A DNA stretch of 64,000 nucleotides. Origin: Haloprofundus salinisoli. Its GTDB lineage: Archaea > Halobacteriota > Halobacteria > Halobacteriales > Haloferacaceae. The notes beneath the pieces are model-generated. The model was not told where the DNA came from and made no database searches. It was given only the letters and a program-made list of their open reading frames with translations. Where the stretch lies: contig NZ_CP083663.1 in NCBI RefSeq assembly GCF_020097815.1, positions 620,001 to 684,000 on the forward strand, written 5' to 3'. The first letter of the stretch is position 1. Each line of letters begins with the position of its first letter. Below, one piece after another: positions 1 to 64,000 of the stretch. Made by a program: the position numbers and the translations under genes.

Positions 1-701
1 ACGACGAGAACGGACTGCCCGCGCGCCGCGGCGGCGGCGGCGACTTCGCCCGCGGCGACGGTGACCGCGGGCTCGACGCCCGCCGAGCGGAGCGCGACGG
101 TCGCTTCGACGCCCGAGGCGACGACGACGTCGACGTCGCCGCACCGTTCGGCGAGCGCGTCCGCGTCGACGGCGCGACTGCCGCCCGTTCGAACCGCCGG
201 CACTTGGACGACGGTGACGCCTCCGGCATCCATCTCGATGACGCCCTCGAACCCGGTGACGCCCACGTCGGTTCCGGCCTCGGCGGCAGTCGTCGCAACC
301 CCCGTCGCCGGGCCTTCGTCGCCGGGTGTCGCGTGCAGCAACCCCCCGCGAATCGACAGCGAGACGGGGTCGCCGACCTCGACGTCGTCGGTGGCGATGG
401 CGGCGTCCTCCTGGACGCTCTCCAGGACGTCCTCGGTCACGTGTTCGGCGTAGCGCCGCAGCGACTTCGCCTCCCGAAAGAGCCAGTCGACGCCCTCCTT
501 CGTCACGCGGTAGCGCGACCGGCCCTCCTTGTCGACGAGCCCCTCGTCGACGAGCTCGCGGATGTACTCCGAGACGGCTTGGCTGGTGACGCCGACCGCC
601 GAGGCGATCTCGCCCTGGCTCACCGCCGGTTGTCGGTCCGCGATTTCGGCGAGGATTCGGAATCGCGTGGCCGTGCGTTTGTCCTGCAGGGCGTCGCTCA
701 T
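1..701 (-). CDS. MarR/winged-helix regulator with C-terminal effector-like domain (3' truncated by window edge)
   Basis: The minus-strand frame opens with ATG at 701 and stays open to the window edge, so the C-terminus is missing. Residues 1-75 form a winged helix-turn-helix: the segment ILAEIADRQPAVSQGEIAS, then GVTSQAVSEYIRELVDEGLV and a wing (KEGRSRYRVT). The remaining ~155 visible residues are a small-molecule-domain-like region rich in Val, Ala and Gly with no recognised catalytic motif. From memory this layout matches the haloarchaeal HTH proteins carrying a DUF7839-type domain; that name is not verified. It is divergent from the metallophosphoesterase gene with a ~100 bp shared upstream region, so the two may be co-regulated. 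DNA target and ligand are unknown. Confidence 0.75.
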   Translation of the reverse strand, partial: MSDALQDKRTATRFRILAEIADRQPAVSQGEIASAVGVTSQAVSEYIRELVDEGLVDKEGRSRYRVTKEGVDWLFREAKSLRRYAEHVTEDVLESVQEDAAIATDDVEVGDPVSLSIRGGLLHATPGDEGPATGVATTAAEAGTDVGVTGFEGVIEMDAGGVTVVQVPAVRTGGSRAVDADALAERCGDVDVVVASGVEATVALRSAGVEPAVTVAAGEVAAAAAARGQSVLV

Positions 702-801
702 GTCGCCAGGGTAGACCGGCGGCGTGAAAAAGTCACCGTCGCGGCGGCGCTCTCGACCGGAGAACAGCACCGATTTGACGACCGCGGTTCTCTCCGCTCA
801 C

Positions 802-1518
802 GTGCCCGAGTTCGTCGTCGGCGACCGCGCGGTTTTCTTCCCCGCGAGCGGGACGCTCGTCGTCGCCGACCTCCACGTCGGACGCGACGAAGCCTCCGAC
901 GTGGAGTTCCCGCTGGGTGAACGCGAGGATCTCCGCGCCAGACTCACCGCGCTGCTCGACCGGTTCTCGCCCACCGAGGTCGTCTTCGCGGGCGACGTGC
1001 TCCACTCGTTCGGTCGCGCGTCTGCGGCGACGGCGGAGAGCCTCGACGGGCTGGCCGCCGCCTGCCGCGACCGCGGCGCTCGGCCCGTCCTCGTCGCCGG
1101 GAACCACGACGCGATGCTGTCGTCGGTGTGGGAGGGACCGATTCACGACGAGTACCGACCCGGCGGCGAACGCGACGACGACGGTGACGAGGAGATACTC
1201 GTCTGCCACGGCCACGAGGAACCCGAGGGGGTCGCCGACTGCTACGTCGTCGGACACGACCACCCGACCATCGCTATCGAAGGCCAGCGCCGACCCTGCG
1301 CCCTCTACGGACCCGGAGCCTACCGCGGAAGCGACGTGGTGATGCTCCCGGCGTTCAACCGCCTCGCGCCGGGCGTCGAGATCAACGGGATGCGGACCCG
1401 CGACTTCCAGTCGCCGTTGGTCACGAACGCCGACGCGCTTCGACCGCTGGTCTACGACGAAGCGTCGGACGAGGCGCTGCAGTTTCCCCCGCTCGGAAAG
1501 TTACGGCGACTGCTCTGA
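802..1518 (+). CDS. Metallophosphoesterase, COG1407-like
   Basis: A 238-residue calcineurin-fold phosphoesterase. The five metal-ligand blocks are present in order: DLH near residue 24, GDVLHS near 63, GNHD near 100, a GHE block near 136 and GHDHP near 150. The family is a two-metal phosphodiesterase or nuclease-like enzyme, often annotated as ICC-like or SbcD-like; its substrate here cannot be told. I chose the GTG at 802 (PEFVVGDRAVF follows). The in-frame ATG at 724 would add a basic, low-quality N-terminus overlapping the divergent promoter region. The short length means it has only the catalytic domain, not the long capping domains of SbcD. Confidence 0.85.
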   Translation: MPEFVVGDRAVFFPASGTLVVADLHVGRDEASDVEFPLGEREDLRARLTALLDRFSPTEVVFAGDVLHSFGRASAATAESLDGLAAACRDRGARPVLVAGNHDAMLSSVWEGPIHDEYRPGGERDDDGDEEILVCHGHEEPEGVADCYVVGHDHPTIAIEGQRRPCALYGPGAYRGSDVVMLPAFNRLAPGVEINGMRTRDFQSPLVTNADALRPLVYDEASDEALQFPPLGKLRRLL

Positions 1519-1594
1519 GCCGACCTGTTTTCGAATCGGAACCTCGTTTCGCGCAGAGCGAACTGGTTTATGACCCTCCGTTGGCCCATCACCC

Positions 1595-2692
1595 ATGGCA
1601 CGAGTGTTCAAATCTCCGGCCAGCTACGTACAGGGAGCAGGCGTCGCCGAGCAACTCGGCGAGCACACCTCCGAGTTCGGCGAGTCGGCGCTGCTGCTCG
1701 CCGACGAAATCGTCCTCGACATCGTCGAGGAGACGGTGCGGTCGAGCCTCGAAGACGCCGACATCGAGCTCTCGACGGTCACGTTCGAGGGCGAAGCGTC
1801 CGAGACGGAGATAGAGCGAGTCACCGACGAAGCCGAAGCGCAGGGCGTCGATTTCATCGTCGGCGCAGGCGGCGGGAAGACGCTCGACACCGCGAAAGCC
1901 GTCAAGGAGGACGCGAACATCCCCGTCGTCTCGATGCCGACCGTCGCCTCGACGGACGCGCCGACGAGCAGCCTCTCGGTCATCTACAGCGAACACGGCG
2001 AGTTCGAGCGGTACCGGTTCTACTCGTCGCATCCCGACCTCGTGCTCGTCGACACCGCGCTCGTCGCGGCGGCCCCGGCGCGATTCTTCGTCTCCGGCGT
2101 CGGCGACGCGCTCGCGACGTGGTTCGAAGCCGACGCGACCTACCGGTCGACGGGGGCGACCATCTTCGGCGAGCGACCGACGCGCAGCGGCCACGCCCTG
2201 GCGGAACTCTGCTACGAGACCCTCCGCGATCACGCGCTCTCGGCGGTGCAGGCCGTCGAGCGCGACGCTGTAACCGAGAGCGTCGAAGCCGTGACCGAGG
2301 CGAACACGCTTCTGAGCGGTCTCGGATTCGAGAGCGGCGGCCTCGCGGCGGCGCACTCGATACACAACGGCCTGACGCAGTTGGAGGCGACGCACGACGC
2401 TACCCACGGCGAGAAAGTGAACATCGGGACGCTGACGCAACTCGTCTTGGAGGGAAAGAGCGACGCGTTCGTCCAAGATATCGTCGAGTTCTCCGCGGCG
2501 GTCGGCCTCCCGGTGACACTCGAAGACATCGGCCTCGAAGACCCGAGCCGCGACGACCTCGACCGCGTTGCCGAGGCCGCCTGCGACGAGGACGAGACCA
2601 TCCACAACGAGCCGTTCTCGGTCGAACCCTCGATGGTCCGCGACGCGCTGTTGACCGCGGACGCGCTCGGTCGGCAGGTCCGAGAACGCTGA
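1595..2692 (+). CDS. gldA: NAD-dependent glycerol dehydrogenase family protein
   Basis: A 365-residue iron/zinc-type polyol dehydrogenase of the GldA/EgsA/DHQS superfamily. A nucleotide-binding GAGGGKTLDTAK loop lies near residues 90-101. Metal ligands are an Asp in GDALATWFEAD (~171), a His in AAHSIHNG (~254) and a His in ATHGEKV (~271). The long conserved block PTVASTDAPTSSLSVIY is typical of glycerol dehydrogenase rather than glycerol-1-phosphate dehydrogenase, and a separate EgsA is encoded at 10272. It likely interconverts glycerol and dihydroxyacetone, although substrate breadth in this family is wide. It starts at an ATG about 35 bp after an AT-rich stretch, and the next gene downstream is an alcohol dehydrogenase. 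Confidence 0.85.
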   Translation: MARVFKSPASYVQGAGVAEQLGEHTSEFGESALLLADEIVLDIVEETVRSSLEDADIELSTVTFEGEASETEIERVTDEAEAQGVDFIVGAGGGKTLDTAKAVKEDANIPVVSMPTVASTDAPTSSLSVIYSEHGEFERYRFYSSHPDLVLVDTALVAAAPARFFVSGVGDALATWFEADATYRSTGATIFGERPTRSGHALAELCYETLRDHALSAVQAVERDAVTESVEAVTEANTLLSGLGFESGGLAAAHSIHNGLTQLEATHDATHGEKVNIGTLTQLVLEGKSDAFVQDIVEFSAAVGLPVTLEDIGLEDPSRDDLDRVAEAACDEDETIHNEPFSVEPSMVRDALLTADALGRQVRER

Positions 2693-2866
2693 ACCGGAGG
2701 CGGAGTCGCCGAGGGCGTCCGCGCGCGTCAGCCACCGCAACCGTTCGAGCCGCTCGCTCTCTTTTCCTCGTCTCGCTACGAGAAACACCGTCCGAGCGAA
2801 GAATCTCCGGTAGTGGTGTACGTCTGTAAACATCTATGCGTTCTCCGAGTGTCAGTAGCTACCACG

Positions 2867-3904
2867 ATGCAAGCTGCGAGATTACACGAGTTCACCGACG
2901 ACATGGAGCACGCGCTGTCGATAGACGAGGTTGACCGACCGGACCCCGGCCACGGAGAGGTCGTCATCGAAGTCGAGGGCGCCGGCTGGTGCCAGACGGA
3001 CAACCACGTCATCGAGGGGATGTGGACCGACTACATGGACCAACAGCTCCCGATGACGCTCGGCCACGAGAACGCCGGAACGGTCGTCGAGATCGGCGAC
3101 GGCGTCGAGACGATTTCGGAAGGCGACTCGGTCATCTGCCACCCGGTGATGACCTGCGGCGTCTGCCGCGCCTGTCGGATGGGCGAGGACATGTACTGCG
3201 AGAATCTCGAATTTCCGGGGCTGAACCGCGACGGCGGCTTCGCCGAGTATCTGCTCACCTCTCAGCGGTCGGTGATTCCGCTTCCCGGAGGAACCGACAC
3301 CACCGACATCGCACCGCACGCCGACGCCGGTATCACCGCGTACCACGCCGCGAAGAAGGCCGTCCGCGAACTGAACCCCGGTGACCACGCCGTCGTCATC
3401 GGTATCGGGGGCCTCGGCCACATCGGCCTGCAGTGCCTGAACGCGATGAGCGCCGCGAACATCGTCGCCGTCGACCTGAAGGACGAGGCGCTGGAGCTCG
3501 CGACCGAACTTGGCGCGCACGAGACGGTGAACTCCTCGAGCGAGGATGTGGCATCGGTCGTCGACGACCTCACCGACGGCGCGGGCGCGCGGCAGGTACT
3601 CGACTTCGTCGGCGCAGACCAGACGACGGCGCTCGCCCCAGAAATCGTCTCCGCCGGCGGCGACCACCACATCATCGGCTACGGCGGCCACATCCACGAA
3701 CCGTCGCAGGCGCTCGTCAACGGCGAGTTCAGTTTCCGCGGCAACATCGTCGGCAGGTACACCGAACTGCAGGAACTCGTCTCGCTGGTCGACCGCGGCG
3801 ACGTCGAACTGCACACGTCGCGCTACGATTTGGACGACGTGAACGCCGTCGCGGAGAAGCTCGAACACGGCGAAATCGAGGGACGCGCGGTCATCACGCC
3901 GTAA
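2867..3904 (+). CDS. Zinc-dependent NAD(P) alcohol dehydrogenase (MDR family)
   Basis: A 345-residue medium-chain dehydrogenase. Catalytic zinc ligands are the Cys in WCQTDNH (~42) and the His in GHENAG (~66). The structural-zinc loop CGVCRACRMGEDMYC (~98-112) holds four cysteines. The Rossmann glycine motif GIGGLGHIGLQ is near 180. The protein oxidises or reduces alcohols/aldehydes with NAD(P); the exact substrate is unknown. I took the ATG at 2867 (MQAARLHEF) because the upstream in-frame ATG at 2813 adds 18 residues not typical of the family. The gene is followed by a convergent FAD oxidoreductase. Confidence 0.9.
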   Translation: MQAARLHEFTDDMEHALSIDEVDRPDPGHGEVVIEVEGAGWCQTDNHVIEGMWTDYMDQQLPMTLGHENAGTVVEIGDGVETISEGDSVICHPVMTCGVCRACRMGEDMYCENLEFPGLNRDGGFAEYLLTSQRSVIPLPGGTDTTDIAPHADAGITAYHAAKKAVRELNPGDHAVVIGIGGLGHIGLQCLNAMSAANIVAVDLKDEALELATELGAHETVNSSSEDVASVVDDLTDGAGARQVLDFVGADQTTALAPEIVSAGGDHHIIGYGGHIHEPSQALVNGEFSFRGNIVGRYTELQELVSLVDRGDVELHTSRYDLDDVNAVAEKLEHGEIEGRAVITP

Positions 3905-3915
3905 GTCGGTCTGAC

Positions 3916-5202
3916 CTACTGCAGGTCCTCGACGACCGCCCGCGCCGCCTTCGCCCCGCTCTCCATCGCGCCCTGAATCGACGACCACTCGGTGTAGTCG
4001 CCCGCGAGATACACCCACCCCTCGGGGTCGTCCGCGTCCGGGAGCGTCTCGTAGATTCCCGGCGGCTGGACGAACTGTGCGAACGGGACGCGCGTCGTTT
4101 TCAGGAGGCGGAGTCCGTCGAACGTCCGGTCGGGGTACCACGCCGACAGCTCCTCGCGCGTCCGCTCGAACAGCGTCTCCTCCTCGGCGCTCTGGGCGTT
4201 TTTCCCGAGGAACGTCGCGCTGAGAAACACCGTGTTCTTCGGCGCGTACTCCGGAGCGACCTCCGAGAGCGGCGCGACCGTATTGGGCGTGGCGTCGCCC
4301 GCGTTCAACAGCAGTTTGCGGTCGGTCCCGAGCGACGCGCCGCCGCGAATCGCGTAGTACTGGGTGACGCAGCCGGTTCCCTCGGTCGGAATCGACTCGA
4401 CGCCCGTGAGGTCGCGCGCCGTCTTCGGGTCCGCGGCGACGACGACGGCCTCGGACTCGACTTGCTCGCCGTCGACGGTGACCGCGACACCGTCGTCCTC
4501 GCTGGCTCCTTCGACGGTCTCGACCGACTCCCCGAGACGAATCTCCGCGCCCGCCTCCCGCGCCTTGGCCGCCAACTGCTCGGGAACCGCCCCCATCCCC
4601 GCTGCGGGGACGCCGATTTTCCCCCGCGAGAGCGACCGGAATGTGTACTCGAAGACGGATTTGGAACTGCCGAGCGACCGGTCGAGCGTGATACCGCCGT
4701 AGAAGGGGGCGACGAAGTTCTCGATGTAGTCGTCCGAGAAGCCCCAGTTTTCGAGGTACTCTCGAATCGACGGCTCGGAACCGGTGAAAAACTCCGACTC
4801 GCGGCCACTGGAGACGTGTTGACGGAGCGCGAGCGTCCGCGCCTTGTCCCAGAGCGTCACCTCGTCGTTGCGAAGCGTCTCCGGCAGGGAGCTGAGGTCC
4901 CGAAGCGGGTCCGACAGCACCGAGCGCTTGCCGGGTCGCGCGATGACCGCGCCGGGCGAGAACGTCCGCAGGTTCAGCGCGTCGAGGTCGAGCTCCCGCT
5001 GGACTGCGGGGTAGGCGGTGAAGAGCACTTGAAAACCGCAGTCGAACGTGTACCCGCCTTCGTGTTCGGTTCGGACGCGGCCCCCGACGTCCTCGCGTTC
5101 CTCGTATACTGTCACGTCGAACCCCGCGTCGGCGAGGTGGCGAGCGGCGACGAGGCCCGCGAGACCCGCGCCGACGACGGAGACGGCTGTATCGTCTGGC
5201 AT
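3916..5202 (-). CDS. FAD-dependent amine-oxidase/phytoene-desaturase-like oxidoreductase
   Basis: A 428-residue flavoprotein. The N-terminal dinucleotide motif VGAGLAGLVAARHLADAGF, the following acidic end EEREDVGGRV and the C-terminal FAD clasp VYLAGDYTEWSSIQGAMESG are all present. These are hallmarks of the NAD(P)/FAD amine-oxidase superfamily that includes protoporphyrinogen oxidase and carotenoid desaturases. The sequence does not decide between these substrates. The ATG at 5202 (MPDDTAVSVVGAG) is preferred to a longer 40-residue extension that lacks structure. The gene is convergent with the alcohol dehydrogenase and divergent from threonine synthase. Confidence 0.85.
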   Translation of the reverse strand: MPDDTAVSVVGAGLAGLVAARHLADAGFDVTVYEEREDVGGRVRTEHEGGYTFDCGFQVLFTAYPAVQRELDLDALNLRTFSPGAVIARPGKRSVLSDPLRDLSSLPETLRNDEVTLWDKARTLALRQHVSSGRESEFFTGSEPSIREYLENWGFSDDYIENFVAPFYGGITLDRSLGSSKSVFEYTFRSLSRGKIGVPAAGMGAVPEQLAAKAREAGAEIRLGESVETVEGASEDDGVAVTVDGEQVESEAVVVAADPKTARDLTGVESIPTEGTGCVTQYYAIRGGASLGTDRKLLLNAGDATPNTVAPLSEVAPEYAPKNTVFLSATFLGKNAQSAEEETLFERTREELSAWYPDRTFDGLRLLKTTRVPFAQFVQPPGIYETLPDADDPEGWVYLAGDYTEWSSIQGAMESGAKAARAVVEDLQ

Positions 5203-5330
5203 ACACCACTGTTGAGTGGCGCGATACAAAGCATCACCTGACGAGTCGGTCCGGGAGTCGTCCTCCCACCCGGCGTCGGACGCCTCCGCCCAACGGGAAG
5301 CGATTAGTCGGTGCCGTCGCAACGGCCGGT

Positions 5331-6524
5331 ATGCAGACTAGCGAGGCGTTCTCCGGACTGGCGTGCGTCGACTGCGGGACGGTCCACGGTGCGGAGGTAG
5401 CCGGCCGCTGCCCCGACTGCGGCGGACCGCTCGACGCGCAGTACGATTACGACGCGGTCGACGCCGACTGGGAGTCGTTCGCGGGCGAGACGCGGGGAAT
5501 GTGGGCGTTCGACGCGCTTCTTCCGTTCTCGGCGAGCGACGCCGTCAGCGCCGCCGAGGGACGGACGCCGCTCGTCGACGCGCCGCGACTCGCCGAGGAA
5601 CTCGGCGTCGGACGCGTCGTCGTGAAGGACGAGGGACGCAACCCGACCGGGACGTTCCTCGACCGGGGGATGAGCCTCGCGCTGACCGCCGCCGCCCAGC
5701 ACGCCGCGGACGACGATATCGAACCGCTCGCGCTGGCGACGCCGGGTAATGCCGGACAGGCAGCGGCGGCGTACGCCGGGCGCGTCGGCCTCCGCTCGTA
5801 CTCGTTCGTCCCCTCCCGGTCGGCCTTCTCGAACAAGGCGATGATCAACGTCCACGGCGGCGAGATGCGCGTCGTCGGCGGGCGCTATCCGCAGGCGAAA
5901 GACGCCGTCGACGAGCAACTGGCGACCGAGTACTACTCGCTGCAGGAGTTCACGACGCCGTACCGCCACGAGGGTGCGAAGACGCTCGCGTTCGAGCTGG
6001 TCGCGGACCTCGACGGCGAGATTCCGGACGCCGTCGTCGTCCCCGCCTCGACGGGCGAACTCGTCGTCGGTCTCGAAAAGGGGTTCCGCGAACTCCGCGA
6101 AGTCGGACTCGTCGACGACGTGCCGCCGCTGTACGCGGTCCAACCCGAGAAGTGCGCGCCCGTCGTCGCCGCCGTCGAACGCGGCGACGAGCGTATTGAA
6201 CCGTGGGAGCTGCCGGACACCATCGTCGGCGAACTCGAAGTGCCGGACCCCGAAGGCGGCGAACTCGCGCTCGCGGCGCTCGACGAGGCCGGCGGCGACG
6301 CCGTCGCCGTCTCCGACGACGACATTCTCGCATCCGCTGTCGCCGCGGCCCAACACGAGGCCATCGAGGTCGGGCTGGCGGGCGGGGCGGCCCCGGCGGG
6401 CGCGTGGAGCCTCGCGGAAGAAGGGAGACTTGGCGACGACGACACCGTCGTCCTCGTCAACACCGAATCGGGACTGAAGACGCCCGACGTGCTCCGCAGT
6501 CACCTGATGGGACAGGGTATCTGA
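5331..6524 (+). CDS. thrC: Threonine synthase
   Basis: A 397-residue fold-type II PLP enzyme that converts O-phosphohomoserine to threonine. The N-terminal zinc ribbon (Cys12, Cys15, Cys27, Cys30) is the pattern seen in archaeal ThrC. The PLP lysine sits in VVKDEGRNPTGTFLDRG near residue 99. A phosphate-binding ATPGNAGQAAAAYAG loop follows, and the NTESGLKTPDV C-terminal block is typical. Diaminopropionate ammonia-lyase-like relatives share the fold, but the zinc ribbon and the phosphate loop favour threonine synthase. The ATG start lies 129 bp from the divergent FAD oxidoreductase. Confidence 0.9.
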   Translation: MQTSEAFSGLACVDCGTVHGAEVAGRCPDCGGPLDAQYDYDAVDADWESFAGETRGMWAFDALLPFSASDAVSAAEGRTPLVDAPRLAEELGVGRVVVKDEGRNPTGTFLDRGMSLALTAAAQHAADDDIEPLALATPGNAGQAAAAYAGRVGLRSYSFVPSRSAFSNKAMINVHGGEMRVVGGRYPQAKDAVDEQLATEYYSLQEFTTPYRHEGAKTLAFELVADLDGEIPDAVVVPASTGELVVGLEKGFRELREVGLVDDVPPLYAVQPEKCAPVVAAVERGDERIEPWELPDTIVGELEVPDPEGGELALAALDEAGGDAVAVSDDDILASAVAAAQHEAIEVGLAGGAAPAGAWSLAEEGRLGDDDTVVLVNTESGLKTPDVLRSHLMGQGI

Positions 6525-6656
6525 GTCGGAACCACGCGACCGACGACCGCGACTGACGACCGAACCCGACACCACCGCGCGCTTTTCCCGCCGCCGGTCG
6601 TACTCTCCTCGCTCTCAGTTCGACCGTCGAGGCGGACTGCGCGCGACGGACCAACC

Positions 6657-7979
6657 ATGACCGCGAACGCGACACCCGAAACAGGAACGGAACGCCTGAC
6701 CCCCGACGTGGTCGTCGTCGGGGCCGGTCCCGCCGGATGCGTCCTGAGCTACGTGCTCGCCCGCAGCGGCGTCGAGACGCTTTTGCTCGAACGCAACGCG
6801 ACGCTCGACCGGGAGTTCCGCGGTTTCGGCTTCCAGCCGTACGTGGCGTGGGCGTTCGACCAACTCGGTTTCCTCGACGACGTGCTCGACTTACCGCACG
6901 AGCGAGTGCGGCGGGCGTACGCCTCGGTGTACGGTCGACGATACCGGCTCCTCGACTTCACGGACGTCTCGCCGCGGGAGGACTACCTCCTACTGATGGA
7001 CCAACCGCCGCTCTTGGAACTGCTCGTCGAGCGGGCCAGCGAGTTCGAGACGTTCTCGTTTCGGCCGTCGACGGCGGTGACCGACGTTCGAACGTCGGGC
7101 GAACGGGTCGTCGGCGTCGACGCGCGCGACCGGGAGGCGACCGTCGACCTCGAAGTCGAAAGCCGCCTCGTCGTCGGCGCGGACGGTCGTTACTCGACGG
7201 TTCGGAAGGCGGCGGGAATCGACGCGGGACTGCTGGAGTCGAAACTCGAAATCGTCTGGTTCAAACTCGAAGACGCCAGCATCGACGTGACGACGCAACT
7301 GCGCGTCGGCGAGTCGGGTATCCTCGTGTACGCGCCGCTCAGCGACTCGGTCGCCCAGTGCGGGTGGCCCATCGAGAAGGGGAGCTACAGTGACCTCCGT
7401 GAGCAGGGGATCGAGGCGTTCCGCCGGGACCTCGTCTCCGTCGACCCCGACCTCCACGGCACCGTCGAGACCCAGCTCGGGGGTTTCGAGGACTGCTCGC
7501 TGCTGCACGTCGAACCGGGGCTCTGCGACCGCTGGGTCGACGACGGCTTGCTACTCCTCGGCGACGCTGCCCACGTCGCCTCGCCGTTCGGCGGGCAGGG
7601 CAACAGCCTCGCCGTTCAGGACGCCGTCGTCGCCCACGAGACGATTGCGACGGCGCTCGCGGAGACGGACCGAAGCGACGGCGCGCTCCCCGCCGAGCGG
7701 CTGCGCCCGTACGAGAAGCGGCGGTATCCGGCCGTCGAGCGGGTGCTCCGACTCCAACGCCGGACCGAGTCGTTCGTGACGGGACTGCTCCTGCACGGCT
7801 ACCGCGTTCCGCGGTGGATTCGCGTGCCGGCGCTTCGCGCGACGTTCGGCGCACTCTCGCACGTCGGGCCGTCCCCGCTCGCCCGCCATCAGCAGCGGCT
7901 GCTCGCGTACGGGCCGGACCCGCCGCGGGTCGACACGACGCGCTTTGCCCCCGACGAGTCCGCAGCGGAGACGGACTAA
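6657..7979 (+). CDS. FAD-dependent monooxygenase / geranylgeranyl-reductase-like oxidoreductase
   Basis: A 440-residue group A flavoprotein. Three hallmark motifs are present: GxGxxG in VVGAGPAGCVLSYVLARSG (~22-40), the DG motif in VVGADGRYSTVRKAAGI (~178-194) and the GD motif in LLLGDAAHVASPFGGQGNS (~300-318). This is the UbiH / p-hydroxybenzoate hydroxylase / geranylgeranyl reductase superfamily. In haloarchaea such proteins act on isoprenoids, quinones or aromatics; the substrate here is unassigned. The C-terminus (~last 60 residues) is basic and could form an amphipathic membrane contact. The ATG start gives an acidic leader of ~15 residues before the FAD motif. Confidence 0.85.
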   Translation: MTANATPETGTERLTPDVVVVGAGPAGCVLSYVLARSGVETLLLERNATLDREFRGFGFQPYVAWAFDQLGFLDDVLDLPHERVRRAYASVYGRRYRLLDFTDVSPREDYLLLMDQPPLLELLVERASEFETFSFRPSTAVTDVRTSGERVVGVDARDREATVDLEVESRLVVGADGRYSTVRKAAGIDAGLLESKLEIVWFKLEDASIDVTTQLRVGESGILVYAPLSDSVAQCGWPIEKGSYSDLREQGIEAFRRDLVSVDPDLHGTVETQLGGFEDCSLLHVEPGLCDRWVDDGLLLLGDAAHVASPFGGQGNSLAVQDAVVAHETIATALAETDRSDGALPAERLRPYEKRRYPAVERVLRLQRRTESFVTGLLLHGYRVPRWIRVPALRATFGALSHVGPSPLARHQQRLLAYGPDPPRVDTTRFAPDESAAETD

Positions 7980-8031
7980 CCGCTCCGTTCGCCGCGCCAG
8001 ATATAATAGTTCGTCGCGTCTAATTCCGTCC

Positions 8032-8724
8032 ATGTTGAGCGACGTGATGGAGGACTACCTGAAGGCCATCTACACCCTCCAGACCGAACACGGCCCGCCG
8101 GTTTCGACCTCCGCCATCGCGGAGTATCTCGACAAGACCGCGCCGACGGTGACGAGCATGCTCGGCAAACTCGAAGAGCGCGGACTCGTCGAACGCGAGA
8201 AGTACAAGGGCGTCGAGTTGAGCGACGAGGGGCAGACGGTGGCGCTCGAAGTGCTCAGACACCACCGACTGCTGGAGGCGTACCTCACCGAGCATCTCGA
8301 CTACTCCTGGAGCGAGGTCCACGACGAGGCCGACGCGCTCGAACACCACATCAGCGAGGCGTTCGAGCGGCGCGTCGCCGCGGCGCTGGACAATCCGGAG
8401 TTCGACCCCCACGGCGACCCGATTCCGAACGTCGATCTCGATCCCGTCGAGGACGACACGACCCGACTGAGCGAGTACGGCGAGGGCGACCGCGTCGTCG
8501 TCGCGCGCGTCTCCGACCGCGACGAGGAGGAACTGGAGTATCTCGCGGAGGCCGGACTCACCCCCGGAACGGAGGTCGAAATCGTCGACGTCGCGCCGTT
8601 CGGGATGGTAACCGTCCTCGTCGATAGCCACGAACAGAGCCTCCCCGAGTCGGTCGCGCGCTCGATTCGCGTCGAACCCGTCGGCGAGCCCGAATCCGCC
8701 CCCGCAGGGGTGGGTGGTGTGTGA
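8032..8724 (+). CDS. DtxR/MntR-family metal-dependent transcriptional regulator
   Basis: A 230-residue regulator. Residues 1-65 form the winged helix (MEDYLKAIYTLQ, then APTVTSMLGKLEERGLVERE). Residues 70-140 match the metal-binding dimerisation domain (LRHHRLLEAYLTEHL, EVHDEADALEHHISEAFERRV, all with candidate His/Glu ligands). Residues ~150-222 form an SH3-like FeoA domain (GDRVVVARVSDRDEE, GLTPGTEVEIVDVAPFG). The family represses metal transport genes when loaded with Fe(II) or Mn(II). Its stop codon overlaps the GTG start of the GDT1-type transporter gene, so the two are probably translated from one transcript. An AT-rich stretch (AGATATAATAG at ~8000) lies ~25 bp before the ATG and could be the TATA box of a leaderless transcript. 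Confidence 0.92.
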   Translation: MLSDVMEDYLKAIYTLQTEHGPPVSTSAIAEYLDKTAPTVTSMLGKLEERGLVEREKYKGVELSDEGQTVALEVLRHHRLLEAYLTEHLDYSWSEVHDEADALEHHISEAFERRVAAALDNPEFDPHGDPIPNVDLDPVEDDTTRLSEYGEGDRVVVARVSDRDEEELEYLAEAGLTPGTEVEIVDVAPFGMVTVLVDSHEQSLPESVARSIRVEPVGEPESAPAGVGGV

Positions 8725-9437
8725 ACTGGTCGGAAGTCGTCGTCATCGCGTTCGTCACGCAGCTGGCCGTCCTCCCCGGCGAGAAAGTACAGTTCATCAT
8801 CGCGGGCCTCTCGACGCGCTACCGGCCGCTGGTGGTCGTCGGAGCCGCCAGCGCCGCCTTCGCCGGGTGGACCGCCCTGGAGATTCTCTTCGGCGGCGCG
8901 CTCCAGGCGCTGCTGCCGGGCGTCGCCCTCGACGCGTTCACCGCGCTCCTGTTTCTCGCCTTCGCCGCCTTCCTGTTTCGGTCGGCACCCGAGTCGACCG
9001 CGGGGGACCCGACGCGAGCGGCGCGCAGCGACGGCGGCGAGTCGAGCGTCTCCTCGCTCGCGCCGGACCTCGACACGAAGCTGTTCGGCTACGAGGTCGG
9101 CGCTCGCTTCGGCGGCTTCCTTCCCGTCTTCGCCATGATGGTCGCCGGCGAGTTCGGCGACAAGACTCAGCTCGTCACCATCGGCCTCGCCGCCCAGCAC
9201 GGCGCGTCGAGCGCCATCTGGGTCGGCGAGATGCTCGCAATCGTCCCCGTGAGCCTCGCGAACGCGTACTTCTTCCACAAGTTCGCGCACGCGGTCGATA
9301 TGCGGAAAGCGCACTTCGCGGGCGCAGTGCTGTTCCTGCTGTTCGGCCTCGACGTGGTGGTGTCGATGGTCACCGGCTTCTCGGCGTGGGACGCGCTCGT
9401 CGGCGTCGCCGCCGACGCCGTGTTGGGGTTCGTCTGA
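8721..9437 (+). CDS. TMEM165/GDT1 family transporter (likely Mn2+/Ca2+)
   Basis: A 238-residue membrane protein with six predicted helices in two repeats separated by a hydrophilic Ser/Asp-rich linker (residues ~92-118). The second repeat carries the family signature GEFGDKTQL near residue 144. In the first repeat the equivalent position reads LPGEKVQF (residues 18-25), so one half-motif is degenerate. GDT1 proteins exchange Mn2+ or Ca2+ across membranes. The GTG start overlaps the TGA of the DtxR regulator (GTGA), which implies translational coupling. Inference: the regulator senses a divalent metal that this protein exports or imports. Confidence 0.85.
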   Translation: MNWSEVVVIAFVTQLAVLPGEKVQFIIAGLSTRYRPLVVVGAASAAFAGWTALEILFGGALQALLPGVALDAFTALLFLAFAAFLFRSAPESTAGDPTRAARSDGGESSVSSLAPDLDTKLFGYEVGARFGGFLPVFAMMVAGEFGDKTQLVTIGLAAQHGASSAIWVGEMLAIVPVSLANAYFFHKFAHAVDMRKAHFAGAVLFLLFGLDVVVSMVTGFSAWDALVGVAADAVLGFV

Positions 9438-9512
9438 GCGACCGGGGTTGAGTCCAGTCTCGCAGACGACGGAACCGCGGCCCTTTTCGGGCGGTGCGTC
9501 CCAGTTCGACCC

Positions 9513-10190
9513 GTGTTCGATACGTTGACGACCGGCCTCGCGGGCGTCGTCTTCGGACTCGCGCTAGCCGCCCCGCCGGGACCGATGAACGCCGTCATCG
9601 CCGAGGAGAGCGTCGTCCACGGCTGGTCCTCGGGCTTTCGCGCGGGTCTCGGCGCGTTCACGGCCGACGTCGTCTTCTTCGTGCTCGCGCTGCTGGGCGT
9701 CGTCGGGTTCGTCGAACGCTTTCCGACGGTTCGGGCGGCGATGGTCGGCGTCGGCGGCCTACTGATGCTCTACTTCGCCTACGGCGCGGTTCGCTCGGCG
9801 TCCGACTCGTTCCGCGGCGGGACGCTGCCCGACGACAGCGCGGGCTTCAGAAAAGCGTTCGTGCTCGCGCTGACGAACCCCTACCAGATACTGTTCTGGC
9901 TCACTATCGGCGTCGGCCTGCTCGAAGCCGGCACCGTCGACGTGCTCTCGCAGACGCCGTACGTGGGCGGAGAGCTCGCGGGACGGCTCGTCGTCGAAAC
10001 GGGGAGCCCGGCGCTCGTCGCGGGGTTCTTCGGCGGCATCCTGCTCTGGGTGTCGGGCTTTCCGGCCGCGCTCGTCACCGCCGAGCGCCGCGTCGAGTCG
10101 CTCGCGCCCGTCGTCGCCGGGGTGAGCGCCGTCGTCCTCGGCGGGTTCGGCCTCGCGTTCCTCTACGACGCGGCGGCGCAACTGCTGTGA
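9513..10190 (+). CDS. LysE family amino-acid/metabolite exporter
   Basis: A 225-residue protein with six hydrophobic segments. The N-terminal LysE/RhtB signature ALAAPPGPMNAVIAEESVV with GWSSGFRAGLGA is present at residues 18-50, as is the conserved FVLALTNPYQILFWLTIG block near 120-137. LysE-type proteins export amino acids or related metabolites driven by ion gradients; the substrate is not readable. The GTG start at 9513 leaves only a short leader before the first helix. It lies 75 bp behind the GDT1 gene on the same strand and could share its transcript. Confidence 0.88.
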   Translation: MFDTLTTGLAGVVFGLALAAPPGPMNAVIAEESVVHGWSSGFRAGLGAFTADVVFFVLALLGVVGFVERFPTVRAAMVGVGGLLMLYFAYGAVRSASDSFRGGTLPDDSAGFRKAFVLALTNPYQILFWLTIGVGLLEAGTVDVLSQTPYVGGELAGRLVVETGSPALVAGFFGGILLWVSGFPAALVTAERRVESLAPVVAGVSAVVLGGFGLAFLYDAAAQLL

Positions 10191-10271
10191 GCGGGCGACG
10201 GCCGGCCCCTCCCCGGCGGAACCCTCGCCGTATGGCACAAACGGTTTCTACGCGGACGGTGATTTTCGAGT

Positions 10272-11318
10272 ATGTTCGACAAAACGACGTGGATAAAGCT
10301 CCCGCGTAACGTCCTCGTCGGCCACGGCGTCGTCGACCAGTTGGCCGACGCGGTGGCGGACCTGCCCTTCTCGGGCAGCCCGCTCGTCGTCACGAGTCCG
10401 ACGCCGAAGCGACTCGTCGGTGACCGGGTCTGCGCGCAGTTCGACGACCCGGCGACGGTCACCGTCTCGGAGGCCAACTTCGCGTCCGTCGAGCGCGTCA
10501 TCGACGCCGCCCGCGAGACGGAGGCGGGCTTTCTCATCGGTCTCGGCGGCGGCAAGCCCGTCGACATCGCCAAGATGGCCAGCGACCACCTGGGGAGAGG
10601 GTTCGTCTCGGTGCCGACGGCGGCGAGTCACGACGGCATCGTCTCCGGCCGTGGGTCGGTCCCCGAGGGAGACACCCGCCACAGCGTCGCCGCAGACCCG
10701 CCGCTGGCCGTCGTCGCCGACACCTCGTTGCTCGCCGAAGCCCCGTGGGAGCTGACGACGGCGGGCTGTGCGGACATCATCTCGAACTACACCGCGGTTC
10801 AGGACTGGCAGCTCGCCAATCGCCTGAAGAACGTCGAGTACTCCGAGTACGCGGGCGCGCTCTCGCAGATGACCGCCGAGATGCTCGTCGACAGCGCCGA
10901 CTCCATCAAACCCGGACTGGAGGAGTCCTGCTGGATCGTGGTGAAAGCGCTCGTCTCCTCGGGCGTCGCCATGTCCATCGCCGACTCCTCGCGGCCCGCC
11001 TCCGGCGCGGAACACCTCTTCTCGCACCAGCTCGACCGCATCGCGCCCGGCAAGGCGCTGCACGGCCACCAGGTCGGCGTCGGCTCCATCATGACGGCGT
11101 ATCTCCACAGCGGGCCGAAGGGCGAGTGGCGCGACATCCGCGACGCCCTGGAAAGCATCGACGCGCCGACGACGGCCGCGGACCTCGACCTCTCCGCCGA
11201 CGAGGTGCTCGAAGCGCTCACGACCGCCCACGAGATTCGTGACCGCTACACGATTCTCGGCGACGGCGTCAACGAGCGAGCGGCCGAGGAAGTCGCCAGC
11301 GTCACGGGCGTCATCTGA
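10272..11318 (+). CDS. egsA: NAD(P)-dependent sn-glycerol-1-phosphate dehydrogenase
   Basis: A 348-residue enzyme that reduces dihydroxyacetone phosphate to sn-glycerol-1-phosphate, the step that sets the archaeal membrane-lipid stereochemistry. Visible features are the LIGLGGGKPVDIAKMASDH cofactor loop (~96-113), VPTAASHDGIVSG, and metal ligands in AGCADIISNYTA (Asp ~160), SGAEHLFSHQLDR (His) and ALHGHQVGVGS (His). The SHDGI block and the AEHLFSHQLD block are diagnostic for EgsA rather than glycerol dehydrogenase. The ATG at 10272 follows an A/T-rich GTGATTTTCGAGT stretch. Confidence 0.95.
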   Translation: MFDKTTWIKLPRNVLVGHGVVDQLADAVADLPFSGSPLVVTSPTPKRLVGDRVCAQFDDPATVTVSEANFASVERVIDAARETEAGFLIGLGGGKPVDIAKMASDHLGRGFVSVPTAASHDGIVSGRGSVPEGDTRHSVAADPPLAVVADTSLLAEAPWELTTAGCADIISNYTAVQDWQLANRLKNVEYSEYAGALSQMTAEMLVDSADSIKPGLEESCWIVVKALVSSGVAMSIADSSRPASGAEHLFSHQLDRIAPGKALHGHQVGVGSIMTAYLHSGPKGEWRDIRDALESIDAPTTAADLDLSADEVLEALTTAHEIRDRYTILGDGVNERAAEEVASVTGVI

Positions 11319-11408
11319 TTCTCGCCGCACCGTCGGCCGACCGCGGCGACTCGAGGGTTAGACGAGCGAACCCGAACGCAAATAGTCGGGCCACGCTAAC
11401 CGTTCGGT

Positions 11409-12026
11409 ATGGCAACAGCCAGTGCCAGCGGGGTCGCGAAGGAACACCCCGCGGCCATCACTGCGGTCCTCAGCGTCGTCGGCTACGCCGTCGTCATCGG
11501 CACGTTTCTCGGAGTTGTTCCGGCGAGGGTGTTCCCCGAACTCACGCTGCAGCAGGTCAACCGCCTCGCGGACGTCATCGCGCTTATCAACACCGTCAAC
11601 ACGGCCGTCCTCGTCGCCGGGTGGTACTGGATTCGCAACGACGAGGTGAAGAAACACGCGACGGCGATGGTCACCTCCTTCGTGCTCATCCTGCTGTTTC
11701 TCGTCTTCTACCTGACGAAGATCGGCGGCGGCGGGACCAAGGAGTTCGTCGGTCCGCAGCTGGTGTACTACGCGTACTTGGCGATGCTGGCGATCCACAT
11801 TGTCCTCTCCATCGTCTCGGTGCCGGTCGTGCTGTACGCGCTGGTGTTGGGGCTGACGCACACGCCCACCGAACTCCGCACGCAGACGCCGCACAGACGC
11901 ATCGGTCGCATCGCCGCGGGGTCGTGGATTCTCTCGCTCTCGCTCGGCGTCGTCACCTACCTGCTGTTGAATCACGTCTACGACTGGCAGTTCGTCGCCG
12001 CGTTCGTCGGCGTGCCGCTGTGGTGA
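11409..12026 (+). CDS. DUF420 family membrane protein
   Basis: A 205-residue integral membrane protein with five clear helices (approximately residues 14-38, 50-72, 84-104, 116-146, 166-190). The LINTVNTAVLVAGWYWIRN segment, the His in KKHATAMVTSFVLIL and IHIVLSIVSVPVVLYALVLGL match the DUF420 family, whose bacterial members (YozB/CtaM) are tied to cytochrome oxidase assembly. Whether that role holds in archaea is an inference. The start is ATG at 11409. It is followed after 13 bp by a small acidic gene, so the two may be cotranscribed. Confidence 0.85.
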   Translation: MATASASGVAKEHPAAITAVLSVVGYAVVIGTFLGVVPARVFPELTLQQVNRLADVIALINTVNTAVLVAGWYWIRNDEVKKHATAMVTSFVLILLFLVFYLTKIGGGGTKEFVGPQLVYYAYLAMLAIHIVLSIVSVPVVLYALVLGLTHTPTELRTQTPHRRIGRIAAGSWILSLSLGVVTYLLLNHVYDWQFVAAFVGVPLW

Positions 12027-12039
12027 CCGGGTGAGAACG

Positions 12040-12324
12040 ATGTCTGACGACCTCGAAACGCTACTTTCGGACCTCCACGCCGAACTCGAAGCGACGGCCG
12101 AACTGCCGATTGCGCCGCGCGCGAACACCTGGCTAGGCGAGGCGGAAGCCGTCGCCGCGGACCTCACGGCCGGGGACGTCGACGAGGATGTGGTCGCCCG
12201 TCGCATCGCGCACGTCGGGCGGCTGCTCGACAACGTCGGCGAGACGGAGAACGACGACGCCGACGCGCACGTAGCCGCCGCTCGGAGCCTCGTGGAACGC
12301 GTCGAAAAACGGGCCGACACCTGA
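12040..12324 (+). CDS. Small acidic haloarchaeal protein, function unknown
   Basis: A 94-residue, mostly helical and acidic protein starting MSDDLETLLSDLHAELEATA. It contains two amphipathic helices (residues ~3-20 and ~45-62) and no Cys or catalytic motif. From memory this resembles haloarchaeal DUF8152-type proteins, but that label is uncertain. It sits 13 bp behind the DUF420 gene, and the ATG at 12040 is preferred over one at 12031 because MSDD is a typical haloarchaeal N-terminus. Confidence 0.7.
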   Translation: MSDDLETLLSDLHAELEATAELPIAPRANTWLGEAEAVAADLTAGDVDEDVVARRIAHVGRLLDNVGETENDDADAHVAAARSLVERVEKRADT

Positions 12325-12329
12325 CGCTG

Positions 12330-12461
12330 TCAGAGTCGGGTTGTGGAGATGGAACGTCCGCAGTCGTAGCAGACGTCGGGGAGCCACGGCTTGTTTTCGA
12401 CGACGCGGTTCGTCTCGTCGCAGCGAGGGCAGTAAGCCGTTTGTTGGTAATGTGTCGCCAT
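12330..12461 (-). CDS. 43-residue CPxCG-type zinc-finger microprotein
   Basis: The minus strand encodes a 43-residue protein from ATG at 12461 to TGA at 12330. It reads MATHYQQTAYCPRCDETN, then a 15-residue spacer, then CYDCGRSISTTRL. The two CxxC knuckles (CPRC and CYDC) make a tetracysteine zinc ribbon of the kind haloarchaea encode in many small CPxCG proteins. Its role is unknown; relatives have been linked to biofilm and swarming regulation. A TATA-like TTATAGTA at 12484-12491 sits ~27 bp upstream of the ATG, as expected for a leaderless transcript. The gene is convergent with the small acidic gene ending at 12324. Confidence 0.75.
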   Translation of the reverse strand: MATHYQQTAYCPRCDETNRVVENKPWLPDVCYDCGRSISTTRL

Positions 12462-12483
12462 ACCGTACGGCCAACACGCAACG

Positions 12484-12491
12484 TTATAGTA
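12484..12491 (-). promoter_or_regulatory. TATA-like box for the 43-residue zinc-finger gene
   Basis: TACTATAA on the minus strand is centred about 27 bp ahead of the ATG at 12461, the spacing expected if transcription starts at the ATG itself. A second AT-rich run (TATATATCAC, near 12500-12510) lies further upstream and could belong to an alternative promoter. Assignment rests only on position and base composition. Confidence 0.4.
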
Positions 12492-12598
12492 CCCACTATG
12501 TGTGATATATAGTGATAATTCTGCACGGTCGGCGAACGGAGACGCCGGATTTCGAGACGTTCGGTCGAGTGTAGCCTCTTCGCCGAGAGGTGGGTCTC

Positions 12599-13354
12599 TC
12601 AGCCTATGTAGCGCAGGTCGTCGTCGGTCGGGAGACTCTGTTGCTGTTGCATCTCCTGGATCTTACCGACGACTTCCTCCATCTCCTCGGCGCGCTCTTC
12701 GAGCGACGCGAAGTCCACCTCGAAGTCGAGGACGTGCTGGAGGACTTCGATGACTGCCCTCGCGCTCTTGGGGTCGACGAGGTAGCCGCTGGTCTCGCCC
12801 ATCAGACAGGCGGCGTCGAGGTCGCGACGTTTACCGAGGCCGAGGATGAGCCCCGAGACGCCGACGATGCCGCCCGCCGGTTCGTCCGGGCGGAACTCGA
12901 CGCCCGCGTCTTCGAGTTCCTCCTTCCCGCCGGCCTCGCTCACCGCGCCGAGGACGGTGTACTCCTCGACGAGCTCGCCGGTCGGGACGCCGCCGAGCGC
13001 GAACGCGCGGGAGACGCCGAACTCCTCGGCGATGTCGAGAAACGCGTCGGTGAGTCGGTAGTGGCCCGCGTTGCTCTGTGCCTGATGGTCGCCGGTCAGA
13101 AGCAGAAGGTCCGTCCCGTCGACGCTGGCGGCGTGCAGTTCCGCGCAGGTCAGGTCGGCGACGCCCTCGTCGTTGACGCTCACCTGCGGCGGGAAGTCCG
13201 AACTGTAGACGCGACGTACCAGCTCGCCGTCGAACTCGTCGCGGAGGTACTCGGCGGCGAGTTTTCCGACGTGACCGACGCCCGGCAGCCCCTCGATGAG
13301 AACGGGGTCGGCGAGCTCGGGGTCGGCGACCGCCTCGATGTCGATGTCGTCCAT
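12599..13354 (-). CDS. PAC2 family protein (proteasome-assembly-chaperone-like)
   Basis: A 251-residue PAC2-fold protein. Typical features are the N-terminal LIEGLPGVGHVGKLAAEYL (~19-37), the central LLLLTGDHQAQSNAGHYRL and FALGGVPTG blocks, ILGLGKRRDLDAACLMGETSGY, and a C-terminal helical Glu-rich region ending in a Gln-rich stretch. Eukaryotic PAC2 chaperones assemble the proteasome; archaeal members share the fold, but their role is not established. The gene follows nop10 by 4 bp, so it lies in the aIF2-alpha/nop10 operon. Confidence 0.9.
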   Translation of the reverse strand: MDDIDIEAVADPELADPVLIEGLPGVGHVGKLAAEYLRDEFDGELVRRVYSSDFPPQVSVNDEGVADLTCAELHAASVDGTDLLLLTGDHQAQSNAGHYRLTDAFLDIAEEFGVSRAFALGGVPTGELVEEYTVLGAVSEAGGKEELEDAGVEFRPDEPAGGIVGVSGLILGLGKRRDLDAACLMGETSGYLVDPKSARAVIEVLQHVLDFEVDFASLEERAEEMEEVVGKIQEMQQQQSLPTDDDLRYIG

Positions 13355-13358
13355 GGCT

Positions 13359-13541
13359 TTATTGCCGACTGCGCCGCTTAAGAGCGCGTCGGTACTCGCC
13401 GTAGGGGTCCTCGGGGTTGAACGGGGCCGGCGCGCTGTTCTCGGCTGCGGCTCCGCACTCCGGACACGTCTCGGAAAGGGAGTACACCGGGCGAGAGTGG
13501 CGCTCGCGCCACGCCGAGCAGACCCGGATGTCGGACTTCAT
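13359..13541 (-). CDS. nop10: H/ACA ribonucleoprotein protein Nop10
   Basis: A 60-residue core protein of the H/ACA RNP, which guides pseudouridylation of rRNA. The pattern [25 protein letters not shown] shows the N-terminal zinc-ribbon positions (one Cys here, then CPEC) followed by the conserved [19 protein letters not shown] linker that binds Cbf5. Archaeal Nop10 often has four zinc-binding cysteines; only three are visible here (Cys8 and CPEC), and the position before Cys8 is not Cys. The start ATGA overlaps the stop codon of aIF2-alpha. Confidence 0.92.
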
Positions 13542-14338
13542 TCGGTTTCTTCGTCGCGTTCGCGGTGATACACCGCGGTGCCGCCGACGGCCTCGATGGA
13601 CTGGCGGGCGCGGTCGGCGCTCGCCTCCAGTTCGGCTTCGGCGGTCTTGTAGTCGGGCGCACGCACCTTGATGCGGTACTCGGGCGACCCGACGTAGGAG
13701 ACCGACAGTTCGATTTCGTCGCTGACGTCGCCGTTTCCTTCGGCGGCGCGAAGCGCCTCCTTGATGTCGTCGACGCCGTCGCCGGTCGGACACCGGAGGT
13801 CGACGTAGCCGGTGACGTTGACGTACGGCACCGAGACGTTCTCGCGGGCCGTCTCGACGACCGCCGAGATCTCCTCGTCGGAGAGGTCGACGTCTTCGAG
13901 CGCCTCCGCGCCGTGGATGGCCGCCTGCTCGAAGCCGTCGTAGAGGCTCCCGAACTCGCTGTAGAGGACGTTCGCGACGGTCTCGTACTGCTCGTCGTCG
14001 ACGTCCTCGCCGAAGGCCAACGACATCCACTTGTCGGCCTTCTGCTCGTTCTTCCACTCCTGTATCTTCTCTTTGCGCTGGTGCTCGTTGACGTCCTTCA
14101 GCGAGAGGTCGATCTGCTGGGAGGACTTGTTGACGTCGAGTACCTTCGCGACGACCGTCTGTCCCTCCCGGACGTGGTCGCGGACGTTCTTGATCCACCC
14201 GCTGGCGACCTCGCTGATGTGGACGAGACCGCGTCTATCCTCGTACTCTTCGAGGTCGACGAACACGCCGAAGTTGGCGATTTCGTCTACCTTTCCGACG
14301 ACGAGTTCGCCGTTGTCTGGCCAGCCGCGAAATTTCAT
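13538..14338 (-). CDS. Translation initiation factor aIF2 subunit alpha
   Basis: A 266-residue aIF2-alpha, part of the heterotrimer that delivers initiator tRNA to the ribosome. It begins with an S1/OB domain ([61 protein letters not shown] at residues 10-82). A helical domain follows (~95-165) and then an alpha/beta C-terminal domain (~170-255). Its stop overlaps the nop10 start by 4 bp. The order S27e, aIF2-alpha, Nop10, PAC2 is a recurrent archaeal translation operon. Confidence 0.96.
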
Positions 14339-14353
14339 GGGAAGAGTGAGGCG

Positions 14354-14527
14354 TTACCGCGCCTCGACGGTTTCGGTCACTTCGCCTTCGAACGTCGCTT
14401 TCCCACCGGTGGGGTGGGCGAGCGTGCTGCCGCAGACGACGCAGTTGACGGGCGTCGACGCGCGGTCGAAGACGACCTGTTCGTTCTCGCAGTCCGGGCA
14501 GACGACGCGGTAGAAGCTTCCGGCCAT
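14354..14527 (-). CDS. rps27e: Small-subunit ribosomal protein eS27
   Basis: A 57-residue protein, start ATG at 14527 and TAA at 14354. It carries the zinc ribbon CPDC (residues 10-13) and CVVC (~29-32) separated by ENEQVVFDRASTPVN, then the STLAHPTGGKA block conserved in eS27. It sits 15 bp ahead of aIF2-alpha and 3 bp behind L44e in the same operon, which is the canonical archaeal order. Confidence 0.95.
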   Translation of the reverse strand: MAGSFYRVVCPDCENEQVVFDRASTPVNCVVCGSTLAHPTGGKATFEGEVTETVEAR

Positions 14528-14530
14528 CGT

Positions 14531-14815
14531 CTACTCCTGGAACTCCAGTCGACCTGCGCGCCAGCCCTTGCGCATGTGGGCTTTCCCGCAGTTCGAACAG
14601 CGGTACTTGAGGTTCGTTTTCTTCGTCGGCTTGTCGCCGCCGGGGACTTTCGAGAACTTCCCGGCGTTACCGATGTGCGACGTCTGGCGTCGGCGCTGTC
14701 GGTGCTGGACCTTCTTCATCCCGGTGCTGCGTCCGCTGCGTACCTTCTCGACCTCCACTTCGTGGTGGCCGTTGCAGTGCGGACAGTACGTATTGAAACG
14801 GCGTGGCATCTGCAT
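14531..14815 (-). CDS. rpl44e: Large-subunit ribosomal protein eL42 (L44e)
   Basis: A 94-residue basic protein of the large subunit near the E site. It starts [14 protein letters not shown] and shows the first zinc knuckle (CPHC), the [19 protein letters not shown] loop with the glycines that contact tRNA, and the second knuckle CSNCGKAH. The double-Met start MQM matches known haloarchaeal L44e, so I kept the first ATG at 14815. It is the promoter-proximal gene of the S27e/aIF2-alpha/Nop10/PAC2 operon. Confidence 0.96.
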
Positions 14816-14850
14816 AGCTATCTACCTTGCAGGGTCTTTGCCGTCGCCCG

Positions 14851-15633
14851 TTAAAACGCGTTTGGTTCCGACTCGCCGACGAGTCGACGGCGAATCGCCC
14901 ACCACACCGCCTTCGAAGCCCGCTGTACGTCCTCGAACGGCCGATTCGCGCCGACGCCGAAGTACACGCCCACCTGCCCCGTGTCACCCTGTCGTACGAC
15001 CGCCTCCTCCCGGCGTTCGGGTCTGTTTTCCCGCCCCGCGGCGACGGCGGCCGCGACTGCTCGGTGGTTGCCGTCGGCGACGGACGGTCGCTCCCACGGG
15101 CGACGCTGGACGCAGACGATATCGGGGAGAGTCTCCGACGCGTCGGCGAGCTGTTCGGCCAGTCGTTCGATGCGCGCGACGTCGACGCCGGTCTCCTCGC
15201 TGAGTCTCGACGCGTCCGATTCGACGACGCGCGTCGCTGCGCCCTCGACGGTGCCGTCCGGCGAGAGCGCGTTCCACAGCAGGTTCTCGGGGCCTTCGAT
15301 GACGCGTACACGTCCGAGTTCGTCCGCCGAGAGGTGGGTGTGGAACCATCGAATCGGCGCGTCCCGCCAGAGAAACGCGGCCGCGCCCGGGTTCGCCCGA
15401 AGCAGGCGGTCGACCGCGTCCTCGGTCCGTGAAGGCGGGCCGTTCGACCCGCCGCTCGGAGTGAGGCCCTCGCAGGCGAGCCAGTGGTCGAGTACCTCCC
15501 GCCGGGCGACTCGTCGCCCGGGTCGCGTACGGCGGCGACGGCCTTGGGGTTTCGCCGGGTCTCGTCCGCCGGTTCGGCACGTCGGCGAGTGCTCGCTTAC
15601 CGAAGTCGTTAAGCCCGGACATTCCAAACTCAC
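14851..15633 (-). CDS. Conserved haloarchaeal protein with ParB/sulfiredoxin-like DGNHR motif
   Basis: Minus-strand coding is convincing from about 15495 to the stop at 14851 (DHWLACEGLTPSGG through RRLVGESEPNAF). A VADGNHRAVAAA block near the middle is the ParB/Srx-like signature (DGxHR). A FLWRDAPIRWFHTHLSADEL block precedes it. The start is uncertain: no ATG exists inside the convincing part. The nearest in-frame standard start is GTG at 15633, only 6 bp from the divergent HAH_0734-type gene, and the first ~45 residues it adds are basic and low quality. A frameshift or non-standard start near 15500 is possible. It follows L44e in the opposite order, so it likely has its own promoter. Confidence 0.6.
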   Translation of the reverse strand: MSLECPGLTTSVSEHSPTCRTGGRDPAKPQGRRRRTRPGRRVARREVLDHWLACEGLTPSGGSNGPPSRTEDAVDRLLRANPGAAAFLWRDAPIRWFHTHLSADELGRVRVIEGPENLLWNALSPDGTVEGAATRVVESDASRLSEETGVDVARIERLAEQLADASETLPDIVCVQRRPWERPSVADGNHRAVAAAVAAGRENRPERREEAVVRQGDTGQVGVYFGVGANRPFEDVQRASKAVWWAIRRRLVGESEPNAF

Positions 15634-15638
15634 GGCTA

Positions 15639-15904
15639 TGCAACACCTCATCGTCCACGGAGACCCCGGCATCCGGAAGGACGCGGTCATCAACTACGAC
15701 GGGAAAGAGCAGATCTGCTTCTCGATTCAGCGCCAAGGTGACTGGCACGGCCCCGACGAGGTGCAACTGTGGTGTACCATCGGGACCGCGGAGGAGCGCG
15801 AAGCGTACGAGAAACGCGAGTACGTCCCCCACTGGCTCACGGTCGAGTCCATCGACGCCGAGGCGCTCGACGTCGTGAAGGCGCGCGGCAAACTCTCGGT
15901 CTGA
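15639..15904 (+). CDS. HAH_0734-family small protein
   Basis: An 88-residue protein starting MQHLIVHGDPGIRKDAVINY, with the conserved EWHGPDEVQLWC-like block (here DWHGPDEVQLWCTIGT) and YVPHWLTVESIDAEAL. I recognise it as the haloarchaeal HAH_0734 family of unknown function. Its sequence is beta-rich with a single Cys and no catalytic signature. It is divergent from the ParB-like gene; upstream AT-rich TTAAGCCCGGACATTCC is the likely promoter region. Confidence 0.8.
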
Positions 15905-15926
15905 GCGTTCCCCGTTTTTCGGCCGA

Positions 15927-18350
15927 CTACGACCCGTCGTCACCCGGCAGTTCGTCGTGGTCGACTTCGTAGATGGTCACCGTTTCGGTCTGATACGCCA
16001 CGGAGACGCCGGACACGTCGCCGACGGACGTCTCGCCGTATCGTTCTCGCTCCGCCGGCCCGACCCAGATGTAGCGCACGTCGTACTCGCGGAGCACGTC
16101 GACGAGCGCCGCGTCGTCGGTGAACGCGGCGTCGACCTGCTCGACGCGCTGGATGTAGGTGTCGAAGCCGCGGTAGCCGATCTCGTGACCCCACCCGGCG
16201 ACGGTCGGGATGCCGGTCAGCGCCGACGCCGGATTCGAGTTCCAGCTGTAGCGACCCGGCGGATACGGGTACGACCCCGACTCGGCGCTCGGGTACTGGT
16301 AGGTCCCCGGCGCGGACAACAGCGTCGGGCGACCCGGTTTCTCGTCGAGCCACGCGATAGCTTTCGCTTCCTCCGGGTGATAGGTCTCGGCGAACTGCGT
16401 CGCGTCCAGCGTCGGCTCGCCGGTCTCCTCGAAGTGGCTGTCGAGCGCGAGCGGCGCGTAGAAACTCGTCGAGACGACGAGACAGAGCGTGAGACCGAGC
16501 GCGAGCGTCCGCGCTGTCGCCGTCGTCGCCTCCGACGCCCGGACGAGCGACGAGCGGGCCGCGTTCGGGTCGGCGTCGGTTTCGGTGCCCCCGTCGGTCG
16601 CGGAGACGGCGCATCGGAGGCGCGTCGGAAGCGGGCGAGCCAGCAGGAGCGTCAACGCCGGGCCGAGCGCCGTCGCCCACAGCACCCACACCTGGATGTA
16701 CGTTTTGAACACGGTGTTCATCCGGAGCGGTCCCGCCTGCTCGTTGACGTAGATGAACTCGACGAGCAACACGAGTCCGGCCCCGGCGACGACGAGCACC
16801 GTCTCGAACCCGACGTCGCGGTCGAACGCGAGCGCGACCCAGCCGAAGACCAGCAGCGGTAGAATCAGCGCGACGGCTGCCATCCCCTGCCCGACGGCGA
16901 CGAGGGCCACGCCGACGACCGACGCGGCGAGCAGCCACGTATCCCCTTCGACCAACCGCGAGAGGAGGTAGGCGGCGAACCCGACGACGAACGCGCCGTG
17001 GACGAGCAACAGCGCCCCGAGTCCGCTCCTGTCGGCCGGCGCGAGGAGTGCGACCTCGCGGCCGGATGCGCCGGCGAGCAGGAACGGGGCACCGAGCGCC
17101 GCCCCGAGCACGCCCGCGGCGGCGACGAGGCCGACGGCGACGACGAGACGCCCGAACTGCGCCGACAGCAGGGAGTCGTCCTCGCTGTATCGAACCGCCG
17201 AGGCGACGCGGTCGGGAAGCAGCGTCTCGGGCCGCGCGGGGGCGAACACGACCGCGAGCGCCGCGACGCCGAACAGCGACGGAAAACTCCACGTGTCGAG
17301 GACGAGTTGGAGACCGCCGAGCGCCGGCAGCGCGACGAAAAGCAGGGTTCGGCGAAGCGGCCGCTCCGACTGGGGCGTCCGGAAATAGGCGAACGCGAGC
17401 GCCGCCCCGAGCAGCAGAAACGGCGTCCCCATCATGTGACCGTGTAAGTCGCCGTTGAGCCAGGCGAAGAACGGGAACTCGTTTATCGTCCCCTCGATGA
17501 CGCGGCTCGCGGTCCAGTAGCTGAACGAGTCGGTGCCCGCCAGCAGCTCGTCGGGCGAGTACTGCGTCGTCTCGGCGGCGATGAGTCCGGCCAGCGGACG
17601 CTGCAGCGACTCCGGCAGCACCGCCAACGCGACTCGACCCCCGGTGACGAGGTTGCTGGCGAGACCGACGAAGAACGCCGACAGCAGTCCGGCGGGCCGA
17701 CGTGCGCCGCCGCGAGCGGACGCGATAGACCCCGCGAGGTCGAACGCCGCGGTGACGAGCATCGCGTAGAACCCCGCGAGCGAGAGGTTGTACGCGAATC
17801 TCGCGGGCGTGTCGGTGAGCATCGCCAGAAGCACGGTCAGCAGGTGGCCGCCGTAGTAGTACTTGACGCCCTCGCCCGCGAACCAGAAGTCCTCCGGCGG
17901 GAGCGCGTCGGCGCGCAGAAGCGCCTTCAGCAGGCCGAAGTCGAGAAACTTCTCGCCGCCGCCGGCGTGGACCGCGGGGTCGACGGCTCGAACCGCCACC
18001 AGGAACGCGAACGCCGCGAGGAAGACGACCGCGGTGTCCGTGACTGCGCGTCTGTCGACGTCGAGACCGGACGCGAGAGCGAGACGGCGTTCTCGAAGCG
18101 CCGCGGGGTCGAACGCCGTCGCCGCCGACAGCAAGAGCAGGACGGCGACGGCGACGACGACGGTCCCGAAGCCGAACGAGAACTGCCCGACCCAGTGGGC
18201 GACGAGCGTCAAGACGAGAAGCGACAGCGGGAGCGCGAAGCCGGGTCCGCGGCCGGGAACGTATCGAAAGAGCCGCGCCGCGAGCGGGAGTCCGAGAACC
18301 GCGAGTACGGCGTAGAGGACGACCCAGACGGCGACGTACAGATACTCCAT
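15927..18350 (-). CDS. DUF2298 polytopic membrane protein (GT-C-like)
   Basis: An 807-residue protein with more than a dozen hydrophobic helices. The family-defining block GGEKFLDFGLLKALLRADAL, followed by PPEDFWFAGEGVKYYYGGHL, lies near residues 133-170. An extracytoplasmic globular tail follows the last helix (residues ~650-807; GRYSWNSNPASALTGIPTVAGWG, YDVRYIWVGPAERERYGE). The tail resembles membrane glycosyltransferases of the GT-C type, which use lipid-linked sugars. It faces the glycosyltransferase/GtrA pair across a divergent intergenic region, which supports a role in surface glycoconjugates, but that is inference. Confidence 0.88.
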   Translation of the reverse strand: MEYLYVAVWVVLYAVLAVLGLPLAARLFRYVPGRGPGFALPLSLLVLTLVAHWVGQFSFGFGTVVVAVAVLLLLSAATAFDPAALRERRLALASGLDVDRRAVTDTAVVFLAAFAFLVAVRAVDPAVHAGGGEKFLDFGLLKALLRADALPPEDFWFAGEGVKYYYGGHLLTVLLAMLTDTPARFAYNLSLAGFYAMLVTAAFDLAGSIASARGGARRPAGLLSAFFVGLASNLVTGGRVALAVLPESLQRPLAGLIAAETTQYSPDELLAGTDSFSYWTASRVIEGTINEFPFFAWLNGDLHGHMMGTPFLLLGAALAFAYFRTPQSERPLRRTLLFVALPALGGLQLVLDTWSFPSLFGVAALAVVFAPARPETLLPDRVASAVRYSEDDSLLSAQFGRLVVAVGLVAAAGVLGAALGAPFLLAGASGREVALLAPADRSGLGALLLVHGAFVVGFAAYLLSRLVEGDTWLLAASVVGVALVAVGQGMAAVALILPLLVFGWVALAFDRDVGFETVLVVAGAGLVLLVEFIYVNEQAGPLRMNTVFKTYIQVWVLWATALGPALTLLLARPLPTRLRCAVSATDGGTETDADPNAARSSLVRASEATTATARTLALGLTLCLVVSTSFYAPLALDSHFEETGEPTLDATQFAETYHPEEAKAIAWLDEKPGRPTLLSAPGTYQYPSAESGSYPYPPGRYSWNSNPASALTGIPTVAGWGHEIGYRGFDTYIQRVEQVDAAFTDDAALVDVLREYDVRYIWVGPAERERYGETSVGDVSGVSVAYQTETVTIYEVDHDELPGDDGS

Positions 18351-18593
18351 CTACCGGTGGAACGCGAGCGCGTCAATAAACCGTTTCTGGTTACCGGAGC
18401 AGACGCGTTCCGTCGCGCGGTGCCGACTCCCGGTCGGATGGTGCGGCCGGCATCTGGAACGTCGTCGTCTCGACCGTCGCCCCCGACTGTGGCGTCTCGA
18501 CCGCGGCGTCTCGACTGTCGCGTTTTGACCGCACTGGCGGCGGGTCGATTCCGAGTCAGATACTTTTTTATCGCTTGAAAGAAATCGCGGCCC
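18351..18593. promoter_or_regulatory. Divergent promoter region of DUF2298 and glycosyltransferase genes
   Basis: A 243 bp gap between divergent genes. On the plus strand CTTTTTTA at 18563-18570 sits about 24-31 bp before the ATG at 18594, consistent with a TATA box for a leaderless or near-leaderless glycosyltransferase mRNA. I see no further genes in the gap. Confidence 0.45.
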
Positions 18594-19379
18594 ATGCCAC
18601 GCTCCGTCGGTGTCGTCGTCCCCGCGTATCGGCCGGACGCCGACCAGCTCGCGAGCTATCTCGACGCGCTGACGGAGCGACTGGATCCGGAGGCGGTCCG
18701 CGTCGAACTCGACGCGCCGACGCCGGAGTTGGTCGACGAACTGTCGTCGCTCCCGGCGACGGTGAACGTGTCGCCGGTTCGCCGCGGGAAGGGGGCGGCG
18801 ATAACCGCCGGCTTCGAGGCGCTGTCGACGGACGTGTTCGCGTTCGTCGACGCCGACGGGAGCACACCGGCCGACTCGTTCTCTGACGTACTCGCGCCGG
18901 TGCTCGCGGACGAGGCGGACCTGGGCGTCGGGTCGCGGCGGCACCCCGACGCGACGGTGACCGCCCACCAGACGTTCGCTCGCCGCCGCCTCGGGGACGG
19001 CTTCGCGTGTCTCGCAAAACGCCTGCTCGACACGGAACTGTACGACTACCAGTGCGGCGCGAAGGCGATGACCGCCGACGCGTGGGTCGACGTTCGCGAC
19101 CACCTCTACGAACCGGGCTTCGCCTGGGACGTCGAACTCGTCGCCGTCGCCGCCGCGTTGGACCACGCGCTCGTTGAGGTGCCCGTCGAGTGGGAGGACA
19201 GGCCGGGGTCGACCGTCTCGCCGGTCCGGACGACTCTCGATCTCGGGCGGAGTCTGCTGTCGGCGCGCCATCGCGCGAAACTCATCCGCGAAGACCGACT
19301 GCACGCGATGTTCGACGCCCGCCGGTCGACGACGCCGTCGCTCGTCGAGCGTCTCGGACCCGACCCGATAGAGGACTGA
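18594..19379 (+). CDS. Family 2 glycosyltransferase, dolichol-phosphate-sugar synthase type
   Basis: A 261-residue GT-A enzyme starting MPRSVGVVVPAYRPDADQLA. The nucleotide-sugar region RRGKGAAITAGFEAL, the acidic DADGSTP motif (~82-88, DxD role), and DYQCGAKAM with FAWDVELVAVAAAL (acceptor-side EL motif) match the dolichyl-phosphate glucosyl/mannosyl synthase group. No transmembrane helices follow the catalytic domain, unlike Haloferax AglD. The product is likely a dolichol-phosphate-linked sugar. The GtrA gene begins 2 bp downstream, a common pairing for lipid-linked sugar handling. Confidence 0.87.
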   Translation: MPRSVGVVVPAYRPDADQLASYLDALTERLDPEAVRVELDAPTPELVDELSSLPATVNVSPVRRGKGAAITAGFEALSTDVFAFVDADGSTPADSFSDVLAPVLADEADLGVGSRRHPDATVTAHQTFARRRLGDGFACLAKRLLDTELYDYQCGAKAMTADAWVDVRDHLYEPGFAWDVELVAVAAALDHALVEVPVEWEDRPGSTVSPVRTTLDLGRSLLSARHRAKLIREDRLHAMFDARRSTTPSLVERLGPDPIED

Positions 19380-19381
19380 GA

Positions 19382-19828
19382 ATGAGCCGCGTAGCGACGG
19401 AACTGCTGTCGGGCAAGCGATTCGGACAGTTCGTCTCCGTCGGCGCGCTCGGTGCCGTCTTCGATTTGACCGTCAGCACCGTGTTGACCCTCTGGTTCGG
19501 CGTACTGGCGGAGGTGGCGAAACTGGCCGGCGCGGAGGTTGCCATCGTGGTCATGTTTCTGGTCAACGACCGCTGGACGTTCGCCGACGAAGGGGCGTCG
19601 GGAGCGTTTCCGGCGGTTCGACGGCTGTTGAAGTCGAATCTCGTCCGCAGCGGCGGACTCGCGCTCCAGTTCGTCATCGTCCGCGTGCTCAGACAGCAGG
19701 ACGTGACCGTGGTCGTCGCCGGATTCGACCTCTGGCAGGTGATACCGCTGCCCATCGCCATCCTCGCGTCGATGCTGGTCAACTACGTGGCGGAGAGTCT
19801 GCTCACGTGGCGCGTCACGAGTACGTGA
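19382..19828 (+). CDS. GtrA family membrane protein
   Basis: A 148-residue protein with four hydrophobic helices. FGQFVSVGALGAVFDLTVSTVLTL is the usual GtrA first helix, VAIVVMFLVNDRWTFAD matches the conserved N-x-x-W-T-F motif (VNDRWTF), and LVNYVAESLLTWR matches the terminal helix. GtrA proteins are thought to flip or carry undecaprenol/dolichol-phosphate-linked glucose. The ATG lies 2 bp after the stop of the glycosyltransferase gene, so the two form an operon. Confidence 0.9.
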   Translation: MSRVATELLSGKRFGQFVSVGALGAVFDLTVSTVLTLWFGVLAEVAKLAGAEVAIVVMFLVNDRWTFADEGASGAFPAVRRLLKSNLVRSGGLALQFVIVRVLRQQDVTVVVAGFDLWQVIPLPIAILASMLVNYVAESLLTWRVTST

Positions 19829-19913
19829 ATCGCGATGAGAGATGCCACGGCGAAAACTGACATACGGCGTCGGAATCATAACCCTTAACCCGGGGCATCC
19901 TGTTGTCAGAAGT

Positions 19914-19988
19914 AGCGGGATGGGATAGCCAGGAGATTCCGCCGGGCTCATAACCCGGAGATCGGTAGTTCAAATCTACCTCCCGCTA
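19914..19988 (+). tRNA. Initiator tRNA-Met (CAU)
   Basis: A 75 nt cloverleaf. The acceptor AGCGGGA pairs with TCCCGCT, giving the A1:U72 pair typical of archaeal initiators; the discriminator is A. The D-stem is GGA/TCC around an AGCCAGGAGA-type loop. The anticodon stem CCGGG/CCCGG holds the three consecutive G:C pairs (29-31:39-41) that mark initiator tRNAs, with loop CTCATAA and anticodon CAT. The T-arm is GGTAG-TTCAAAT-CTACC. No intron is present and the CCA is not encoded. This distinguishes it from elongator Met and Ile2 (CAU). Confidence 0.96.
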
Positions 19989-19995
19989 TTCTCCT

Positions 19996-20049
19996 GACGA
20001 ATCGAACGCCGAGCGAGGAGGTTTATCTCCGAGCGTTGCTCGATTCGTC
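19996..20049 (+). repeat. Inverted repeat directly behind the initiator tRNA
   Basis: GACGAATCGA at 19996-20005 and TCGATTCGTC at 20040-20049 form a perfect 10 bp stem. It can extend by ACGC/GCGT with a 3 nt bulge, leaving a loop that contains GGTTTATC. It lies 7 bp after the tRNA 3' end. It could act as a processing or termination structure, or be residue of a mobile element; the sequence does not decide. Confidence 0.6.
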
Positions 20050-20108
20050 GTGAATAGCTTAGTGGTTGTTTGAACGAGAGGACGAGCGAACGATGTGAGC
20101 GAGTCCGC

Positions 20109-20152
20109 GTAGTTCAAATCTACCTTCCGCTGCTCTCCTGACGAATCGAACA
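20109..20152 (+). repeat. Degenerate direct copy of the initiator-tRNA 3' end (att-like)
   Basis: Bases 20109-20152 repeat 19965-20008, the T-arm plus acceptor strand and flank of the initiator tRNA, with about four mismatches. GTAGTTCAAATCTACC is identical, then TTCCGCTGCTCTCC versus TCCCGCTATTCTCC, then identical TGACGAATCGAAC. The 5' half of a tRNA is absent, so it is not a functional tRNA gene. A tRNA 3' end duplicated downstream is the usual footprint of a tyrosine-recombinase integration, but no integrase gene is visible. Upstream bases 20050-20108 contain a D-arm-like ATAGCTTAGTGG run and the common haloarchaeal GAGCGAACG...GTGAGCGAG motif. Confidence 0.55.
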
Positions 20153-20177
20153 CCATACGAAAAGACGGACAGAGGAG

Positions 20178-20333
20178 TCAGTGTCGCTCCGGCGGACCGC
20201 CGTCGCCCGAGAGAAAAATACTGTCCTGCGTCGAGTCGAAGTACACTTCGAGCGCGCGTAGCGTGCCTGCGTACGCCGCAGTCATGACGAATGTGAAGCC
20301 AATCAGGGCGGGGAGGAGGAGGTCGACCACCAT
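20178..20333 (-). CDS. Small single-pass membrane protein, unknown
   Basis: A 51-residue frame from ATG at 20333: MVVDLLLPALIGFTFVMTAAYAG followed by a short acidic tail with FDSTQDSIFLSGDGG. One strong transmembrane helix (residues ~2-26) predicts membrane insertion with a cytosolic or external tail. A longer form from a TTG at 20360 would add 9 residues. No family is recognised. It lies among accessory-looking genes downstream of the tRNA repeat, so it might not be expressed. Confidence 0.45.
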   Translation of the reverse strand: MVVDLLLPALIGFTFVMTAAYAGTLRALEVYFDSTQDSIFLSGDGGPPERH

Positions 20334-20457
20334 CGTCGGGTCGTCATTGTAGATTGTCAAAAACAGTTCGATGTACGGTGACGCTCCCGCTTGACGTAGT
20401 CCTGCGAACGACTCACAGATCCAGTCGAATCTGTTAGTGGCGCTGCTCTACTGGTCC

Positions 20458-20973
20458 TCAACCGAAGAACAAATCCGTACCCGGTGGTCGCTCCGCGTTC
20501 GCCGGGAGTTCGTCGAACCACCCCGCGTCGACGGCGCCACCTTCGTCGACGACCGGTATTCCTACATCTGCCCCGGGCGTCGCGCCAAAGACGACGAAGT
20601 TTCGAGTCGTCTCTCTGTTGCCGTCCTCGTGACGCGCCGTGTAGCGCCAGACGCCCTCGACGGCGTCCAGCGTGACGGCGAGTCCGGCTTGTTCCTCGAC
20701 CCACGCCCGGGCGACGTCGGCGTACTCTTCACCGGGCGCGACCGAGGGCGAGGGAATCTTCCACCGGCAACTCTCGGTTACCCGAAGCACCAGCACTGAA
20801 CCGTCACCGTTCGTGACGCCGATTGGTGCCATGTCGTCGAGGTCTGCGACGACGCCGAACGTGTCGTTGTCGACGCGGTCCGTTCGCTCGTGGAACGGAA
20901 CATCGGCGTGCTCGCGGAGGGATTCGAGGTCCGAGCACGACCCGAGGTCGGTGGGCGCTGTGGAGTCTCTCAT
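20458..20973 (-). CDS. Nudix-like domain protein with degenerate Nudix box
   Basis: A 171-residue protein. The fold layout fits the Nudix superfamily (GSVLVLRVTESCRWKIPSPSV, then the putative Nudix helix, then WFDELPAN). However the Nudix box reads GEEYADVARAWVEEQAGL where the catalytic REUxEE would be AWVEEQ, so the key Arg and at least one catalytic Glu are missing. It may be a catalytically inactive binding or regulatory protein, or a diverged hydrolase. It is divergent from the gene at 21091 with 117 bp between them. Confidence 0.65.
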   Translation of the reverse strand: MRDSTAPTDLGSCSDLESLREHADVPFHERTDRVDNDTFGVVADLDDMAPIGVTNGDGSVLVLRVTESCRWKIPSPSVAPGEEYADVARAWVEEQAGLAVTLDAVEGVWRYTARHEDGNRETTRNFVVFGATPGADVGIPVVDEGGAVDAGWFDELPANAERPPGTDLFFG

Positions 20974-21090
20974 CGGGGTAACTGGACGGACAGTGAACCG
21001 TCACCTGTATAATACCTGTGTCCGCGGGAACCAGCGACCACCTGAGTGGCCAAACGACCGATTGATACCGACGTCGAGCGCCGATGTCGT

Positions 21091-21906
21091 ATGCGACTCT
21101 CCGACATCGGTTACCGGCTTCCGAAACGGAACGACGCGGAACGTCGAGGTTACGATTCGCTGGCGACGTTGCTCGTCGCTGCAGGCGCAGAGCACGAGGA
21201 CCCACAACACCGACTCGCGGCGACGGAACCAGCCAATGCCTTGCCGACGACGACGCTCGACACGACGGACGCCGCACCGCACCTTCGATTCGACGGCATC
21301 GAGGTCGACGAACGGGTCGGCGAGTTCGCACTCGTCGGCGACGACGCTGCACCGTCGACGACCAGCACCCAACGGGAGACGGAAGGACCCGCCGACGAGT
21401 CGCCGACACTCTCGGCTGTCGCCGCTCGTCTCTCGGAACACGTCGCAGCGCTCGACCACAGCGGCGTCAACATCCCGGAATCGACGCTCTTGGCCACGCG
21501 GTGGAACAAACTAATCGACACCTTCGCGGCGGAATGTGCAGTGTACCGTTACCCGACCGGTGCGCCGTTTCCCTTCGTGATTCCGACGACCGACGCCGAG
21601 TTTCGGGACGATATCGAGCGGTTCACCGCCGAGCGGACGGCGCGGTTCGAGGTCGTCTACGACGAACAGGCGACGCGGCCTGCTCTCCAGTTCGCCTTTC
21701 GGAGCGACCTCACGCGGGCACGTGCGGAGTCACTGTTCCCGAGCGGGTTCACGATTCCCGGCCTCGAAGACGCGTTCCGGTGTGTGCCCGTCACCTCACC
21801 CTGGCCGGAGGTCGCCGTCCGCGTCGACGTCTACTACGACGATGTCGAAGACGACTGGGCGACCGGCGAGTGGCTGGTCGCCGAGGGTGGGCGAATCGAA
21901 CCGTAA
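21091..21906 (+). CDS. Unrecognised haloarchaeal protein
   Basis: A 271-residue soluble, acidic protein starting MRLSDIGYRLPKRNDAERRG. An N-terminal region (1-120) is low in secondary-structure signals and Thr/Pro-rich. The C-terminal part (~130-271) contains an alpha/beta pattern (LIDTFAAECAVYRYPTG, FVIPTTDAEFRDDIERF, WPEVAVRVDVYYDDVEDDW). No known motif or cysteine cluster is visible. I took the ATG at 21091, just after TATAATACC at ~21007 and 45 bases inside a longer frame. Codon use is slightly less GC-rich than its neighbours, and it follows the att-like repeat, which hints at accessory content. Confidence 0.65.
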   Translation: MRLSDIGYRLPKRNDAERRGYDSLATLLVAAGAEHEDPQHRLAATEPANALPTTTLDTTDAAPHLRFDGIEVDERVGEFALVGDDAAPSTTSTQRETEGPADESPTLSAVAARLSEHVAALDHSGVNIPESTLLATRWNKLIDTFAAECAVYRYPTGAPFPFVIPTTDAEFRDDIERFTAERTARFEVVYDEQATRPALQFAFRSDLTRARAESLFPSGFTIPGLEDAFRCVPVTSPWPEVAVRVDVYYDDVEDDWATGEWLVAEGGRIEP

Positions 21907-22326
21907 TCAGGTACCGGTGAAGTCGATTCGACTGCCCGACGAGAGGTCGTGTTCCCCGGAGGGGCCGAGGTGCTCGAAGTCGAGCGAGTCGTCGGCGAGG
22001 TACACCGCGTCGCCGCTGACTTCGACGTCGACGGTGTCGAGCGTCGCCCCCTCGCAGGGACCGAAGTCGCAGTAGCCGGTCTCCTGGCCGAACGTCGCGC
22101 CGTGTTTCTGACAGATGATGTCGCCGTTTCTGACGAGCGCACCCGAGCCCTTGTCGAGGCGCACGTCCGTCCAGTGCTGGCAGTAGTTCCGGAAGGCGAC
22201 GACGCTCCCGTCGTCGAGTTTCGTCAGAATCGCCTCGCCGAGGTCGAACCCGTCGCGGAACGTGAACAGCAGCGTCCCGTCCGTCGGGACCTCGGAGAGC
22301 CCCGTGATTCGGCGGTCGTCGTCCAT
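21907..22326 (-). CDS. Rieske [2Fe-2S] domain protein
   Basis: A 139-residue protein. The Rieske cluster ligands are in NYCQHWTDVRL (CxH) and DIICQKHGATFGQETG (CxxH), followed by the GYCDFGPCEGATLDTVDVEV region. It contains only the Rieske domain, so it resembles soluble ferredoxin-type Rieske proteins rather than cytochrome bc1 subunits (no N-terminal helix is seen). The electron partner is unknown. It converges with the preceding hypothetical gene, the two stops nearly touching. Confidence 0.9.
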   Translation of the reverse strand: MDDDRRITGLSEVPTDGTLLFTFRDGFDLGEAILTKLDDGSVVAFRNYCQHWTDVRLDKGSGALVRNGDIICQKHGATFGQETGYCDFGPCEGATLDTVDVEVSGDAVYLADDSLDFEHLGPSGEHDLSSGSRIDFTGT

Positions 22327-22395
22327 ACCGTCTCTCGTCGCGCCGCCTTTGAACGTCTTTCCGTCCGCAGTTCCCGCGCTCCGACTCGCGCGACT

Positions 22396-23310
22396 CTACG
22401 ACTCGTACAACTTCTCGACTTGCCGCTCGTACAGCTTCGAGAGCAGTCGCGTCACCGGCCCCGTCTCGACGCCGATGCCGTCGACGGTGCCGACGGGTCG
22501 AATCTCGCGGGTCGAACTCGTGATGAACACCTCGTCGGCCCCCCGGACGTCGTCGGGCGTGAAAACGTCCTCTCGAACCGGTATCCCTTCGGACTCGGCG
22601 AGTTCGAGGACGACGTCGCGGGTGACGCCCGCGAGCACCGGACCGTCGAGAGTCGGCGTGCAGAGGCGCTCGCCGTCGACGAAGAAGACGTTGCTCGTCG
22701 CGCCCTCGGCGACGTAGCCCTCGTCGTCGAGGATGAGCGCTTCGTCCGCGCCCGTGACGCGAAGTTCGAGGAGCGCCAGAATGCCGTTGAGGTAGTTGTG
22801 CGTCTTCGCTTTCGACGGGAGTGCGCGGGTCGATGGGCGGCGCGTCTTCACCGTCTGCAACGTCGCCGGTCCGTCCCACGATTTCTCGCCGCCGACGCCG
22901 CCGCGACCCAGCGGTGTGAGCGTGACGACGACGGTGGGGTCGACCTCCGGCGAAGGAGTGAGTTTCCCGGGTTGGACGCCGCGACTGATGGAGAGCTTCA
23001 CCGAGGCGTCGTCGAGCTCGTTCGCCGCCAGCGCCTCCTCGATTCGCGTTCGGAACGTCTCGTCGGAGAGGCCGTGGTGTAGTTGGAGAATCTCGCACGT
23101 CTCGGCGAGTCGGTCGGCGTGGGCATCCCACTCGAACAGGTGGCCGCCGTAGACGCGAAGCGTCTCGAAGGCGGCGTCGCCGTACATGAACCCCCTATCG
23201 CGGACGTTCACCGTCGCCTCCGACGCCGGTACGAGTTCGCCGTCCACGTGGTAGACGAGCTCTCTGCGGGCGCTCTCGTCGCCATCGTCGTGTGTCTCTC
23301 GCTCACTCAT
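22396..23310 (-). CDS. pabC: Class IV aminotransferase, aminodeoxychorismate lyase-like
   Basis: A 304-residue fold-type IV PLP enzyme. The PLP lysine lies in SKAKTHNYLNGILALLELR, and the phosphate/PLP region reads EGATSNVFFVDG and VLAGVTRDVVLELAESEGI. The family includes branched-chain aminotransferase, D-amino-acid aminotransferase and aminodeoxychorismate lyase. Context decides: it overlaps the 3' end of pabA by 8 bp in a pabB-pabA-pabC order, so 4-amino-4-deoxychorismate to p-aminobenzoate conversion is the likely role. Branched-chain transaminase activity remains possible. The ATG at 23310 is chosen over an upstream one that would overlap more of pabA. Confidence 0.82.
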   Translation of the reverse strand: MSERETHDDGDESARRELVYHVDGELVPASEATVNVRDRGFMYGDAAFETLRVYGGHLFEWDAHADRLAETCEILQLHHGLSDETFRTRIEEALAANELDDASVKLSISRGVQPGKLTPSPEVDPTVVVTLTPLGRGGVGGEKSWDGPATLQTVKTRRPSTRALPSKAKTHNYLNGILALLELRVTGADEALILDDEGYVAEGATSNVFFVDGERLCTPTLDGPVLAGVTRDVVLELAESEGIPVREDVFTPDDVRGADEVFITSSTREIRPVGTVDGIGVETGPVTRLLSKLYERQVEKLYES

Positions 23311-23899
23311 CGTCGACGTACCCCCGAAGGAAGTTCGCAACCATCTGTTTGCCGTGTTCGGTGAGGATGCTCTCGGGGTGGAACTGGACGCCGACGTGCG
23401 GACGCGTGCGGTGTCGCACGCCCATCACGACGCGCCGCTCGTCGTCGGTCCAGGCCGTCTCGACGAGTTCGCCCGGCAGGTCGTCGCGTTCGACCGCCAG
23501 CGAGTGGTAGCGACCGACCGTGAGCCGGTCGGGGAGTCCCGCGAAGAGACCGTCACCGTCGTGGACGATGGTCGAGGGCTTGCCGTGGACGACGTCCGGC
23601 GCGTGGCCGACCGGCGCGCCCGTAGCCGCGCAGAGCGCCTGGTGGCCGAGGCAGACGCCGAGCGTCGGGTAGTCGAGGTCGTGGAAGACGGCCATCGAGA
23701 CGCCGGCGTCTTCGGGCGTGCCGGGACCCGGCGAGACGACGATAGCGTCGGGGTCGAGCGCCCGAATCTCCTCGGCGGTGACGGCGTCGTTCCGGCGGAC
23801 GACGACGTCCGCGAGTTCCCCGACGTACTGGACGAGGTTGTAGACGAACGAGTCGTAGTTGTCGACGACGAGGACGGTGGGGCGACTCTCCGTGTTCAC
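23303..23899 (-). CDS. pabA: Glutamine amidotransferase subunit of aminodeoxychorismate/anthranilate synthase
   Basis: A 198-residue class I glutamine amidotransferase. The oxyanion/catalytic loop [17 protein letters not shown] contains the nucleophile Cys, and HPES near the C-terminus has the catalytic His and Glu. The N-terminal [18 protein letters not shown] is typical of TrpG/PabA. It supplies ammonia to the pabB product; the stop and start overlap with pabB by 4 bp (ATGA) and with pabC by 8 bp. The same subunit type can serve anthranilate synthase, so the name rests on neighbours. Confidence 0.9.
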
Positions 23900-25464
23900 G
23901 TCTCGGACCTCGTATCTCCGGACTCGTCTGCCTCCGCGACGCCCAGCGTCGCCCCGTCGAGCGCCTCGTCCATCGCTTCGATGAGCGCCTGTCCCTTCGC
24001 CAGCGTCTCCTTGTACTCGCGTTCGGGGTCGGAGTCGTGGACGATACCCGCCCCGACGCGGAGGTGGTACTCGTCGCGGTAGCGAACCAGGGTGCGAATG
24101 ACGATGCTCAGCGTCGCTCGGTCGTCGAAGCCGAACGCAGCGATGCTTCCGGTGTAGGGTCCGCGACGAGTCGCCTCTACCTCCTCGATGAGTTCCATCG
24201 TCCGCGGCTTCGGCGCGCCGGTGATGGTGCCGCCGGGGAACACCGCCGCGACGGCGTCGGCGAGCGTCGCCCCCTCACGTAGCCGCCCTTCGACGACGGA
24301 GACGAGATGCATCACTGCCGCGTAGCGGTCGACCCGACGGTACTCGGTCACGTCGACGCTGCCGTACTCGCACACTTTCCCGAGGTCGTTTCGCTCCAGG
24401 TCGACGAGCATCGCGTGCTCGGCGCGTTCCTTCTCGTCGCTGCGGAGGTCGGCTTCGAGTTCGGCGTCCGCTTCGCCCGTCTCTCCCCGCCTTCGGGTTC
24501 CGGCGATGGGTTCGGTGACGAGTCGGTCGCCGAGACGCTCGACGAGTAGTTCCGGACTCGCGCTCACGAGGTCGACGGCGTTTGGCCCGCGCGCCCCGGA
24601 GAACTCCAGGAGTCCCGAGTACGGCGCGGGGTTCACCCGCCGGAGTGCCGCGTACGCCGCCACCGGGTGGACCGCGGCGGGGGCGACGAGGCGCTGAGAG
24701 ACGTTCGCCTGAAACGTGTCGCCGTCGCGGATGTAGCGCTTGATGGCTCGCACGCGGTCGGCGAACGCCTCGCGCCCGCAGTCGCTCTCGAACTCCCCTC
24801 TCTCGACGTCGGCGAGCGGTTCGACGCTCGGGTCGCCGGTCGTCGCGCGTTCGACGAGGTGCGTCGCTCGTTCGACGGCCGCGTCGTACTGTTCGTCGAG
24901 GTCGGTTTCGGAGTCGATTCGAGGGCAGGCGGTCACGTGAAGCGTCGTCTCCTCGCCTCTCGGTTCCCGCCACGCGGCGACGCAGTCGTAGCTACCGAGT
25001 TGCAGATGCGGGAGCAGTCGGTCGTCGGCCGCCGAGTCGGGCAGCGTTTCGAGCTCGCGGACGAGGTCGTACGAGAGCCACCCGAACGCGCCGCAGGGGT
25101 ACGGGACCTCGCAGTCGCCGCGGGCGAGCGTCTCGGCGTCAAGTAACGCCGACAGCGCCGATAGCGATGGCGACCCGGCAGCCGGACCGGCGTCGTCGTC
25201 TTCGGCTCCGAACCCACCGCGGACGACCGCGTCGGCGCTCACCTGCAACCGCTCGACGGGGTCGACGCCGAAGTACCCCCATCCGGACTGTCCGCCGGTC
25301 GTCTCCAAGAAGAACCCGCCCGGACCGTCGCGCGCCCGGCGGTACGCGTCGAACGGGTCCGAGACCGCGATTCGGAGTTCGACGGGAACACGAGCGCCCG
25401 GCGGTGCGTCCGTCGCGGTCGCTCGGAACTCGTCTCGGGAAGTTGCCACAGTAAGGTCGGTCAT
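23896..25464 (-). CDS. pabB: Aminodeoxychorismate synthase component I (chorismate-binding)
   Basis: A 522-residue enzyme. The C-terminal chorismate-binding domain shows [14 protein letters not shown], the PIAGTRRRG motif, [35 protein letters not shown] and [14 protein letters not shown]. The [13 protein letters not shown] version is common in PabB. The N-terminal half is more diverged (residues 1-230). It aminates chorismate to 4-amino-4-deoxychorismate with the PabA subunit. Haloarchaeal C1 carriers need p-aminobenzoate. I kept the ATG at 25464 ([15 protein letters not shown]); a longer start at 25482 adds six residues. Confidence 0.88.
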
Positions 25465-25507
25465 CGGTGTCCGGGCGGTCACGAGGCCCCTACGCGCTCG
25501 ATGACTG

Positions 25508-26407
25508 TCACTGCTCTCGAGCGCGCGCGATCCACGTGTCGACGCGTTTCTCGGAGACGTCTATCTTCTCGCCGAGGTCGGCGGCGTCGGCGTCCGCGAG
25601 GTCGGCGACCGTCTCGATGCCCACGTCGGCGAGGCGCTGCGCGTAGGCGGGACCGATTCCCTTGATGGTGTCGGCGGCGTCGGTCGACCCCGTCGTCGGT
25701 TCGTCGGCCCCGACTTCCGTCTCGTCCGTCTCGGACTCGTCGCTGTCGAAAACCGCCTCGTCGGCGTGCTCCGCGTCGAGATCTTCGTCCTCGCCGGGAC
25801 CGACGTCCTCGACATCGGCTTCTATCTCTCCGCTCTCGGGGCCGGCGGCCTCCGGCGGTTCCGCGGCGGTCTCGTCCTCGGCATCCTCGTCGACCATCGA
25901 CCCCGTCGACGCCGCCGCCTCCGTCTCCTCTGCGACCGATTCGGCTCCCTCGTCGTCGACTTCGGCCTCGGTGATGGGTTCGGCCTCCTCGACGACGGGT
26001 TCGTCGGTGTCCTCGACGACTGTCTCGTCCGACTCGCCCGACTCGTCGAGTTCCGTTTCGAGATCGGTGTCCATCTCGTCGCTTTCGGGGCCGGCGGCCT
26101 CCGCCGGTTCCGCCGCGTCCGGTCCGTCGGCGTCACCAGAACGCGAGGCGTTCTGGTTGGCTAACGAATCGCTTTGCGATTCGTGAACGTCCTCGTCGAC
26201 TAACGGCTCCGTCGATCCTGCGGCGGCACTGCCGGCGGCGAATTCGGTCGATTCGTCGGCTTCGTCGGTTCCTTTGACTGCCGCTTCCGTCTCCGTACTC
26301 GCCTCCGTTCGCGTGTCGCGCTCGACCGTTACGGACGGGTCGCGCTCACGCTCGTCGGTCGACCCGTTGAGGCCGAGCAACGACTTGAGCTTGTCCAAGA
26401 GTGCCAT
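25508..26407 (-). CDS. Acidic helix-hairpin-helix protein with internal repeat
   Basis: A 299-residue protein. Residues 1-15 ([15 protein letters not shown]) are a short amphipathic start. Residues ~20-240 are low-complexity and Asp/Glu/Ser/Thr-rich, with a duplicated AEPxEAAGPESxE segment. The C-terminal ~50 residues ([40 protein letters not shown]) are a helix-hairpin-helix domain like those that bind DNA non-specifically. The gene contains two near-perfect short palindromes (26136-26156 and 26164-26184) that are translated in frame. Function is unknown. It lies between pabB and aroE on the same strand. Confidence 0.75.
25836..25863 (-). repeat. Copy A of internal direct repeat in helix-hairpin-helix gene
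   Basis: TCGGGGCCGGCGGCCTCCG begins at 25836 and recurs at 26085 with one mismatch over ~28 bases. It encodes the repeated PEAAGPES peptide. The two copies are 249 bp apart, a multiple of 3, so the frame is preserved. It is probably a duplication within the acidic linker. Confidence 0.7.
26085..26112 (-). repeat. Copy B of internal direct repeat in helix-hairpin-helix gene
   Basis: The second copy of the repeat described at 25836. It encodes AEAAGPES. The flanks (EMDTDLE versus EIEADVE) are also similar in peptide, which suggests a longer ancestral duplication that has diverged. Confidence 0.7.
26136..26184. repeat. Two adjacent in-frame palindromes inside the helix-hairpin-helix gene
   Basis: CCAGAACGC-GAG-GCGTTCTGG (26136-26156) and ACGAATCGC-TTT-GCGATTCGT (26164-26184) are two perfect hairpins separated by 7 bases, both read through as coding sequence ([13 protein letters not shown] region). 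The stems have 9 bp each with 3-base loops. They resemble small palindromic repeats inserted into haloarchaeal coding regions. Confidence 0.75.
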
Positions 26408-26451
26408 TGGCCGGTAGTATGATGGCTCCATATTTAAAAGCCCCCGACAAG

Positions 26452-27273
26452 TCACAGCCGCGACCGAAGCGCGGCGTCCATCTCGTCGACCGGCGCGTCG
26501 CGTCCGGTCCACCGCTCGAAGGCGGCGACGCCCTGATACAGCAGCATCCACGCACCGTCGATAGTCGTCGCACCAGCCTCACGCGCCTCGCGTAGCAGCC
26601 GCGTGTCCGGCGGCGCGTACACCGCGTCCAGCACCGCGAGATCGTCGTGCAGCAGGCTCGACGGTACCGGCGTCTCGTCGGACTCCATCCCGACGCTCGT
26701 CGCGTTGACGAGCACGTCGGCTTCGGGAACGGCCGCGTCGAGCGAGTCGAGGCCGCCGCCCGTGGCGCGTCGGTCGTTCTCCTCGTCTCCGTTCAGCTCG
26801 TCGGCGAGTTCCGCAGCGCGCGAGGCCGTCCGGTTGGCGACGTGGACTGATGCGCCGCCGTCTGCGAGCGCGAACGCCGTCGCGCGCCCCGCCCCGCCCG
26901 CGCCGACGACGACGGCGTCTGCCCCGTCGAGCGAGACGTCGTGGCGGGCGAACGACCGGCTGACGCCGGCGGCGTCGGTGTTGTATCCGCGGGGGATGTC
27001 GCCGGTGAAGTCGATGGTGTTGACCGCGCCGATTCGCTCGGCGAGGGGGTCGGCATCGACGAGTTCGAGCGCGTCTCGTTTGAACGGAATCGTGACGTTC
27101 AGCCCGGAGACACCGAGCGCGTCCGCGCCGTCGAGGGCGGCCTCGAACCGTTCGGGCGACGGCTCGAAGGTGACGTATCTGGCGTCCATTCCGAGCGAGT
27201 CGTACGCCGCCTCGTGCATCGGCGGCGATAGCGAGTGACCGACCGGGTTGCCGACGAGTCCGAACACTTCCAT
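26452..27273 (-). CDS. aroE: Shikimate dehydrogenase
   Basis: A 273-residue enzyme that reduces 3-dehydroshikimate to shikimate with NADPH. The substrate-binding N-terminal domain shows [18 protein letters not shown] (Ser/Thr ligands), [16 protein letters not shown] (catalytic Lys in IPFKRD) and AVNTIDF. The Rossmann motif [20 protein letters not shown] is followed by [10 protein letters not shown] (NADPH phosphate-binding RT). It supplies chorismate upstream of the pab cluster on the same strand. I chose the ATG at 27273 ([14 protein letters not shown]). Confidence 0.95.
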
Positions 27274-27407
27274 ACCTCGCGGTGGTCGTGGAAGCGGCAT
27301 AAGCGCCCCGACAGCGGCGTAACTGGCGACTCGGTCACACGGCGAGAGCGCTCTCTTCACACACGAACTTCGAAGCAGAAGAAATAGGTTTCTCACCTTG
27401 GAACTCA

Positions 27408-28757
27408 ATGACGATGAGTTCATTTCTTCGACACCCGCTGGTGGCCGTCGGGGTCGCCACGGGTATCACTCTCCCGTGGGTCTACGTCTGGGCAACCGGG
27501 TCAGGAGAGTCGTTACCGACGCTAGGAATCGTCGCCGTCAGCGGTATCGCCGTCCTCGGGTCGTCGTTCCTCCTCGCGTGGGGCGCCGAAACGGCCGAAA
27601 AAGACGTGCCGCGCGCGTTCGCCATCGCGGTCCTCGCGGTGCTGGCCGTCGCACCCGAGTACGCCGTCGACGCGCTGTACGCGTGGACCGCCGGAGCGAA
27701 CATCGGCACGGCCCGCGGCGCGGAGGCGGCCAACCTCGCCGTCGCCAACATGACCGGCGCGAACCGTATCCTCATCGGACTGGGCTGGTCCGGCATCGCG
27801 CTGTTCACACTCTACCGAGTCGGTAGCGCCTCGGACCCCGCGGTCGAGTCTCGCCCCGGTATCCTCACCGACGTCGTCAACCTCGACCGCGATATCTCGA
27901 CGGAGATCACCTTCCTGCTCGCCGCGACGGCGTACGCCTTCTTCGTGCCGTTCAGCAACGGTATCGGAATCGTCGACACGCTCGTGCTGGTCGGTCTCTA
28001 CGCTCTCTACATCGCCGTCATCGTCCGCGGCGACGTCGAAGAACACGGAGAACAGGTCGGCGTGCCCGCGTACTTCCACGGCTACTCGAAAAGCGGCCGC
28101 GTCGCCGTCGTTCTCACGCTCTTTGCGTACTCGGGCGTGATGATCTACACGGCGGTCCACCCGTTCGCACACGGCCTCGAAACGCTCGGCCAACAGATCG
28201 GTATCCCGTCGTTCTTCATGATCCAGTGGATTGCGCCGCTGGCCAGCGAGAGCCCCGAGCTCATCGTCGTCGCCTACCTCGTCAACAAGGCGCGGTCGAC
28301 GGCCGGTTTCAACGCGCTCATCTCCTCGAAGCTCAACCAGTGGACGCTGCTCATCGGGACGCTCGCCGTCGTCTACAGCATCGCGTCGGGCGCGGTCGGC
28401 ACCCTGCCGTTCGACTTCAAGCAGTCGGCGGAAATCTGGATCACGGCCGCGCAGAGCTTCTTCGCGCTCGCGGTGCTCGTGAACTTCAACATCAGCGCCC
28501 GCGAGGCCGTCGCCCTGCTCGTGCTGTTCGTCTCGCAGGTCGGCATCGAGTTCCTCATCATTCGGGACCTCGTGACGCTTCCGTTCGGCATCGACGCTAT
28601 CGATGTCCTCTTGGCCTACACCGTCGTCTACCTCGTCCTCGGTACTGCGCTGTTCATCATGCGCCGCAACGAGCTCCGGGGCCTGCTCGACCGGACCGCC
28701 CACACCGCCCAAGACGCGTTCGGCGGCGGGCAGTCACAGGCCGAACGCGCCGACTGA
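27408..28757 (+). CDS. Sodium/calcium exchanger family membrane protein
   Basis: A 449-residue polytopic protein with two homologous repeats. Acidic helix motifs are [22 protein letters not shown] (~78-99) and [23 protein letters not shown] (~274-296). Both match the alpha-repeat Glu/Ser-rich signature (P-E and SES-P-E) of the CaCA superfamily. It likely exchanges Na+ or H+ for Ca2+ or another cation. The protein has about 11 helices. It starts at ATG 27408 after a 50-60 bp leader with AT-rich GAAATAGGTTTCTC. Confidence 0.87.
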
Positions 28758-28836
28758 GCCCTCCGTCTCTCGGCTCTCGCTCGACCGCGAACCGAATCCC
28801 GACTCGTTTTACAGTCGCCTCGCCTACGACTCGCCA

Positions 28837-30201
28837 GTGATTGCCATCGTCGTCAGCCGGGCCGACTACGCATCGGAACACATCGGCGAGCACCTGCTCG
28901 AACTCGCCGACTGGGAGGAACACGCAGACGACACCCGCCCGGACGCCGAGGGCGGCGGCACCGTCTACCGCACGCCGGGCTTCGAGCTCCGGACGTTCGA
29001 AGCGCTCCACATCTACCTCGACGACCCCGCGGCGGCGTTCGTCGACGCCGGCACTGAGCCCGACCTGCTCGTCTTCGCCTCCCGTCACTCCGGCGAGACG
29101 GGACCGCTTCTCACCGCCCACTTCACCGGTAACTTCGGCCCCGAGAAGTACGGCGGCGACGACCGAGAGCTCGCCCGTGCCTGTCCGGGTGCGCAGAAAA
29201 CCGTCGTGAGCGCGCTCGCGGAACACGCACCGGAGGGCTACGAGGTCGGCGTCGAGGCGACCCACCACGGCCCCACGGACCTCTTGTTCCCGTCGATGTT
29301 CGTCGAACTCGGCAGCGGCGACCCGCAGTGGGAGGACACCGAGGCCGCTCGCGCGGTGGCCGAAGCGATTCTCGACCTCCGCGACGCGGCGGCGAGCCTC
29401 GAAAGCCCCGGGGACGACCCGAACCGCCACGTCGTCGGCTTCGGCGGCGGGCACTACGCCCCGCGGTTCGGCCGCGTCGTCCGCGAGACCGAGTGGGCCG
29501 TCGGCCACGTCGGCGCGGACTGGCAGCTGGACGCGATGGGCGCGCCCGAGGCGAACCGCGACGTGCTCGAACAGGCGTTCGAGCGGAGCGACGCCGAGTT
29601 CGCGCTCGTCGACGGCGAGCACCCCGAACTCGAAGCCATCCTCGACGAACTGGGCCACTCCGTCGTGAGCGAGACGTGGCTTCGGGAGGTCTGCGACCGA
29701 CCTCTGTCGGTCGTCTCAGCGCTCGAAGAGGAGCTGTCGACAGTCGAGGGGGGTCTCCGCTTCGGCAGTCGACGGGTCGAGCACTCGACGGACGTTTCGG
29801 TGACCGAGTTCCCCGCCGAGTTGCTCGCCGAAGCGCAGGGCGTCGACGCCGAGGCGGTACGCGAGGCGGTCGTCGAACACGCCGTCGCCTTCGAGACCCA
29901 ACAGAGCGGCACGCGCGCCGTCGGTCGTCTCGCCGTCGCGGACGGGGACGACTACGATGCGCTCGTCGACGCGCTGGCGGCGATTCTCGAAGCGAAGTAC
30001 GACGAAGTCGAACGCGACGAGAGCGACCGCGTCGTCCGCGCCAGCGAGAGCGCGTTCGACCCCGAACGCGCGAAGACGCTCGGCATCTCCGAGGGCCCGG
30101 CGTTCGGCAAACTCGCGGCGGGCCGAGCGGTCGAACACGGGGGCGAACGAATCGACCCGGAGGCCGTACACGTCGACCGGACGGTCACGTTCTCGTACTA
30201 A
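28837..30201 (+). CDS. dtdA: D-aminoacyl-tRNA deacylase (archaeal/plant GEK1 type)
   Basis: A 454-residue enzyme that hydrolyses D-amino acids from mischarged tRNA. The N-terminal IAIVVSRADYASEHIGEHLLEL, the FASRHSGETGPLLTAHFTGN core, the ATHHGPTDLLFPSMFVELGS block, VVGFGGGHYAPRFGRV and AVGHVGADWQLDAMG are diagnostic of the DTD2 family. A C-terminal extension (~residues 280-454, LSVVSALEEELSTVEGGL onwards) exceeds the ~270-residue catalytic core. I use the GTG at 28837 because the upstream frame overlaps the exchanger gene and has no homology-like content. Confidence 0.9.
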   Translation: MIAIVVSRADYASEHIGEHLLELADWEEHADDTRPDAEGGGTVYRTPGFELRTFEALHIYLDDPAAAFVDAGTEPDLLVFASRHSGETGPLLTAHFTGNFGPEKYGGDDRELARACPGAQKTVVSALAEHAPEGYEVGVEATHHGPTDLLFPSMFVELGSGDPQWEDTEAARAVAEAILDLRDAAASLESPGDDPNRHVVGFGGGHYAPRFGRVVRETEWAVGHVGADWQLDAMGAPEANRDVLEQAFERSDAEFALVDGEHPELEAILDELGHSVVSETWLREVCDRPLSVVSALEEELSTVEGGLRFGSRRVEHSTDVSVTEFPAELLAEAQGVDAEAVREAVVEHAVAFETQQSGTRAVGRLAVADGDDYDALVDALAAILEAKYDEVERDESDRVVRASESAFDPERAKTLGISEGPAFGKLAAGRAVEHGGERIDPEAVHVDRTVTFSY

Positions 30202-30310
30202 ACCGCCAGACGGGTTTCCGACGAGCTAACCAGTCGGCTATCTGTCCGGATAAATCGGTGGTTACCCGCCTGGAAAAATCGTCAGACGACCGTCCGACGC
30301 GAGGGGGAAA

Positions 30311-30320
30311 AGATAATTAA
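30311..30320 (+). promoter_or_regulatory. AT-rich TATA-like element before ftsZ1
   Basis: AGATAATTAA at 30311-30320 is the only AT-rich element in a GC-rich leader and lies ~33 bp before the ftsZ1 ATG at 30349, leaving a transcript leader of a few bases. Assigned only from position and composition. Confidence 0.4.
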
Positions 30321-30348
30321 GGCCGCTCAGTAAGCTTTGCCCATAAAT

Positions 30349-31497
30349 ATGGACTCGATCGTCGATGAAGCAATAGACGAGGCCGAACAGTCGGGTGGGA
30401 CCGGCGGCGAGGGATTCGACGCCGAACCGAAACGTTCGGGGACGATGACGGACGACGAACTGCAGGACATCCTGAAAGACCTCCAGACGAACATCACCGT
30501 CGTCGGCTGCGGCGGAGCCGGTGGGAACACGGTCAACCGCATGGCCGAAGAGGGCATCCACGGCGCGAGTCTCGTCGCCGCCAACACGGACGTTCAGCAC
30601 CTCGTCGACACCTCCGCGGACACGAAGATCCTGATGGGCCAGGAGAAGACCCAGGGCCGCGGGGCCGGGTCGCTCCCGCAGGTCGGCGAGGAGGCCGCCA
30701 TCGAGAGCCAGCAGGAGATTCACGACGCTATCGAGGGGTCGGACATGGTGTTCGTTACCGCCGGTCTCGGCGGCGGCACCGGCACCGGTTCCGCACCCGT
30801 CGTCGCCAAGGCGGCCCGCGAGTCCGGCGCGCTCACCATCGCCATCGTCACGACGCCGTTCACCGCAGAGGGCGAGGTCCGACGGACGAACGCCGAGGCG
30901 GGTCTCGAACGACTCCGCGACGTCGCCGACACGGTCATCGTCGTCCCGAACGACCGCCTGCTCGACGCCGTCGGCAAACTGCCGGTTCGTCAGGCGTTCA
31001 AGGTGAGCGACGAGGTGCTGATGCGCTCGGTCAAGGGCATCACGGAACTCATCACGAAACCCGGCCTCGTCAACCTCGACTTCGCCGACGTCCGCACCGT
31101 CATGGAGAAGGGCGGCGTCGCGATGATCGGTCTCGGCGAGTCCGACTCCGAGCAGAAGGCCCAAGACTCCGTGAAGTCGGCGCTGCGCTCGCCGCTTCTC
31201 GACGTCGACATCTCCGGGGCGAACTCCGCGCTCGTCAACGTCACCGGCGGTTCCGACATGAGCATCGAGGAGGCCGAGGGCGTCGTCGAGGAGATCTACG
31301 ACCGCATCGACCCCGACGCGCGCATCATCTGGGGGACCTCTATCGACGAGGAACTCGAAGGCCAGATGCGGACGATGATCGTCGTCACGGGCGTCGACTC
31401 GCCGCAGATCTACGGCCGTTCGGACGAACCGCAGAGCCAGCAGAGCCAGCAGCCCCAACAGCCGCAGCGAACCGAAGACATCGACTTCGTCGAGTAA
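30349..31497 (+). CDS. ftsZ1: Cell division GTPase FtsZ1
   Basis: A 382-residue tubulin-family GTPase. It starts [14 protein letters not shown], a haloarchaeal FtsZ1-type N-tail, then [20 protein letters not shown] (T1), the signature [15 protein letters not shown] near residues 138-152 (T4), and [11 protein letters not shown] with [16 protein letters not shown] (T7 synergy loop). The tail is Gln-rich and ends RTEDIDFVE. FtsZ1 drives ring formation at midcell in haloarchaea. The ATG at 30349 is preferred to a TTG at 30337. secE and spt5 follow on the same strand. Confidence 0.96.
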
Positions 31498-31625
31498 TCG
31501 CGGCGTCGAACGCCGAGGATTCGACGAACGGACGTCGAACCCTCGGGAGAGGACGGCGGACGCCGCGAGGCAGGCCGCCGTGTATTCAATAGATAGAAAA
31601 GGCATCACGGTCTATCGGTGACAAC

Positions 31626-31799
31626 ATGGACGTAAAATACGATATCGCGAGCTACGTGCGGGTACTGAAGATGGCGAGCACGCCCGAGTGGGACGAGTTC
31701 AGCCAGATTGCAAAAATCGCCGGCATCGGGATCTTCCTCGTCGGCTTCCTCGGCTTCATCATCTTCGCGGTGATGAGCTTCATCCCCGGAGGCATGTGA
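31626..31799 (+). CDS. secE: Protein translocase subunit SecE (Sec61 gamma)
   Basis: A 57-residue tail-anchored protein: amphipathic [18 protein letters not shown], then [18 protein letters not shown] and one transmembrane helix ([16 protein letters not shown]). This matches SecE/Sec61-gamma, part of the SecYEG protein-conducting channel. Its TGA ends 1 bp before the Spt5 ATG, an ordinary archaeal pairing. It was too short for standard frame listings. Confidence 0.94.
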
Positions 31800-31800
31800 G

Positions 31801-32238
31801 ATGGGAATCTTCGCCGTGAAGACGACGGCGAGACAGGAGCGGACGGTCGCCGACATGCTCGCCTCGAAGGAGGAGTCCGAGATACACGCCGTCATCGCCC
31901 CTGACTCGCTGACGAGTTACGTGATGGTCGAAGCCGACAACACGGCAGTGCTCGAGCGCCTGATGGACGAAATTCCCCACGCTCGAAGCATCGTCCCGGG
32001 TAATTCGAGTCTCGCCGAAGTCGAACACTTCCTCTCGCCGACGCCCGACGTCGAAGGTATCGCCGAGGGCGACATCGTCGAACTCATCGCCGGCCCGTTC
32101 AAGGGCGAGAAAGCTCGCGTCCAGCGTATCGACGAGGCCAAAGACCAGGTGACCGTCGAACTGTACGAGGCGACGGTCCCGATCCCGGTGACGGTGCGCG
32201 GCGACCAGATTCGCGTGCTCGACTCCGAAGAACGCTAA
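31801..32238 (+). CDS. spt5: Transcription elongation factor Spt5 (NusG-like)
   Basis: A 145-residue factor. The NGN domain ([20 protein letters not shown], then GYVMVEAD-like [20 protein letters not shown], residues 1-75) binds the RNA polymerase clamp with Spt4. A KOW domain follows (~90-128; [22 protein letters not shown]). The secE-spt5 tandem is conserved in archaea. There is no C-terminal repeat, as expected for archaea. Confidence 0.95.
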
Positions 32239-32505
32239 CGCGCTCTTCGTGCTCTGCTTCGCTCGCGCTGCTCGCTCAGGAGAATAGTGAGGAACGATCG
32301 TTCCTCAGACCGTGCGAACGGCGGCGAAGCCGCGAGACCGAAACGGACCGTAGTTCTGCTCTGACGAAATCCGCTCAGCCACCTGTCAGCGGTGGTTCTT
32401 CGTCGGCGGTGAGACAGAAGGATGCGCGTCGCAGTGACCCGTCTCGCCGAACCGAAGTAGACACGCTACGCAGTCGGCCAGCCGTAATCTGGGGTTCGGA
32501 ACCGC
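32239..32505. other. Gene-free intergenic stretch with palindromes
   Basis: A 267 bp gap between spt5 and the C2H2 gene. It contains the perfect 20 bp palindrome TGAGGAACGATCGTTCCTCA at 32288-32307, a CGGC-GGCGAA-GCCG hairpin at ~32322-32335 and a GCTTCGCTCGCGC/GCTCGCTC run like repeats seen elsewhere in haloarchaea. I see no RNA gene or ORF with coding character. Confidence 0.55.
32288..32307. repeat. Perfect 20 bp palindrome downstream of spt5
   Basis: TGAGGAACGATCGTTCCTCA reads identically on both strands without a loop, so it can form a cruciform or bind a dimeric protein. It sits 50-70 bp past the spt5 stop and on neither side of a promoter-proximal site that I can identify. Confidence 0.7.
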
Positions 32506-32829
32506 TTACTCGGTGTCCGCTTCCGACTCCGCGCGTCCGCCGGCGTCCACCTGTTCGATGATTCGCTGGAGGTCCGCTTCCTCCTCGATGGCCGCTTGGA
32601 TGCCCTCGCGCATCCGAACGGCCGCGGAGTCGGCGTTGTACGCGCGGATGTACTCGGCGCGGGAGTGCTCGTCGAACGCGTGACGGATAGCGAAGTAGCC
32701 TTCGGGGACGATAGCGCCGCAGACTTTGCATTCGGTGCGTTCGTGGTCGTTTGTCTGGTGGACGACGGCGGATTCGGCGTCTTCGAACCGCGCGTTACAG
32801 CCTGCGACACCACACGTCCAAAGCGACAT
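32506..32829 (-). CDS. Haloarchaeal small protein with two C2H2-like zinc fingers
   Basis: A 107-residue protein starting MSLWTCGVAGCNARF. Finger 1 uses CGVAGCNARFEDAESAVVHQTNDH (C-x4-C...H-x4-H), and finger 2 uses CKVCGAIVPEGYFAIRHAFDEH (C-x2-C...H-x4-H). A C-terminal acidic helix follows (RIIEQVDAGGRAESEADTE). Two in-frame ATGs exist (32841 and 32829). A TATA-like TTTTATTA at ~32852-32859 (minus strand) is ~27 bp from the second, which favours the shorter, leaderless form. It is likely a DNA- or protein-binding factor; the recalled name DUF7565 is unverified. Confidence 0.75.
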   Translation of the reverse strand: MSLWTCGVAGCNARFEDAESAVVHQTNDHERTECKVCGAIVPEGYFAIRHAFDEHSRAEYIRAYNADSAAVRMREGIQAAIEEEADLQRIIEQVDAGGRAESEADTE

Positions 32830-32923
32830 ATCCGCCGACATGTAGGGAACTAATAAAACCGTTTTCCCTCGCCCGGCGTCGTCGAATAGCAACCCCTAAT
32901 TGAGTACTCTCGAGAGGGAGACT

Positions 32924-33688
32924 GTGAGTGGAAGCGAACGGACGCGAATCGACATGCACGTCAAGTGCTTGGACGAACGCGTCGTCGCCCGAGCGAAGCG
33001 CCGCGGCGTCGACGTACTCGTCTACGCGCCGCACTTCACGCGCCTCCCGACGATTCGCGCCCGCGCCGACCGATTCTCCGACGACGAGTTGCTCGTCGTC
33101 CCCGCCCGCGAACTGTTCACCGGCCCGTGGAGCGACCGGAAACACCTCCTCGCCATCGGCCTCTCGGACCCGATTCCGGACTTCATCACCATCGAAGGCG
33201 CGCTCGCGGAGTGTCGCCGACAGGAGGCGGCCGTGCTCGTGCCGCACCCGGCGCTGTTGAACGTCAGCCTCGGTCGCGCCGAGATCTCGGCGTTCCGCGA
33301 CGAACTCCACGCCGTCGAGACGTACAACGGGAAGTGCTTTCACTACCAGAACCGCCGGGCTTCGCGCATCGCCGACGAGTTCGACAGACCGGCGTTCGGG
33401 TCGTCGTACGCGCACCTGCGAGGCAACGTCGGCGAGGTCTGGACCGAGTTCGACCGGCGGATCGACTCCGAAGCGGACCTCGTGACGGCGCTCCGCGGGG
33501 GCACGTCGCGCCGCGTCGACCGCCGACACGGACTCCGGCACCGGTTCAGAAACCTCGCCGAGTTCGCGCATCTTGGCTACGAGAACACGTGGGGGAAGGT
33601 AGACCGTCTTCTCCTCTCCGGCACCGAACCGACGCACCCGCGTCAGCTCGTCTACGAGGGTCGATTCGACGACGTCGCCGTCTACTGA
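32924..33688 (+). CDS. PHP-like domain protein with altered metal ligands
   Basis: A 254-residue protein. The N-terminal DMHVK should be the PHP HxH metal motif but ends in Lys. Later blocks (PHFTRLP, VPARELFTG, LVPHPALLN, VETYNGKCF, GSSYAHLRGNVG) follow the PHP order, but the usual GSDAH position reads GSSYAH. So several metal ligands are changed and phosphoesterase activity is doubtful. I prefer the GTG at 32924; alternatives are TTG 32900 and ATG 32954. It is divergent from the C2H2 gene and converges with the membrane hydrolase. Confidence 0.75.
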   Translation: MSGSERTRIDMHVKCLDERVVARAKRRGVDVLVYAPHFTRLPTIRARADRFSDDELLVVPARELFTGPWSDRKHLLAIGLSDPIPDFITIEGALAECRRQEAAVLVPHPALLNVSLGRAEISAFRDELHAVETYNGKCFHYQNRRASRIADEFDRPAFGSSYAHLRGNVGEVWTEFDRRIDSEADLVTALRGGTSRRVDRRHGLRHRFRNLAEFAHLGYENTWGKVDRLLLSGTEPTHPRQLVYEGRFDDVAVY

Positions 33689-33708
33689 CCGGCACGGGTC
33701 CGGCTCCC

Positions 33709-34197
33709 TCAGAAGCCGACCAACGCGACAATCTCGTTGAGGCCGCCGTTTAGCGGCACGACGAAGTAGTGAATCGCCGCGAACAGCGCGACCTCCGCGA
33801 GCGTGATGAGCACCGTCACGAGGTCGGCCCACTTGCTCGACGTGGTGACGCCGAACGGGAGGCTGTACTCCTTCTCGTGAGGGTAGAAGAACGCCAACCC
33901 CCGCCTGCTGCCGAACAGGTCGAGCACGTAGTGGGTGAGGATGCCGACCCAGACGAAGTGGAGGTTGTCGAAGAGAATCGGGAACGCGACGAAGATGCCG
34001 AGGATCGGGAGGTTGTGTAGCGTCTTTCGGTGTTTGCCGAACGCGGTGTCCACGTCGGGAAACAGCGCGCCGAGAACGAGCGGGACGGAGAGCTCGGCGA
34101 TGGCGACGAACGTCGGCACGTCACCGGACGGTTCGAGCACGTAGCCGAGGCCGATGCTGAGGAGGGCGGCGTTCAACACGTGACCTTTCTTGTTCAT
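33709..34197 (-). CDS. Membrane-bound metal-dependent hydrolase (DUF457/YdjM-like)
   Basis: A 162-residue integral membrane protein: four helices with the metal-site pattern LGALFPDVDTAFGKHRKTLHNL (D-x-D...H...H) near residues 42-65 and ILTHYVLDLFGSRRG (H...D) near residues 86-100. This is the YdjM/LexA-binding or membrane hydrolase family; reaction unknown. The ATG at 34197 is followed by a Lys-rich start and one helix. It lies between a PHP-like gene and cinA. Confidence 0.85.
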   Translation of the reverse strand: MNKKGHVLNAALLSIGLGYVLEPSGDVPTFVAIAELSVPLVLGALFPDVDTAFGKHRKTLHNLPILGIFVAFPILFDNLHFVWVGILTHYVLDLFGSRRGLAFFYPHEKEYSLPFGVTTSSKWADLVTVLITLAEVALFAAIHYFVVPLNGGLNEIVALVGF

Positions 34198-34265
34198 CCG
34201 ACGACGGTCCGTCGAACCGAACGGATACAAACGTTTCCACCTGCCGGCGGCGCGAGGTCCCGGCC

Positions 34266-34778
34266 TCAGTCGACCAACGCGTCTTCCAGCGTCTCCATCG
34301 CCGCCCGCGCGAACTGCTCTTTCACGTCGAGTCGCGCGCCGTCGAACTCGCGGCGCGTCGATTTCACGTAGGACTCGCCGCTTCCCCACTCGGCGGCGTA
34401 AGCCAATCCGATATACACCGTCCCGACGGGTTTGTCGTCGCTGCCGCCGCCGGGTCCGGCGATACCCGTCGCTGCGAGGCCCCAGGTCGTGTCCGCGGTG
34501 TCTCTGACGCCTTGGGCCATCTCGCGGGCGACGGCGTCGCTCACCGCGCCGTGGTCGTCCAGCGACTCCCGAGAGACAGCCAGCAGGTCGCGCTTGGCGT
34601 CGTAGGAGTAGGTGACGACCGAGCGGTCGAAGTAATCGCTCGACCCCGGTACGTCGGTGAAGAGCGACCCGATGAGGCCGCCCGTGCAGGACTCGGCGAC
34701 GGCGACGGTGTCGCCGCGTTCTCGGAGCGCGTCGCCGAGGCGTTCTTCGACCGACGGGTCGTCGGCGTGTTCTCGCAT
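34266..34778 (-). CDS. pncC: CinA family protein / NMN deamidase PncC
   Basis: A 170-residue single-domain CinA-C protein. The signature VAVAESCTGGLIGSLFTDVPGSS (~25-47) and ATGIAGPGGGSDDKPVGTVYIG are complete. The domain deamidates nicotinamide mononucleotide to nicotinate mononucleotide in NAD recycling. The N-terminal MoCF/ADP-ribose pyrophosphatase domain of long CinA proteins is absent. The ATG at 34778 is used over a longer start whose extra residues are not conserved-looking. It diverges from the aminotransferase gene. Confidence 0.9.
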   Translation of the reverse strand: MREHADDPSVEERLGDALRERGDTVAVAESCTGGLIGSLFTDVPGSSDYFDRSVVTYSYDAKRDLLAVSRESLDDHGAVSDAVAREMAQGVRDTADTTWGLAATGIAGPGGGSDDKPVGTVYIGLAYAAEWGSGESYVKSTRREFDGARLDVKEQFARAAMETLEDALVD

Positions 34779-34890
34779 GGGCGGGGGTACGGAGTCGGGT
34801 CCCAAAAGCCTCTCTCGATTCCCTTCGGAGTCGCCCTCCCTCGTCTACCGGGGGCGAAAGAGGCAACTACCCGCCGTCCGACGCCGTACC

Positions 34891-35988
34891 ATGGACTACG
34901 AGGAACCGCTGTTCTTCCGGGTGATGCGCTACGCGGCGGCCGCTGACCGCGACGTCGTCGACATGGTGAGCGGCAACCCCGACTGGGACGCCCCCGAGGC
35001 GCTGCGAGACGGCCTCTGCGAGTTCGCCGACGCGGACGCCGACGCGTTCCAATACGGCCCGAGCGCCGGCCTCAGCGAACTGCGCGGCGAGATAGCCGAC
35101 CGCCGCAACGTCGACCCCTCGCAGGTCGTCGTCACGAACGGCGCGGGCGAAGCGAACTACCTGGCGATGGCGCGGGCGCTGGAGCGCGACGCGGGCAACG
35201 GCGTCTTACTCACCGACCCGGTGTACCCGTACTACCCCGGCAAGGCGCAGATGCTCGGCGGCGACGTGACGCTCGTCCCCGTCGCCGAGGGCGGCGAGGT
35301 GGACGTGGCGGCAATGCGCGAGGCGGCGACGGAGGAGACGGCGCTCATCGTCGCGAACACGCCGAACAACCCCACTGGCGTCGTCTACAGCCGAGAGACG
35401 ATGGAGGGGCTCGTCGCGCTCGCAGAGGAGGTGGACGCGCTGCTGGTCGCCGACGAGGTGTACGACCACTTCGACTACACCGGTGAGTTCGAGAGCGCGC
35501 TCACCATCGACTCCGAGAACCGCATCGTCACCAGCGCGTTCTCGAAGTCGATGGCCATCACCGGGTTCCGCGTGGGCTACGCCGTCTTCCCGGAGGCGCT
35601 CGTCGACGCCGCGAAGACCCGACACATGCTCGTCAACGTCGCCGGGAGCAACCCCGCGCAGTACGCCGTCTTGCGAGCGCTCCGCGAGACGGACCCCTCG
35701 TACTACGAGGAGACGCGGGCGATGCTCCACGACCGCATCGCCGCGTTCACGGACGCGCTCGACGCCGCCGGGGCCGACTACACCCGACCGGAGGGCGCCT
35801 TCTACGTGCTCGCGCGCTTCGACGGCTTCCCGGGGACGATGGCGAACGTCGAGCGCCTCATCGACGAGGCGGGCGTCGCCGGGATGCCCGGCGAGGCGTT
35901 CGGCCCCGCTCGCGACGAGTGGATTCGGTTCGCGCTCGTCACGCCGCGGGCGCAGGAGGCGGCGAATCGGTTGGCCGATTACTTCTGA
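34891..35988 (+). CDS. Class I/II PLP-dependent aminotransferase
   Basis: A 365-residue fold-type I enzyme. GNPDWDAPEALRDGLCEF, VVTNGAGEANYLAMARAL, ANTPNNPTGVVYSRETMEGL, LLVADEVYDHFDYTG and the PLP lysine in SAFSKSMAITGFRVGYAVFP (~215-230) are typical of aspartate-type aminotransferases. Substrate is not determined by sequence alone. The ATG at 34891 (MDYEEPLFFRVMRY) follows the divergent cinA by 112 bp. Confidence 0.9.
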   Translation: MDYEEPLFFRVMRYAAAADRDVVDMVSGNPDWDAPEALRDGLCEFADADADAFQYGPSAGLSELRGEIADRRNVDPSQVVVTNGAGEANYLAMARALERDAGNGVLLTDPVYPYYPGKAQMLGGDVTLVPVAEGGEVDVAAMREAATEETALIVANTPNNPTGVVYSRETMEGLVALAEEVDALLVADEVYDHFDYTGEFESALTIDSENRIVTSAFSKSMAITGFRVGYAVFPEALVDAAKTRHMLVNVAGSNPAQYAVLRALRETDPSYYEETRAMLHDRIAAFTDALDAAGADYTRPEGAFYVLARFDGFPGTMANVERLIDEAGVAGMPGEAFGPARDEWIRFALVTPRAQEAANRLADYF

Positions 35989-36070
35989 GCGTTCGCTCCG
36001 CGCCGAACACCTCCGTATTCTGACGCCCGCACGACGACTGGACCGACGGGTACACAAGCGCTCGGACGCG

Positions 36071-37321
36071 ATGGGAGGTATGGCAAATCTCGACGTGGAA
36101 CCCGTCGACGCCGTCGACGACTCCGAGGGAGCAGATGGAGACGACGCGGCGTCGATAGACGTGGAAGTCGAGGCGACCGACGACCTCTCGGAGCTCCCGG
36201 GCGAGGTCGACGCCGCGGAGTTCGTCCTCTACGGCGGCAAGGGCGGTGTCGGCAAGACGACGATGGCGGCGGCGACGGCGCTGCGGAGCGCCGCCGAGGG
36301 GACGACGACACTCGTCGTCTCCACCGACCCCGCCCACTCGCTGTCGGACACCCTCGGCGGCGAGATTCCCGCGGAACCGACGCGCATCCGTGAGGACATT
36401 CCCCTGTTCGCCGCTGAGATCGACCCCGACGCCGCGATGGACGAAGGATTGTTCGGCGAGGGCGGCGACGCGTTCGGCGGAATGGGCGGGATGGGCGACG
36501 TGTTCGGCGGGATGGGTGGCATGGGTGGAATGGGCGGCGCTGGCGGCCCCGGCGGCGCGGGCGGTGGAGGTGACGCGAACAACCCCTTCGGCGGCGACGA
36601 GAACCACTTCGGCGGCGACGAGAACCCCTTCGGCGGCGACGACGGCGAGGGCGGCCACCCGCTCCTCGACGGGACGATGCCCGGTGCGGACGAGATGGCG
36701 GCGATGCGGCAGCTGCTCGAACACATGGACGACCCGCGGTTCGACCGGGTCGTCGTCGACACCGCGCCGACCGGGCACACGCTTCGACTGCTGCAGCTGC
36801 CGGAGATGCTCGATTCGATGGTCGGCCGTCTCGTCAGTTTCCGCGAGCGGATGCGCGGGATGATGGAGAACCTCAAGGGGATGTTCGGCGGTGCCGACCC
36901 CGGCCCGTCGGGGATGGAGCAACTCGAAGAAGCGAAAGAACGAATTAAACGGCTCCGCGCCGTGCTTCGGGACCCCGAGCGAACGGATTTCCGGGTCGTG
37001 ATGATTCCCGAGGAGATGAGCGTCGTCGAGTCCGAGCGCCTCGTCGCTCGCCTCGACGAGTTCCGGATTCCGGTCCGGACGCTCGTCGTCAACCGCGTGA
37101 TGGAGGACCCGAGCGACGTGACGGGCATCGACCCCGAGTGGACGGTCGCGCCCGACCCCGAACACTGCGAGTTCTGTCAGCGTCGCTGGCAGGTCCAACA
37201 GCGTTCGCTCCGCCGGGCGACCGAACTGTTCCGCGGCCGCGACGTGAAGCGGGTGCCGCTGCTCGCCGACGAGGTTCGCGGTGAGGATGCCTTGCGGGTC
37301 GTCGCGGCGTGTCTGGCCTGA
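36071..37321 (+). CDS. Get3/ArsA-type ATPase with Gly/Met-rich insertion
   Basis: A 416-residue deviant-Walker ATPase. An acidic N-tail (1-45) precedes the P-loop LYGGKGGVGKTTMAAATAL (~54-71), the switch VVSTDPAHSLSDTLGG (~84-99) and VVVDTAPTGHTLRLLQLP. The CEFCQRRW block (~370) is the CxxC motif of Get3 dimers. A ~65-residue insertion (residues ~131-197) of Gly, Met, Asn and Phe (GGMGGMGDVFGGMGGMGGMG) interrupts the part that forms the client-binding helical subdomain in Get3. Eukaryotic Get3 targets tail-anchored proteins; the archaeal role is inferred. It starts at ATG 36071 (or 36080). Confidence 0.88.
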   Translation: MGGMANLDVEPVDAVDDSEGADGDDAASIDVEVEATDDLSELPGEVDAAEFVLYGGKGGVGKTTMAAATALRSAAEGTTTLVVSTDPAHSLSDTLGGEIPAEPTRIREDIPLFAAEIDPDAAMDEGLFGEGGDAFGGMGGMGDVFGGMGGMGGMGGAGGPGGAGGGGDANNPFGGDENHFGGDENPFGGDDGEGGHPLLDGTMPGADEMAAMRQLLEHMDDPRFDRVVVDTAPTGHTLRLLQLPEMLDSMVGRLVSFRERMRGMMENLKGMFGGADPGPSGMEQLEEAKERIKRLRAVLRDPERTDFRVVMIPEEMSVVESERLVARLDEFRIPVRTLVVNRVMEDPSDVTGIDPEWTVAPDPEHCEFCQRRWQVQQRSLRRATELFRGRDVKRVPLLADEVRGEDALRVVAACLA

Positions 37322-37345
37322 ATCGAAACAGGTCCGCGCTCGTAT

Positions 37346-38176
37346 CTACGACCCGAGTTTCCGTGCGAGGGCGAAGAGACTGTCCCGGATACCGTCGGGG
37401 AGGAACCGAGCGAACGAGCCGATCTCGGCGACGATGCCGACCGGGTAGCGCGCCGCCGGTTTCGTCGCGCTGGCGGCGTTGACGATGTCGTCGGCGACGC
37501 GCCGGGAGGAGACCGCGCCGGGACCGTCGCCGCCGAGCGCCTGCGTGTCCTCGAACAGTTTGTAGATCGATTCGTACGCGCCCGAGCGCTCCATTCCGTT
37601 TTCGACTTCGTCGTCGGCGCGCTCTGTGAACTGCGTCTCGACCGGCCCGGGCTCGACGAGAACCGCGTCGATACCGTACTCGTCTACTTCGGCGCGGAGC
37701 GCGTCGGTCATCGCTTCGAGCGCGAACTTCGACCCCGCGTAGACGCCGCCGCCGGGGAACGAGACGCGGCCGGCGACGCTGGTGACGTTGACGATGGTGC
37801 CGTCGCCCTCCGCTCGCATGTGCGGGAGCACGGCGCGGATGAGGCGGTGGGGTCCGAACACGTTGACGCCGAACTGTTTTTCGACCGCCTCGGTGGGGAC
37901 GTCTTCGATGGGACCGAACTGCCCGTAGCCCGCGTTGTTGACGAGACAGTGGATCGCCCCCTGTTCGTCGACGATGCGGTCGACGACGCGGTCGACGTCG
38001 TCTTGGTCGGTCACGTCGAGCGTTGCGAGTTCACACCCCTCTTCGCCGAGCTGCTGGATGTCGGCAGGGTTGCGCGCCGTCGCGTACACCACCCAGTCCT
38101 CCGCGAGGAAAGCCCGGGCGGTGGCGCGACCGATACCGGATGAACAGCCAGTGATGAGGACAGTCTCTGGTTTCAC
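37346..38176 (-). CDS. Short-chain dehydrogenase/reductase
   Basis: A 276-residue classical SDR. The TGCSSGIGRATARAFLAE cofactor motif, NNAGYGQFGP, the catalytic Ser (VTSVAGRVSFPGGG) and YAGSKFALEAM (Tyr-x3-Lys) are present. The substrate cannot be told. It is convergent with the Get3 gene and has the usual ATG start at 38176, with a divergent promoter next to endonuclease V. Confidence 0.9.
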   Translation of the reverse strand: MKPETVLITGCSSGIGRATARAFLAEDWVVYATARNPADIQQLGEEGCELATLDVTDQDDVDRVVDRIVDEQGAIHCLVNNAGYGQFGPIEDVPTEAVEKQFGVNVFGPHRLIRAVLPHMRAEGDGTIVNVTSVAGRVSFPGGGVYAGSKFALEAMTDALRAEVDEYGIDAVLVEPGPVETQFTERADDEVENGMERSGAYESIYKLFEDTQALGGDGPGAVSSRRVADDIVNAASATKPAARYPVGIVAEIGSFARFLPDGIRDSLFALARKLGS

Positions 38177-38243
38177 ACCGAAACGTCATCGCCGGGATAG
38201 TTAACTGTACGGCGTTCGGCGGGCGGGCGACCGAGTCGAAGGC

Positions 38244-39011
38244 TCACTCGCGGTACTCGCGCTTGACCTCGTCGGCGTAGGCGTCGGCCAGCCGCGTCGG
38301 CTCCGGGAGCTTGTAGCCGCCGCAGAGTCGTTCGACTAAATCGACCGTCGTCTCCGCGGAGACGCGGTGGCCGGGGCTGACGTACAGCGGATTTATCTTA
38401 CGACTCGACGCGTACTGCCGCGACTGGAAGGCGTAGCCGATGACCGTCCCGTCGGGAGCGTCGACGCGACTGTTCGCTTCGATAGGAGTCCGCCAGCCTT
38501 CGGGTCGCTCCTCGACGCTTTCGCGCGGCGTCCCGCAGAGCAGCCCCTTGGCGACGCCGACGCTCGGCACGTCGAGGACGACGCCCATGTGCGTCGCCAA
38601 CCCGGCCTGCCGGAAGTGGATGCGTCCGCTGCCGTCGAAGACGACGAGGTCCGGGTCGGTCTCCAAATTCTCGAACGCGTCGAGAATCGGACCGCCTTCG
38701 CGGAACGACAGCATGCCCGGAACGTACGGAATCGAGAGGTCGGTGACCGCGTAGGCGCGCTCGACTATCTCGGTACCGCGGGCGACGACGACGGCGCTGA
38801 CGGCTTCCTCGTCCAGAAACGCCTGGTCGACGCCGGCGACGAGCGGTCGGTCGTCCCGCGGGACGAGCGTCGACTCCGCCGTCGAGACCGCCGCCGGGTC
38901 GAACTCGAACTCGTCTTCGAAGCGGGCCGCGGCGGCGATGTCTCGCTGGAGCTCCTCCATCGCCTCGCGGGAGAGCGTCGGGTCGGGGACGAACTCGGGT
39001 CGGTCGGGCAT
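38244..39011 (-). CDS. nfi: Endonuclease V
   Basis: A 255-residue nuclease that cleaves near deoxyinosine. LVAGVDQAFLDEEAVSAVVV (metal Asp in GVDQAF), YVPGMLSFREGGPILDAFEN (Glu ligand), VVFDGSGRIHFRQAGLATHMG (Asp in DGSG) and the C-terminal INPLYVSPGHRVSAETTVDLV are all found in EndoV. The ATG at 39011 or 39014 cannot be decided by sequence; I use the second. The gene sits just 7 bp from the rhomboid gene on the same strand. Confidence 0.92.
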   Translation of the reverse strand: MPDRPEFVPDPTLSREAMEELQRDIAAAARFEDEFEFDPAAVSTAESTLVPRDDRPLVAGVDQAFLDEEAVSAVVVARGTEIVERAYAVTDLSIPYVPGMLSFREGGPILDAFENLETDPDLVVFDGSGRIHFRQAGLATHMGVVLDVPSVGVAKGLLCGTPRESVEERPEGWRTPIEANSRVDAPDGTVIGYAFQSRQYASSRKINPLYVSPGHRVSAETTVDLVERLCGGYKLPEPTRLADAYADEVKREYRE

Positions 39012-39017
39012 CATCGC

Positions 39018-39953
39018 TCAGTAGCGGCGACGGCCGCCCCCCATTCCGCCACCGCCGCCGCCGAAGTTGAGGCGGTTCGGTATCTGTTGCTGGCCTTTGA
39101 CGTACTGGCCGACGAGGAGGCCGACGAAGAGGCCGGCCAGGTGGGCGTAGTGGGCGATGCCGCCGCCGAAGATCGGCGTGATAGCGCCCGTCAGGTCGAA
39201 GAGGACGTAAAAGCCGGTCAGCGCCCAGATGGGCAGCGGGATCGGCGGAATCAACAGCATCACGCGGAGGTCGGGGTTGACGACGGTGAGCAGTCCGAGA
39301 ACCGCCATCGCCGCGCCGCTCGCACCGAGCACCGCCGACGTCTCGCCGGTGGCGAGCGCGGTGCCGATCTGCGCCAGTCCGGCGATTGCGCCGCTGGCGA
39401 AGAACAGGAGCGTGAAGCGTTTCGCGCCGAGGTAGCGTTCGACCAGCGGGCCGAAGAAGTACAGCACGAGGCTGTTGGCCGCGATGTGGAAGAACCCGCC
39501 GTGCGCGAGGATGGAGGTGAACCACGTCCAGACGTACTCGGGGTTCTCGGAGGTCAGAAGGAAGATGCTCCGCCACGTCTCGTTGACGGCCCCGTAGAAG
39601 GTGACCCCGGCCCCGTTCGGCGGAAGACCACCTGTAAGGAGGTAGCCGACGATGTACTCGGAGATAAACGTGAGCCACATCAGCCCGAGGAACACGTAGG
39701 TCATGTTCCCGCGGAAGTAGCCCAGCGGACCGCCGGTGCCGGTCAAACGGTCGAGGAACCCCTCGGACCGTCCGCCCGTCCGGACGCTGTCGTCGAAGTT
39801 GCTCTCGAACACTCCGCTCGGGTCGTCCCACTCACCCATTCCGGGGCAGTCGTGGTTCTCGGGGAGGCGATGTTCGGCGCAGAAGGCGTTGCCGCAGCGC
39901 CGACACTGGTACGGCAAGCTCTCGTACTCGCCGCACTCGTGACATTCTGCCAT
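39018..39953 (-). CDS. Rhomboid intramembrane serine protease with N-terminal AN1-type zinc finger
   Basis: A 311-residue protease. Residues 1-40 carry a CHEC...CRRCGNAFCAEHRLPENHDC pattern of Cys/His ligands resembling an AN1-type zinc finger. Six or so helices then follow with the catalytic Ser in SAVLGASGAAMAVLG (GxSG), the dyad His in the last helices (IAHYAHLAGLFVGLLVGQY), and the Asn/His of HIAANSLVLYFFGP. Rhomboids cleave transmembrane helices. The zinc finger in front of a protease is unusual outside haloarchaea. The C-tail is Gly-rich. Confidence 0.9.
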   Translation of the reverse strand: MAECHECGEYESLPYQCRRCGNAFCAEHRLPENHDCPGMGEWDDPSGVFESNFDDSVRTGGRSEGFLDRLTGTGGPLGYFRGNMTYVFLGLMWLTFISEYIVGYLLTGGLPPNGAGVTFYGAVNETWRSIFLLTSENPEYVWTWFTSILAHGGFFHIAANSLVLYFFGPLVERYLGAKRFTLLFFASGAIAGLAQIGTALATGETSAVLGASGAAMAVLGLLTVVNPDLRVMLLIPPIPLPIWALTGFYVLFDLTGAITPIFGGGIAHYAHLAGLFVGLLVGQYVKGQQQIPNRLNFGGGGGGMGGGRRRY

Positions 39954-40079
39954 TGTGACTCCGTAGTCGGGGGGTCCTAAAAGGGGTTCGCCTCTCGTGC
40001 GAACGGAGAGGCCAGACGTCGACGTACCTCGGCTTGCAAGTACAGACCGACCGCTCGGGCCGACGGGCGACGCAGGGCT

Positions 40080-40196
40080 TCACTCGGTCGCTTCGGCGTC
40101 CTCGCCGTCCGCGGAGTCGGACTCCCCGGGGCCCTCGAAGTTGGTCGGAACGACGGTCACGTGGTCGACGCCGAGCCGCGGTTGTTTCGCTGCCAT
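40080..40196 (-). CDS. 38-residue acidic microprotein
   Basis: The minus strand carries ATG at 40196 to TGA at 40080: MAAKQPRLGVDHVTVVPTNF followed by a Glu/Asp/Ser-rich tail ending ATE. Third positions are G/C-rich as in neighbouring genes. No motif is recognised. It lies alone between the rhomboid and pyrophosphatase genes; the evidence for translation is codon pattern only. Confidence 0.4.
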   Translation of the reverse strand: MAAKQPRLGVDHVTVVPTNFEGPGESDSADGEDAEATE

Positions 40197-40376
40197 CTCG
40201 ACCGGACGTAGCCGTCGGGAGCACAAAAGATTACCCATGCGCATAATTTATCGCGGGGCGGGTGCGGGATGCGCCCGGCGAATATTCGGGGGGAGTCGGG
40301 GAGAGTACGACGTGGAGTTCGGTCGGATGGCGGCGTGCAGTCCGAAAGAACCGGTCGAAAAGGGCGGGTCGTTTGT

Positions 40377-40910
40377 TCAGCCGAACTGTTCGTTGTAGAG
40401 CTCCTGAGCGTGTTCGATGGCGTCCATCGCGGCCTGCTTGTCCTCCCAGCCGAGCGTCTCGACCTGCTTGCCTTTCTCCAGGTTCTTGTACGTCTTGAAG
40501 AACTCGTCAATCTCGTTGAGCTTCTGTTGGGGGATATCTTCGAGGTCGTCGATGTGGTCGAACCGGGGGTCTTCGGTGGGCACGGCGATGACCTTGTCGT
40601 CCTGTTCGCCGTCGTCGTCCATCTTCATCAGGGCGACGGGGCGGGCCTCGATGACGCATCCGGGGAACGTCGCGTCCTCGACGAGCACCAGCACGTCGAA
40701 GGGGTCCTCGTCGTCGTAGTACGACTGCGGGATGAAGCCGTAGTCGCTCGGGTAGTGGACGTTCGAGTGCAGCACCCGGTCGAGAACGACGCCGGGGATG
40801 TCCTTTTCGTACTCGTACTTGTTGCGTTCGCCTTTCAGACACTCGACGACTGCGTAGATGACTTCCGGTGCGTTGGGTCCCGTTTCGAGGTCTTCCCAGA
40901 GATTCGTCAT
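40377..40910 (-). CDS. ppa: Inorganic pyrophosphatase (family I)
   Basis: A 177-residue cytosolic hexameric-type enzyme that hydrolyses pyrophosphate. The signature DEDPFDVLVLVEDATFPGCV (D-x-D-P-x-D) and VHYPSDYGFIPQSYYDDEDPF are complete, with KYEYEKDIPGVVLDRVL in front. The gene stands alone with its own upstream region. The ATG at 40910 is only 10-15 bp behind a GGATATACGG stretch. Confidence 0.96.
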   Translation of the reverse strand: MTNLWEDLETGPNAPEVIYAVVECLKGERNKYEYEKDIPGVVLDRVLHSNVHYPSDYGFIPQSYYDDEDPFDVLVLVEDATFPGCVIEARPVALMKMDDDGEQDDKVIAVPTEDPRFDHIDDLEDIPQQKLNEIDEFFKTYKNLEKGKQVETLGWEDKQAAMDAIEHAQELYNEQFG

Positions 40911-41226
40911 GCGTCCGTATATCCGCTAAGCGAGGGAAATGGTTTTCGGGACATGTGTGGGCTGTATTCACACGCCGTCTGAGGATTCGGCCACAAACTT
41001 CTTTCGTCTGTCCCGAGATAGTGGTCCTGGGAACGACACGACAGTTCGAACCGAACGCCTGACGAGAACACGTCCGAAAAGGTACGCTTGTCGGCACCAA
41101 ACAAACGATTTCCGACAGGTGTCGGCGAGTTCGAAACGGCACCATAGCGCGGGTGTTCGGCAGCCCTTAACAGAAACAAACGTTGAGTTGAGAAGCGTTA
41201 AATAGTAAGATGACATTTTAATACGT
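40911..41226. other. 316 bp gene-free region between ppa and padR
   Basis: I see no credible ORF or RNA here. On the plus strand TTAAATA at 41199-41205 lies ~27 bp before the padR ATG (41227) and is a probable TATA box for a leaderless padR mRNA. A weak GTGTG...CACAC hairpin is at ~40956-40972. The rest is moderately GC-rich with scattered AT tracts. AACGTTGAGTTGAGAAGCGTT at ~41178-41200, just upstream of the TATA element, might be an operator, but symmetry is imperfect. Confidence 0.5.
41199..41205 (+). promoter_or_regulatory. TATA-like box of padR
   Basis: TTAAATA sits ~27 bp before the ATG of the PadR gene, the spacing seen for leaderless haloarchaeal transcripts. No other TATA candidate is closer. 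Confidence 0.5.
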
Positions 41227-41583
41227 ATGTCAGAGGCACAAACAATCAGCGACTCCGGCAGCGCACGAGACCTGACCGCGTTCCAACAGAACATCCTCGT
41301 CATTCTCGCCGAGGAACCCATGTACGGCCTCGCCATCAAGCGCGAACTCGAGTCGTACTACGGCACCGAAGTCAACCACGGGCGTCTCTACCCCAACCTC
41401 GACGACCTCGTCGAGATGGACCTCGTCGAGAAGAGCGAGCTCGACAAGCGGACGAACCAGTACGAACTGACCGAGACCGGGCACTCGGCCGTGCTGGACC
41501 GTCTCGACTGGATGCTCTCGAAGTTCGTCACGGACGAAAGCCGGGCAGACGAAGTGCGCAGCGTTATCGAGACGTACGAGTAA
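41227..41583 (+). CDS. PadR family transcriptional regulator
   Basis: A 118-residue winged-helix protein. FQQNILVILAEEPMYGLAIKRELESYYGTEVNHGRLYPNL is the PadR helix-turn-helix, then VEKSELDKRTNQYELTETGH (wing). A short C-terminal helix (SAVLDRLDWMLSKF) would dimerise. The ligand is unknown. Its 3' end overlaps the convergent DUF7108-like gene by 20 bp. Confidence 0.88.
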   Translation: MSEAQTISDSGSARDLTAFQQNILVILAEEPMYGLAIKRELESYYGTEVNHGRLYPNLDDLVEMDLVEKSELDKRTNQYELTETGHSAVLDRLDWMLSKFVTDESRADEVRSVIETYE

Positions 41584-42130
41584 CACCGGGGAACGGCTCT
41601 CCGGCCTGCTCGAACAGCAGTTCGAGCGACTCACGAACCACCGTTTTTTGCGCCTCACTCGGCCAGGAGTTGCGCGGATAGTACTCCGTGAGAAACTCCT
41701 GTAGCTCCCGCGTGCCCGCCGTCTCGACGCGCCGGACGTAGTGGTTGCCCATGAAATCGGCGAACGCGCGCGCGTTCGCGGCGTGGGCGGCCCCCGCCTC
41801 CGCCTCGACGGCCGCGACCAACTCGGAGTTGTGTTTCTCGACGGCCTCCCACTCGTCCTCCTCGCCGGTGCCCGAGAGCGAGCGCTCTACCGCTCGGTCG
41901 GTGTCGTCGATTCGGTCGAGAACGACGGTTCCCTCCTCGTCTAGCCACTCTTCAGGGTACAGGACGAGCGTGTCGTCGGCCTCTCTGTAACGGGCGGTGT
42001 ACCCGTGGTCGGCGAGCGACGCGTCGCGCCGCTCTCGGTACGCCTCGGCCTCGTTCGGGTCTACCGCGTCGCGTGCGAGCCGAGTCAGTCGCTCCGCCGT
42101 CGCTCGGACGTCGTCGGGAAGTTCAGCCAT
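41564..42130 (-). CDS. Haloarchaeal conserved protein, unknown (DUF7108-like)
   Basis: A 188-residue helical, acidic protein. It starts MAELPDDVRATAERLTRLARDAV and shows the YREADDTLVLYPEEWLDEEGTV block and a FMGNHYVRRVETAGTRELQEFLTEYYPRNSWPSE region. The DUF7108 name is recalled, not verified. It overlaps the 3' end of padR and begins 7 bp inside the end of rnhA, so it is probably cotranscribed with RNase HI. Confidence 0.7.
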   Translation of the reverse strand: MAELPDDVRATAERLTRLARDAVDPNEAEAYRERRDASLADHGYTARYREADDTLVLYPEEWLDEEGTVVLDRIDDTDRAVERSLSGTGEEDEWEAVEKHNSELVAAVEAEAGAAHAANARAFADFMGNHYVRRVETAGTRELQEFLTEYYPRNSWPSEAQKTVVRESLELLFEQAGEPFPGVTRTSR

Positions 42131-42716
42131 CGTCGAGCGCCTCGTTGGCCAAGTTGTCGGCGCGTTCGTTTATCTCTCGCGGCACGTGTTCGAGCGTCCA
42201 CCGGTCGAACGCCATCAGCAGTTCGTTCGCCTTCACGCGTCGTTCGCGCAGCCCCGGGTCGTTCGTCTTCCACTCGCCGCGGACCTGCTTGACGACGAGT
42301 TGGGAGTCGCCGCGCACGTCTGCCTCCGCGAGCCCGTAGCTGCGGGCCGCCTCCAACGCCGCGATGAGCGCCTCGTACTCCGCGCGGTTGTTCGTCGTCT
42401 CGCCGATCCGTTCGGAGCCCTCGGCGACGATTCCGTCGCTCGTGACGATAGCCCACCCGATGGCCGCCGGGCCGGGGTTGCCGCGACTCGCGCCGTCGAA
42501 GTAGACGTGGCCGCGCCCACCGCCCTCCCGGAGCAGGAGCGTGAGGTCGGTCGGATTTCCACCCTGGACGACGACTTTGCTGTCGTAGGCGACGGCGACG
42601 GCGTCCCCGCGGGTCGCGCGCCACCGCTCGTGGTCGGTGTTCCCCGGAGAGACGTCGACGCCGGCGGCCTCCAGTCGCTCTCGGGCCACGTCGGCGTCGC
42701 ACTCGATAGTCGGCAT
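42123..42716 (-). CDS. rnhA: Ribonuclease HI with N-terminal extension
   Basis: A 197-residue enzyme. The catalytic domain starts near residue 69 (GHVYFDGASRGNPGPAAIGW, first Asp; NNRAEYEALIAALEAAR, Glu; VRGDSQLVVKQVRGEW, Asp; NERADNLANEAL, final Asp). The first ~65 residues (MPTIECDADVARERLEAAGV...) are a separate alpha/beta region. RNase HI degrades RNA in RNA/DNA hybrids. The ATG at 42716 is used; a longer start at 42770 adds 18 residues. It ends 8 bp within the DUF7108-like gene. Confidence 0.93.
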   Translation of the reverse strand: MPTIECDADVARERLEAAGVDVSPGNTDHERWRATRGDAVAVAYDSKVVVQGGNPTDLTLLLREGGGRGHVYFDGASRGNPGPAAIGWAIVTSDGIVAEGSERIGETTNNRAEYEALIAALEAARSYGLAEADVRGDSQLVVKQVRGEWKTNDPGLRERRVKANELLMAFDRWTLEHVPREINERADNLANEALDDG

Positions 42717-42866
42717 CGACGGAGATGCGGGCGCTCGATTGAAAGGCGATTCGTCTTTCGTCGACCTCACGGTTCGCTCGTTTCACCGTCGATGCTCGCC
42801 GCGCACGGCAGTCCTCTTCGCCGACCCAGATTTTAACAACTTCCAGCATACTATTATATAAACAGG

Positions 42867-43838
42867 ATGGCAAGACCCTCTCGTGAGCGACGGCGCGAGC
42901 CGCGACGAGCACGTGGTAAACAGTCGGCCGACGAGGAGGCCGACGTAGACGAACTCGACGACATCGACCCCGACGACCTCGTCCGGACGGCCGACGGCGA
43001 ACTCATCCACGAGGAGACGGGGTTGGTCGTCGAAGAGCAGAACATCGACCGGGGGCCGGAGTGGCGGGCGTTCAACCACTCCGAACGCCAGTCGAAGTCC
43101 CGCGTCGGCGCGCCCATCACCGAGACGATGCACGACAAGGGGTTGACGACGACCATCGACTGGAAGGACAAAGACGCCTACGGACGCTCGCTCTCCTCGG
43201 AGAAACGCAGTCAGATGCACCGCCTGCGCAAGTGGCAGGAGCGCATCCGAACCAAGGACGCCGGCGAGCGTAACCTGCAGTTCGCGCTCAGCGAGATTGA
43301 CCGCATGTCGTCGGCGCTCGGTGTTCCCCGTTCCGTTCGGGAAGTCGCGTCGGTCATCTACCGCCGCGCGCTCAAGGAGGACCTCATCCGCGGGCGCTCC
43401 ATCGAGGGCGTCTCGACCAGTGCGCTGTACGCCGCCTGCCGACAGGAGGGGATTCCTCGGAGTCTCGAAGAGGTCTCGGAGGTCTCGCGCGTCGAACGAA
43501 AGGAGATCGGTCGAACGTATCGCTACGTCTCTCAGGAACTCAGTCTCGAACTCGAACCGGTCGACCCAAAGCAGTACGTCCCGCGCTTCGCCTCCGCGCT
43601 CGACCTCACTGAGGAAGTTCAGAACAAGGCGAACGAGATAATCGACGAGACGGCGGCGCAGGGTCTCCTCTCGGGGAAATCGCCGACCGGATACGCGGCG
43701 GCGGCGATCTACGCGGCGTCGCTGCTCTGCAACGAGAAGAAGACTCAGCGCGAGGTCGCCGACGTCGCGCAGGTGACCGAGGTCACCATCCGCAACCGAT
43801 ACCAGGAACAGATCGAGGCGATGGGGATTCCGAGCTAA
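42867..43838 (+). CDS. tfb: Transcription initiation factor TFB lacking zinc-ribbon cysteines
   Basis: A 323-residue TFIIB homologue. Two cyclin repeats are clear ([40 protein letters not shown], and [40 protein letters not shown] with [19 protein letters not shown]). The B-reader/linker ([18 protein letters not shown]) is also intact. Residues ~33-62, where the CxxC...CxxC ribbon should be, read [16 protein letters not shown] and [11 protein letters not shown] without any Cys. The ribbon normally docks RNA polymerase, so this factor may act differently. The upstream region holds GATTTTAAC (~42829) and TTATATAAAC (~42852-42862). Confidence 0.92.
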
Positions 43839-44063
43839 GCGTTAGATACGAGGACGGAACAACCCCGTCGCGTGCACTGACTCGCGCCCGACGACCGGAC
43901 GCGGCTGTGCGATTCGACGGTCGTCGTGGAAGGCGGTCGTCGACGACCGAAGTCGTCTCCCGGACCGCCGCGAACTCGCTCGAATCGCCTGCTCGCAGTC
44001 CTCGCAATCGCCGCCGGAAGCTCATGCCGAAGCTTCTTACCCGCTGCGCGGCTATCGTAGTCG

Positions 44064-45362
44064 ATGCGGCTCGACGACTACATCGAGTTCGAGGAGAACG
44101 AACGCGCCGAGCGACGGCGTCTGGCGATGGAGAAGTCCTACGCCATCGTCGACCACCTCGAATCCTTCCAACACCGGTTCGACGAGCGGGTGCAGGGTGA
44201 TTCGCTGTTCGGGAGCGTCTCGCCCTCGATCTTCGTCGGCCGCGCGAACTACCCGAACGTCTCGACGGGCATTCTCTCTCCCGTGGGCTTCGAAGAGGAC
44301 GCCGCCTCCTTCGAGACCAGCGGCGCGTGGTACGACGAGGGCGTCGGCATCGAGGACGTGTTCCAGCGTCGGACGAGTTTGCTGAACTCGAATCAGTCCA
44401 CCGGGGTGAAGGTGGGCGCGGAGGCGAACGTCCACGACGTCTGGGACGGCTTCCTCGGCGTCCAGCGAGAGGTCGCCATCGCCGACCGACCGGTGTCGGT
44501 CGAAATCGGCCTCGACGGCCGCCCGGACCTCGACTTCGACGTCGGCCGAAACGACGTGGCGACGCCGACGGGACCCCGCGCCCGAGCGCAGTCGGCCGAC
44601 TTAGCCGAGAACCCACACGTTCCACGCCCAGTGAAGAAGACGCTCGAAGACGACGACTGGCAAGCGCAGGGGGCGATGACCTACCTCTACCGCCGCGGCC
44701 TCGACGTCTACGACATCAACACGGTGCTCTCGGCGGGGGCGCTCGGCGAGTCCGCGAGTCGCAGACTCGTCCCGACGCGGTGGTCCATCACCGCGGTCGA
44801 CGACACCGTGGGTCAGTATCTCCGCGGAACGATTCACGACGCCCCGAGCGTCGACACCGTGCAGGTGTGGCGCAACGAGTATCTCGGCAACGCGTTCTGG
44901 GTGATTCTCGCGCCCGGACAGTGGGAGTACGAACTGGTCGAGATGAAGGCACCGGGGAGCATCTGGAACCCCGACCCCGAGTCGGGGATGTGGGTCGCAA
45001 GCGACCGCGAAGGGTTCGAGGGCCGAACGCAGTACGTCGACGAGACGGCGGGCGCGTACTACGCCGCGAGACTCGGCGTGCTCGAACATCTCTCGACCAT
45101 CGGGCGTCAGGCGAAGGTGCTCGTCCTCCGGCACGTCTCCGACGACTACTGGGGACCGGTCGGCGTCTGGCAGGTCCGCGAGTCGGTGCGCCACGCCTTC
45201 GAGGGCCAACACGGCGAGAGCGAGACGTTCGCCGACGCCGTTCGGGAAGTGGCGAACGTGCTCCCGGTGTCGATGGCGGAGCTCCGGCGAAAATCCGCGA
45301 TGGTCGCGGGCTTGCAGACGAATCTCGCGGACTTCGGCGTCGGGACGCCGGGCGACGACTGA
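44064..45362 (+). CDS. nreA: DNA repair protein NreA
   Basis: A 432-residue protein (archaeal NreA) implicated in repair of UV and MMS damage. SPSIFVGRANYPNVSTGILSP, YDEGVGIEDVFQRRTSLLNS, RRLVPTRWSITAVDDTVGQY and EYLGNAFWVILAPGQWEYEL are conserved blocks. The C-terminal LQTNLADFG is a PIP-box-like motif for PCNA (QxxL, with Phe followed by Gly in place of the usual second aromatic). It starts at ATG 44064. Confidence 0.92.
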   Translation: MRLDDYIEFEENERAERRRLAMEKSYAIVDHLESFQHRFDERVQGDSLFGSVSPSIFVGRANYPNVSTGILSPVGFEEDAASFETSGAWYDEGVGIEDVFQRRTSLLNSNQSTGVKVGAEANVHDVWDGFLGVQREVAIADRPVSVEIGLDGRPDLDFDVGRNDVATPTGPRARAQSADLAENPHVPRPVKKTLEDDDWQAQGAMTYLYRRGLDVYDINTVLSAGALGESASRRLVPTRWSITAVDDTVGQYLRGTIHDAPSVDTVQVWRNEYLGNAFWVILAPGQWEYELVEMKAPGSIWNPDPESGMWVASDREGFEGRTQYVDETAGAYYAARLGVLEHLSTIGRQAKVLVLRHVSDDYWGPVGVWQVRESVRHAFEGQHGESETFADAVREVANVLPVSMAELRRKSAMVAGLQTNLADFGVGTPGDD

Positions 45363-45401
45363 CGGGAAATTACTTGTAAGTTCGCTGAGGAAGTCGAAAC
45401 A

Positions 45402-45575
45402 ATGCTCGTGCTACAACTGCTCCCCGGCGGTGCGGTTTTCGCCATCTTCGGCGTCTTCTACCTCTTGATGGCGCTCGTTCCGATCATCGCGCTGTACTTG
45501 TTGCACAAAATCCGCAAGGACACTGCGTCGATGGCCGACTCGTTAGAGCGAATCGCCACCGACAATCGACCGTAG
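45402..45575 (+). CDS. 57-residue single-helix membrane protein
   Basis: MLVLQLLPGGAVFAIFGVFYLLMALVPIIALYLLHKIRKD and a short polar tail (TASMADSLERIATDNRP). One or two hydrophobic helices then an amphipathic end. It lies 37 bp after nreA on the same strand; the ATG follows GAAACA. The function is unknown and no family is recognised. Confidence 0.65.
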   Translation: MLVLQLLPGGAVFAIFGVFYLLMALVPIIALYLLHKIRKDTASMADSLERIATDNRP

Positions 45576-45578
45576 CGA

Positions 45579-46028
45579 CTACGCCGTGTCGAGATTCGCG
45601 TACGCCTCGTCGACCAACTCGCCGGTCTCGGCGACGACATCGGCCATCTCCTCGTCGTCGGGCGCGATACCCGTCAGGCGGGCGATGCGCATGATACTCA
45701 CGTGGTACACCGTCTGGACGTCCGGTTCCTCCTCCCAGACGACGACGTTACAGGGGAACAGCGCGCCGATTTTGCCGTCGGAGGCGTCGAGTACCCGGTC
45801 GGCGATAGCCGGGTTGCACGCGCCGAGTACGTAGTAGGGGTCGCGGTCGGCGTCGACCTTCTCGTTGAGCAACTCTGACGGAGAGAACTCCGCCGGGATG
45901 CCGAACCCCGCGTCGAGAAACGTCTCTCGGACGTGCTCGACGGCCTCCTCGTGTTCCATGTGGAGCGTCGCGCGTTTCTCGCCGATGTCGCCGGCGTCGA
46001 GCGCCGACGGGTCGATTGGGAGCGCCAT
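45579..46028 (-). CDS. DUF302 domain protein
   Basis: A 149-residue protein. EEAVEHVRETFLDAGFGIPAEF, EKVDADRDPYYVLGACNPAIADRVLDA and IGALFPCNVVVWEEEPDVQTV match DUF302, whose beta/alpha fold often occurs with metal or redox proteins. The CN in ACNP and PCNV are conserved. It is convergent with the small membrane gene. Function is unassigned. Confidence 0.9.
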   Translation of the reverse strand: MALPIDPSALDAGDIGEKRATLHMEHEEAVEHVRETFLDAGFGIPAEFSPSELLNEKVDADRDPYYVLGACNPAIADRVLDASDGKIGALFPCNVVVWEEEPDVQTVYHVSIMRIARLTGIAPDDEEMADVVAETGELVDEAYANLDTA

Positions 46029-46076
46029 AGCTCACGGTTGGCGCGTCGACGCAAAAAGCGGGGTGGTCGTCGCCGT

Positions 46077-46364
46077 TCAGTTCGACGTCTCGACCGGACC
46101 GTCGCCGGCGACGGCGCGGATCTCGTGGACGAACGTCTGCCGCGTGTCGAAGTACGTCTCGTCGACGCGGTCGAGGACGTCCGAGAGCGTCTGCGGGCCG
46201 CTCGGCGTCCGGACGACGGCGTCGCCCTCTTTCTGTCGGATGCTGCTCGCCTGCTGCGGCCAGGTCAGTCGGGACGCGACCTGCGCCAGCGGTGCGCCGT
46301 CGACCGGCTCGCCGTCGCCGAGTTCGACGACTGGCCCCTCGTCTTCGGCATCGTCGTCAGCCAT
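46077..46364 (-). CDS. Small haloarchaeal protein, unknown (DUF5789-like)
   Basis: A 95-residue acidic protein starting MADDDAEDEGPVVELGDGEP. The block LASRLTWPQQASSIRQKEGD and VRTPSGPQTLSDVLDRVDETYFDTRQTF resembles the DUF5789 family as I recall it. The ATG at 46364 is preceded by 228 bp that hold no other credible gene, divergent from the membrane protein gene at 46593. Confidence 0.75.
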   Translation of the reverse strand: MADDDAEDEGPVVELGDGEPVDGAPLAQVASRLTWPQQASSIRQKEGDAVVRTPSGPQTLSDVLDRVDETYFDTRQTFVHEIRAVAGDGPVETSN

Positions 46365-46592
46365 ACCCGGCGGTTTGCCACCGCCGACATTAATCTCTTC
46401 GACCCGCCTCCGCGGCGAGCATCGATTGGGCGCGTATCGACGGCCCGCGCCGACCGACGCGAGAACTCCCCCATCGGAGAGGTGAACACGACGACGCGTG
46501 CAGCCGATTCGTGCCCGTTCGTGGCTGTGTTCGCGGATTGTCTGACGTATGTCTGACGTATCGTTTTGTGGGGGGGTTACGTAGCCGCGGCC

Positions 46593-47603
46593 ATGACGAG
46601 TCTCTCGGAGGCGTACAGAGCGGGAACGAAGCACGCGAGCCCCCGTCGACTGTACGCGGGAGTCGGGCTGTTTCTCGCCGGCACACTGCTCGTCGTTCTC
46701 GGTATCCTCGCCGCGACGACGAACTTCCTCGTCGGTGCAGAGGCTCCCCTCTGGCAGGCGCGGGAGCTCGGTATCACGCTGGGCGGCCTCGGCATCCCGG
46801 CGGTGTTTCTCGGCATCTTCGCCATCCTCCCCGCCGGACGCCGGACCCGCTTCGCCGCCGTCGTCGGCGCGCTCGTGACGCTCGCCGGCGTCGCGCTGTT
46901 CTGGGAGGCGTACCCCTGTCAGTGGTCCGGCGCGAACTGCCCGAGCGTCCAGGGTCCGGAGCTCACGCTCCCGACGGTCGGCCTGTACTTCCTCGGCAGC
47001 GCCACCACCTTCTGGTGTCTGTTCATCGGTGTGGCGAACTTCAAGACGCGAAACGATCCCGGCGGAACGGTCCGCATGGAGATCACGCGACAGGGCGAGA
47101 CGAAGATCGTCGAAGTCGAACGCCCCGTCGCGGGCGGTCTGGGCGGTATCGGACTGCTCGGTGCGACGCCCGACGGCGACGTGGAGACGCAGACGAACCA
47201 GCCGACGAACGGGCGGTCGGTGGACAGAGTCGACGACGTCTCGCAGCCGCCGCGAACCCGAGGCGACTCCTCGGCGACGGGCGTCGCTTCGGACTCGTCG
47301 CAGTCGTCCGGATGGGGCAGCGCCGCTAACTCGACGGTCAGTGACGGCGGCGCGACGGAGGCGGACATCTACTCGCCGCTGGACGACCCCGTCCCCGGCG
47401 ACGCGGAGGTGCTGTCGCCGGAGACCGAGACGCCGAGTCAGCCCCGGCAACCGAAAGGCGACAGCTACTGCGGCAGCTGCGCGCACTTCGAGTACGTTCG
47501 GACCGACCGCGGGATGCAGCCGTACTGCCACTACCACTCCGAAGTGATGGACGACATGACCGCCTGCGAGGAGTGGAGCAGTCGGAGCGAGAGCCGCCGC
47601 TGA
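46593..47603 (+). CDS. Membrane protein with C-terminal Cys/His cluster (DUF7139-like)
   Basis: A 336-residue protein. Four helices occupy residues ~20-150 (LYAGVGLFLAGTLLVVLGIL, LGITLGGLGIPAVFLGIFAI, AAVVGALVTLAGVALFWEAY, LYFLGSATTFWCLFIGV). A 100-residue acidic, Ser/Thr/Pro-rich linker follows, then a small domain with YCGSCAHFEYVRT...PYCHYHSEVMDDMTACEEW, a Cys4/His1 pattern that could bind zinc or a Fe-S cluster. Role unknown. The ATG at 46593 (MTSLSEAYR) follows AT-poor DNA. Confidence 0.75.
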   Translation: MTSLSEAYRAGTKHASPRRLYAGVGLFLAGTLLVVLGILAATTNFLVGAEAPLWQARELGITLGGLGIPAVFLGIFAILPAGRRTRFAAVVGALVTLAGVALFWEAYPCQWSGANCPSVQGPELTLPTVGLYFLGSATTFWCLFIGVANFKTRNDPGGTVRMEITRQGETKIVEVERPVAGGLGGIGLLGATPDGDVETQTNQPTNGRSVDRVDDVSQPPRTRGDSSATGVASDSSQSSGWGSAANSTVSDGGATEADIYSPLDDPVPGDAEVLSPETETPSQPRQPKGDSYCGSCAHFEYVRTDRGMQPYCHYHSEVMDDMTACEEWSSRSESRR

Positions 47604-47629
47604 GCGATCGAGTGCGGTTCTCTACGCCT

Positions 47630-48121
47630 TCAAACGGCGGCTAACGTCTCCTCTACGTCGTCCCAGTGACTCCCCTTCCAGAAACACTGCCCGCAGCGCG
47701 TGCATCGAAACACTGCGCGCTCGTCCGGGTCCGGAGCGTACTCGGGCGTTTCGTCGTCGCCGTCGACGCGCTCGACGGGGCCGTTGCACCGCCCGCAGCG
47801 CGCGGGCCGCTCGTCGAGCGTGAGGTCGAATCCCGCGTCTCGTAGCTCCCGCAATTGGCCGACGACCGCGCAGGATTCGAGGAGGACGCCGCCGTTCGCG
47901 CGCCGAGCGAGTTGCACGTCGCGCGTGAGGAGCCGACGACCCTCTGCCTCCGCGAGCGCCAGCAGTCGGTCGTCCGCTTCGACCTCCCTGTCGAGGGCGT
48001 AGACGGCGTCGTAACCGCACATCCGAAGATACACCGCGAGTTTGCCGAGCATCACGTCGAGTAACAGCGGCGCGTCCGCGGAGTCCGCAGACCGGGTCGG
48101 CGCTCCGGATTCGCCCGTCAT
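47630..48121 (-). CDS. Mut7-C RNase-domain protein with zinc ribbon
   Basis: A 163-residue protein. LLLDVMLGKLAVYLRMCGYDAVYALDRE carries the first PIN-like Asp (DVMLGKLAVYLRM), and LLTRDVQLARRAN the second. The zinc ribbon is CGRCNGPVERV and FRCTRCGQCFWKGSHWDDV (CxxC...CxxC). Mut7-C domains are single-strand RNases or toxins-like nucleases; the target is unknown. It ends 1 bp from polX stop-to-start on the same strand, suggesting an operon with polX. Confidence 0.88.
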   Translation of the reverse strand: MTGESGAPTRSADSADAPLLLDVMLGKLAVYLRMCGYDAVYALDREVEADDRLLALAEAEGRRLLTRDVQLARRANGGVLLESCAVVGQLRELRDAGFDLTLDERPARCGRCNGPVERVDGDDETPEYAPDPDERAVFRCTRCGQCFWKGSHWDDVEETLAAV

Positions 48122-48122
48122 C

Positions 48123-49931
48123 TCAGTGCAGGAACTCGCGGACGCCCGCTGCGTCGCGGGCGTTGAGCACGTCCGCCGTTTCGGCCCAGCCGCGGCGCGC
48201 GGTGTGGACGCCGTAGCGGACGTTCTCGAACTCGCCGGGGCTGTGCGCGTCGGTGTTGATAGCGATGGTCGCGCCCGCGTCGACGCCCACCTTGACGACT
48301 TCGCCCCAGAGGTCGAGTCTCGCGGGGTTCGCGTTGATTTCGAGCGCGGTGCCGTGTTCGGCGGCGGCCGCGGCGAGGCGGTCGAAGTCGAGGTCTAACC
48401 CCGCGCGCTGGTTGATGAGCCGTCCGGTCGGATGGCCGAGCACGTCGACGGACGGGTGTTCGACGGCGGCGACGAGGCGGTCGGTCGCCTCCTCGCGTCC
48501 CTGGTCGAGGGCGCTGTGGGGCGAGGCGACGACGACGTCGAGTTCGGCGAGCAGGTCGTCGCCGACCGAGAGGTTCCCGTCGGCGTCGATGTTGGCCTCG
48601 ACGCCGTGGAACACCTCGATGTCGGCGTCGGCGCGGACCGCGTCGACCTCATCCATCTGCTCTCTGAGTTCGTCGTCGGAGAGGCCGACGCCGCCGACCA
48701 TCCCCGGTCCGGTCGCGTGGTCGGTAATGCAGTGATACTCGTACCCTCGCTCCGCCGCGGCAGCGACCATCTCCTCGGCGGTGTTGGCCCCGTCGGACCA
48801 GTCGGTGTGAGTGTGGAGGTCGCCGCGAATCTCTCCCTCTTCGAGGAGGTCCGGGAGCGTGCCGTTCTGGGCGGCTTGAATCTCGCCGTTGTCCTCGCGG
48901 AGTTCGGGGGCGATGACGGGCATGTCGAGCATCTCGTAGATGTCGGCCTCGGTACGCCCGCCGATTCGTTCGCCGACGCGTTGGCCGGCGTCGGGGCCCT
49001 CGACCTCGGAAACATCGTCAGAAGCGTTCGCTTCCGACTGGCCGTCCGAGCGGAGCTCGGAGACATCGAAGATACCGTACTCGTTTATCTTCAGGTCGCG
49101 CTCGATGGCGACGTTCCGCAGTTGGATGTTGTGGTCTCGGCTGCCGGTGAAGTACTGCAGCGCGGAACCGAACTCCTCGGAGACGACGACTCGCAAGTCG
49201 ATGCGGATGCCGTTCGCGCGGAGGCTCGCTTTGCTCTCGCCGGCCTCGATGACGCTGTCGGCGTTCGACCAGTCGGTGAACGTCGAGACGACCGCCTCGC
49301 TGTCGTCACTGCCGACGAGCACGTCCACGTCGCCGATAGTGTCGCGCCAGCGGCGAATCGATCCGGCGACCTCCGCGGAGTCGACGGCGTTCTCGTCTCG
49401 GAGATACGCGAGCAGCCCGTCGGCGACGGGGCGAGCGTCGCCGAGCAGCTCGCGCTCCTGGGACTGGCGGGCGAACGGGATGTTGTCGAGGATGTTCTGC
49501 TCGGTCTTCGCGCCGAACCCCTTGATCTCCTGTATCTCGCCGGCTTCCGCCGCCGCCTCCAGTTCGTCGAGCGTCGTGATTCCGAGCGCCTCGTAGAGGT
49601 CGCCGACCGTCTTCGGCCCGACGCCCTCGACGCTCGTCAGCGCGACCATTTCGACCGGCAGTTCCTCGCGAAGTTCTTCGAGTTCCTCGATTTTGCCGGT
49701 CTCGACGTACTCGACGATTTTGCCGGCGATGGCGTCGCCCACTCCATCGATCTCCTCGACGGCGTCTCGGCCCTCTCTGGCGAGGTCGGCGACCGACCGG
49801 GGGTGGCTCCGAACGTTCTCGGCGGCGCGGCGGTAGCTCTGGGGCTTGTACTCGACTCCTTGCGCTTCGAGGAACTCCGCGAACTCCTCGAAGCGGTCGG
49901 CGAGTTCGGCGTTGGTCGTCACGCGGACCAC
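48123..49931 (-). CDS. polX: Family X DNA polymerase / 3'-5' exonuclease PolX
   Basis: A 602-residue repair polymerase. Two HhH segments (GVGDAIAGKIVEYVETGKI; SVEGVGPKTVGDLYEALGI; IQEIKGFGAKTEQNILDNI) precede the nucleotidyltransferase site GSIRRWRDTIGDVDVLVGSDD (catalytic GD-V-D). The C-terminal PHP domain has GDLHTHTDWSDGANT, EYHCITDHATGPG, VEANID, VASPHSALDQGRE, LGHPTGRLINQ and AINTDAHSPGEFENV with metal ligands intact. It fills gaps in base excision repair. A 35 bp gap separates it from the following DUF5788-like gene. Confidence 0.96.
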   Translation of the reverse strand: MVRVTTNAELADRFEEFAEFLEAQGVEYKPQSYRRAAENVRSHPRSVADLAREGRDAVEEIDGVGDAIAGKIVEYVETGKIEELEELREELPVEMVALTSVEGVGPKTVGDLYEALGITTLDELEAAAEAGEIQEIKGFGAKTEQNILDNIPFARQSQERELLGDARPVADGLLAYLRDENAVDSAEVAGSIRRWRDTIGDVDVLVGSDDSEAVVSTFTDWSNADSVIEAGESKASLRANGIRIDLRVVVSEEFGSALQYFTGSRDHNIQLRNVAIERDLKINEYGIFDVSELRSDGQSEANASDDVSEVEGPDAGQRVGERIGGRTEADIYEMLDMPVIAPELREDNGEIQAAQNGTLPDLLEEGEIRGDLHTHTDWSDGANTAEEMVAAAAERGYEYHCITDHATGPGMVGGVGLSDDELREQMDEVDAVRADADIEVFHGVEANIDADGNLSVGDDLLAELDVVVASPHSALDQGREEATDRLVAAVEHPSVDVLGHPTGRLINQRAGLDLDFDRLAAAAAEHGTALEINANPARLDLWGEVVKVGVDAGATIAINTDAHSPGEFENVRYGVHTARRGWAETADVLNARDAAGVREFLH

Positions 49932-49965
49932 CTCGCGGAAACGAGAGCGGCGGTGCGTCGCACGC

Positions 49966-50403
49966 TCATCGGCCCATCCGCCCCGCGGAGTCGTCGCGGC
50001 CGAGCGCCTGCCGGAGGAAGCTCATCCACCGCTTCTTGTCGGCGGCTTCCTGGAGCTCCGCCTCCTGATTAAGGTCCGTCGACCGAAGCGAACCGAGGGC
50101 GTTGAGCGCCCGGTCGATGCCGATGATGCTCTCGACGAGTCGCTGGCCCTCCTCGTAGCTCACCTCGTTGTTCTCGATTTTCTGGAACCGCTGGAGCCGC
50201 TCGCGGCGGAGATTCTTCTTCGCCTGGTCGACGCGCTCTCTCTCGCCCGACGGGATAGTGTCGCGCCGTTTTATCTCGAAGACGAACTGGCGGAGGTCGA
50301 TCTCCTCGCCCTGCACGTCGATGCGGTCGGGGATGTCGACTCCGACCGTCGCGCCCTCGCGGTTGACCCGCTCCAGCAACCGCTTTCGCTCGAACTCCTT
50401 CAT
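49966..50403 (-). CDS. DUF5788-like haloarchaeal protein
   Basis: A 145-residue coiled-coil-prone protein: MKEFERKRLLERVNREGATV then a small beta segment (DIPDRIDVQGEEIDLRQFVFE) and RRDTIPSGERERVDQAKKNL with heptads, then SYEEGQRLVESIIGIDRAL. The domain name is recalled. It is 34 bp upstream of polX and shares its strand, so the two may form an operon with the Mut7-C gene. Confidence 0.75.
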   Translation of the reverse strand: MKEFERKRLLERVNREGATVGVDIPDRIDVQGEEIDLRQFVFEIKRRDTIPSGERERVDQAKKNLRRERLQRFQKIENNEVSYEEGQRLVESIIGIDRALNALGSLRSTDLNQEAELQEAADKKRWMSFLRQALGRDDSAGRMGR

Positions 50404-50577
50404 ACCACTCGTTGCGTCGCTCGGCACTTCGCTCCTTCGCCCTCGGGACGGTGGGTAGCGGGGCGAACGCGGGAGTAGCGCGACGGCGACACCGACTCAC
50501 CGACACGCCCACGGCGTCGATTTCGGACGTTGCAACTAAGGGAAGACTCTTTACGCTCTTCGACAGTATCCCGGGGT

Positions 50578-51921
50578 ATGGGTTTGTTCGACCGACTGCG
50601 CGGTAACGACAATCCGCGTGTCGCTTTCATCGGTATCGACGGCGTCCCTTTCAGTCTTCTCGACGAACACCGCAACGAGTTCCCCAACTTCGCGCGTCTG
50701 GCCGACGAGGGCACCGCCGGAGCCATCGACAGCATCGTGCCCCCGGAGTCGAGCGCCTGCTGGCCCGCGCTGACGACGGGCGTCAACCCCGGTGAGACCG
50801 GTGTGTACGGCTTCCAAGACCGCGAAATCGGCTCCTACGACACCTACGTCCCGATGGGCCGCGACGTGCAGGCGTCCCGTCTGTGGGACCGCGTGAGCGA
50901 GGCGGGGATGAACGCGACGGTGATGAACGTCCCCGTCACGTTCCCCCCGCAGCGAAACGTCCAGCGGATGGTCTCTGGATTCCTCTCGCCGAGCGTCGAC
51001 AAGGCGTCGCAACCGGACGAACTCCGCGACACGCTCGAATCGATGGGCTACCGCATCGACGTGAACGCGAAACTCGGCCACCAGGAGGACAAAACCGAGT
51101 TCATCGAGGACGCCCACGACACCATCGAGAAGCGGTTCGAGGCGTTCTCGCACTACATCGAGCAGGACGACTGGGACCTCTTCTTCGGCGTGTTCATGAC
51201 GACCGACCGCCTCAACCACTTCCTGTTCAAAGACTACGAGCGCGACGGCCCGAACAAGCAGGCGTTCCTCGACTTCTACAAGAAGGTCGACGACTACATC
51301 GGCCAGATCCGGGAGATGCTCCCCGACGACGTCACGCTCGTCGTCGCCTCCGACCACGGGTTCACCTCGCTGGACCACGAGGTCCACTTCAACACGTGGC
51401 TCGAACAGGAGGGCTGGCTGAGCTACGAGGACGACGACCACTCCGAACTCGGCGACATCGCCGACGAGACGACGGCGTACTCGCTCATCCCCGGACGGTT
51501 CTACCTCAACCTCGAAGGCCGCGAACCCCGCGGTAGCGTCCCCGAGGAGGAGTACGAGGAGAAGCGCGCCGAACTCAAAGAGGCGCTCGAAAACCTCGAA
51601 GGCCCCGACGGTCGGAAGGTCTGCGAGCGCGTCGTCGAGCGCGAGGAGGCGTTCCGCGGTGACCACGAGGACATCGCGCCGGATCTCGTCGCCATCCCCG
51701 CCCACGGATTCGACCTCAAGGCCGGGTTCAAGGGTCACGACGAGGTGTTCGGCGTCGGCCCGCGAAACGGGATGCACAGCTTCGACAACGCGACGCTGTT
51801 CATCGACGACCCCGAGGCGAACATCGGCGAAGCGGACCTCTTCGACATCGCGCCGACCATCCTCGAACTGATGGAAATCGAGTACGAACGCGCGGAACTC
51901 GACGGCGCGAGTCTGGTTTAA
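50578..51921 (+). CDS. AlkP-superfamily nucleotide pyrophosphatase/phosphodiesterase-like enzyme
   Basis: A 447-residue protein of the alkaline phosphatase superfamily. RVAFIGIDGVPFSLLDEH (metal Asp in IGIDG) and ESSACWPALTTGVNPGETGVYGF (nucleophile Ser/Thr region) are followed by VVASDHGFTSLDHEVHFNTWL (DHG-x4-DHE pattern), VAIPAHGFDLKAGFKGHDEV and GPRNGMHSFDNATLFI (metal His in the C-terminal NGMHS block). It likely hydrolyses phosphate mono- or diesters; the substrate is unknown. The ATG at 50578 (MGLFDRLRGND) is chosen over an upstream one. Confidence 0.88.
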   Translation: MGLFDRLRGNDNPRVAFIGIDGVPFSLLDEHRNEFPNFARLADEGTAGAIDSIVPPESSACWPALTTGVNPGETGVYGFQDREIGSYDTYVPMGRDVQASRLWDRVSEAGMNATVMNVPVTFPPQRNVQRMVSGFLSPSVDKASQPDELRDTLESMGYRIDVNAKLGHQEDKTEFIEDAHDTIEKRFEAFSHYIEQDDWDLFFGVFMTTDRLNHFLFKDYERDGPNKQAFLDFYKKVDDYIGQIREMLPDDVTLVVASDHGFTSLDHEVHFNTWLEQEGWLSYEDDDHSELGDIADETTAYSLIPGRFYLNLEGREPRGSVPEEEYEEKRAELKEALENLEGPDGRKVCERVVEREEAFRGDHEDIAPDLVAIPAHGFDLKAGFKGHDEVFGVGPRNGMHSFDNATLFIDDPEANIGEADLFDIAPTILELMEIEYERAELDGASLV

Positions 51922-52198
51922 CGCGTGATTCCCTCCGTCCCGCTTTTCGGCACACCGCCGGACGGGGCGGTTCTACCGGTTCTCGTTTTGATGTTGCTGC
52001 TAGCGGTGTGATACCCGTCAGTGGGGCGTGGTAGGTGTATCGGGATGCACAGACACGGACGGAGACGAGTCCGATTCCGTGGAGCCTCGCTACGTTGCTC
52101 TCGGGTGGGCTTGCCGCGATACTGTACACTCAGATGCGTGGCGAGAAATCGGCTGCTCGTTCGGAGGGCGAAAGCGACAGAAACGGCTTGTAACGCCG

Positions 52199-53278
52199 TT
52201 ACAACAGCGAGTCTATCTCGTCGTTGCTCCACATGTCGACCGGGTCGGGTTTCTCCTCTTCGGTCTCGTTCTGCGCTTGCTTCGCGCGCTCCATGAACTG
52301 TTGGAGGCGCTCGGAGCGTTCGACGCCGCCGAGCAGGATGAGCGCCGCGAGGCGGCCGCTTTCGAGCGGGAAGTCGCCGCCGCGGACCTGCAGGCTGCCG
52401 GTCTCCTCCTCGACCCATTTCCGCGCGCGCTCGACGCCTTTCCGCGAGATGGTCTCGGCCTGTCCCGCAACGACGACGAGCGCCGAGTCCGCATCGGTGG
52501 CTTCGGGGAGGCTCGTCCCGGTGAGAAGCGCCCGCCGGACGGTGCTCATGATGGTGTTGATGTTCTCTTCGGCCTCCTCGCTGGCCTCGGAGCTGGCGTA
52601 GCCGAGCGCCGCGACGCCGCCCGAGCGGAGCGTATTGATGATCTCGGAGGAGTCGACGACCGATTCGCCGACGCCCTCCGTCGCCTCGCCGGACGCGAGG
52701 AGCAGACCGACGCGCTGGGCGATGGCCTCGTTGATGGCGTCGAAGCCCTCCTCCATGCTCTCGCCGGAGGAACGCCACGCGTCGTTGTCGACGAGCAACA
52801 CCGAGTCGGCCTCGCGGGCGACGGTCTTCAGCGACCGGCCCGCGTTCACTTGGTACATCGAACCCTCGTTGCGGCCGGGGAGGATGCCGAGACCGTAAAC
52901 TGGCACGTCGTAGACGCGCTTGAGTTCCTTCACGAGGACGGGCATCCCGCCGCTGCCGGTGCCGCCGCCGAGGCCGGCGACGACGAAGATGGCCTCCGCC
53001 TCGGCGGTGATGCGGCCGTCGAGTTCGCCCATCACTTCGCGGGCGTCAGACTGCATCACTTCCGCACCGAGTTCGTTGTCGCCGCCGACGCCGTGGCCGT
53101 TTACTCGGTCTTGGCCGACGAGCACCGTGTCGAGCGGGAGCGGTTGGAGGTCTGTTTTCGCGCTGTTGACTGCGAGTGCGCCCCGGACTGCGCCGAAGCC
53201 CATCCGTGAATCGAACTCAGCCATCGCCGTGGCGAGTTTGCCGCCAGCTTGGCCTACACCTATCAGGACGGTTTTCAT
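52199..53278 (-). CDS. cetZ: CetZ tubulin/FtsZ-like GTPase
   Basis: A 359-residue cytoskeletal GTPase. MKTVLIGVGQAGGKLATAMAEF (T1), [21 protein letters not shown] (T4, the tubulin signature GGGTGSG), VLLVDNDAWRSSGESMEEG (tubulin-type T5/T7 features) and the DMWSNDEIDSLL C-terminus match CetZ rather than FtsZ. In haloarchaea CetZ proteins control cell shape, e.g. rod formation. The ATG at 53278 is used. Divergent from the pilus-like operon at 53356 with a 77 bp intergenic region, which raises a possible link to motility or envelope shape. Confidence 0.92.
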   Translation of the reverse strand: MKTVLIGVGQAGGKLATAMAEFDSRMGFGAVRGALAVNSAKTDLQPLPLDTVLVGQDRVNGHGVGGDNELGAEVMQSDAREVMGELDGRITAEAEAIFVVAGLGGGTGSGGMPVLVKELKRVYDVPVYGLGILPGRNEGSMYQVNAGRSLKTVAREADSVLLVDNDAWRSSGESMEEGFDAINEAIAQRVGLLLASGEATEGVGESVVDSSEIINTLRSGGVAALGYASSEASEEAEENINTIMSTVRRALLTGTSLPEATDADSALVVVAGQAETISRKGVERARKWVEEETGSLQVRGGDFPLESGRLAALILLGGVERSERLQQFMERAKQAQNETEEEKPDPVDMWSNDEIDSLL

Positions 53279-53355
53279 ATCTCCTTCTATCAGGGTCCCA
53301 CCTTCAAACTTCCCCCAGAGATTTATGAGAGAAAACGAGTCCAGAACCATACACG

Positions 53356-53853
53356 ATGCCCGACGAAACCGCGTGCCGAAGCGGCGTTTCGGTCCGCAGC
53401 GGCCGCGAAACCCGCCTCGAACGCCTCGAAACGCGACTCGACGCGGTCGAACGAGCGACGACGGGGACTGACATCTCGGTCGTAGACCTCTCTTCTGCCG
53501 CCGATCTGGACGCGCGGCTCACCGCCGTCGAAGAGCGCCTGTCGGAGTTCGACGACCGCCTTTCGGAACTCGACGCGGCGGTGCAAGCGCTCAGAGGGTA
53601 CGTCGGCGGCGTCAGGACGGTCAACCGGGCAGTCGAACGTCGCGCCGACGCGGCGCTCGCGGCCGTCGAGTCGCTGGAACGCGACCGGTCGGACGGAGAC
53701 GCCGTCGAGGAGATTCTCGACGCCGTCGAGACGGAGAGAGCGCCGCCTAAATCGACCGAATCGCTCGACTGTAGCGACGACACCGACGTCGACAACGACA
53801 CCGAAGGTGGAAACACGAGCGGACTCGCCGCCCGTCTCAAAGAGACGTGGTAA
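53356..53853 (+). CDS. Coiled-coil protein at head of secretion/pilus-like operon (DUF7310-like)
   Basis: A 165-residue acidic protein dominated by heptad repeats (RLERLETRLDAVERATT, RLTAVEERLSEFDDRLSELDAAVQALRGYV, AVERRADAALAAVESLERD). No transmembrane helix is visible. The recalled family is DUF7310 coiled-coil. Its stop overlaps the GTG start of the next gene, so it is translated first in the operon. A scaffold or regulator role with the ATPase is inference. Confidence 0.8.
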   Translation: MPDETACRSGVSVRSGRETRLERLETRLDAVERATTGTDISVVDLSSAADLDARLTAVEERLSEFDDRLSELDAAVQALRGYVGGVRTVNRAVERRADAALAAVESLERDRSDGDAVEEILDAVETERAPPKSTESLDCSDDTDVDNDTEGGNTSGLAARLKETW

Positions 53854-54329
53854 CGCGACTCGTCGTCGCTGTCGCGCTCGCAGTCGCCCTCGTCGCCGCG
53901 TCGCTTCCCGCCGTCGACGCCGCCCGCGAGGAGCGGACGAAAGCCCGCCTCGACGCCGAACTCACGCGCGTCGCCGACGCCGCACGGAGCCTCCCCGAGA
54001 CCGAAGACGCCGCCGGCGACACGTCGCTGGCCGCCCGTCGCGTCGTCGCCGTCTCCGTCCCCGAGCGGTCGCTGACGACTGCGTCCGTCGACTACGTCGA
54101 ACTGGCCGGTGGAGACGTCTCGGTCGGTGCTTCGTTCAGCTACCGACTCGCCGGCCGCGAAGAGACGACGCATCGCCTCACCGGCGTTCCACTCTCGACA
54201 CCGACCGGTCCGGTTCGACTCTCTGCGACGGGCACGCAGCGACTCGCCCTCTCGCTCGTCGAACGCGGCCGAGGACGACTCGTGACGCTCCGCCGTCTCG
54301 AAGCCGACGACGTCGGGGGAGCGGCCTGA
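53847..54329 (+). CDS. Small N-terminally anchored/secreted protein (DUF7311-like)
   Basis: A 160-residue protein. The N-terminal helix LVVAVALAVALVAASLPAVDAAREERTKA reads as a signal anchor or secretion signal. A beta-rich exported domain follows (VVAVSVPERSLTTASVDYVEL, ASFSYRLAGREETTHRLTG). The GTG at 53847 overlaps the previous stop. It precedes the ATPase gene by 33 bp and belongs to the same operon; the DUF7311 label is recalled. Confidence 0.75.
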   Translation: MVTRLVVAVALAVALVAASLPAVDAAREERTKARLDAELTRVADAARSLPETEDAAGDTSLAARRVVAVSVPERSLTTASVDYVELAGGDVSVGASFSYRLAGREETTHRLTGVPLSTPTGPVRLSATGTQRLALSLVERGRGRLVTLRRLEADDVGGAA

Positions 54330-54362
54330 AGTTCAAGTACGGTGAGGCGACCACCCCGCCGC

Positions 54363-56348
54363 ATGCGACTGCTCTCACGGTTCGGAGTCGGGGACGAACC
54401 CGCGGACGAAGCCGAGAAGACGGACTGCCGCTGTGACCCGTCGTTCGTCGAACCGAGCGGCACCGGCGTCGGTCGCCGCGTCGAGCTCGTCGTCGACGCC
54501 GACGACTGTCCCGGCGGCGGCGACTTGGTCGCCGACCCCGCCTGTCGAGCGACCGTCGTCGACGCACTCGCAGAGCGCGACGCCGACGTCGTGCGTACCC
54601 ACTCTCGCGGGTACGAACGGAGATACGACGGAGACGCGGCGGCACTGCTGCTCGCCGCCGGACGGTTCGTCGAGCGGGCGGCCGTCCACGACCCGACGCT
54701 CGCCGAGCGGGCGCGGCGCGACCCCCTCGGCGCGGCGCGGCAGGCGACCGGACGCGCCGGACCGGTGAAGCGAATCGCCGCCGAAACCGGTCTCTCGGAG
54801 GGGGCGGTCCGCGCATCGGGGTACGAAGACTCGCTCCGGCCGTTCGTCGGACCGGCGCTCATGCGTTCGCGCGTTGCGCTCCGACCGCCACCGGGGTCGA
54901 CTCTCGTCGACCGCCGGTCGCTCGACGACGACACGACCGTTCGTCGGTACGAACGCGACGGCGGCCGGGACTGGTATCAGCTCGACCCTGCGTTCACCGA
55001 ACTCGACCGGTCGGCCACTGCGACGCTCGCGGAGGCGCGAAGCGTGCTGGCTGACGGCGTCGGCGGCGCGGGCGAGCGAGCACCGGGCCGGGCGGTCCGC
55101 GCCGTCGTCGCCGAACACCGACACGACGGCAGCAACGCCGGCGGCGACGGCAGCGCCGGCAGCGACGAGACCGACGAGACCAACGGCGCCGACGCGCCAT
55201 CGGTGGAGCGGCTCTCGTCGCTCTTGGCGAAACATACACACGGCCACGGCGTCCTCGACGACCTGTTTTCGGACGCTCGGGTCTCGGACGTGTTCGTGAC
55301 CGCGCCCGTCGAGTCGAATCCGGTTCGGGTCGTCGTCGACGGCGAGCGCCTCGACACGAACGTTCGACTGACCCGGTCGGGTGCGGCGGCGCTGGCGTCG
55401 CGGTTCCGGCGGACGAGCGGCCGGCCGTTCTCGAAGGCGGACCCGACGCTGGACGCGGTGGTCGACGCCGAGGGAGGTCGAATCCGCGTCGCCGCCGTCT
55501 CGACCCCGGCGAGCGACGGCCTCGCGTTCGCGTTCCGCCGACACGACGGCGCACCGCTGACGCTCCCGGCGCTCGTCGCCAACGATACGCTCTCGGCTGA
55601 TGCCGCCGCGCTGCTCTCGCTTTCGGTCGAACGCGGGGCCGCCGGACTCGTCGCCGGCACCCGTGGAGCGGGGAAGACGACGCTGCTCGGGGCCCTGCTG
55701 TGGGAACTGCCGATGGCGTCGCGGACGGTAGTGGTCGAGGATACGCCGGAACTGCCGGTCGACGCGCTCCAGCGCCACGACCGCGAGGTCCAGACGCTCT
55801 ACGTCGACGTCGGTGACGGGGCGACGCTCACGCCGACGGGCGGCGTCCGGACGGCGCTTCGGCTCGGCGAGGGCGCACTCGTCGTCGGCGAGGTCCGCGG
55901 CGAGGAGGCCGCCGCCCTGTACGAGGCGATGCGCGTCGGTGCGAGCGGGAGCGCCGTCCTCGGGACGATTCACGGCGACGGCGGCGCGGCGGTCAGAGAG
56001 CGGGTCGTCTCGGACTTCGGCGTTCCCGAGTCCTCCTTTGCGGCGACGGACCTCGTGGTGACGCTCTCGTCGAGCGGCGGGCGACACGTCGCCCGAATCG
56101 AGGAGCTCCGCGTGAGCGACGCGGGCGTCCGGTTCGTGACGCTGTTCGAGTACGCCGACGGCGCACTTCGCCCGACGGGCGTGGTCGAGCGAGGTAACAG
56201 CGCGCTCGTCGACGCGCTCGCCGGACCGGGCGAGCGATACGCCGACGTTCGACAGGCGCTCGGAACGCGGCGACAGTCGCTCCGAGCGCTCGCCGACGGC
56301 GACCGGACGCGACCGGCGGACGTCGTCGCTGCGTACGAGCACCGATGA
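54363..56348 (+). CDS. PilB/VirB11-type secretion ATPase with cysteine-bearing N-terminal domain
   Basis: A 661-residue type II/IV secretion ATPase. Walker A is GTRGAGKTTLLG with Lys at ~438. The Asp box VVVEDTPEL, the Walker B-like region ALVVGEVRGEEAAALYEAMR and the His box GSAVLGTIHGDGG follow. The N-terminal ~260 residues are unusual: TDCRCDPSF and DDCPGGGDLVADPACRA hold four cysteines within ~45 residues, then an acidic/Ser-rich linker (residues ~235-280). It would power a pilus-like or secretion apparatus together with the TadC-like gene that overlaps its stop by 4 bp. Confidence 0.88.
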   Translation: MRLLSRFGVGDEPADEAEKTDCRCDPSFVEPSGTGVGRRVELVVDADDCPGGGDLVADPACRATVVDALAERDADVVRTHSRGYERRYDGDAAALLLAAGRFVERAAVHDPTLAERARRDPLGAARQATGRAGPVKRIAAETGLSEGAVRASGYEDSLRPFVGPALMRSRVALRPPPGSTLVDRRSLDDDTTVRRYERDGGRDWYQLDPAFTELDRSATATLAEARSVLADGVGGAGERAPGRAVRAVVAEHRHDGSNAGGDGSAGSDETDETNGADAPSVERLSSLLAKHTHGHGVLDDLFSDARVSDVFVTAPVESNPVRVVVDGERLDTNVRLTRSGAAALASRFRRTSGRPFSKADPTLDAVVDAEGGRIRVAAVSTPASDGLAFAFRRHDGAPLTLPALVANDTLSADAAALLSLSVERGAAGLVAGTRGAGKTTLLGALLWELPMASRTVVVEDTPELPVDALQRHDREVQTLYVDVGDGATLTPTGGVRTALRLGEGALVVGEVRGEEAAALYEAMRVGASGSAVLGTIHGDGGAAVRERVVSDFGVPESSFAATDLVVTLSSSGGRHVARIEELRVSDAGVRFVTLFEYADGALRPTGVVERGNSALVDALAGPGERYADVRQALGTRRQSLRALADGDRTRPADVVAAYEHR

Positions 56349-58141
56349 GCGCCGAGAACCACGTTTCGACGGCGGCCGACATCGTCCGGGCGCTCGCCCG
56401 ACTGGCACCCGTCGACGTCGACACCAGTCGGCCGCTCGCCGACGCGCTGAGCTATCTCGACGCGCCGGTGTCGGGCGAGACGGTCGTCCGAGGCGGCTAC
56501 GGGGCCGCCGTCGTCGTCGCGTTCTGCTCGCTCCCCGCCGTCACGCTCCTCGCGCCTCCGCTCGTCGCCGTCGCCGCCGCGTTCGGTTGCGGCCTCGCCG
56601 GCGCTCACGTCATCCACCGCGCCCCGGTGCTCCTCGCACGCACGCGTCGAGCGGGAGCGCTCGGCGACGCCGCCGGCGTCGTCAACCGGGTCGTGCTACG
56701 CCTTCGGCTGGACCCAACCGCCGAGCGGGCGGCGGTGTTCGCGGCCCGGACCGGTCGAGGACCGCTCGCAGCGAGTCTCGCGGCACACGTCCGCCGCGCC
56801 CGCGGAACGCCGGACTCGGGGCTGGCGGCGTTCGGCGACGAGTGGGCCGATCGCCTCCCGGCCCTCGGACGGGCAACGACGTTGTTGCTCGCCAGCGCGG
56901 CGGCGACGCCGGGCGAACGCGAGCGCGGACTGGAGCGCGCGCTCGACACCGTTCTCGACGGGACGCGGGACCGACTCGCGCGCTTCGCCGACGACGTGCG
57001 CGCGCCGCTGTCCGGACTGTACGCGTTCGGCGTCCTGCTCCCGTTGGCGCTCGTCGGAGTGCTCCCGGCAGCGTCGAGCGCCGGCGTTCCCGTCGACACG
57101 CCGGCGCTGGTCGTCGTCTACGACGTGGTCCTCCCGCTCGGACTGTTCTGTGCGGTCGTGTGGCTCGTCAGTCGCCGGCCCGTCGCCTTCTCGCCGCCCC
57201 GAGTCGACCTCGACCATCCCGACGCGTCGGTCGCCCCCCGGGAGTACCTCGCCGTCGTGGCGGTTGTACTCGCGGGAATCGCCGTGAGCGGGACCGCCAT
57301 CGGGCTGTGGAGCGCGCCGCTCGTCGCCGTCGGCGGCCTCATCGGCGGGTCGCTCGTCGTCCGCTACCAACCGGCCAGACGGGTACACGCGCACGTTCGA
57401 CGCGTCGAATCCGGACTCGACGACGCGCTGTATCTCGTCGGTCGTCACGTCGTCGAAGGCGTCGCCGTCGAACGTGCACTGGACCGCGTCGCCGACGAAC
57501 TCGACGGCGCGACCGGCGAGATGCTGGCCGACGCGGTGACGACCCAGCGGGCGCTCCGCGTCGACGTCCGCGCCGCCTTCTTGGGCGAGGACGGAGCGCT
57601 CGCGACGATTCCGAGCCCGCGCGCGAGAAGCGCGGCCGAACTGCTGGCACTGGCGGCGACGGAGGGCGAACCTGCGGGGGCGGCGCTCGTCGCCACGGCG
57701 GAGCAACTTAATCGCCTCCGACGTCTCGAGCGAGAAGCGCGCCGTGAGCTATCCGAACTCACCGAAACGCTGCAGAACACCGGCGCGCTGTTCGGCCCCC
57801 TCGTCGGCGGGGCGACGGTGGCGTTGGTCGAACGACTGGCCGGCGTCTCGTCGTCGACGGCGACCTCCGCGTTCGGGACGGGAGCGATGGACGCAGCGAC
57901 CACCGCCGCCGAATCGGCGCCCGCAGCGGGTTCGTCGCTGGCGGGCCCGCCGGAAACCGCGACGTTCGGCCTCACCGTCGGCACGTACGTGCTCCTCTCG
58001 GCAGTGCTTCTGACCGCCCTGGCGACGGCTATCGAACACGGGCTCGACCGCGTGCTTCTCGGTTACCGAATCGGACTCGCGCTGCTCGCGGCGACGACGA
58101 CGTACCTCGCGGCCTTCGTCGCCGCGAGTCTCCTCGTGTGA
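56345..58141 (+). CDS. TadC/PilC-type secretion system F-domain membrane protein
   Basis: A 598-residue polytopic protein. It has two F-domain halves (for example GVVNRVVLRLRLDPTAERAAVFAAR and ALYLVGRHVVEGVAVERALDRV), each followed by hydrophobic helices. Typical F-domain lengths are ~400, so this is the longer tandem form found in archaeal type IV filament machines. It starts ATGA inside the end of the ATPase gene. It would be the membrane platform on which the filament or secretion subunit is assembled. Confidence 0.85.
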   Translation: MSAENHVSTAADIVRALARLAPVDVDTSRPLADALSYLDAPVSGETVVRGGYGAAVVVAFCSLPAVTLLAPPLVAVAAAFGCGLAGAHVIHRAPVLLARTRRAGALGDAAGVVNRVVLRLRLDPTAERAAVFAARTGRGPLAASLAAHVRRARGTPDSGLAAFGDEWADRLPALGRATTLLLASAAATPGERERGLERALDTVLDGTRDRLARFADDVRAPLSGLYAFGVLLPLALVGVLPAASSAGVPVDTPALVVVYDVVLPLGLFCAVVWLVSRRPVAFSPPRVDLDHPDASVAPREYLAVVAVVLAGIAVSGTAIGLWSAPLVAVGGLIGGSLVVRYQPARRVHAHVRRVESGLDDALYLVGRHVVEGVAVERALDRVADELDGATGEMLADAVTTQRALRVDVRAAFLGEDGALATIPSPRARSAAELLALAATEGEPAGAALVATAEQLNRLRRLEREARRELSELTETLQNTGALFGPLVGGATVALVERLAGVSSSTATSAFGTGAMDAATTAAESAPAAGSSLAGPPETATFGLTVGTYVLLSAVLLTALATAIEHGLDRVLLGYRIGLALLAATTTYLAAFVAASLLV

Positions 58142-58175
58142 GGGTTTAAACCGGAGAACACGACCAACCTGCTTC

Positions 58176-58646
58176 ATGCTCGACACACCTGTGGACGCGT
58201 GGTACACGTGGCTCGGACTCGCTCTCGCGGGCGTTGCGATGGTGGGAACCGCGCTGTCGTTCCCGACCGCGGCAGCGCCCGACGCGGCGGGCGTCGCCGA
58301 CACCGTCGACGCCGTCGCCGCCAGCGAGTACGCGACGACGGCCGAACATCCGCTGGACGCAGCGGCGATACGGCTCGGACCTCATCGCGTGAGTCTCCGT
58401 AGCGACGGCGGGACGACGCACGCGGCGTTCGCGTTCGGACCCGTGACGCCCGTCCAATCGGGGTCACGACTCGAATCCGTGCTCTACGGCGTCGCCCCCG
58501 AGGAGGCCTTCGACAGTCGACGAGCGTTCACGCAGGCGCTCGTGGAGGCGCGAACCGCGGATCCGACGTGGCGGACGGTGGAGCGTACGCTCGTCGTGCG
58601 CCGAGTCGAGTGGGGGGAGAGAGATGCTACGCTCGTCGGCGCGTGA
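58176..58646 (+). CDS. Single-helix pseudopilin-like protein 1 (DUF7283-like)
   Basis: A 156-residue protein. WYTWLGLALAGVAMVGTALSFPTAAAPDAAGV is one N-terminal helix; an exported beta-rich domain follows (GPHRVSLRSDGGTTHAAFAFG, VQSGSRLESVLYGV). Ends with RTLVVRRVEWGERDATLVGA. No classical R/K-G|xxxxE prepilin cleavage motif is visible. It overlaps the next gene by 23 bp. Comparable to minor pseudopilins, but that is inference. Confidence 0.72.
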   Translation: MLDTPVDAWYTWLGLALAGVAMVGTALSFPTAAAPDAAGVADTVDAVAASEYATTAEHPLDAAAIRLGPHRVSLRSDGGTTHAAFAFGPVTPVQSGSRLESVLYGVAPEEAFDSRRAFTQALVEARTADPTWRTVERTLVVRRVEWGERDATLVGA

Positions 58647-59058
58647 GGAGAAGGGGGCGCGTCGCGCGCAGGCGGAGTCGACGACCGCACTCGTCGCCGT
58701 CTTCGTCATCGTCGTCGCACTGTCGCTGTACGCCGTCGTCTTCGACGGTGTGAAGCCGACGGAGACGCGCGCGCTCGCCGACCCGATGCTCGAACGCGTC
58801 TCGGGCGAACTAACCGACGACGGCGTCGCCGACCCGACGGCGCTCGATGACACCCGCGACGCCGCTCCGGACGGGTACTCGCTGAACGTCTCGCTCGCCG
58901 TCGGCGAACACCGATGGACCGTCGGACCGCCGGTCCCGACGGAGCGGACGCACCCCGCCCGCGAACGCAGTCTCGACGGAGCGACCCGTCGGCTAAGCGT
59001 CCGTCTCCGACCCGGAGTCGTCCGGCCCGGTCGTCTCCGGGTGGCGGTGTGGCGATGA
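58624..59058 (+). CDS. Single-helix pseudopilin-like protein 2 (DUF7285-like)
   Basis: A 144-residue protein. RRAQAESTTALVAVFVIVVALSLYAVVF is a basic-then-hydrophobic start like a pilin or TadE helix, with Glu near the helix start (RRAQAE). The remaining ~100 residues are exported. TGA overlaps the next ATG. The residues around the cleavage position do not match the strict prepilin peptidase consensus. Confidence 0.75.
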   Translation: MLRSSAREEKGARRAQAESTTALVAVFVIVVALSLYAVVFDGVKPTETRALADPMLERVSGELTDDGVADPTALDDTRDAAPDGYSLNVSLAVGEHRWTVGPPVPTERTHPARERSLDGATRRLSVRLRPGVVRPGRLRVAVWR

Positions 59059-59921
59059 CGAGCAGCGTCCTCGACGCGACGCTCTGTCTGCTACTCGTCA
59101 GCGCCGCGGCGGTGACACTCGTGGACGTGTCGCCGCGCCCCGAGCGCACCGACGTCGACGCGTCAGAGGCGGCGGAGACGCTCTCGACGAGCACCGCCGA
59201 AATCGAATACAGCCTCGCGAGCGGTGCGCGCCGTGCGGGCGACTCCGAGCGGTTTCCCGCGACCGACGGCCCGGCGTTCGGCCGGCACGCCCACGGCACG
59301 TTCGCACAGTTACTGGCCGAGTCGACGCTGGCGACGCCGACGGTCGGCGGCGAGCGCGTGACGCACGCCGGCGACGACTTCCGTCGACGCGTTCGCGCGG
59401 CCGTCGCTCGGTCGCTGCCGCCGCGGACGCACGTCGTCGCGGAGTGGCGACCGCACCCCGGTTCGAGCGTCACTGCGACGACAGCTCTCGGCGAGGAACC
59501 GCCGGCGTCGGCCGACGTTCACGTCGCCGTCCTGTCGGTGCCGACGGGGAGCGAGATCGACGACGACGCGGCCGCTCGACGCGCGATCTCCGAGGGGTTC
59601 GCGGGCGTCGCAACGGTCGTCAGTGAACGCCTCGTACGAACGTGGTTTCCGCCGAGACGGGCTCGACTGGCGCTCGGCGACGACTATCCCGCGTCGGCGC
59701 TCGTCCGGCATCGTTACCGACGAACGGCCGAGCTCGCGGGAGCGACGCTGCCGCCGACGCTGAACCGCTCGACGGTCTCGGCGGCGAACGCCCGACTCGT
59801 CTCGGCGCTGGAACCGCGCGTCGAAGCGGACCTGCGGGAGCGGTTCGACTCGCCGTCGTCGGCCGCCGTCGCGCTCTCTGACGGAGAGGTCCAAATCACC
59901 GTTCGGCGGTGGTCGGCGTGA
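59055..59921 (+). CDS. Pseudopilin-like protein 3, larger exported domain (DUF7284-like)
   Basis: A 288-residue protein. The first helix (VLDATLCLLLVSAAAVTLVD) starts the chain; the rest is mostly extracytoplasmic with VAEWRPHPGSSVTATTALG, RLVRTWFPPRRARLALGDDYP and a C-terminal AVALSDGEVQITVRRW. ATGA overlaps the previous gene; its own stop overlaps the GTG of the giant gene. All genes of this operon are so tightly packed that they were probably kept together by function. Confidence 0.75.
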   Translation: MTSSVLDATLCLLLVSAAAVTLVDVSPRPERTDVDASEAAETLSTSTAEIEYSLASGARRAGDSERFPATDGPAFGRHAHGTFAQLLAESTLATPTVGGERVTHAGDDFRRRVRAAVARSLPPRTHVVAEWRPHPGSSVTATTALGEEPPASADVHVAVLSVPTGSEIDDDAAARRAISEGFAGVATVVSERLVRTWFPPRRARLALGDDYPASALVRHRYRRTAELAGATLPPTLNRSTVSAANARLVSALEPRVEADLRERFDSPSSAAVALSDGEVQITVRRWSA

Positions 59922-62900
59922 GCGACGGCGCGAGCGCCGCCGACTTTCTCGACGGCGAACGCGGGCGCGTCCCGTTCGCGCTCGTCGGCGTCTTGCTGCT
60001 CGTGACGAGTTCGGCGTTCGCCGCGACGCTCGGTGGTCCCGCGCCGACGCGCGACGACGACGTGGAGACGGCGATAGAACGCGTCGGCGCGGAATCGGTC
60101 ACCGCGCTTCGCGTCGCCGCCGACGAAGCTGCTGCCGACGCGGCGGCGAACCCCGTAACGGCGCGAGCACAGACGCCCGCCGGGAAGGTACTCAACGAGT
60201 CGTCGCCGTTCGTCGACTCGCTGCGCATTCGCCTCTACCTCGCGGCGCGGGAGCGCTTCGAGCGGACGGCGTACCGTCGAAACGACGTGACGACTACAGT
60301 ATCCATTCCACCGGTTCGGAACGTCTCGGAGCTCCGACGGGCCAAACGCGCGGTCACCGTCGAACGCGTCGACGAGGGGACGGCGATGCGCGTCACGCTC
60401 GAAAACGTGACGCGGACCGCGAGGCGCGACGGCCGGGTCGTCGCCACGCGGACCGATTCGCTGACCGTGACCGTGACGAAGCCGGTGCTTCTCGCGCACG
60501 ACAGAACCGAATCGTTCGAGGCGCGACTCGACCGTTCGGCGCTCGCCGGACCCGGACTGGACCGTCGACTGACCGCGCGGCTGTATCCGGTCGCGTGGGC
60601 GCGAGGCTACGCGCAGAACCGCGGCGCGCCCATCGAGAACGTCGTCTCGAATCGCCACGTCAGCCTGTCGACGAACACCGGCGTCGTCGCCGTGCAGCGG
60701 GCGACGTTCGGGCGAAGCGACCCGGCGGCCCGACGCGGCGTCGAACGGGCGACGATGCGCGTCGGCGCGGCGGACCTGCTGGAACCGGCCCCGTCCGAGG
60801 CCGGACGGGTGGCGGATGCGGTGCTCGCCCCGCCGAACGATCCGACGGCTCCGGAAGCAGACGCCCCGGTACCGACGACGGCGTCAAGAGAGAAACGGTC
60901 GCTCACCGTCGGCGTCAACCGGACCGCAGACGTCGCGTTCGTTTCGCTGCTCGACGGCGAACCGATAGCCGGCGCCGGGTCGAACGAGCCGTCGTTAGCC
61001 GAGACGCTGGAGGCGGCGTACCGCGTCGACGCCCACCTCTCAACGCGGGTCGTACAGACGCATAAGGGGACGCCGAAACGCCCCGCCGCGCCCGGTCGCA
61101 ACTGGAGTCGCGCGGATGTCGAGACGCGGACCCGAATCTCCGTGTTCGGGGGCGACGCCGCGGTGCCGAAAGCGACCGGCACACGCACCGAGACGGCGAC
61201 TCGGCGGGTCGTCCGCCGTCACGTCCGGACCGCGACGTGGCGACGGGGCAACGAGACCCGGACGACGCGGGCGACGTGGACCGACCGCTACCGCGTCGGC
61301 GTCGCGCTCGGCGTCGAACGTCGGTCGCTCGACGGCGTTCCCGCCCGACCGGTCACCCCCGAGTTCGAACGCGGCGGTGCGCTCGACGGCCCGAACCTCG
61401 GAGACGTTCCCGAGCGTGCGTGGTCGAAAACGGTTGAACGCCGCGGGGGCGTCGACGCCGTGTCTCGCCGCGCCGTCGAGAGTTTCCGGTCGGACGGCGC
61501 GACGGACGCGAGAACGGCGACGGTCACCGGTCAGCGTCCCGAGCGACTCGGGTCGTGGGTGTACGACGACCTCTCGGCGTTCAGAGAGCGCCTCCGAGAC
61601 GTGAGCCTCGAACTCGACGCGACGCGCGTCGCAACCGGCGTGGCGAACCCGCCCGCGGAACTGGCCGCCGAGCTCCGGTCGCGGCGGACGGAACTACTCG
61701 ACCCCCCCGAGACGTACGACGGGGCGGCCGACCGAGCGCGCGCCGCCGCGCGGGCGGCGTATCTCGAACGGGTGCTCCGCCACCTCGACCGGCGGGCCGA
61801 CCGGACGGCAGCGCGAAACGACCGATTGGGCGAGACGCTGGCCGACAGGGGGTCGACGGCGTCGTCGCCGTCCGAGCTCGGTCGACTCGTCGAAGCCGCC
61901 GAGAAGGCGGCCGCCCCCGAACCGCGGACGTTCGGAGAGCGAGCCCCCGGCAGCGACGTCGCACTCTACCCCGACGGGTCGCCGGCGTACCTCACGCTCG
62001 CCACCGTCGAACGGACGCACGCGCCGACGACTCCGGCGAACGCTAGCTATCGACCGCTGACCGCGCGAAACACGAATCTCGTGACGGCACCGTACGGCGA
62101 CGTCGCCGACACCGTCGTCGACGGAGCGGTGGGCCGGTCGAAGCGGGTGAGCCTCCGAACCGGGGGACAGGTGCTCGTGGTGGCGAACCGGACCGCCGCC
62201 GCGACCGGAAACGAGACGCTCGACGAGCGACGGCACCGGCTCGGAACCGAAGTCGCAGACGGCGTCGACGTGACGAAAGAGGCGGCGCGAACGACGCTCA
62301 GAGAGGAGACGTCGCTCACGGCAGCGGAGCGCCGTCTCGTCGTCGACCGGGGGTTCGCCCGGTGGGACGGCCACGGGCAGCGGGCGCTCGCCGCAGTCAA
62401 CGCCTCGGCGGCGACGGCTATCGCCGAACGGGTCGGAGCGCGGCGAGACTGGCGCGACCGACGGACCGACCGCGTCGCGGTTCGACTTCGGTCGTCGATG
62501 CTCGTCGCCGCTCGCAGCGACGCCGCACGGGTACGGCGACGACCTACGAAGCGTGCCTCGGCGGCGACGCAGTGGCTCGCCCGGCGAAGCAAGAAGAAAC
62601 TCGAAGCCGGCCTGAAAAACGGAACCGAACGAGCGGCGGACAGAGTCCGAGAACGGGCCAGAGACCGCCTCGAAGGCGCGAGATGGGAAGACGAGGCGCT
62701 CGTCGGCGTCCCCTCCGGACTGCCGGTCGCGCCCGCCCCGGGCTACTGGTACGCGACGGTCAACGTCTGGACCGTCGAGGTCCGCGGCGAGTACGCGCAG
62801 TTCGTCGTCACCGCGCGACGCGGTCCGGCCGGGTCGAGCGACCTCCGGTACGTCCGCGACGGTGGCGCGGTGACGTTCGATGTGGACGGCGACGGCGAGG

Positions 62901-63064
62901 CCGAGCGACTAGGTCGGAGCGAACGCATCTCGTTCGAGGCGCAGACGACCGTCGTCGTGGCCGTCCCTCCGACGCCGCCGGGTGTCGGCGACGTCGACGG
63001 CGACGCCGACGAGCGGTCCGGCGGGTGGCCGAATCCGGGATGCGAACCGGAGCGACGGTGCTGA
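59918..63064 (+). CDS. Giant N-terminally anchored protein (DUF7286-like)
   Basis: A 1048-residue protein. An N-terminal helix (VPFALVGVLLLVTSSAFAATLGG, residues ~17-40) precedes ~1000 residues that are exported. A long Arg/Ala-rich helical section with heptads lies near residues 560-760 and 800-920. The C-terminal region includes PVAPAPGYWYATVNVWTVEV, then FDVDGDGEAERLG (calcium-loop-like DxDGDG), a Pro/Gly-rich stretch and GCEPERRC. Start GTG at 59918 overlaps the previous stop. No enzymatic motif is recognised. It could be the surface structural or adhesive partner of the secretion machine. Confidence 0.78.
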   Translation: MSDGASAADFLDGERGRVPFALVGVLLLVTSSAFAATLGGPAPTRDDDVETAIERVGAESVTALRVAADEAAADAAANPVTARAQTPAGKVLNESSPFVDSLRIRLYLAARERFERTAYRRNDVTTTVSIPPVRNVSELRRAKRAVTVERVDEGTAMRVTLENVTRTARRDGRVVATRTDSLTVTVTKPVLLAHDRTESFEARLDRSALAGPGLDRRLTARLYPVAWARGYAQNRGAPIENVVSNRHVSLSTNTGVVAVQRATFGRSDPAARRGVERATMRVGAADLLEPAPSEAGRVADAVLAPPNDPTAPEADAPVPTTASREKRSLTVGVNRTADVAFVSLLDGEPIAGAGSNEPSLAETLEAAYRVDAHLSTRVVQTHKGTPKRPAAPGRNWSRADVETRTRISVFGGDAAVPKATGTRTETATRRVVRRHVRTATWRRGNETRTTRATWTDRYRVGVALGVERRSLDGVPARPVTPEFERGGALDGPNLGDVPERAWSKTVERRGGVDAVSRRAVESFRSDGATDARTATVTGQRPERLGSWVYDDLSAFRERLRDVSLELDATRVATGVANPPAELAAELRSRRTELLDPPETYDGAADRARAAARAAYLERVLRHLDRRADRTAARNDRLGETLADRGSTASSPSELGRLVEAAEKAAAPEPRTFGERAPGSDVALYPDGSPAYLTLATVERTHAPTTPANASYRPLTARNTNLVTAPYGDVADTVVDGAVGRSKRVSLRTGGQVLVVANRTAAATGNETLDERRHRLGTEVADGVDVTKEAARTTLREETSLTAAERRLVVDRGFARWDGHGQRALAAVNASAATAIAERVGARRDWRDRRTDRVAVRLRSSMLVAARSDAARVRRRPTKRASAATQWLARRSKKKLEAGLKNGTERAADRVRERARDRLEGARWEDEALVGVPSGLPVAPAPGYWYATVNVWTVEVRGEYAQFVVTARRGPAGSSDLRYVRDGGAVTFDVDGDGEAERLGRSERISFEAQTTVVVAVPPTPPGVGDVDGDADERSGGWPNPGCEPERRC

Positions 63065-63129
63065 CGGGAGTCGGTTCGGGTCGCATCCGGAGTGACAACC
63101 GTTTTGCCCGACGCCGGGCGACTCCCTGT

Positions 63130-63561
63130 ATGCTCTACGACGCTGCGGAGAACCCCGGGTCGTTGACGCCGAACGAGTTGCGCGCCGCCTACGATTCGCA
63201 GTTGGCTGCCGTCGTCGACGCGGTCGGTGTCGAGACCGTCGCCGCCGAGTCGGGCGTCGACCGGGACCGAGTCGCCGCCCTGACGGACGGCGAGTCGCCG
63301 GAGCTCACGCTCGAAGAGGCCGCCGGTATCCTCGCCGCGAGCGACGACTACCCCGACCGGGAGGCTATCGTCCTCGAACTGCGCGACCACCTCCTGATGG
63401 GGATGACGACGGGCGTCCTCGACGTGGACGTTATCGCCTCGAACATCGACGCCGACCTCACCGGCCAAGAAGTCCAGCAGGCGCTCGAAGGCCGCATCGT
63501 GTTCCCGCTCGACGACCTCGCGGCGGTCCACGCGTTCATCGCCGAGCGGAACGACCGGTGA
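63130..63561 (+). CDS. DUF5791-like haloarchaeal protein
   Basis: A 143-residue helical protein. It begins MLYDAAENPGSLTPNELRAAYD, then AVVDAVGVETVAAESGVDRD, LEEAAGILAASDDYPDREAIVLELRDHLLMGM and VDVIASNIDADLTGQEVQQA. No motif is recognised; the DUF number is recalled. The ATG follows the giant gene by 65 bp. Its TGA overlaps the GTG of the truncated SDR gene. Confidence 0.8.
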   Translation: MLYDAAENPGSLTPNELRAAYDSQLAAVVDAVGVETVAAESGVDRDRVAALTDGESPELTLEEAAGILAASDDYPDREAIVLELRDHLLMGMTTGVLDVDVIASNIDADLTGQEVQQALEGRIVFPLDDLAAVHAFIAERNDR

Positions 63562-64000
63562 CGAGCGACGCAACCGGCGACGGAGAGGGAAAGCGCGTCG
63601 TCGTCCTCGGCTGCGGCTACGTCGGCCTCGAACTCGGCCGTCAGTTGACCGCGTCGGGCCACGACGTGGTCGGCGTCCGCCGCTCCGACGACGGCCTCGA
63701 CGCTGTCGAATCGGCGGGGTTCGAGGCCGTCCGCGCGGACGTGACCGACGCGGCGTCGCTCGCGTCGGTACCGGACGCCGACTGGCTCGTCTTCGCGGCG
63801 AGTTCCGGCGGACGCGACGCCGACACCGCTCGGGAGGTGTTCGTCGAAGGGCAGGAGACGGCGCTCTCGGCGTTCTTCGAGCGAGACGACGCGCCCGAGC
63901 GCTACGTCTACACGTCGAGCACCGGCGTCTACGGTGACCACGATGGCGACTGGGTCGACGAGGAGACCGAAATCGAGCCGACGACGGAGAAGACGCGAGT
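63558..64000 (+). CDS. NAD-dependent epimerase/dehydratase (SDR), truncated by window edge
   Basis: The visible 147 residues begin at GTG 63558 and run off the window. RVVVLGCGYVGLELGRQLTASGHDVVGVRRSD is a NAD(P)-binding Rossmann motif (GxGxxG), then ADVTDAASLASVPDADWLVF and VYTSSTGVYGDHDGDWVDEE, which is the SDR catalytic Ser/Tyr neighbourhood (Ser-Ser-Thr-Gly-Val-Tyr-Gly). The catalytic Tyr-x3-Lys and substrate region fall beyond the edge. It could be YeeZ-like or sugar epimerase; the visible part cannot decide. Confidence 0.85.
   Translation, partial: MTSDATGDGEGKRVVVLGCGYVGLELGRQLTASGHDVVGVRRSDDGLDAVESAGFEAVRADVTDAASLASVPDADWLVFAASSGGRDADTAREVFVEGQETALSAFFERDDAPERYVYTSSTGVYGDHDGDWVDEETEIEPTTEKTR

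Follow-up and report, generated by a model that had tools for sequence, protein, structure and literature searches.

A repeat behind the initiator tRNA gene of Haloprofundus salinisoli as the possible end of a geneless cassette inserted at the tRNA T-loop

Results

The repeat behind tRNA-Met(CAT)

The window, a stretch of 64,000 nucleotides of the Haloprofundus salinisoli contig NZ_CP083663.1 (positions 620,001 to 684,000), contains a single tRNA gene according to ARAGORN. This tRNA-Met(CAT) lies on the forward strand at 19913..19989 (Rfam RF00005 at 19914-19988, 60.5 bits), and we take it to be of the initiator type from its A1-U72 end and its GGG/CCC anticodon stem. A repeat search found that 19965-20010, beginning inside the T-arm of the gene, recurs at 20109-20154. 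The two 46-nt copies are identical at 42 positions (91%), with a period of 144 and 98 bp between them, in agreement with the 44 bases, about four mismatches and 144 bp given in a preliminary description of this DNA. Within the 1400 bp that follow, the best match to the last 24 nt of the tRNA scores 21/24; none of 20 mononucleotide shuffles exceeded 16.

All parts of the repeat unit are read here on the forward strand. The core GTTCAAATC at 19968..19976, located at the start of the repeat (coordinates checked), is the T-loop of the tRNA and would be the proximal copy of a presumed crossover site. It is followed, behind the tRNA, by a payload or trailer module without a gene (19990..20063), which is predicted to form a hairpin from GACGAATCGA and TCGATTCGTC (-14.9 kcal/mol, DNA parameters). 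An inverted T-loop, GGTTGTTTGAACGA, lies just 5' of the second copy at 20064..20077. It was absent from the preliminary description, has 5/14 mismatches to the exact reverse complement, and forms the left arm of a second hairpin by pairing with the right arm, a T-loop copy at 20110..20123 whose core GTTCAAATC is at 20112-20120. The arms enclose a 32-nt inner segment (20078..20109) with a GGAC..GTCC stem. At 20121..20154 the acceptor strand is copied together with the beginning of the tRNA 3' flank; this part would be the old flank in an insertion model. As described before, there is no integrase between the copies, and the unit has no room for a gene. Over this unit Rfam reports the tRNA and, apart from it, just two matches under their gathering scores.

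The same duplicated arrangement is present at the initiator tRNA in all five genomes of the genus. The unit of G001 and G003 is that of the window, with one further unit in G003; G002 combines the same inner sequence with another payload, and G004 carries a different unit. Among these five genomes there is neither an empty site, all of them carrying a unit, nor a larger element at this tRNA. Alignments to 4/4 same-genus genomes cover parts of 19000-22500 on either side of the repeat, which does not support the accessory character that had been assigned to the downstream genes. The degenerate Nudix gene noted there is weakly confirmed by a PF00293 match (E 1.4e-4), and its region, 20457-20931, aligned only in G004 within the DNA of the relatives that was compared. 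A 286-codon frame at 21046-21906 (+) has no Pfam match and aligned in none of the compared DNA of the four relatives.

Similar units behind other tRNA genes

The flanks of all 51 Rfam tRNA matches of the source genome (G000) were examined, and a unit finder was run over the next 700-900 bp behind each tRNA with mononucleotide shuffles as control. A similar unit lies just downstream of 16 of the 53 ARAGORN tRNA calls in G000 (one of the sixteen, Lys at L037, is doubtful), 16/45 in G001 and 12/46 in G004, where the shuffle means are 0.7, 0.3 and 0.4, respectively. These counts are low estimates, because the finder missed the plain unit at the initiator tRNA of G001. In the common build, a short payload precedes a hairpin. 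The left arm of this hairpin reads as the T-loop of the same tRNA in reverse complement, and a second T-loop with a copy of the acceptor comes after it. The set of tRNAs that bear units differs between the three species.

For wider searches we used the strict pattern GATTYGAAYCA-N18..48-TGGTTCRAATC, which misses divergent types, the window's own unit among them. It matches 178 of 292 haloarchaeal genomes of the class, in 61 of 77 genera, and the reversed pattern used as a control had no match among the matches listed for these 292 genomes. In a sample of the phylum, the pattern was found in 50/81 genomes of the same order versus 0/311 from other classes. A scan of genome contigs gave at least 120 stretches, and 76 of the 80 among the matches listed have haloarchaeal titles. 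We also considered viral carriers and rejected them: the pattern occurs in just four stretches of viral contigs, of which L171 is a haloarchaeal provirus-like contig with a tRNA-Glu and a unit at the edge of the piece examined, L172 has no tRNA, and L173 and L174 are bacterial, with T-arm palindromes of the tRNA-Met type. Twelve stretches matching a second pattern, made from the inner sequence, have no T-loop arms and were taken as chance.

The pattern-found units are closely tied to tRNA genes. The matches listed, from 30 loci of the class scan and 80 loci of the contig scan, hold 113 units representing about 30 tRNA species, and 103 of them lie at most 400 bp behind a tRNA on the same strand. 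In 103/113 of these listed matches, the interval between tRNA and unit is too short to hold a gene, and 98 of the 103 tRNA-linked units then carry the acceptor of that very tRNA (at most 3/11 mismatches). The ten others comprise four bacterial units (L228, L247, L259, L286), four that lie within 30 bases of a contig end and are followed by acceptor-like sequence (L170, L230, L233, L284), one with no tRNA in 1.5 kb (L154), and one 3.1 kb behind a tRNA-Val with integrase fragments and a partial copy between (L258). L228, from Bifidobacterium cebidarum, is a T-arm palindrome of tRNA-Met near the contig end.

Paired arms and strand bias

Arm pairing was scored over the 98 distinct units among the matches listed, ignoring kinship and using only bases outside the core that the pattern fixes. 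The first three positions outside the arms are complementary in 86, 68 and 57 of the 98 units, where 1000 shuffles reach at most 69, 51 and 42, and at positions 4-8 the pairing in the 98 units is not above that of the shuffles. The inner stem was evaluated on 74 of 91 inner sequences, those with the usual GGGA/GACC frame. Pairing is seen at its position 1 in 72 and at its position 2 in 71 of the 74 units (shuffle maxima 66 and 40), and position 3 is mostly G opposite A (48/74). In 93/103 units the left arm places a T opposite the G of TGG, which makes a wobble pair on the tRNA-sense strand. This strand also folds more stably than its complement in 93 of 98 units with DNA parameters and in 95 of 98 with RNA parameters, kinship again being ignored. 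Four or more T are present in the first six bases of 30/85 payloads. Inner and trailer sequences are common to different tRNAs in 393 pairs, 10 of them within one genome.

Arrays

The loci examined, which include stretches of the contig scan beyond the 80 listed (numbers above L291) and from which four bacterial loci and the viral loci were left out, contain 323 tRNAs, of which 54 have two or more units; one of these arrays, at a tRNA-Pro with an intron (L355), is spurious. The payload between copies is mostly 50-230 nt. Divergence of the distal copy of the tRNA end exceeds that of every inner copy in 29 of the 54 arrays and is below that of every inner copy in 5, the rest being tied or mixed (sign test by hand about 4e-5, two-sided; the 54 include the spurious L355). 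Once L355 is dropped, 54 of 60 neighbouring unit pairs are less than 70% identical, one is between, and five are at least 90% identical. In G605, four near-identical units of 86-87 bp stand in a row, and the T-stem variant of the tRNA is also that of the inner copies, whereas the last copy retains a different one. The array data therefore suggest that units are added beside the tRNA, mostly with payloads that differ, and that some are duplicated locally.

Filled and empty sites

Comparison between species places a unit between the tRNA and its old flank at Leu-CAA, Gly-CCC, Pro-TGG, Leu-TAG and Gly-TCC. At tRNA-Leu(CAA), G000 and G004 have the flank immediately after the tRNA, and G001 has this flank after its second copy, with a period of 107 bp. 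Among 40 relatives, 16 have the flank immediately after the tRNA, and seven (G001, G002, G258, G605, G064, G044 and G026) have it after the last copy. The sequence of 30 of the loci was examined, and the payloads of the seven filled genomes differ by eye, except for G001 versus G002. At L349, L366 and other tRNA-Leu(CAA) loci, the conserved flank contains one inverted and one direct acceptor-like end (GCGGGAAGA..TCTTCCCTCGCA) that together form a hairpin, which may be an old unit of a different type. At Leu-TAG, the unit of G001 lies between the tRNA and a sequence that is directly behind the tRNA in G004 (90% over 194 bp). That sequence begins an integrase element in G004, and a payload similar to that of G001 (92% over 77 bp) is located on the far side of the element.

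The reverse pattern is seen at Arg-CCT, Arg-TCT, Thr-CGT, Asp and Ser-TGA, where the 'empty' genome retains the flank on the payload side but has neither hairpin nor copy. Because unit-less genomes keep the near flank at several tRNAs, the sequences point to unit loss or decay as well, with gain and loss not polarised by a tree.

Integrase elements and a candidate recombinase

PF00589 has 9 matches in G000, 8 in G001 and 6 in G004. Five elements that bear an integrase were traced behind tRNAs, of 5.5, 9.0 and 22.4 kb in G000, 14.3 kb in G001 and 2.4 kb in G004, and in three of the five a mini-unit is located directly behind the distal end. One of these is the 22.4-kb element behind tRNA-Val(CAC) at G000:C1:2314619-2337191 (L198, L199). 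The att repeats at Gly-TCC and Glu-TTC (G000), Gly-TCC (G001) and Leu-TAG (G004) start well upstream of the T-loop and are not accompanied by an inverse core. The classical integrase elements of these genomes have other boundaries than the mini-units and sit beside them. In L258, on the reverse strand at about 4750-7820, a 3.1-kb stretch behind tRNA-Val(CAC) contains integrase-like fragments in two frames as well as a frame of 501 codons; a partial copy and then the unit come next. Since the partial copy lies between, the unit is distal to the element and is not its end. At L040 (G000) and L124 (G004), two tRNA-Asp genes are about 0.5-0.7 kb apart, and the short frame between them resembles a PD-(D/E)XK nuclease by eye.

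A Xer-like recombinase of 350-353 aa is syntenic and more than 90% identical within the genus, and at 1e-60 it is found in 81/81 genomes of the order and in 0/311 others. Its NCBIfam matches are XerA/XerC-like and below cut-off, the best being the archaeal XerA model with 110.9 against a cut-off of 220. The integron-integrase model TIGR02249 gives it 18.7 bits (cut-off 265); among the PF00589 hits of the three genomes searched, it was the one compared with this model. We regard the protein as a candidate recombinase only, since any class-wide gene would show the same distribution.

Discussion

The repeat behind the initiator tRNA belongs to a family of units that share an anatomy, are tied to tRNAs, have precise filled and empty sites and mixed payloads, and consist of paired arms that fold better on the tRNA-sense strand. 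We lean towards the explanation that the repeat marks the right end of a mobile cassette without genes, inserted site-specifically at the T-loop of the tRNA by a recombinase acting in trans. Each unit would run from one T-loop core (GTTCRAATC) to the next and comprise the acceptor strand, a payload of 65-140 nt, the inverse T-loop, a variable inner hairpin and the core. The recombinase would join the cassette to the tRNA at the T-loop, so that the tRNA is completed by the acceptor end of the cassette, and its former 3' end and flank are pushed downstream. Repeated insertion beside the tRNA would then give a polarised array whose payloads differ. We infer that the units move, that the crossover falls inside the T-loop and that a folded single strand is the substrate, as for integron attC sites. 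A tyrosine recombinase may move them, perhaps the class-wide Xer-like protein. Several observations count against the cassette reading: no circular form, excision junction or recombinase was seen for the units, all five genomes of the genus carry a unit at the initiator tRNA, the window's own unit is of a divergent type, the tRNAs with the reverse flank pattern speak for loss or decay, and the five near-identical pairs among the 60 neighbours show that local duplication occurs too. In addition, the folding bias would equally suit an RNA.

Such units could arise in other ways. The preliminary description had seen in the repeat a relic of an integrated element, possibly a deletion scar. The link to tRNA-targeted integration is borne out by the filled and empty sites and by the polarity of the arrays. 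The scar, in which larger integrase-bearing elements lost their genes and left their attachment sites behind as the copies, fares worse and seems to us quite improbable. The same tRNAs do serve integrase elements in these genomes, and in L258 a tRNA-Val and the unit 3.1 kb behind it have broken integrase frames between them. However, short units are the rule, as 103 of the 113 among the matches listed lie within 400 bp, and the traced integrase elements have att repeats of a different kind, beginning upstream of the T-loop and lacking the inverse core. A deletion would yield neither paired, covarying arms nor arrays in which the payloads are unlike. By the test set out in the preliminary description, the idea falls at the initiator tRNA, because 5/5 genomes of the genus share the arrangement without a larger element. 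Template switching between T-arm hairpins during replication, copying the tRNA end and filling the spacer, would account for near-identical arrays such as that of G605. Local copying of this kind does not put the same inner sequences behind different tRNAs, and 54 of the 60 neighbouring pairs are unlike, so that we consider such replication errors a poor candidate for the origin of the units.

Alternatively, the units might be a selected RNA or DNA signal behind tRNAs, such as a terminator, a processing site or a decoy attachment site, that spreads by homologous exchange and not by site-specific insertion. The compensating pairs in both stems, the better folding of the sense strand and the T-rich start of 30 of the 85 payloads would all fit a signal. 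Yet the presence of a unit behind the same tRNA varies from species to species, 37 of the 53 tRNA calls of the source genome are without one, the empty sites are precise, and Rfam detects nothing but the tRNA. On balance we think a selected signal unlikely.

Integron arrays are among the closest known systems, and the units resemble them in layout: each unit ends in a core, an inverse core and a variable hairpin, neighbours that share the core are unlike, and one strand is favoured in folding. The integron attC core has the consensus GTTRRRY, whereas the unit core GTTCRAATC is the T-loop of a tRNA. Moreover, the units are without genes, their better-folding strand is the tRNA-sense strand, and no integron integrase is known with them. 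We do not file them as an integron, because no integrase has been identified, the core differs and there are no genes. The attC features given in the available text of PMC2727003 are an unpaired central spacer, extrahelical bases and a variable terminal structure. The archaeal integrons of PMC9668308 come from MAGs of nine phyla, and the terms 'tRNA' and 'Halobacteri' are absent from its main text as available.

Archaeal elements that target tRNA genes leave a direct repeat of the tRNA 3' end, rebuilt on one side with the old end on the other, according to the accessible part of PMC8371274, and that of PMC3119063 has Haloquadratum examples of such elements and proviruses. The units likewise have a direct repeat of the tRNA 3' end at both sides, but they are about 85-145 bp long, have no integrase of their own and no cargo, and possess the inverse T-loop hairpin in addition. 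A closer counterpart of the hairpin is found in prophage contigs of the Bifidobacterium type (L173/L344, L345, L346), where a T-arm palindrome of tRNA-Met is the neighbour of a tyrosine recombinase gene; in L344 and L345 the distance to the integrase start is 60 to 75 bp. Of the three contigs examined, the query plus two relatives, two matched by script and the third by eye. They share with the units the inverse T-arm, an inner hairpin, and the T-arm and acceptor of the tRNA; they differ in being a single bacterial site next to an integrase gene, with no arrays seen. Their position beside an integrase gene is a sign that T-arm palindromes can be attachment sites.

In E. coli, 178-bp repeats that each contain the last bases of tRNA-Tyr are known at one locus, tyrT, and are like one another. 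These too are repeated tRNA 3' ends behind a tRNA gene, whereas here about 30 tRNA species and unlike payloads are involved. The paired arms resemble the terminal inverted repeats of MITEs, though they are specific to the tRNA and not to the element. MITEs also have a short fixed target duplication and a parent transposase; the repeat at the haloarchaeal units is the tRNA 3' end. Casposons carry genes for Cas1 and a family B polymerase, and the units, having no genes, carry neither. In the open literature, including the available text of PMC3119063, PMC8371274, PMC2841640, PMC6109161, PMC9668308 and PMC2727003, we found no description of units of this kind.

A broader picture, which we put forward as speculative and rather doubtful, is that of a haloarchaeal integron-like system. 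The T-loop of almost any tRNA would serve as its platform, the folded tRNA-sense single strand as the cassette site and the single-copy Xer-like host protein as the enzyme, and the cassettes would accrete in order and so record the insertions. If the units are selected signals instead, they would be an undescribed class-wide feature of tRNA genes. If the units do move, the tRNA genes of a whole archaeal class carry ordered arrays of geneless cassettes, and a recombination platform is hidden in the most conserved part of these genes. A large part of the hairpins that lie between genes downstream of haloarchaeal tRNAs would thereby be accounted for, and the integron idea would widen beyond genes and beyond bacteria. 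Haloferax volcanii could then become a test bed for the recombination of folded strands in archaea.

Follow-up and report, generated by a model that had tools for sequence, protein, structure and literature searches.

A conserved haloarchaeal operon probably encoding the motor and membrane parts of a PilB2/C2-type type IV pilus, with a candidate main pilin at a separate site

The window analyzed here is a stretch of 64,000 nucleotides from Haloprofundus salinisoli. Between positions 53356 and 63064, eight co-directional, overlapping ORFs lie on its + strand. They are listed below in their order, followed by three flanking genes.

53356..53853, + strand: coiled-coil protein DUF7310 of 165 aa, predicted to be cytosolic (Pfam PF23991, 4.5e-29)
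53847..54329, + strand: DUF7311, 160 aa, pilin-like topology with one N-terminal helix and no leader (PF23993, 1.1e-39)
54342..56348, + strand: PilB2-type secretion ATPase of a type IV filament, at most 668 aa (T2SSE, PF00437, 2.8e-17)
56345..58141, + strand: PilC2-type membrane platform of 598 aa, TadC/T2SSF-like (PF00482, sub-threshold)
58176..58646, + strand: DUF7283, 156 aa, one N-terminal helix (PF23954, 9.3e-57)
58624..59058, + strand: DUF7285, 144 aa, N terminus resembling that of class III prepilins (PF23956, 1.7e-34)
59055..59921, + strand: DUF7284, 288 aa, pilin-like N-terminal helix (PF23955, 2.8e-88)
59909..63064, + strand: DUF7286, 1048-1051 aa, N-terminal helix anchor (PF23957, E=0, 1176 bits)
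52199..53350, - strand: cetZ2-type tubulin-like gene, divergent neighbor (PF21011, 1.3e-67; PF00091, 3.2e-28)
63130..63561, + strand: conserved neighbor of 143 aa, occupying the place of arCOG04674, a predicted transcription factor
63558..63998, + strand: NAD-dependent epimerase/dehydratase, in the position of arCOG03095 (PF01370, 1.6e-10), cut by the window end

The preliminary description had called this a tightly packed operon of eight genes on one strand, and the ORFs, Pfam matches and junctions all bear it out. From the sequence, DUF7310 and DUF7311 overlap by 7 bp. The gap between DUF7311 and the ATPase gene is 12 bp (GTG start at 54342) or 33 bp (ATG start at 54363), and the ATPase and platform genes share an ATGA overlap. 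A 34-bp gap separates the platform gene from DUF7283, which overlaps DUF7285 by 23 bp. The last two junctions are ATGA (DUF7285/DUF7284) and GTGA (DUF7284/DUF7286) overlaps, and DUF7286 read from the GTG at 59918 has 1048 aa. The tubulin-like gene, presumptively of the cetZ2 subfamily on the basis of synteny (PMC9856176), likely starts at 53278, leaving about 77 bp of upstream DNA common to it and the operon. DUF7310 probably corresponds to arCOG07564, a coiled-coil family described in Makarova 2016.

Because long ORFs are common in high-GC DNA, the status of these ORFs as genes rests on their conserved order. The preliminary description had proposed a survey of this order across haloarchaea; it is found, with DUF7310 first, at 62 of the 80 named haloarchaeal loci. 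CetZ is divergent and adjacent to DUF7310 in 51 of the 80, the 143-aa gene lies directly 3' of DUF7286 in 73, and the epimerase/dehydratase gene is a conserved neighbor across loci. At one locus (L052), where the operon has been lost, the 143-aa gene remains beside cetZ; we therefore count it among the neighbors and not among the proven parts.

The Walker A motif of the ATPase, GTRGAGKTT, is canonical. In its N-terminal domain, Cys29/31/56/68 (CxC plus two further Cys) are invariant in 21 of 21 haloarchaeal orthologs, and five non-haloarchaeal relatives carry CxxC motifs. In a tree built without the published reference sequences of subclade 4F, the ATPases from genomes that carry DUF7286 group in a single clade, separate from paralogs (support 100/99); the P-loop of the paralogs is mostly GGTASGKT, whereas that of the operon clade is GxxGAGKT. 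The platform gene follows the ATPase gene in the conserved order. Its T2SSF match (PF00482, 2e-4, 21.8 bits) falls just below the 25.2-bit cut-off, and a phmmer search of the platform against the PDB returned nothing useful.

Three other assignments of the ATPase were rejected. The FlaI/ArlI equivalog of the archaellum scores 87 bits against a 550-bit cut-off, and the ArlI of the genome is another gene (847 bits). The TadA-family equivalog of the bacterial Tad pilus (TIGR03819) gives 123.5 bits against 373, and that of VirB11 from type IV secretion 58.7 bits against 250.

The preliminary description saw no gene with a standard prepilin signal, a view that does not hold, since DUF7285, DUF7286 and many relatives of DUF7284 carry prepilin-like N termini. 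In DUF7285 the signal is RRAQAESTTALVAVF (DRGQVEPLAALVAVF in relatives), giving RRA/QAESTTALVAVF, an N terminus that resembles a class III prepilin, and the motif R[AG]x(x)[EASPND]P is present in 75 of 80 loci. The N-terminal anchor helix of DUF7286 is preceded by ERGRVPFALVGV, and R[AG]x[VI]PF occurs in all loci except for a broken copy in L161. These motif counts come from custom patterns. DUF7284 is leaderless in the genus of the window; an Asp in its helix (D7) is invariant. Haloarchaeal DUF7283 and DUF7311 lack a class III leader.

The same description had proposed a machine without pilins, which is contradicted by a stand-alone PilA-like pilin (DUF7382) that co-varies with the operon. 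In the window genome (G000) it lies about 300 kb from the operon, at G000:C1:980119-980562. Among 295 genomes, which are related and hence not independent samples, DUF7286, the ATPase and the DUF7382 pilin are all present in 70, all absent from 216 and partially present in 9. For the ATPase and the pilin alone, counted over the same related genomes, both occur in 72, neither in 217 and a single one in 3 and 3. Within haloarchaea, the pilin is found in 39/39 genomes with the ATPase and in 2/14 without it; DUF7287, a pilin-like control family of another system, is present in 12 of the 14 ATPase-less genomes. In G047, G056 and G247 the DUF7382 gene is a few kb from the ATPase gene. In G282 and G124, which both look like decaying systems, the pilin persists and the ATPase is absent. 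Earlier it had also been noted that no prepilin peptidase is nearby. None is present at the locus, but this is no argument against a pilus because the genome has a single PibD-type gene (PF01478 and PF06847) elsewhere, at about 1487 kb of G000:C1.

Taken together, we consider it probable that the operon supplies the motor of an archaeal type IV pilus (PilB2/C2, halobacterial subclade 4F) along with its membrane and surface parts, other parts being encoded in trans. These data agree with the earlier view of a single conserved operon built around a secretion ATPase and its platform, with exported proteins co-inherited with the ATPase. We infer all biochemical roles from gene content, order, co-occurrence, co-deletion, motifs and two protein models. 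The ATPase would power the TadC-like platform, and the platform would in turn extract a class III pilin from the membrane. The stand-alone DUF7382 pilin, cleaved by the single PibD peptidase, is the probable main subunit of the filament. DUF7285, DUF7284, DUF7283 and DUF7311 could act through their N-terminal helices as minor-pilin or base proteins. DUF7286 would be anchored in the membrane and lie mostly outside the cell, as a collar, tip or adhesin, and DUF7310 would be a cytosolic coiled-coil adaptor.

A gene for a HerA-like ATPase (PF05872, PF01935; weak similarity to TrwB) adjoins the DUF7382 pilin gene in the window genome and at 8 of 16 other loci. It is close to the PilB2-type ATPase gene in G047, G056 and G286, missing from 8/8 genomes without the pilus system, and truncated in G002 and apparently also in G282. 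It is apparently an unreported partner of the operon and the pilin, and may be a further part of the system. CedB/VirB4-like ATPases are thought to pump DNA in crenarchaeal DNA import (PMC9905601). The linkage and losses would fit a pilus for DNA uptake or exchange, with the HerA-like ATPase pumping DNA and the pilus making contact, which is compatible with the PilB2/C2 pilus set out above. However, the protein is short and might serve a different purpose, its orthology is unsure in three Methanosarcinaceae-type genomes (unlinked, only 36-40% identical), and none was found in G247; we hold this function to be a tentative possibility. A broader proposal, which we think unlikely, is a split Halobacteriota-wide pilus, made of the operon, the unlinked pilin and a HerA-like DNA-pumping ATPase, that would serve DNA uptake or cell-to-cell exchange and be placed in the haloarchaeal cell by CetZ2.

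Alternatively, the five anchored proteins could form a short, non-filamentous secretion or pseudopilus complex for the export or display of DUF7286 or another cargo, with no long pilus. In its favor, all exported operon proteins are single-copy and do not resemble typical pilins, several lack leaders, and the AlphaFold2 model of DUF7284 (pLDDT 92.9) is a confident alpha/beta structure with no recognizable pilin. Neither this model nor that of DUF7286 (pLDDT 81.7) had a significant match or a solved pilin among its PDB hits (best Foldseek E about 0.1), and their best VIA Z scores, 6.5 and 5.8, are within the range of common arrangements; the missing match is no evidence of a new fold. The prepilin-type N terminus of DUF7285 and a PilA-like pilin that co-occurs and decays with the operon argue against such a complex, and we find it quite unlikely.

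The PilB2/C2 pilus would also reach beyond haloarchaea, where the preliminary description had confined its system. DUF7286 and a related ATPase occur jointly in families of Methanosarcinaceae type and in other Halobacteriota families, and methanogens have a gene set of DUF7285, DUF7284, DUF7286 and a relative of DUF7311, with ATPase and TadC encoded elsewhere. DUF7311 is homologous to its methanogen relative (hhalign 97.6%, E 4e-12); DUF7283 matches its positional counterpart in methanogens, a possible homolog, only weakly (26%, E 7e-4). In G002, of the same genus as the window, about 8.4 kb of the operon is deleted with a DUF7286 remnant left, and a separate 1.1-kb deletion runs through the DUF7382 pilin and HerA-like genes. 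A recently acquired mobile module beside cetZ2, suggested from patchy presence (PMC9856176) and in line with flanking genes that stay together where the operon is absent (there and in L052), is very improbable given this remnant, the DUF7285-7284-7286 genes kept beside cetZ in Natronosalvus and G282/G286, and the wide occurrence of the gene set and its ATPase in other Halobacteriota families.

These results turn an uncharacterized "pilB2/C2" locus into a testable system with a named likely filament protein. Gene groups encoded apart, namely the operon, the pilin and probably the HerA-like gene, are retained together or disappear together, and the giant anchored DUF7286 with its partners is no haloarchaeal oddity. 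The pilus may serve adhesion or DNA exchange. To our knowledge, natural DNA exchange is known in haloarchaea and its machinery is not; the HerA-like partner raises the question of whether the PilB2/C2 pilus moves DNA.

Literature searches found no functional study of the operon, no filament, transcript or protein from it, and no paper naming these DUF families. The pil-2 locus of Halobacterium salinarum (PMC4292770) was rejected as the same locus, its 6.9-kb, seven-gene transcript being too short for DUF7286; its FlaFind prepilins were therefore not used as evidence. HVO_0739-0744, guessed as the Haloferax locus tags, were also discarded, as the papers naming them concern unrelated genes.

The operon is not a new discovery but one previously predicted from genomes, as judged by content and flanks that match two published descriptions. 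As the preliminary description had allowed, the content of a pilus operon with these families has been described (PMC4858521, PMC9856176), with no known function. The first is subclade 4F, a halobacterial type IV pilus system (Makarova, Koonin, Albers 2016; PMC4858521). It shares a Cys-bearing N-terminal ATPase domain, a TadC partner, a surface protein, a halobacterial coiled-coil protein and an FtsZ/CetZ-family neighbor (DUF7310 and CetZ here), and a dedicated PilA-family major pilin, usually encoded alone; the main text of that paper mentions no HerA-like partner, genome-wide pilin co-occurrence counts or co-deletion. The DUF7382 pilin may be equivalent to arCOG02981. The second is the "pilB2/C2 regulon" beside cetZ2 (Brown & Duggin 2023; PMC9856176), which likewise has cetZ2, arCOG04674 and an epimerase as neighbors and comprises an ATPase, a platform, predicted pilins and one surface protein. 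That study suggests recent, possibly mobile acquisition, whereas here the absence from one congener is a deletion and Natronosalvus retains part of the operon beside cetZ. The PilB3/C3-PilA pili of Haloferax volcanii similarly combine an ATPase and platform with pilins and PibD in trans; they differ in belonging to another ATPase clade (clade 2) and in a PilB3/C3 locus that encodes no pilins (PMC4858521, PMC6491452). The crenarchaeal Ced/Ted DNA import systems (PMC9905601) also pair a HerA/VirB4-family ATPase with a pilin, but they derive from type IV secretion and have VirB2/VirB6-like parts, whereas the assembly motor here is a PilB-type ATPase.

Eight genes, all oriented in the same direction, fill one stretch of the window.

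53356-63064, + strand: DUF7310, DUF7311, T2SSE ATPase, T2SSF-like platform, DUF7283, DUF7285, DUF7284 and DUF7286, in this order (Pfam)

The platform matches T2SSF at 21.8 bits, slightly below the Pfam cut-off. The seven junctions are, in order, a 7-bp overlap, a gap of 12 or 33 bp (because the ATPase has two possible starts), an ATGA overlap, a 34-bp gap, a 23-bp overlap, an ATGA overlap, and a GTGA overlap. A divergent CetZ gene (PF21011, PF00091) lies upstream, its likely start at 53278 leaving ~77 bp before the operon. Downstream are a 143-aa gene, for which a Pfam search returned no match, and then an epimerase. Similar genes (start MGLFDRLRG...), phosphodiesterase/pyrophosphatase-like by eye, lie near cetZ at 50530-51921 and at 11769-13130 of another locus, L214.

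Species genomes were scanned with a DUF7286 alignment, and the best 80 named haloarchaeal loci were compared, a set biased to DUF7286-bearing loci. The order DUF7310-DUF7311-ATPase-TadC-DUF7283-DUF7285-DUF7284-DUF7286 is unbroken in 62/80, the divergent neighbour of DUF7310 is CetZ in 51/80, and the 143-aa gene comes next after DUF7286 in 73/80. Contig ends interrupt several of the named loci without intact order. Natronosalvus (L173) is a genuine rearrangement, with CetZ-DUF7285-7284-7286 and no adjoining ATPase or platform. The same arrangement occurs in haloarchaeon G282 (L093), whose whole genome is missing the 4F-type ATPase, 4F being an archaeal type IV pilus subclade. Haloarchaeon G286 is split, with DUF7310-7311-ATPase-TadC-DUF7283 at one site and DUF7285-7284-7286 beside CetZ at another. 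In Halorussus ruber (L147) the operon is split and reordered about CetZ, and ATPase-TadC follows the 143-aa gene. Stops or frameshifts interrupt DUF7286 in Halegenticoccus soli (L051/L161), and in genome G004 (L003) the gene holds one TAG, reflecting sequencing error or decay.

DUF7286 was detected in 76 of 295 Halobacteriota genomes, many of them non-haloarchaeal, and in Methanosarcina acetivorans, a named control. At methanogen-type loci it occurs together with relatives of DUF7285 and DUF7284 and a DUF7311 homologue (hhalign 97.6%, E 4e-12), in the haloarchaeal gene order without ATPase and TadC, which lie at other genome sites. Three of these loci (L083, L084, L085) encode a secreted protein of ~205 aa after DUF7286, that of L083 with a weak BatD-like match (E 0.004); a MoxR-DUF58-BatA gene group lies near L084. 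Of the two points at issue in the preliminary description, conservation of the eight-gene order in haloarchaea, which it proposed to check, is seen in 62 of the best 80 named loci, and the restriction to haloarchaea that it suggested does not hold.

In genome G047, a PilA-like pilin gene lies ~2.2 kb from the 4F-type ATPase. Its counterpart in the window genome (G000) stands alone, ~300 kb from the operon, beside a HerA-like gene.

G000:C1:980119-980562: PilA-like pilin, PF24107 (DUF7382), by Pfam and alignment with relatives of the G047 pilin
G000:C1:980657-981784, divergent to the pilin: HerA-like gene, PF05872 (7e-9) and PF01935 (1.2e-5)

Across the 295 genomes (DUF7286 E<=1e-3, ATPase E<=1e-70, pilin E<=1e-8), DUF7286, ATPase and pilin are all present in 70, all absent from 216 and partially present in 9. 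The pilin occurs in 39/39 haloarchaea having the ATPase and in 2/14 listed ATPase-less haloarchaea (G124 and G282, both with incomplete systems). The control, DUF7287, whose pilin-like members belong to a different pilus system, occurs in 12 of the same 14; its phi against the ATPase is 0.66, versus 0.95 for the DUF7382 pilin. Because the genomes share ancestry, Fisher P values for these counts are not valid as probabilities, and we link pilin and operon on the basis of repeated joint absence and a co-deletion in G002, which is from the same genus as the window genome and has lost the operon. Aligned with genome G001, G002 retains an intact CetZ, after which ~8.4 kb is gone as far as a decayed DUF7286 remnant (L052, G002:C1 ~2134 kb). 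A second, separate deletion of 1.1 kb, ~340 kb off (L248, G002:C1 ~2474 kb), takes the start of both genes there, half of the pilin and two thirds of the HerA-like gene. That both unlinked parts were struck in this one genome is suggestive rather than decisive.

The closest solved relatives of the HerA-like protein are HerA proteins, with TrwB weakly related. Its gene adjoins the pilin in 8/16 other loci examined; in G047 and G056 it is close to the ATPase, and in G286 it is immediately upstream of DUF7310. Among 22 chosen genomes, it was found in 11/12 with the system and 0/8 without; it is truncated in G002 and apparently in G282 (partial match). In three methanogen-type genomes the similarity is modest, and these are candidate orthologs only. 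A pilus serving DNA exchange is an attractive idea for a putative role; confidence in it overlaps with that in the pilus reading, since such a pilus is still a pilus.

Prepilin motif patterns devised in this analysis were counted at the N termini, with cleavage only putative. R[AG]x(x)[EASPND]P directly precedes the hydrophobic stretch of DUF7285 in 75 of the best 80 named loci (e.g. DRGQVEPLAALVAVF); in the window protein (RRAQAESTTALVAVF), S replaces the P. DUF7286 carries R[AG]x[VI]PF at all of these loci except the broken L161 pieces, and DUF7284 carries R[AG][VI]STxxD in 22/80. In 53 (46 + 7) of the 80, only the residue of the start codon and one or two more stand ahead of the conserved Asp segment of DUF7284 (Asp7 is invariant in the alignment), which gives the impression of a lost leader. 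The window DUF7284 (59055-59921) starts at the residues following the leader in other genera (MTSSVLD versus DRG|VSTVLD); on sequence grounds, DUF7284 in this genus is a putative leaderless pilin-like protein. The preliminary description of the operon was accurate except in reporting no standard prepilin signal, given these motif-like N termini. The DUF7284 model is confident (pLDDT 92.9) and combines an N-terminal helix with a body of mixed alpha/beta structure; in that of DUF7286 (pLDDT 81.7), the N-terminal helix is accompanied by long helices and several beta regions. No convincing match to solved structures was obtained for either, so a pilin fold is not established for either, and the only basis for labelling them minor pilins is the N-terminal helix and gene context.

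ATPases scoring high with the window profile, from DUF7286-bearing genomes, form one clade (support 100/99) against same-genome paralogs, in a tree with two long branches flagged and published 4F reference sequences left out. The clade shares the P-loop GxxGAGKT (GGRGCGKT in one row), versus mostly GGTASGKT in paralogs. The archaellum ATPase of the window genome is a separate gene.

The window operon is a real, conserved and previously predicted type IV pilus locus. As for a described pilus operon with these families and a known function, which the preliminary description had set against its proposal, the gene content is already described in two accounts (PMC4858521, PMC9856176), and a literature search found no function for the system. 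What this analysis adds is the tight tie to one particular pilin encoded apart from the operon, the co-deletion, the occurrence beyond haloarchaea and the HerA-like gene, of which we found no mention in the main texts of the published accounts consulted. Haloferax PilB2 has been assigned to 4C, not 4F (PMC6491452); we favour 4F because of the coiled-coil and CetZ features. According to Makarova et al. 2016 (PMC4858521), halobacterial 4F systems have a unique coiled-coil protein and lie next to an FtsZ-family gene, and the 4F ATPase often has a Cys-rich N-terminal domain; in the window ATPase, Cys29, 31, 56 and 68 are invariant in 21 orthologs. In Brown and Duggin 2023 (PMC9856176), the pilB2/C2 regulon adjoins cetZ2, with arCOG04674 and an epimerase; besides one surface protein it has seven genes predicted to be pilus genes, pilB2 and pilC2 among them, a count that fits the eight genes of the window operon.
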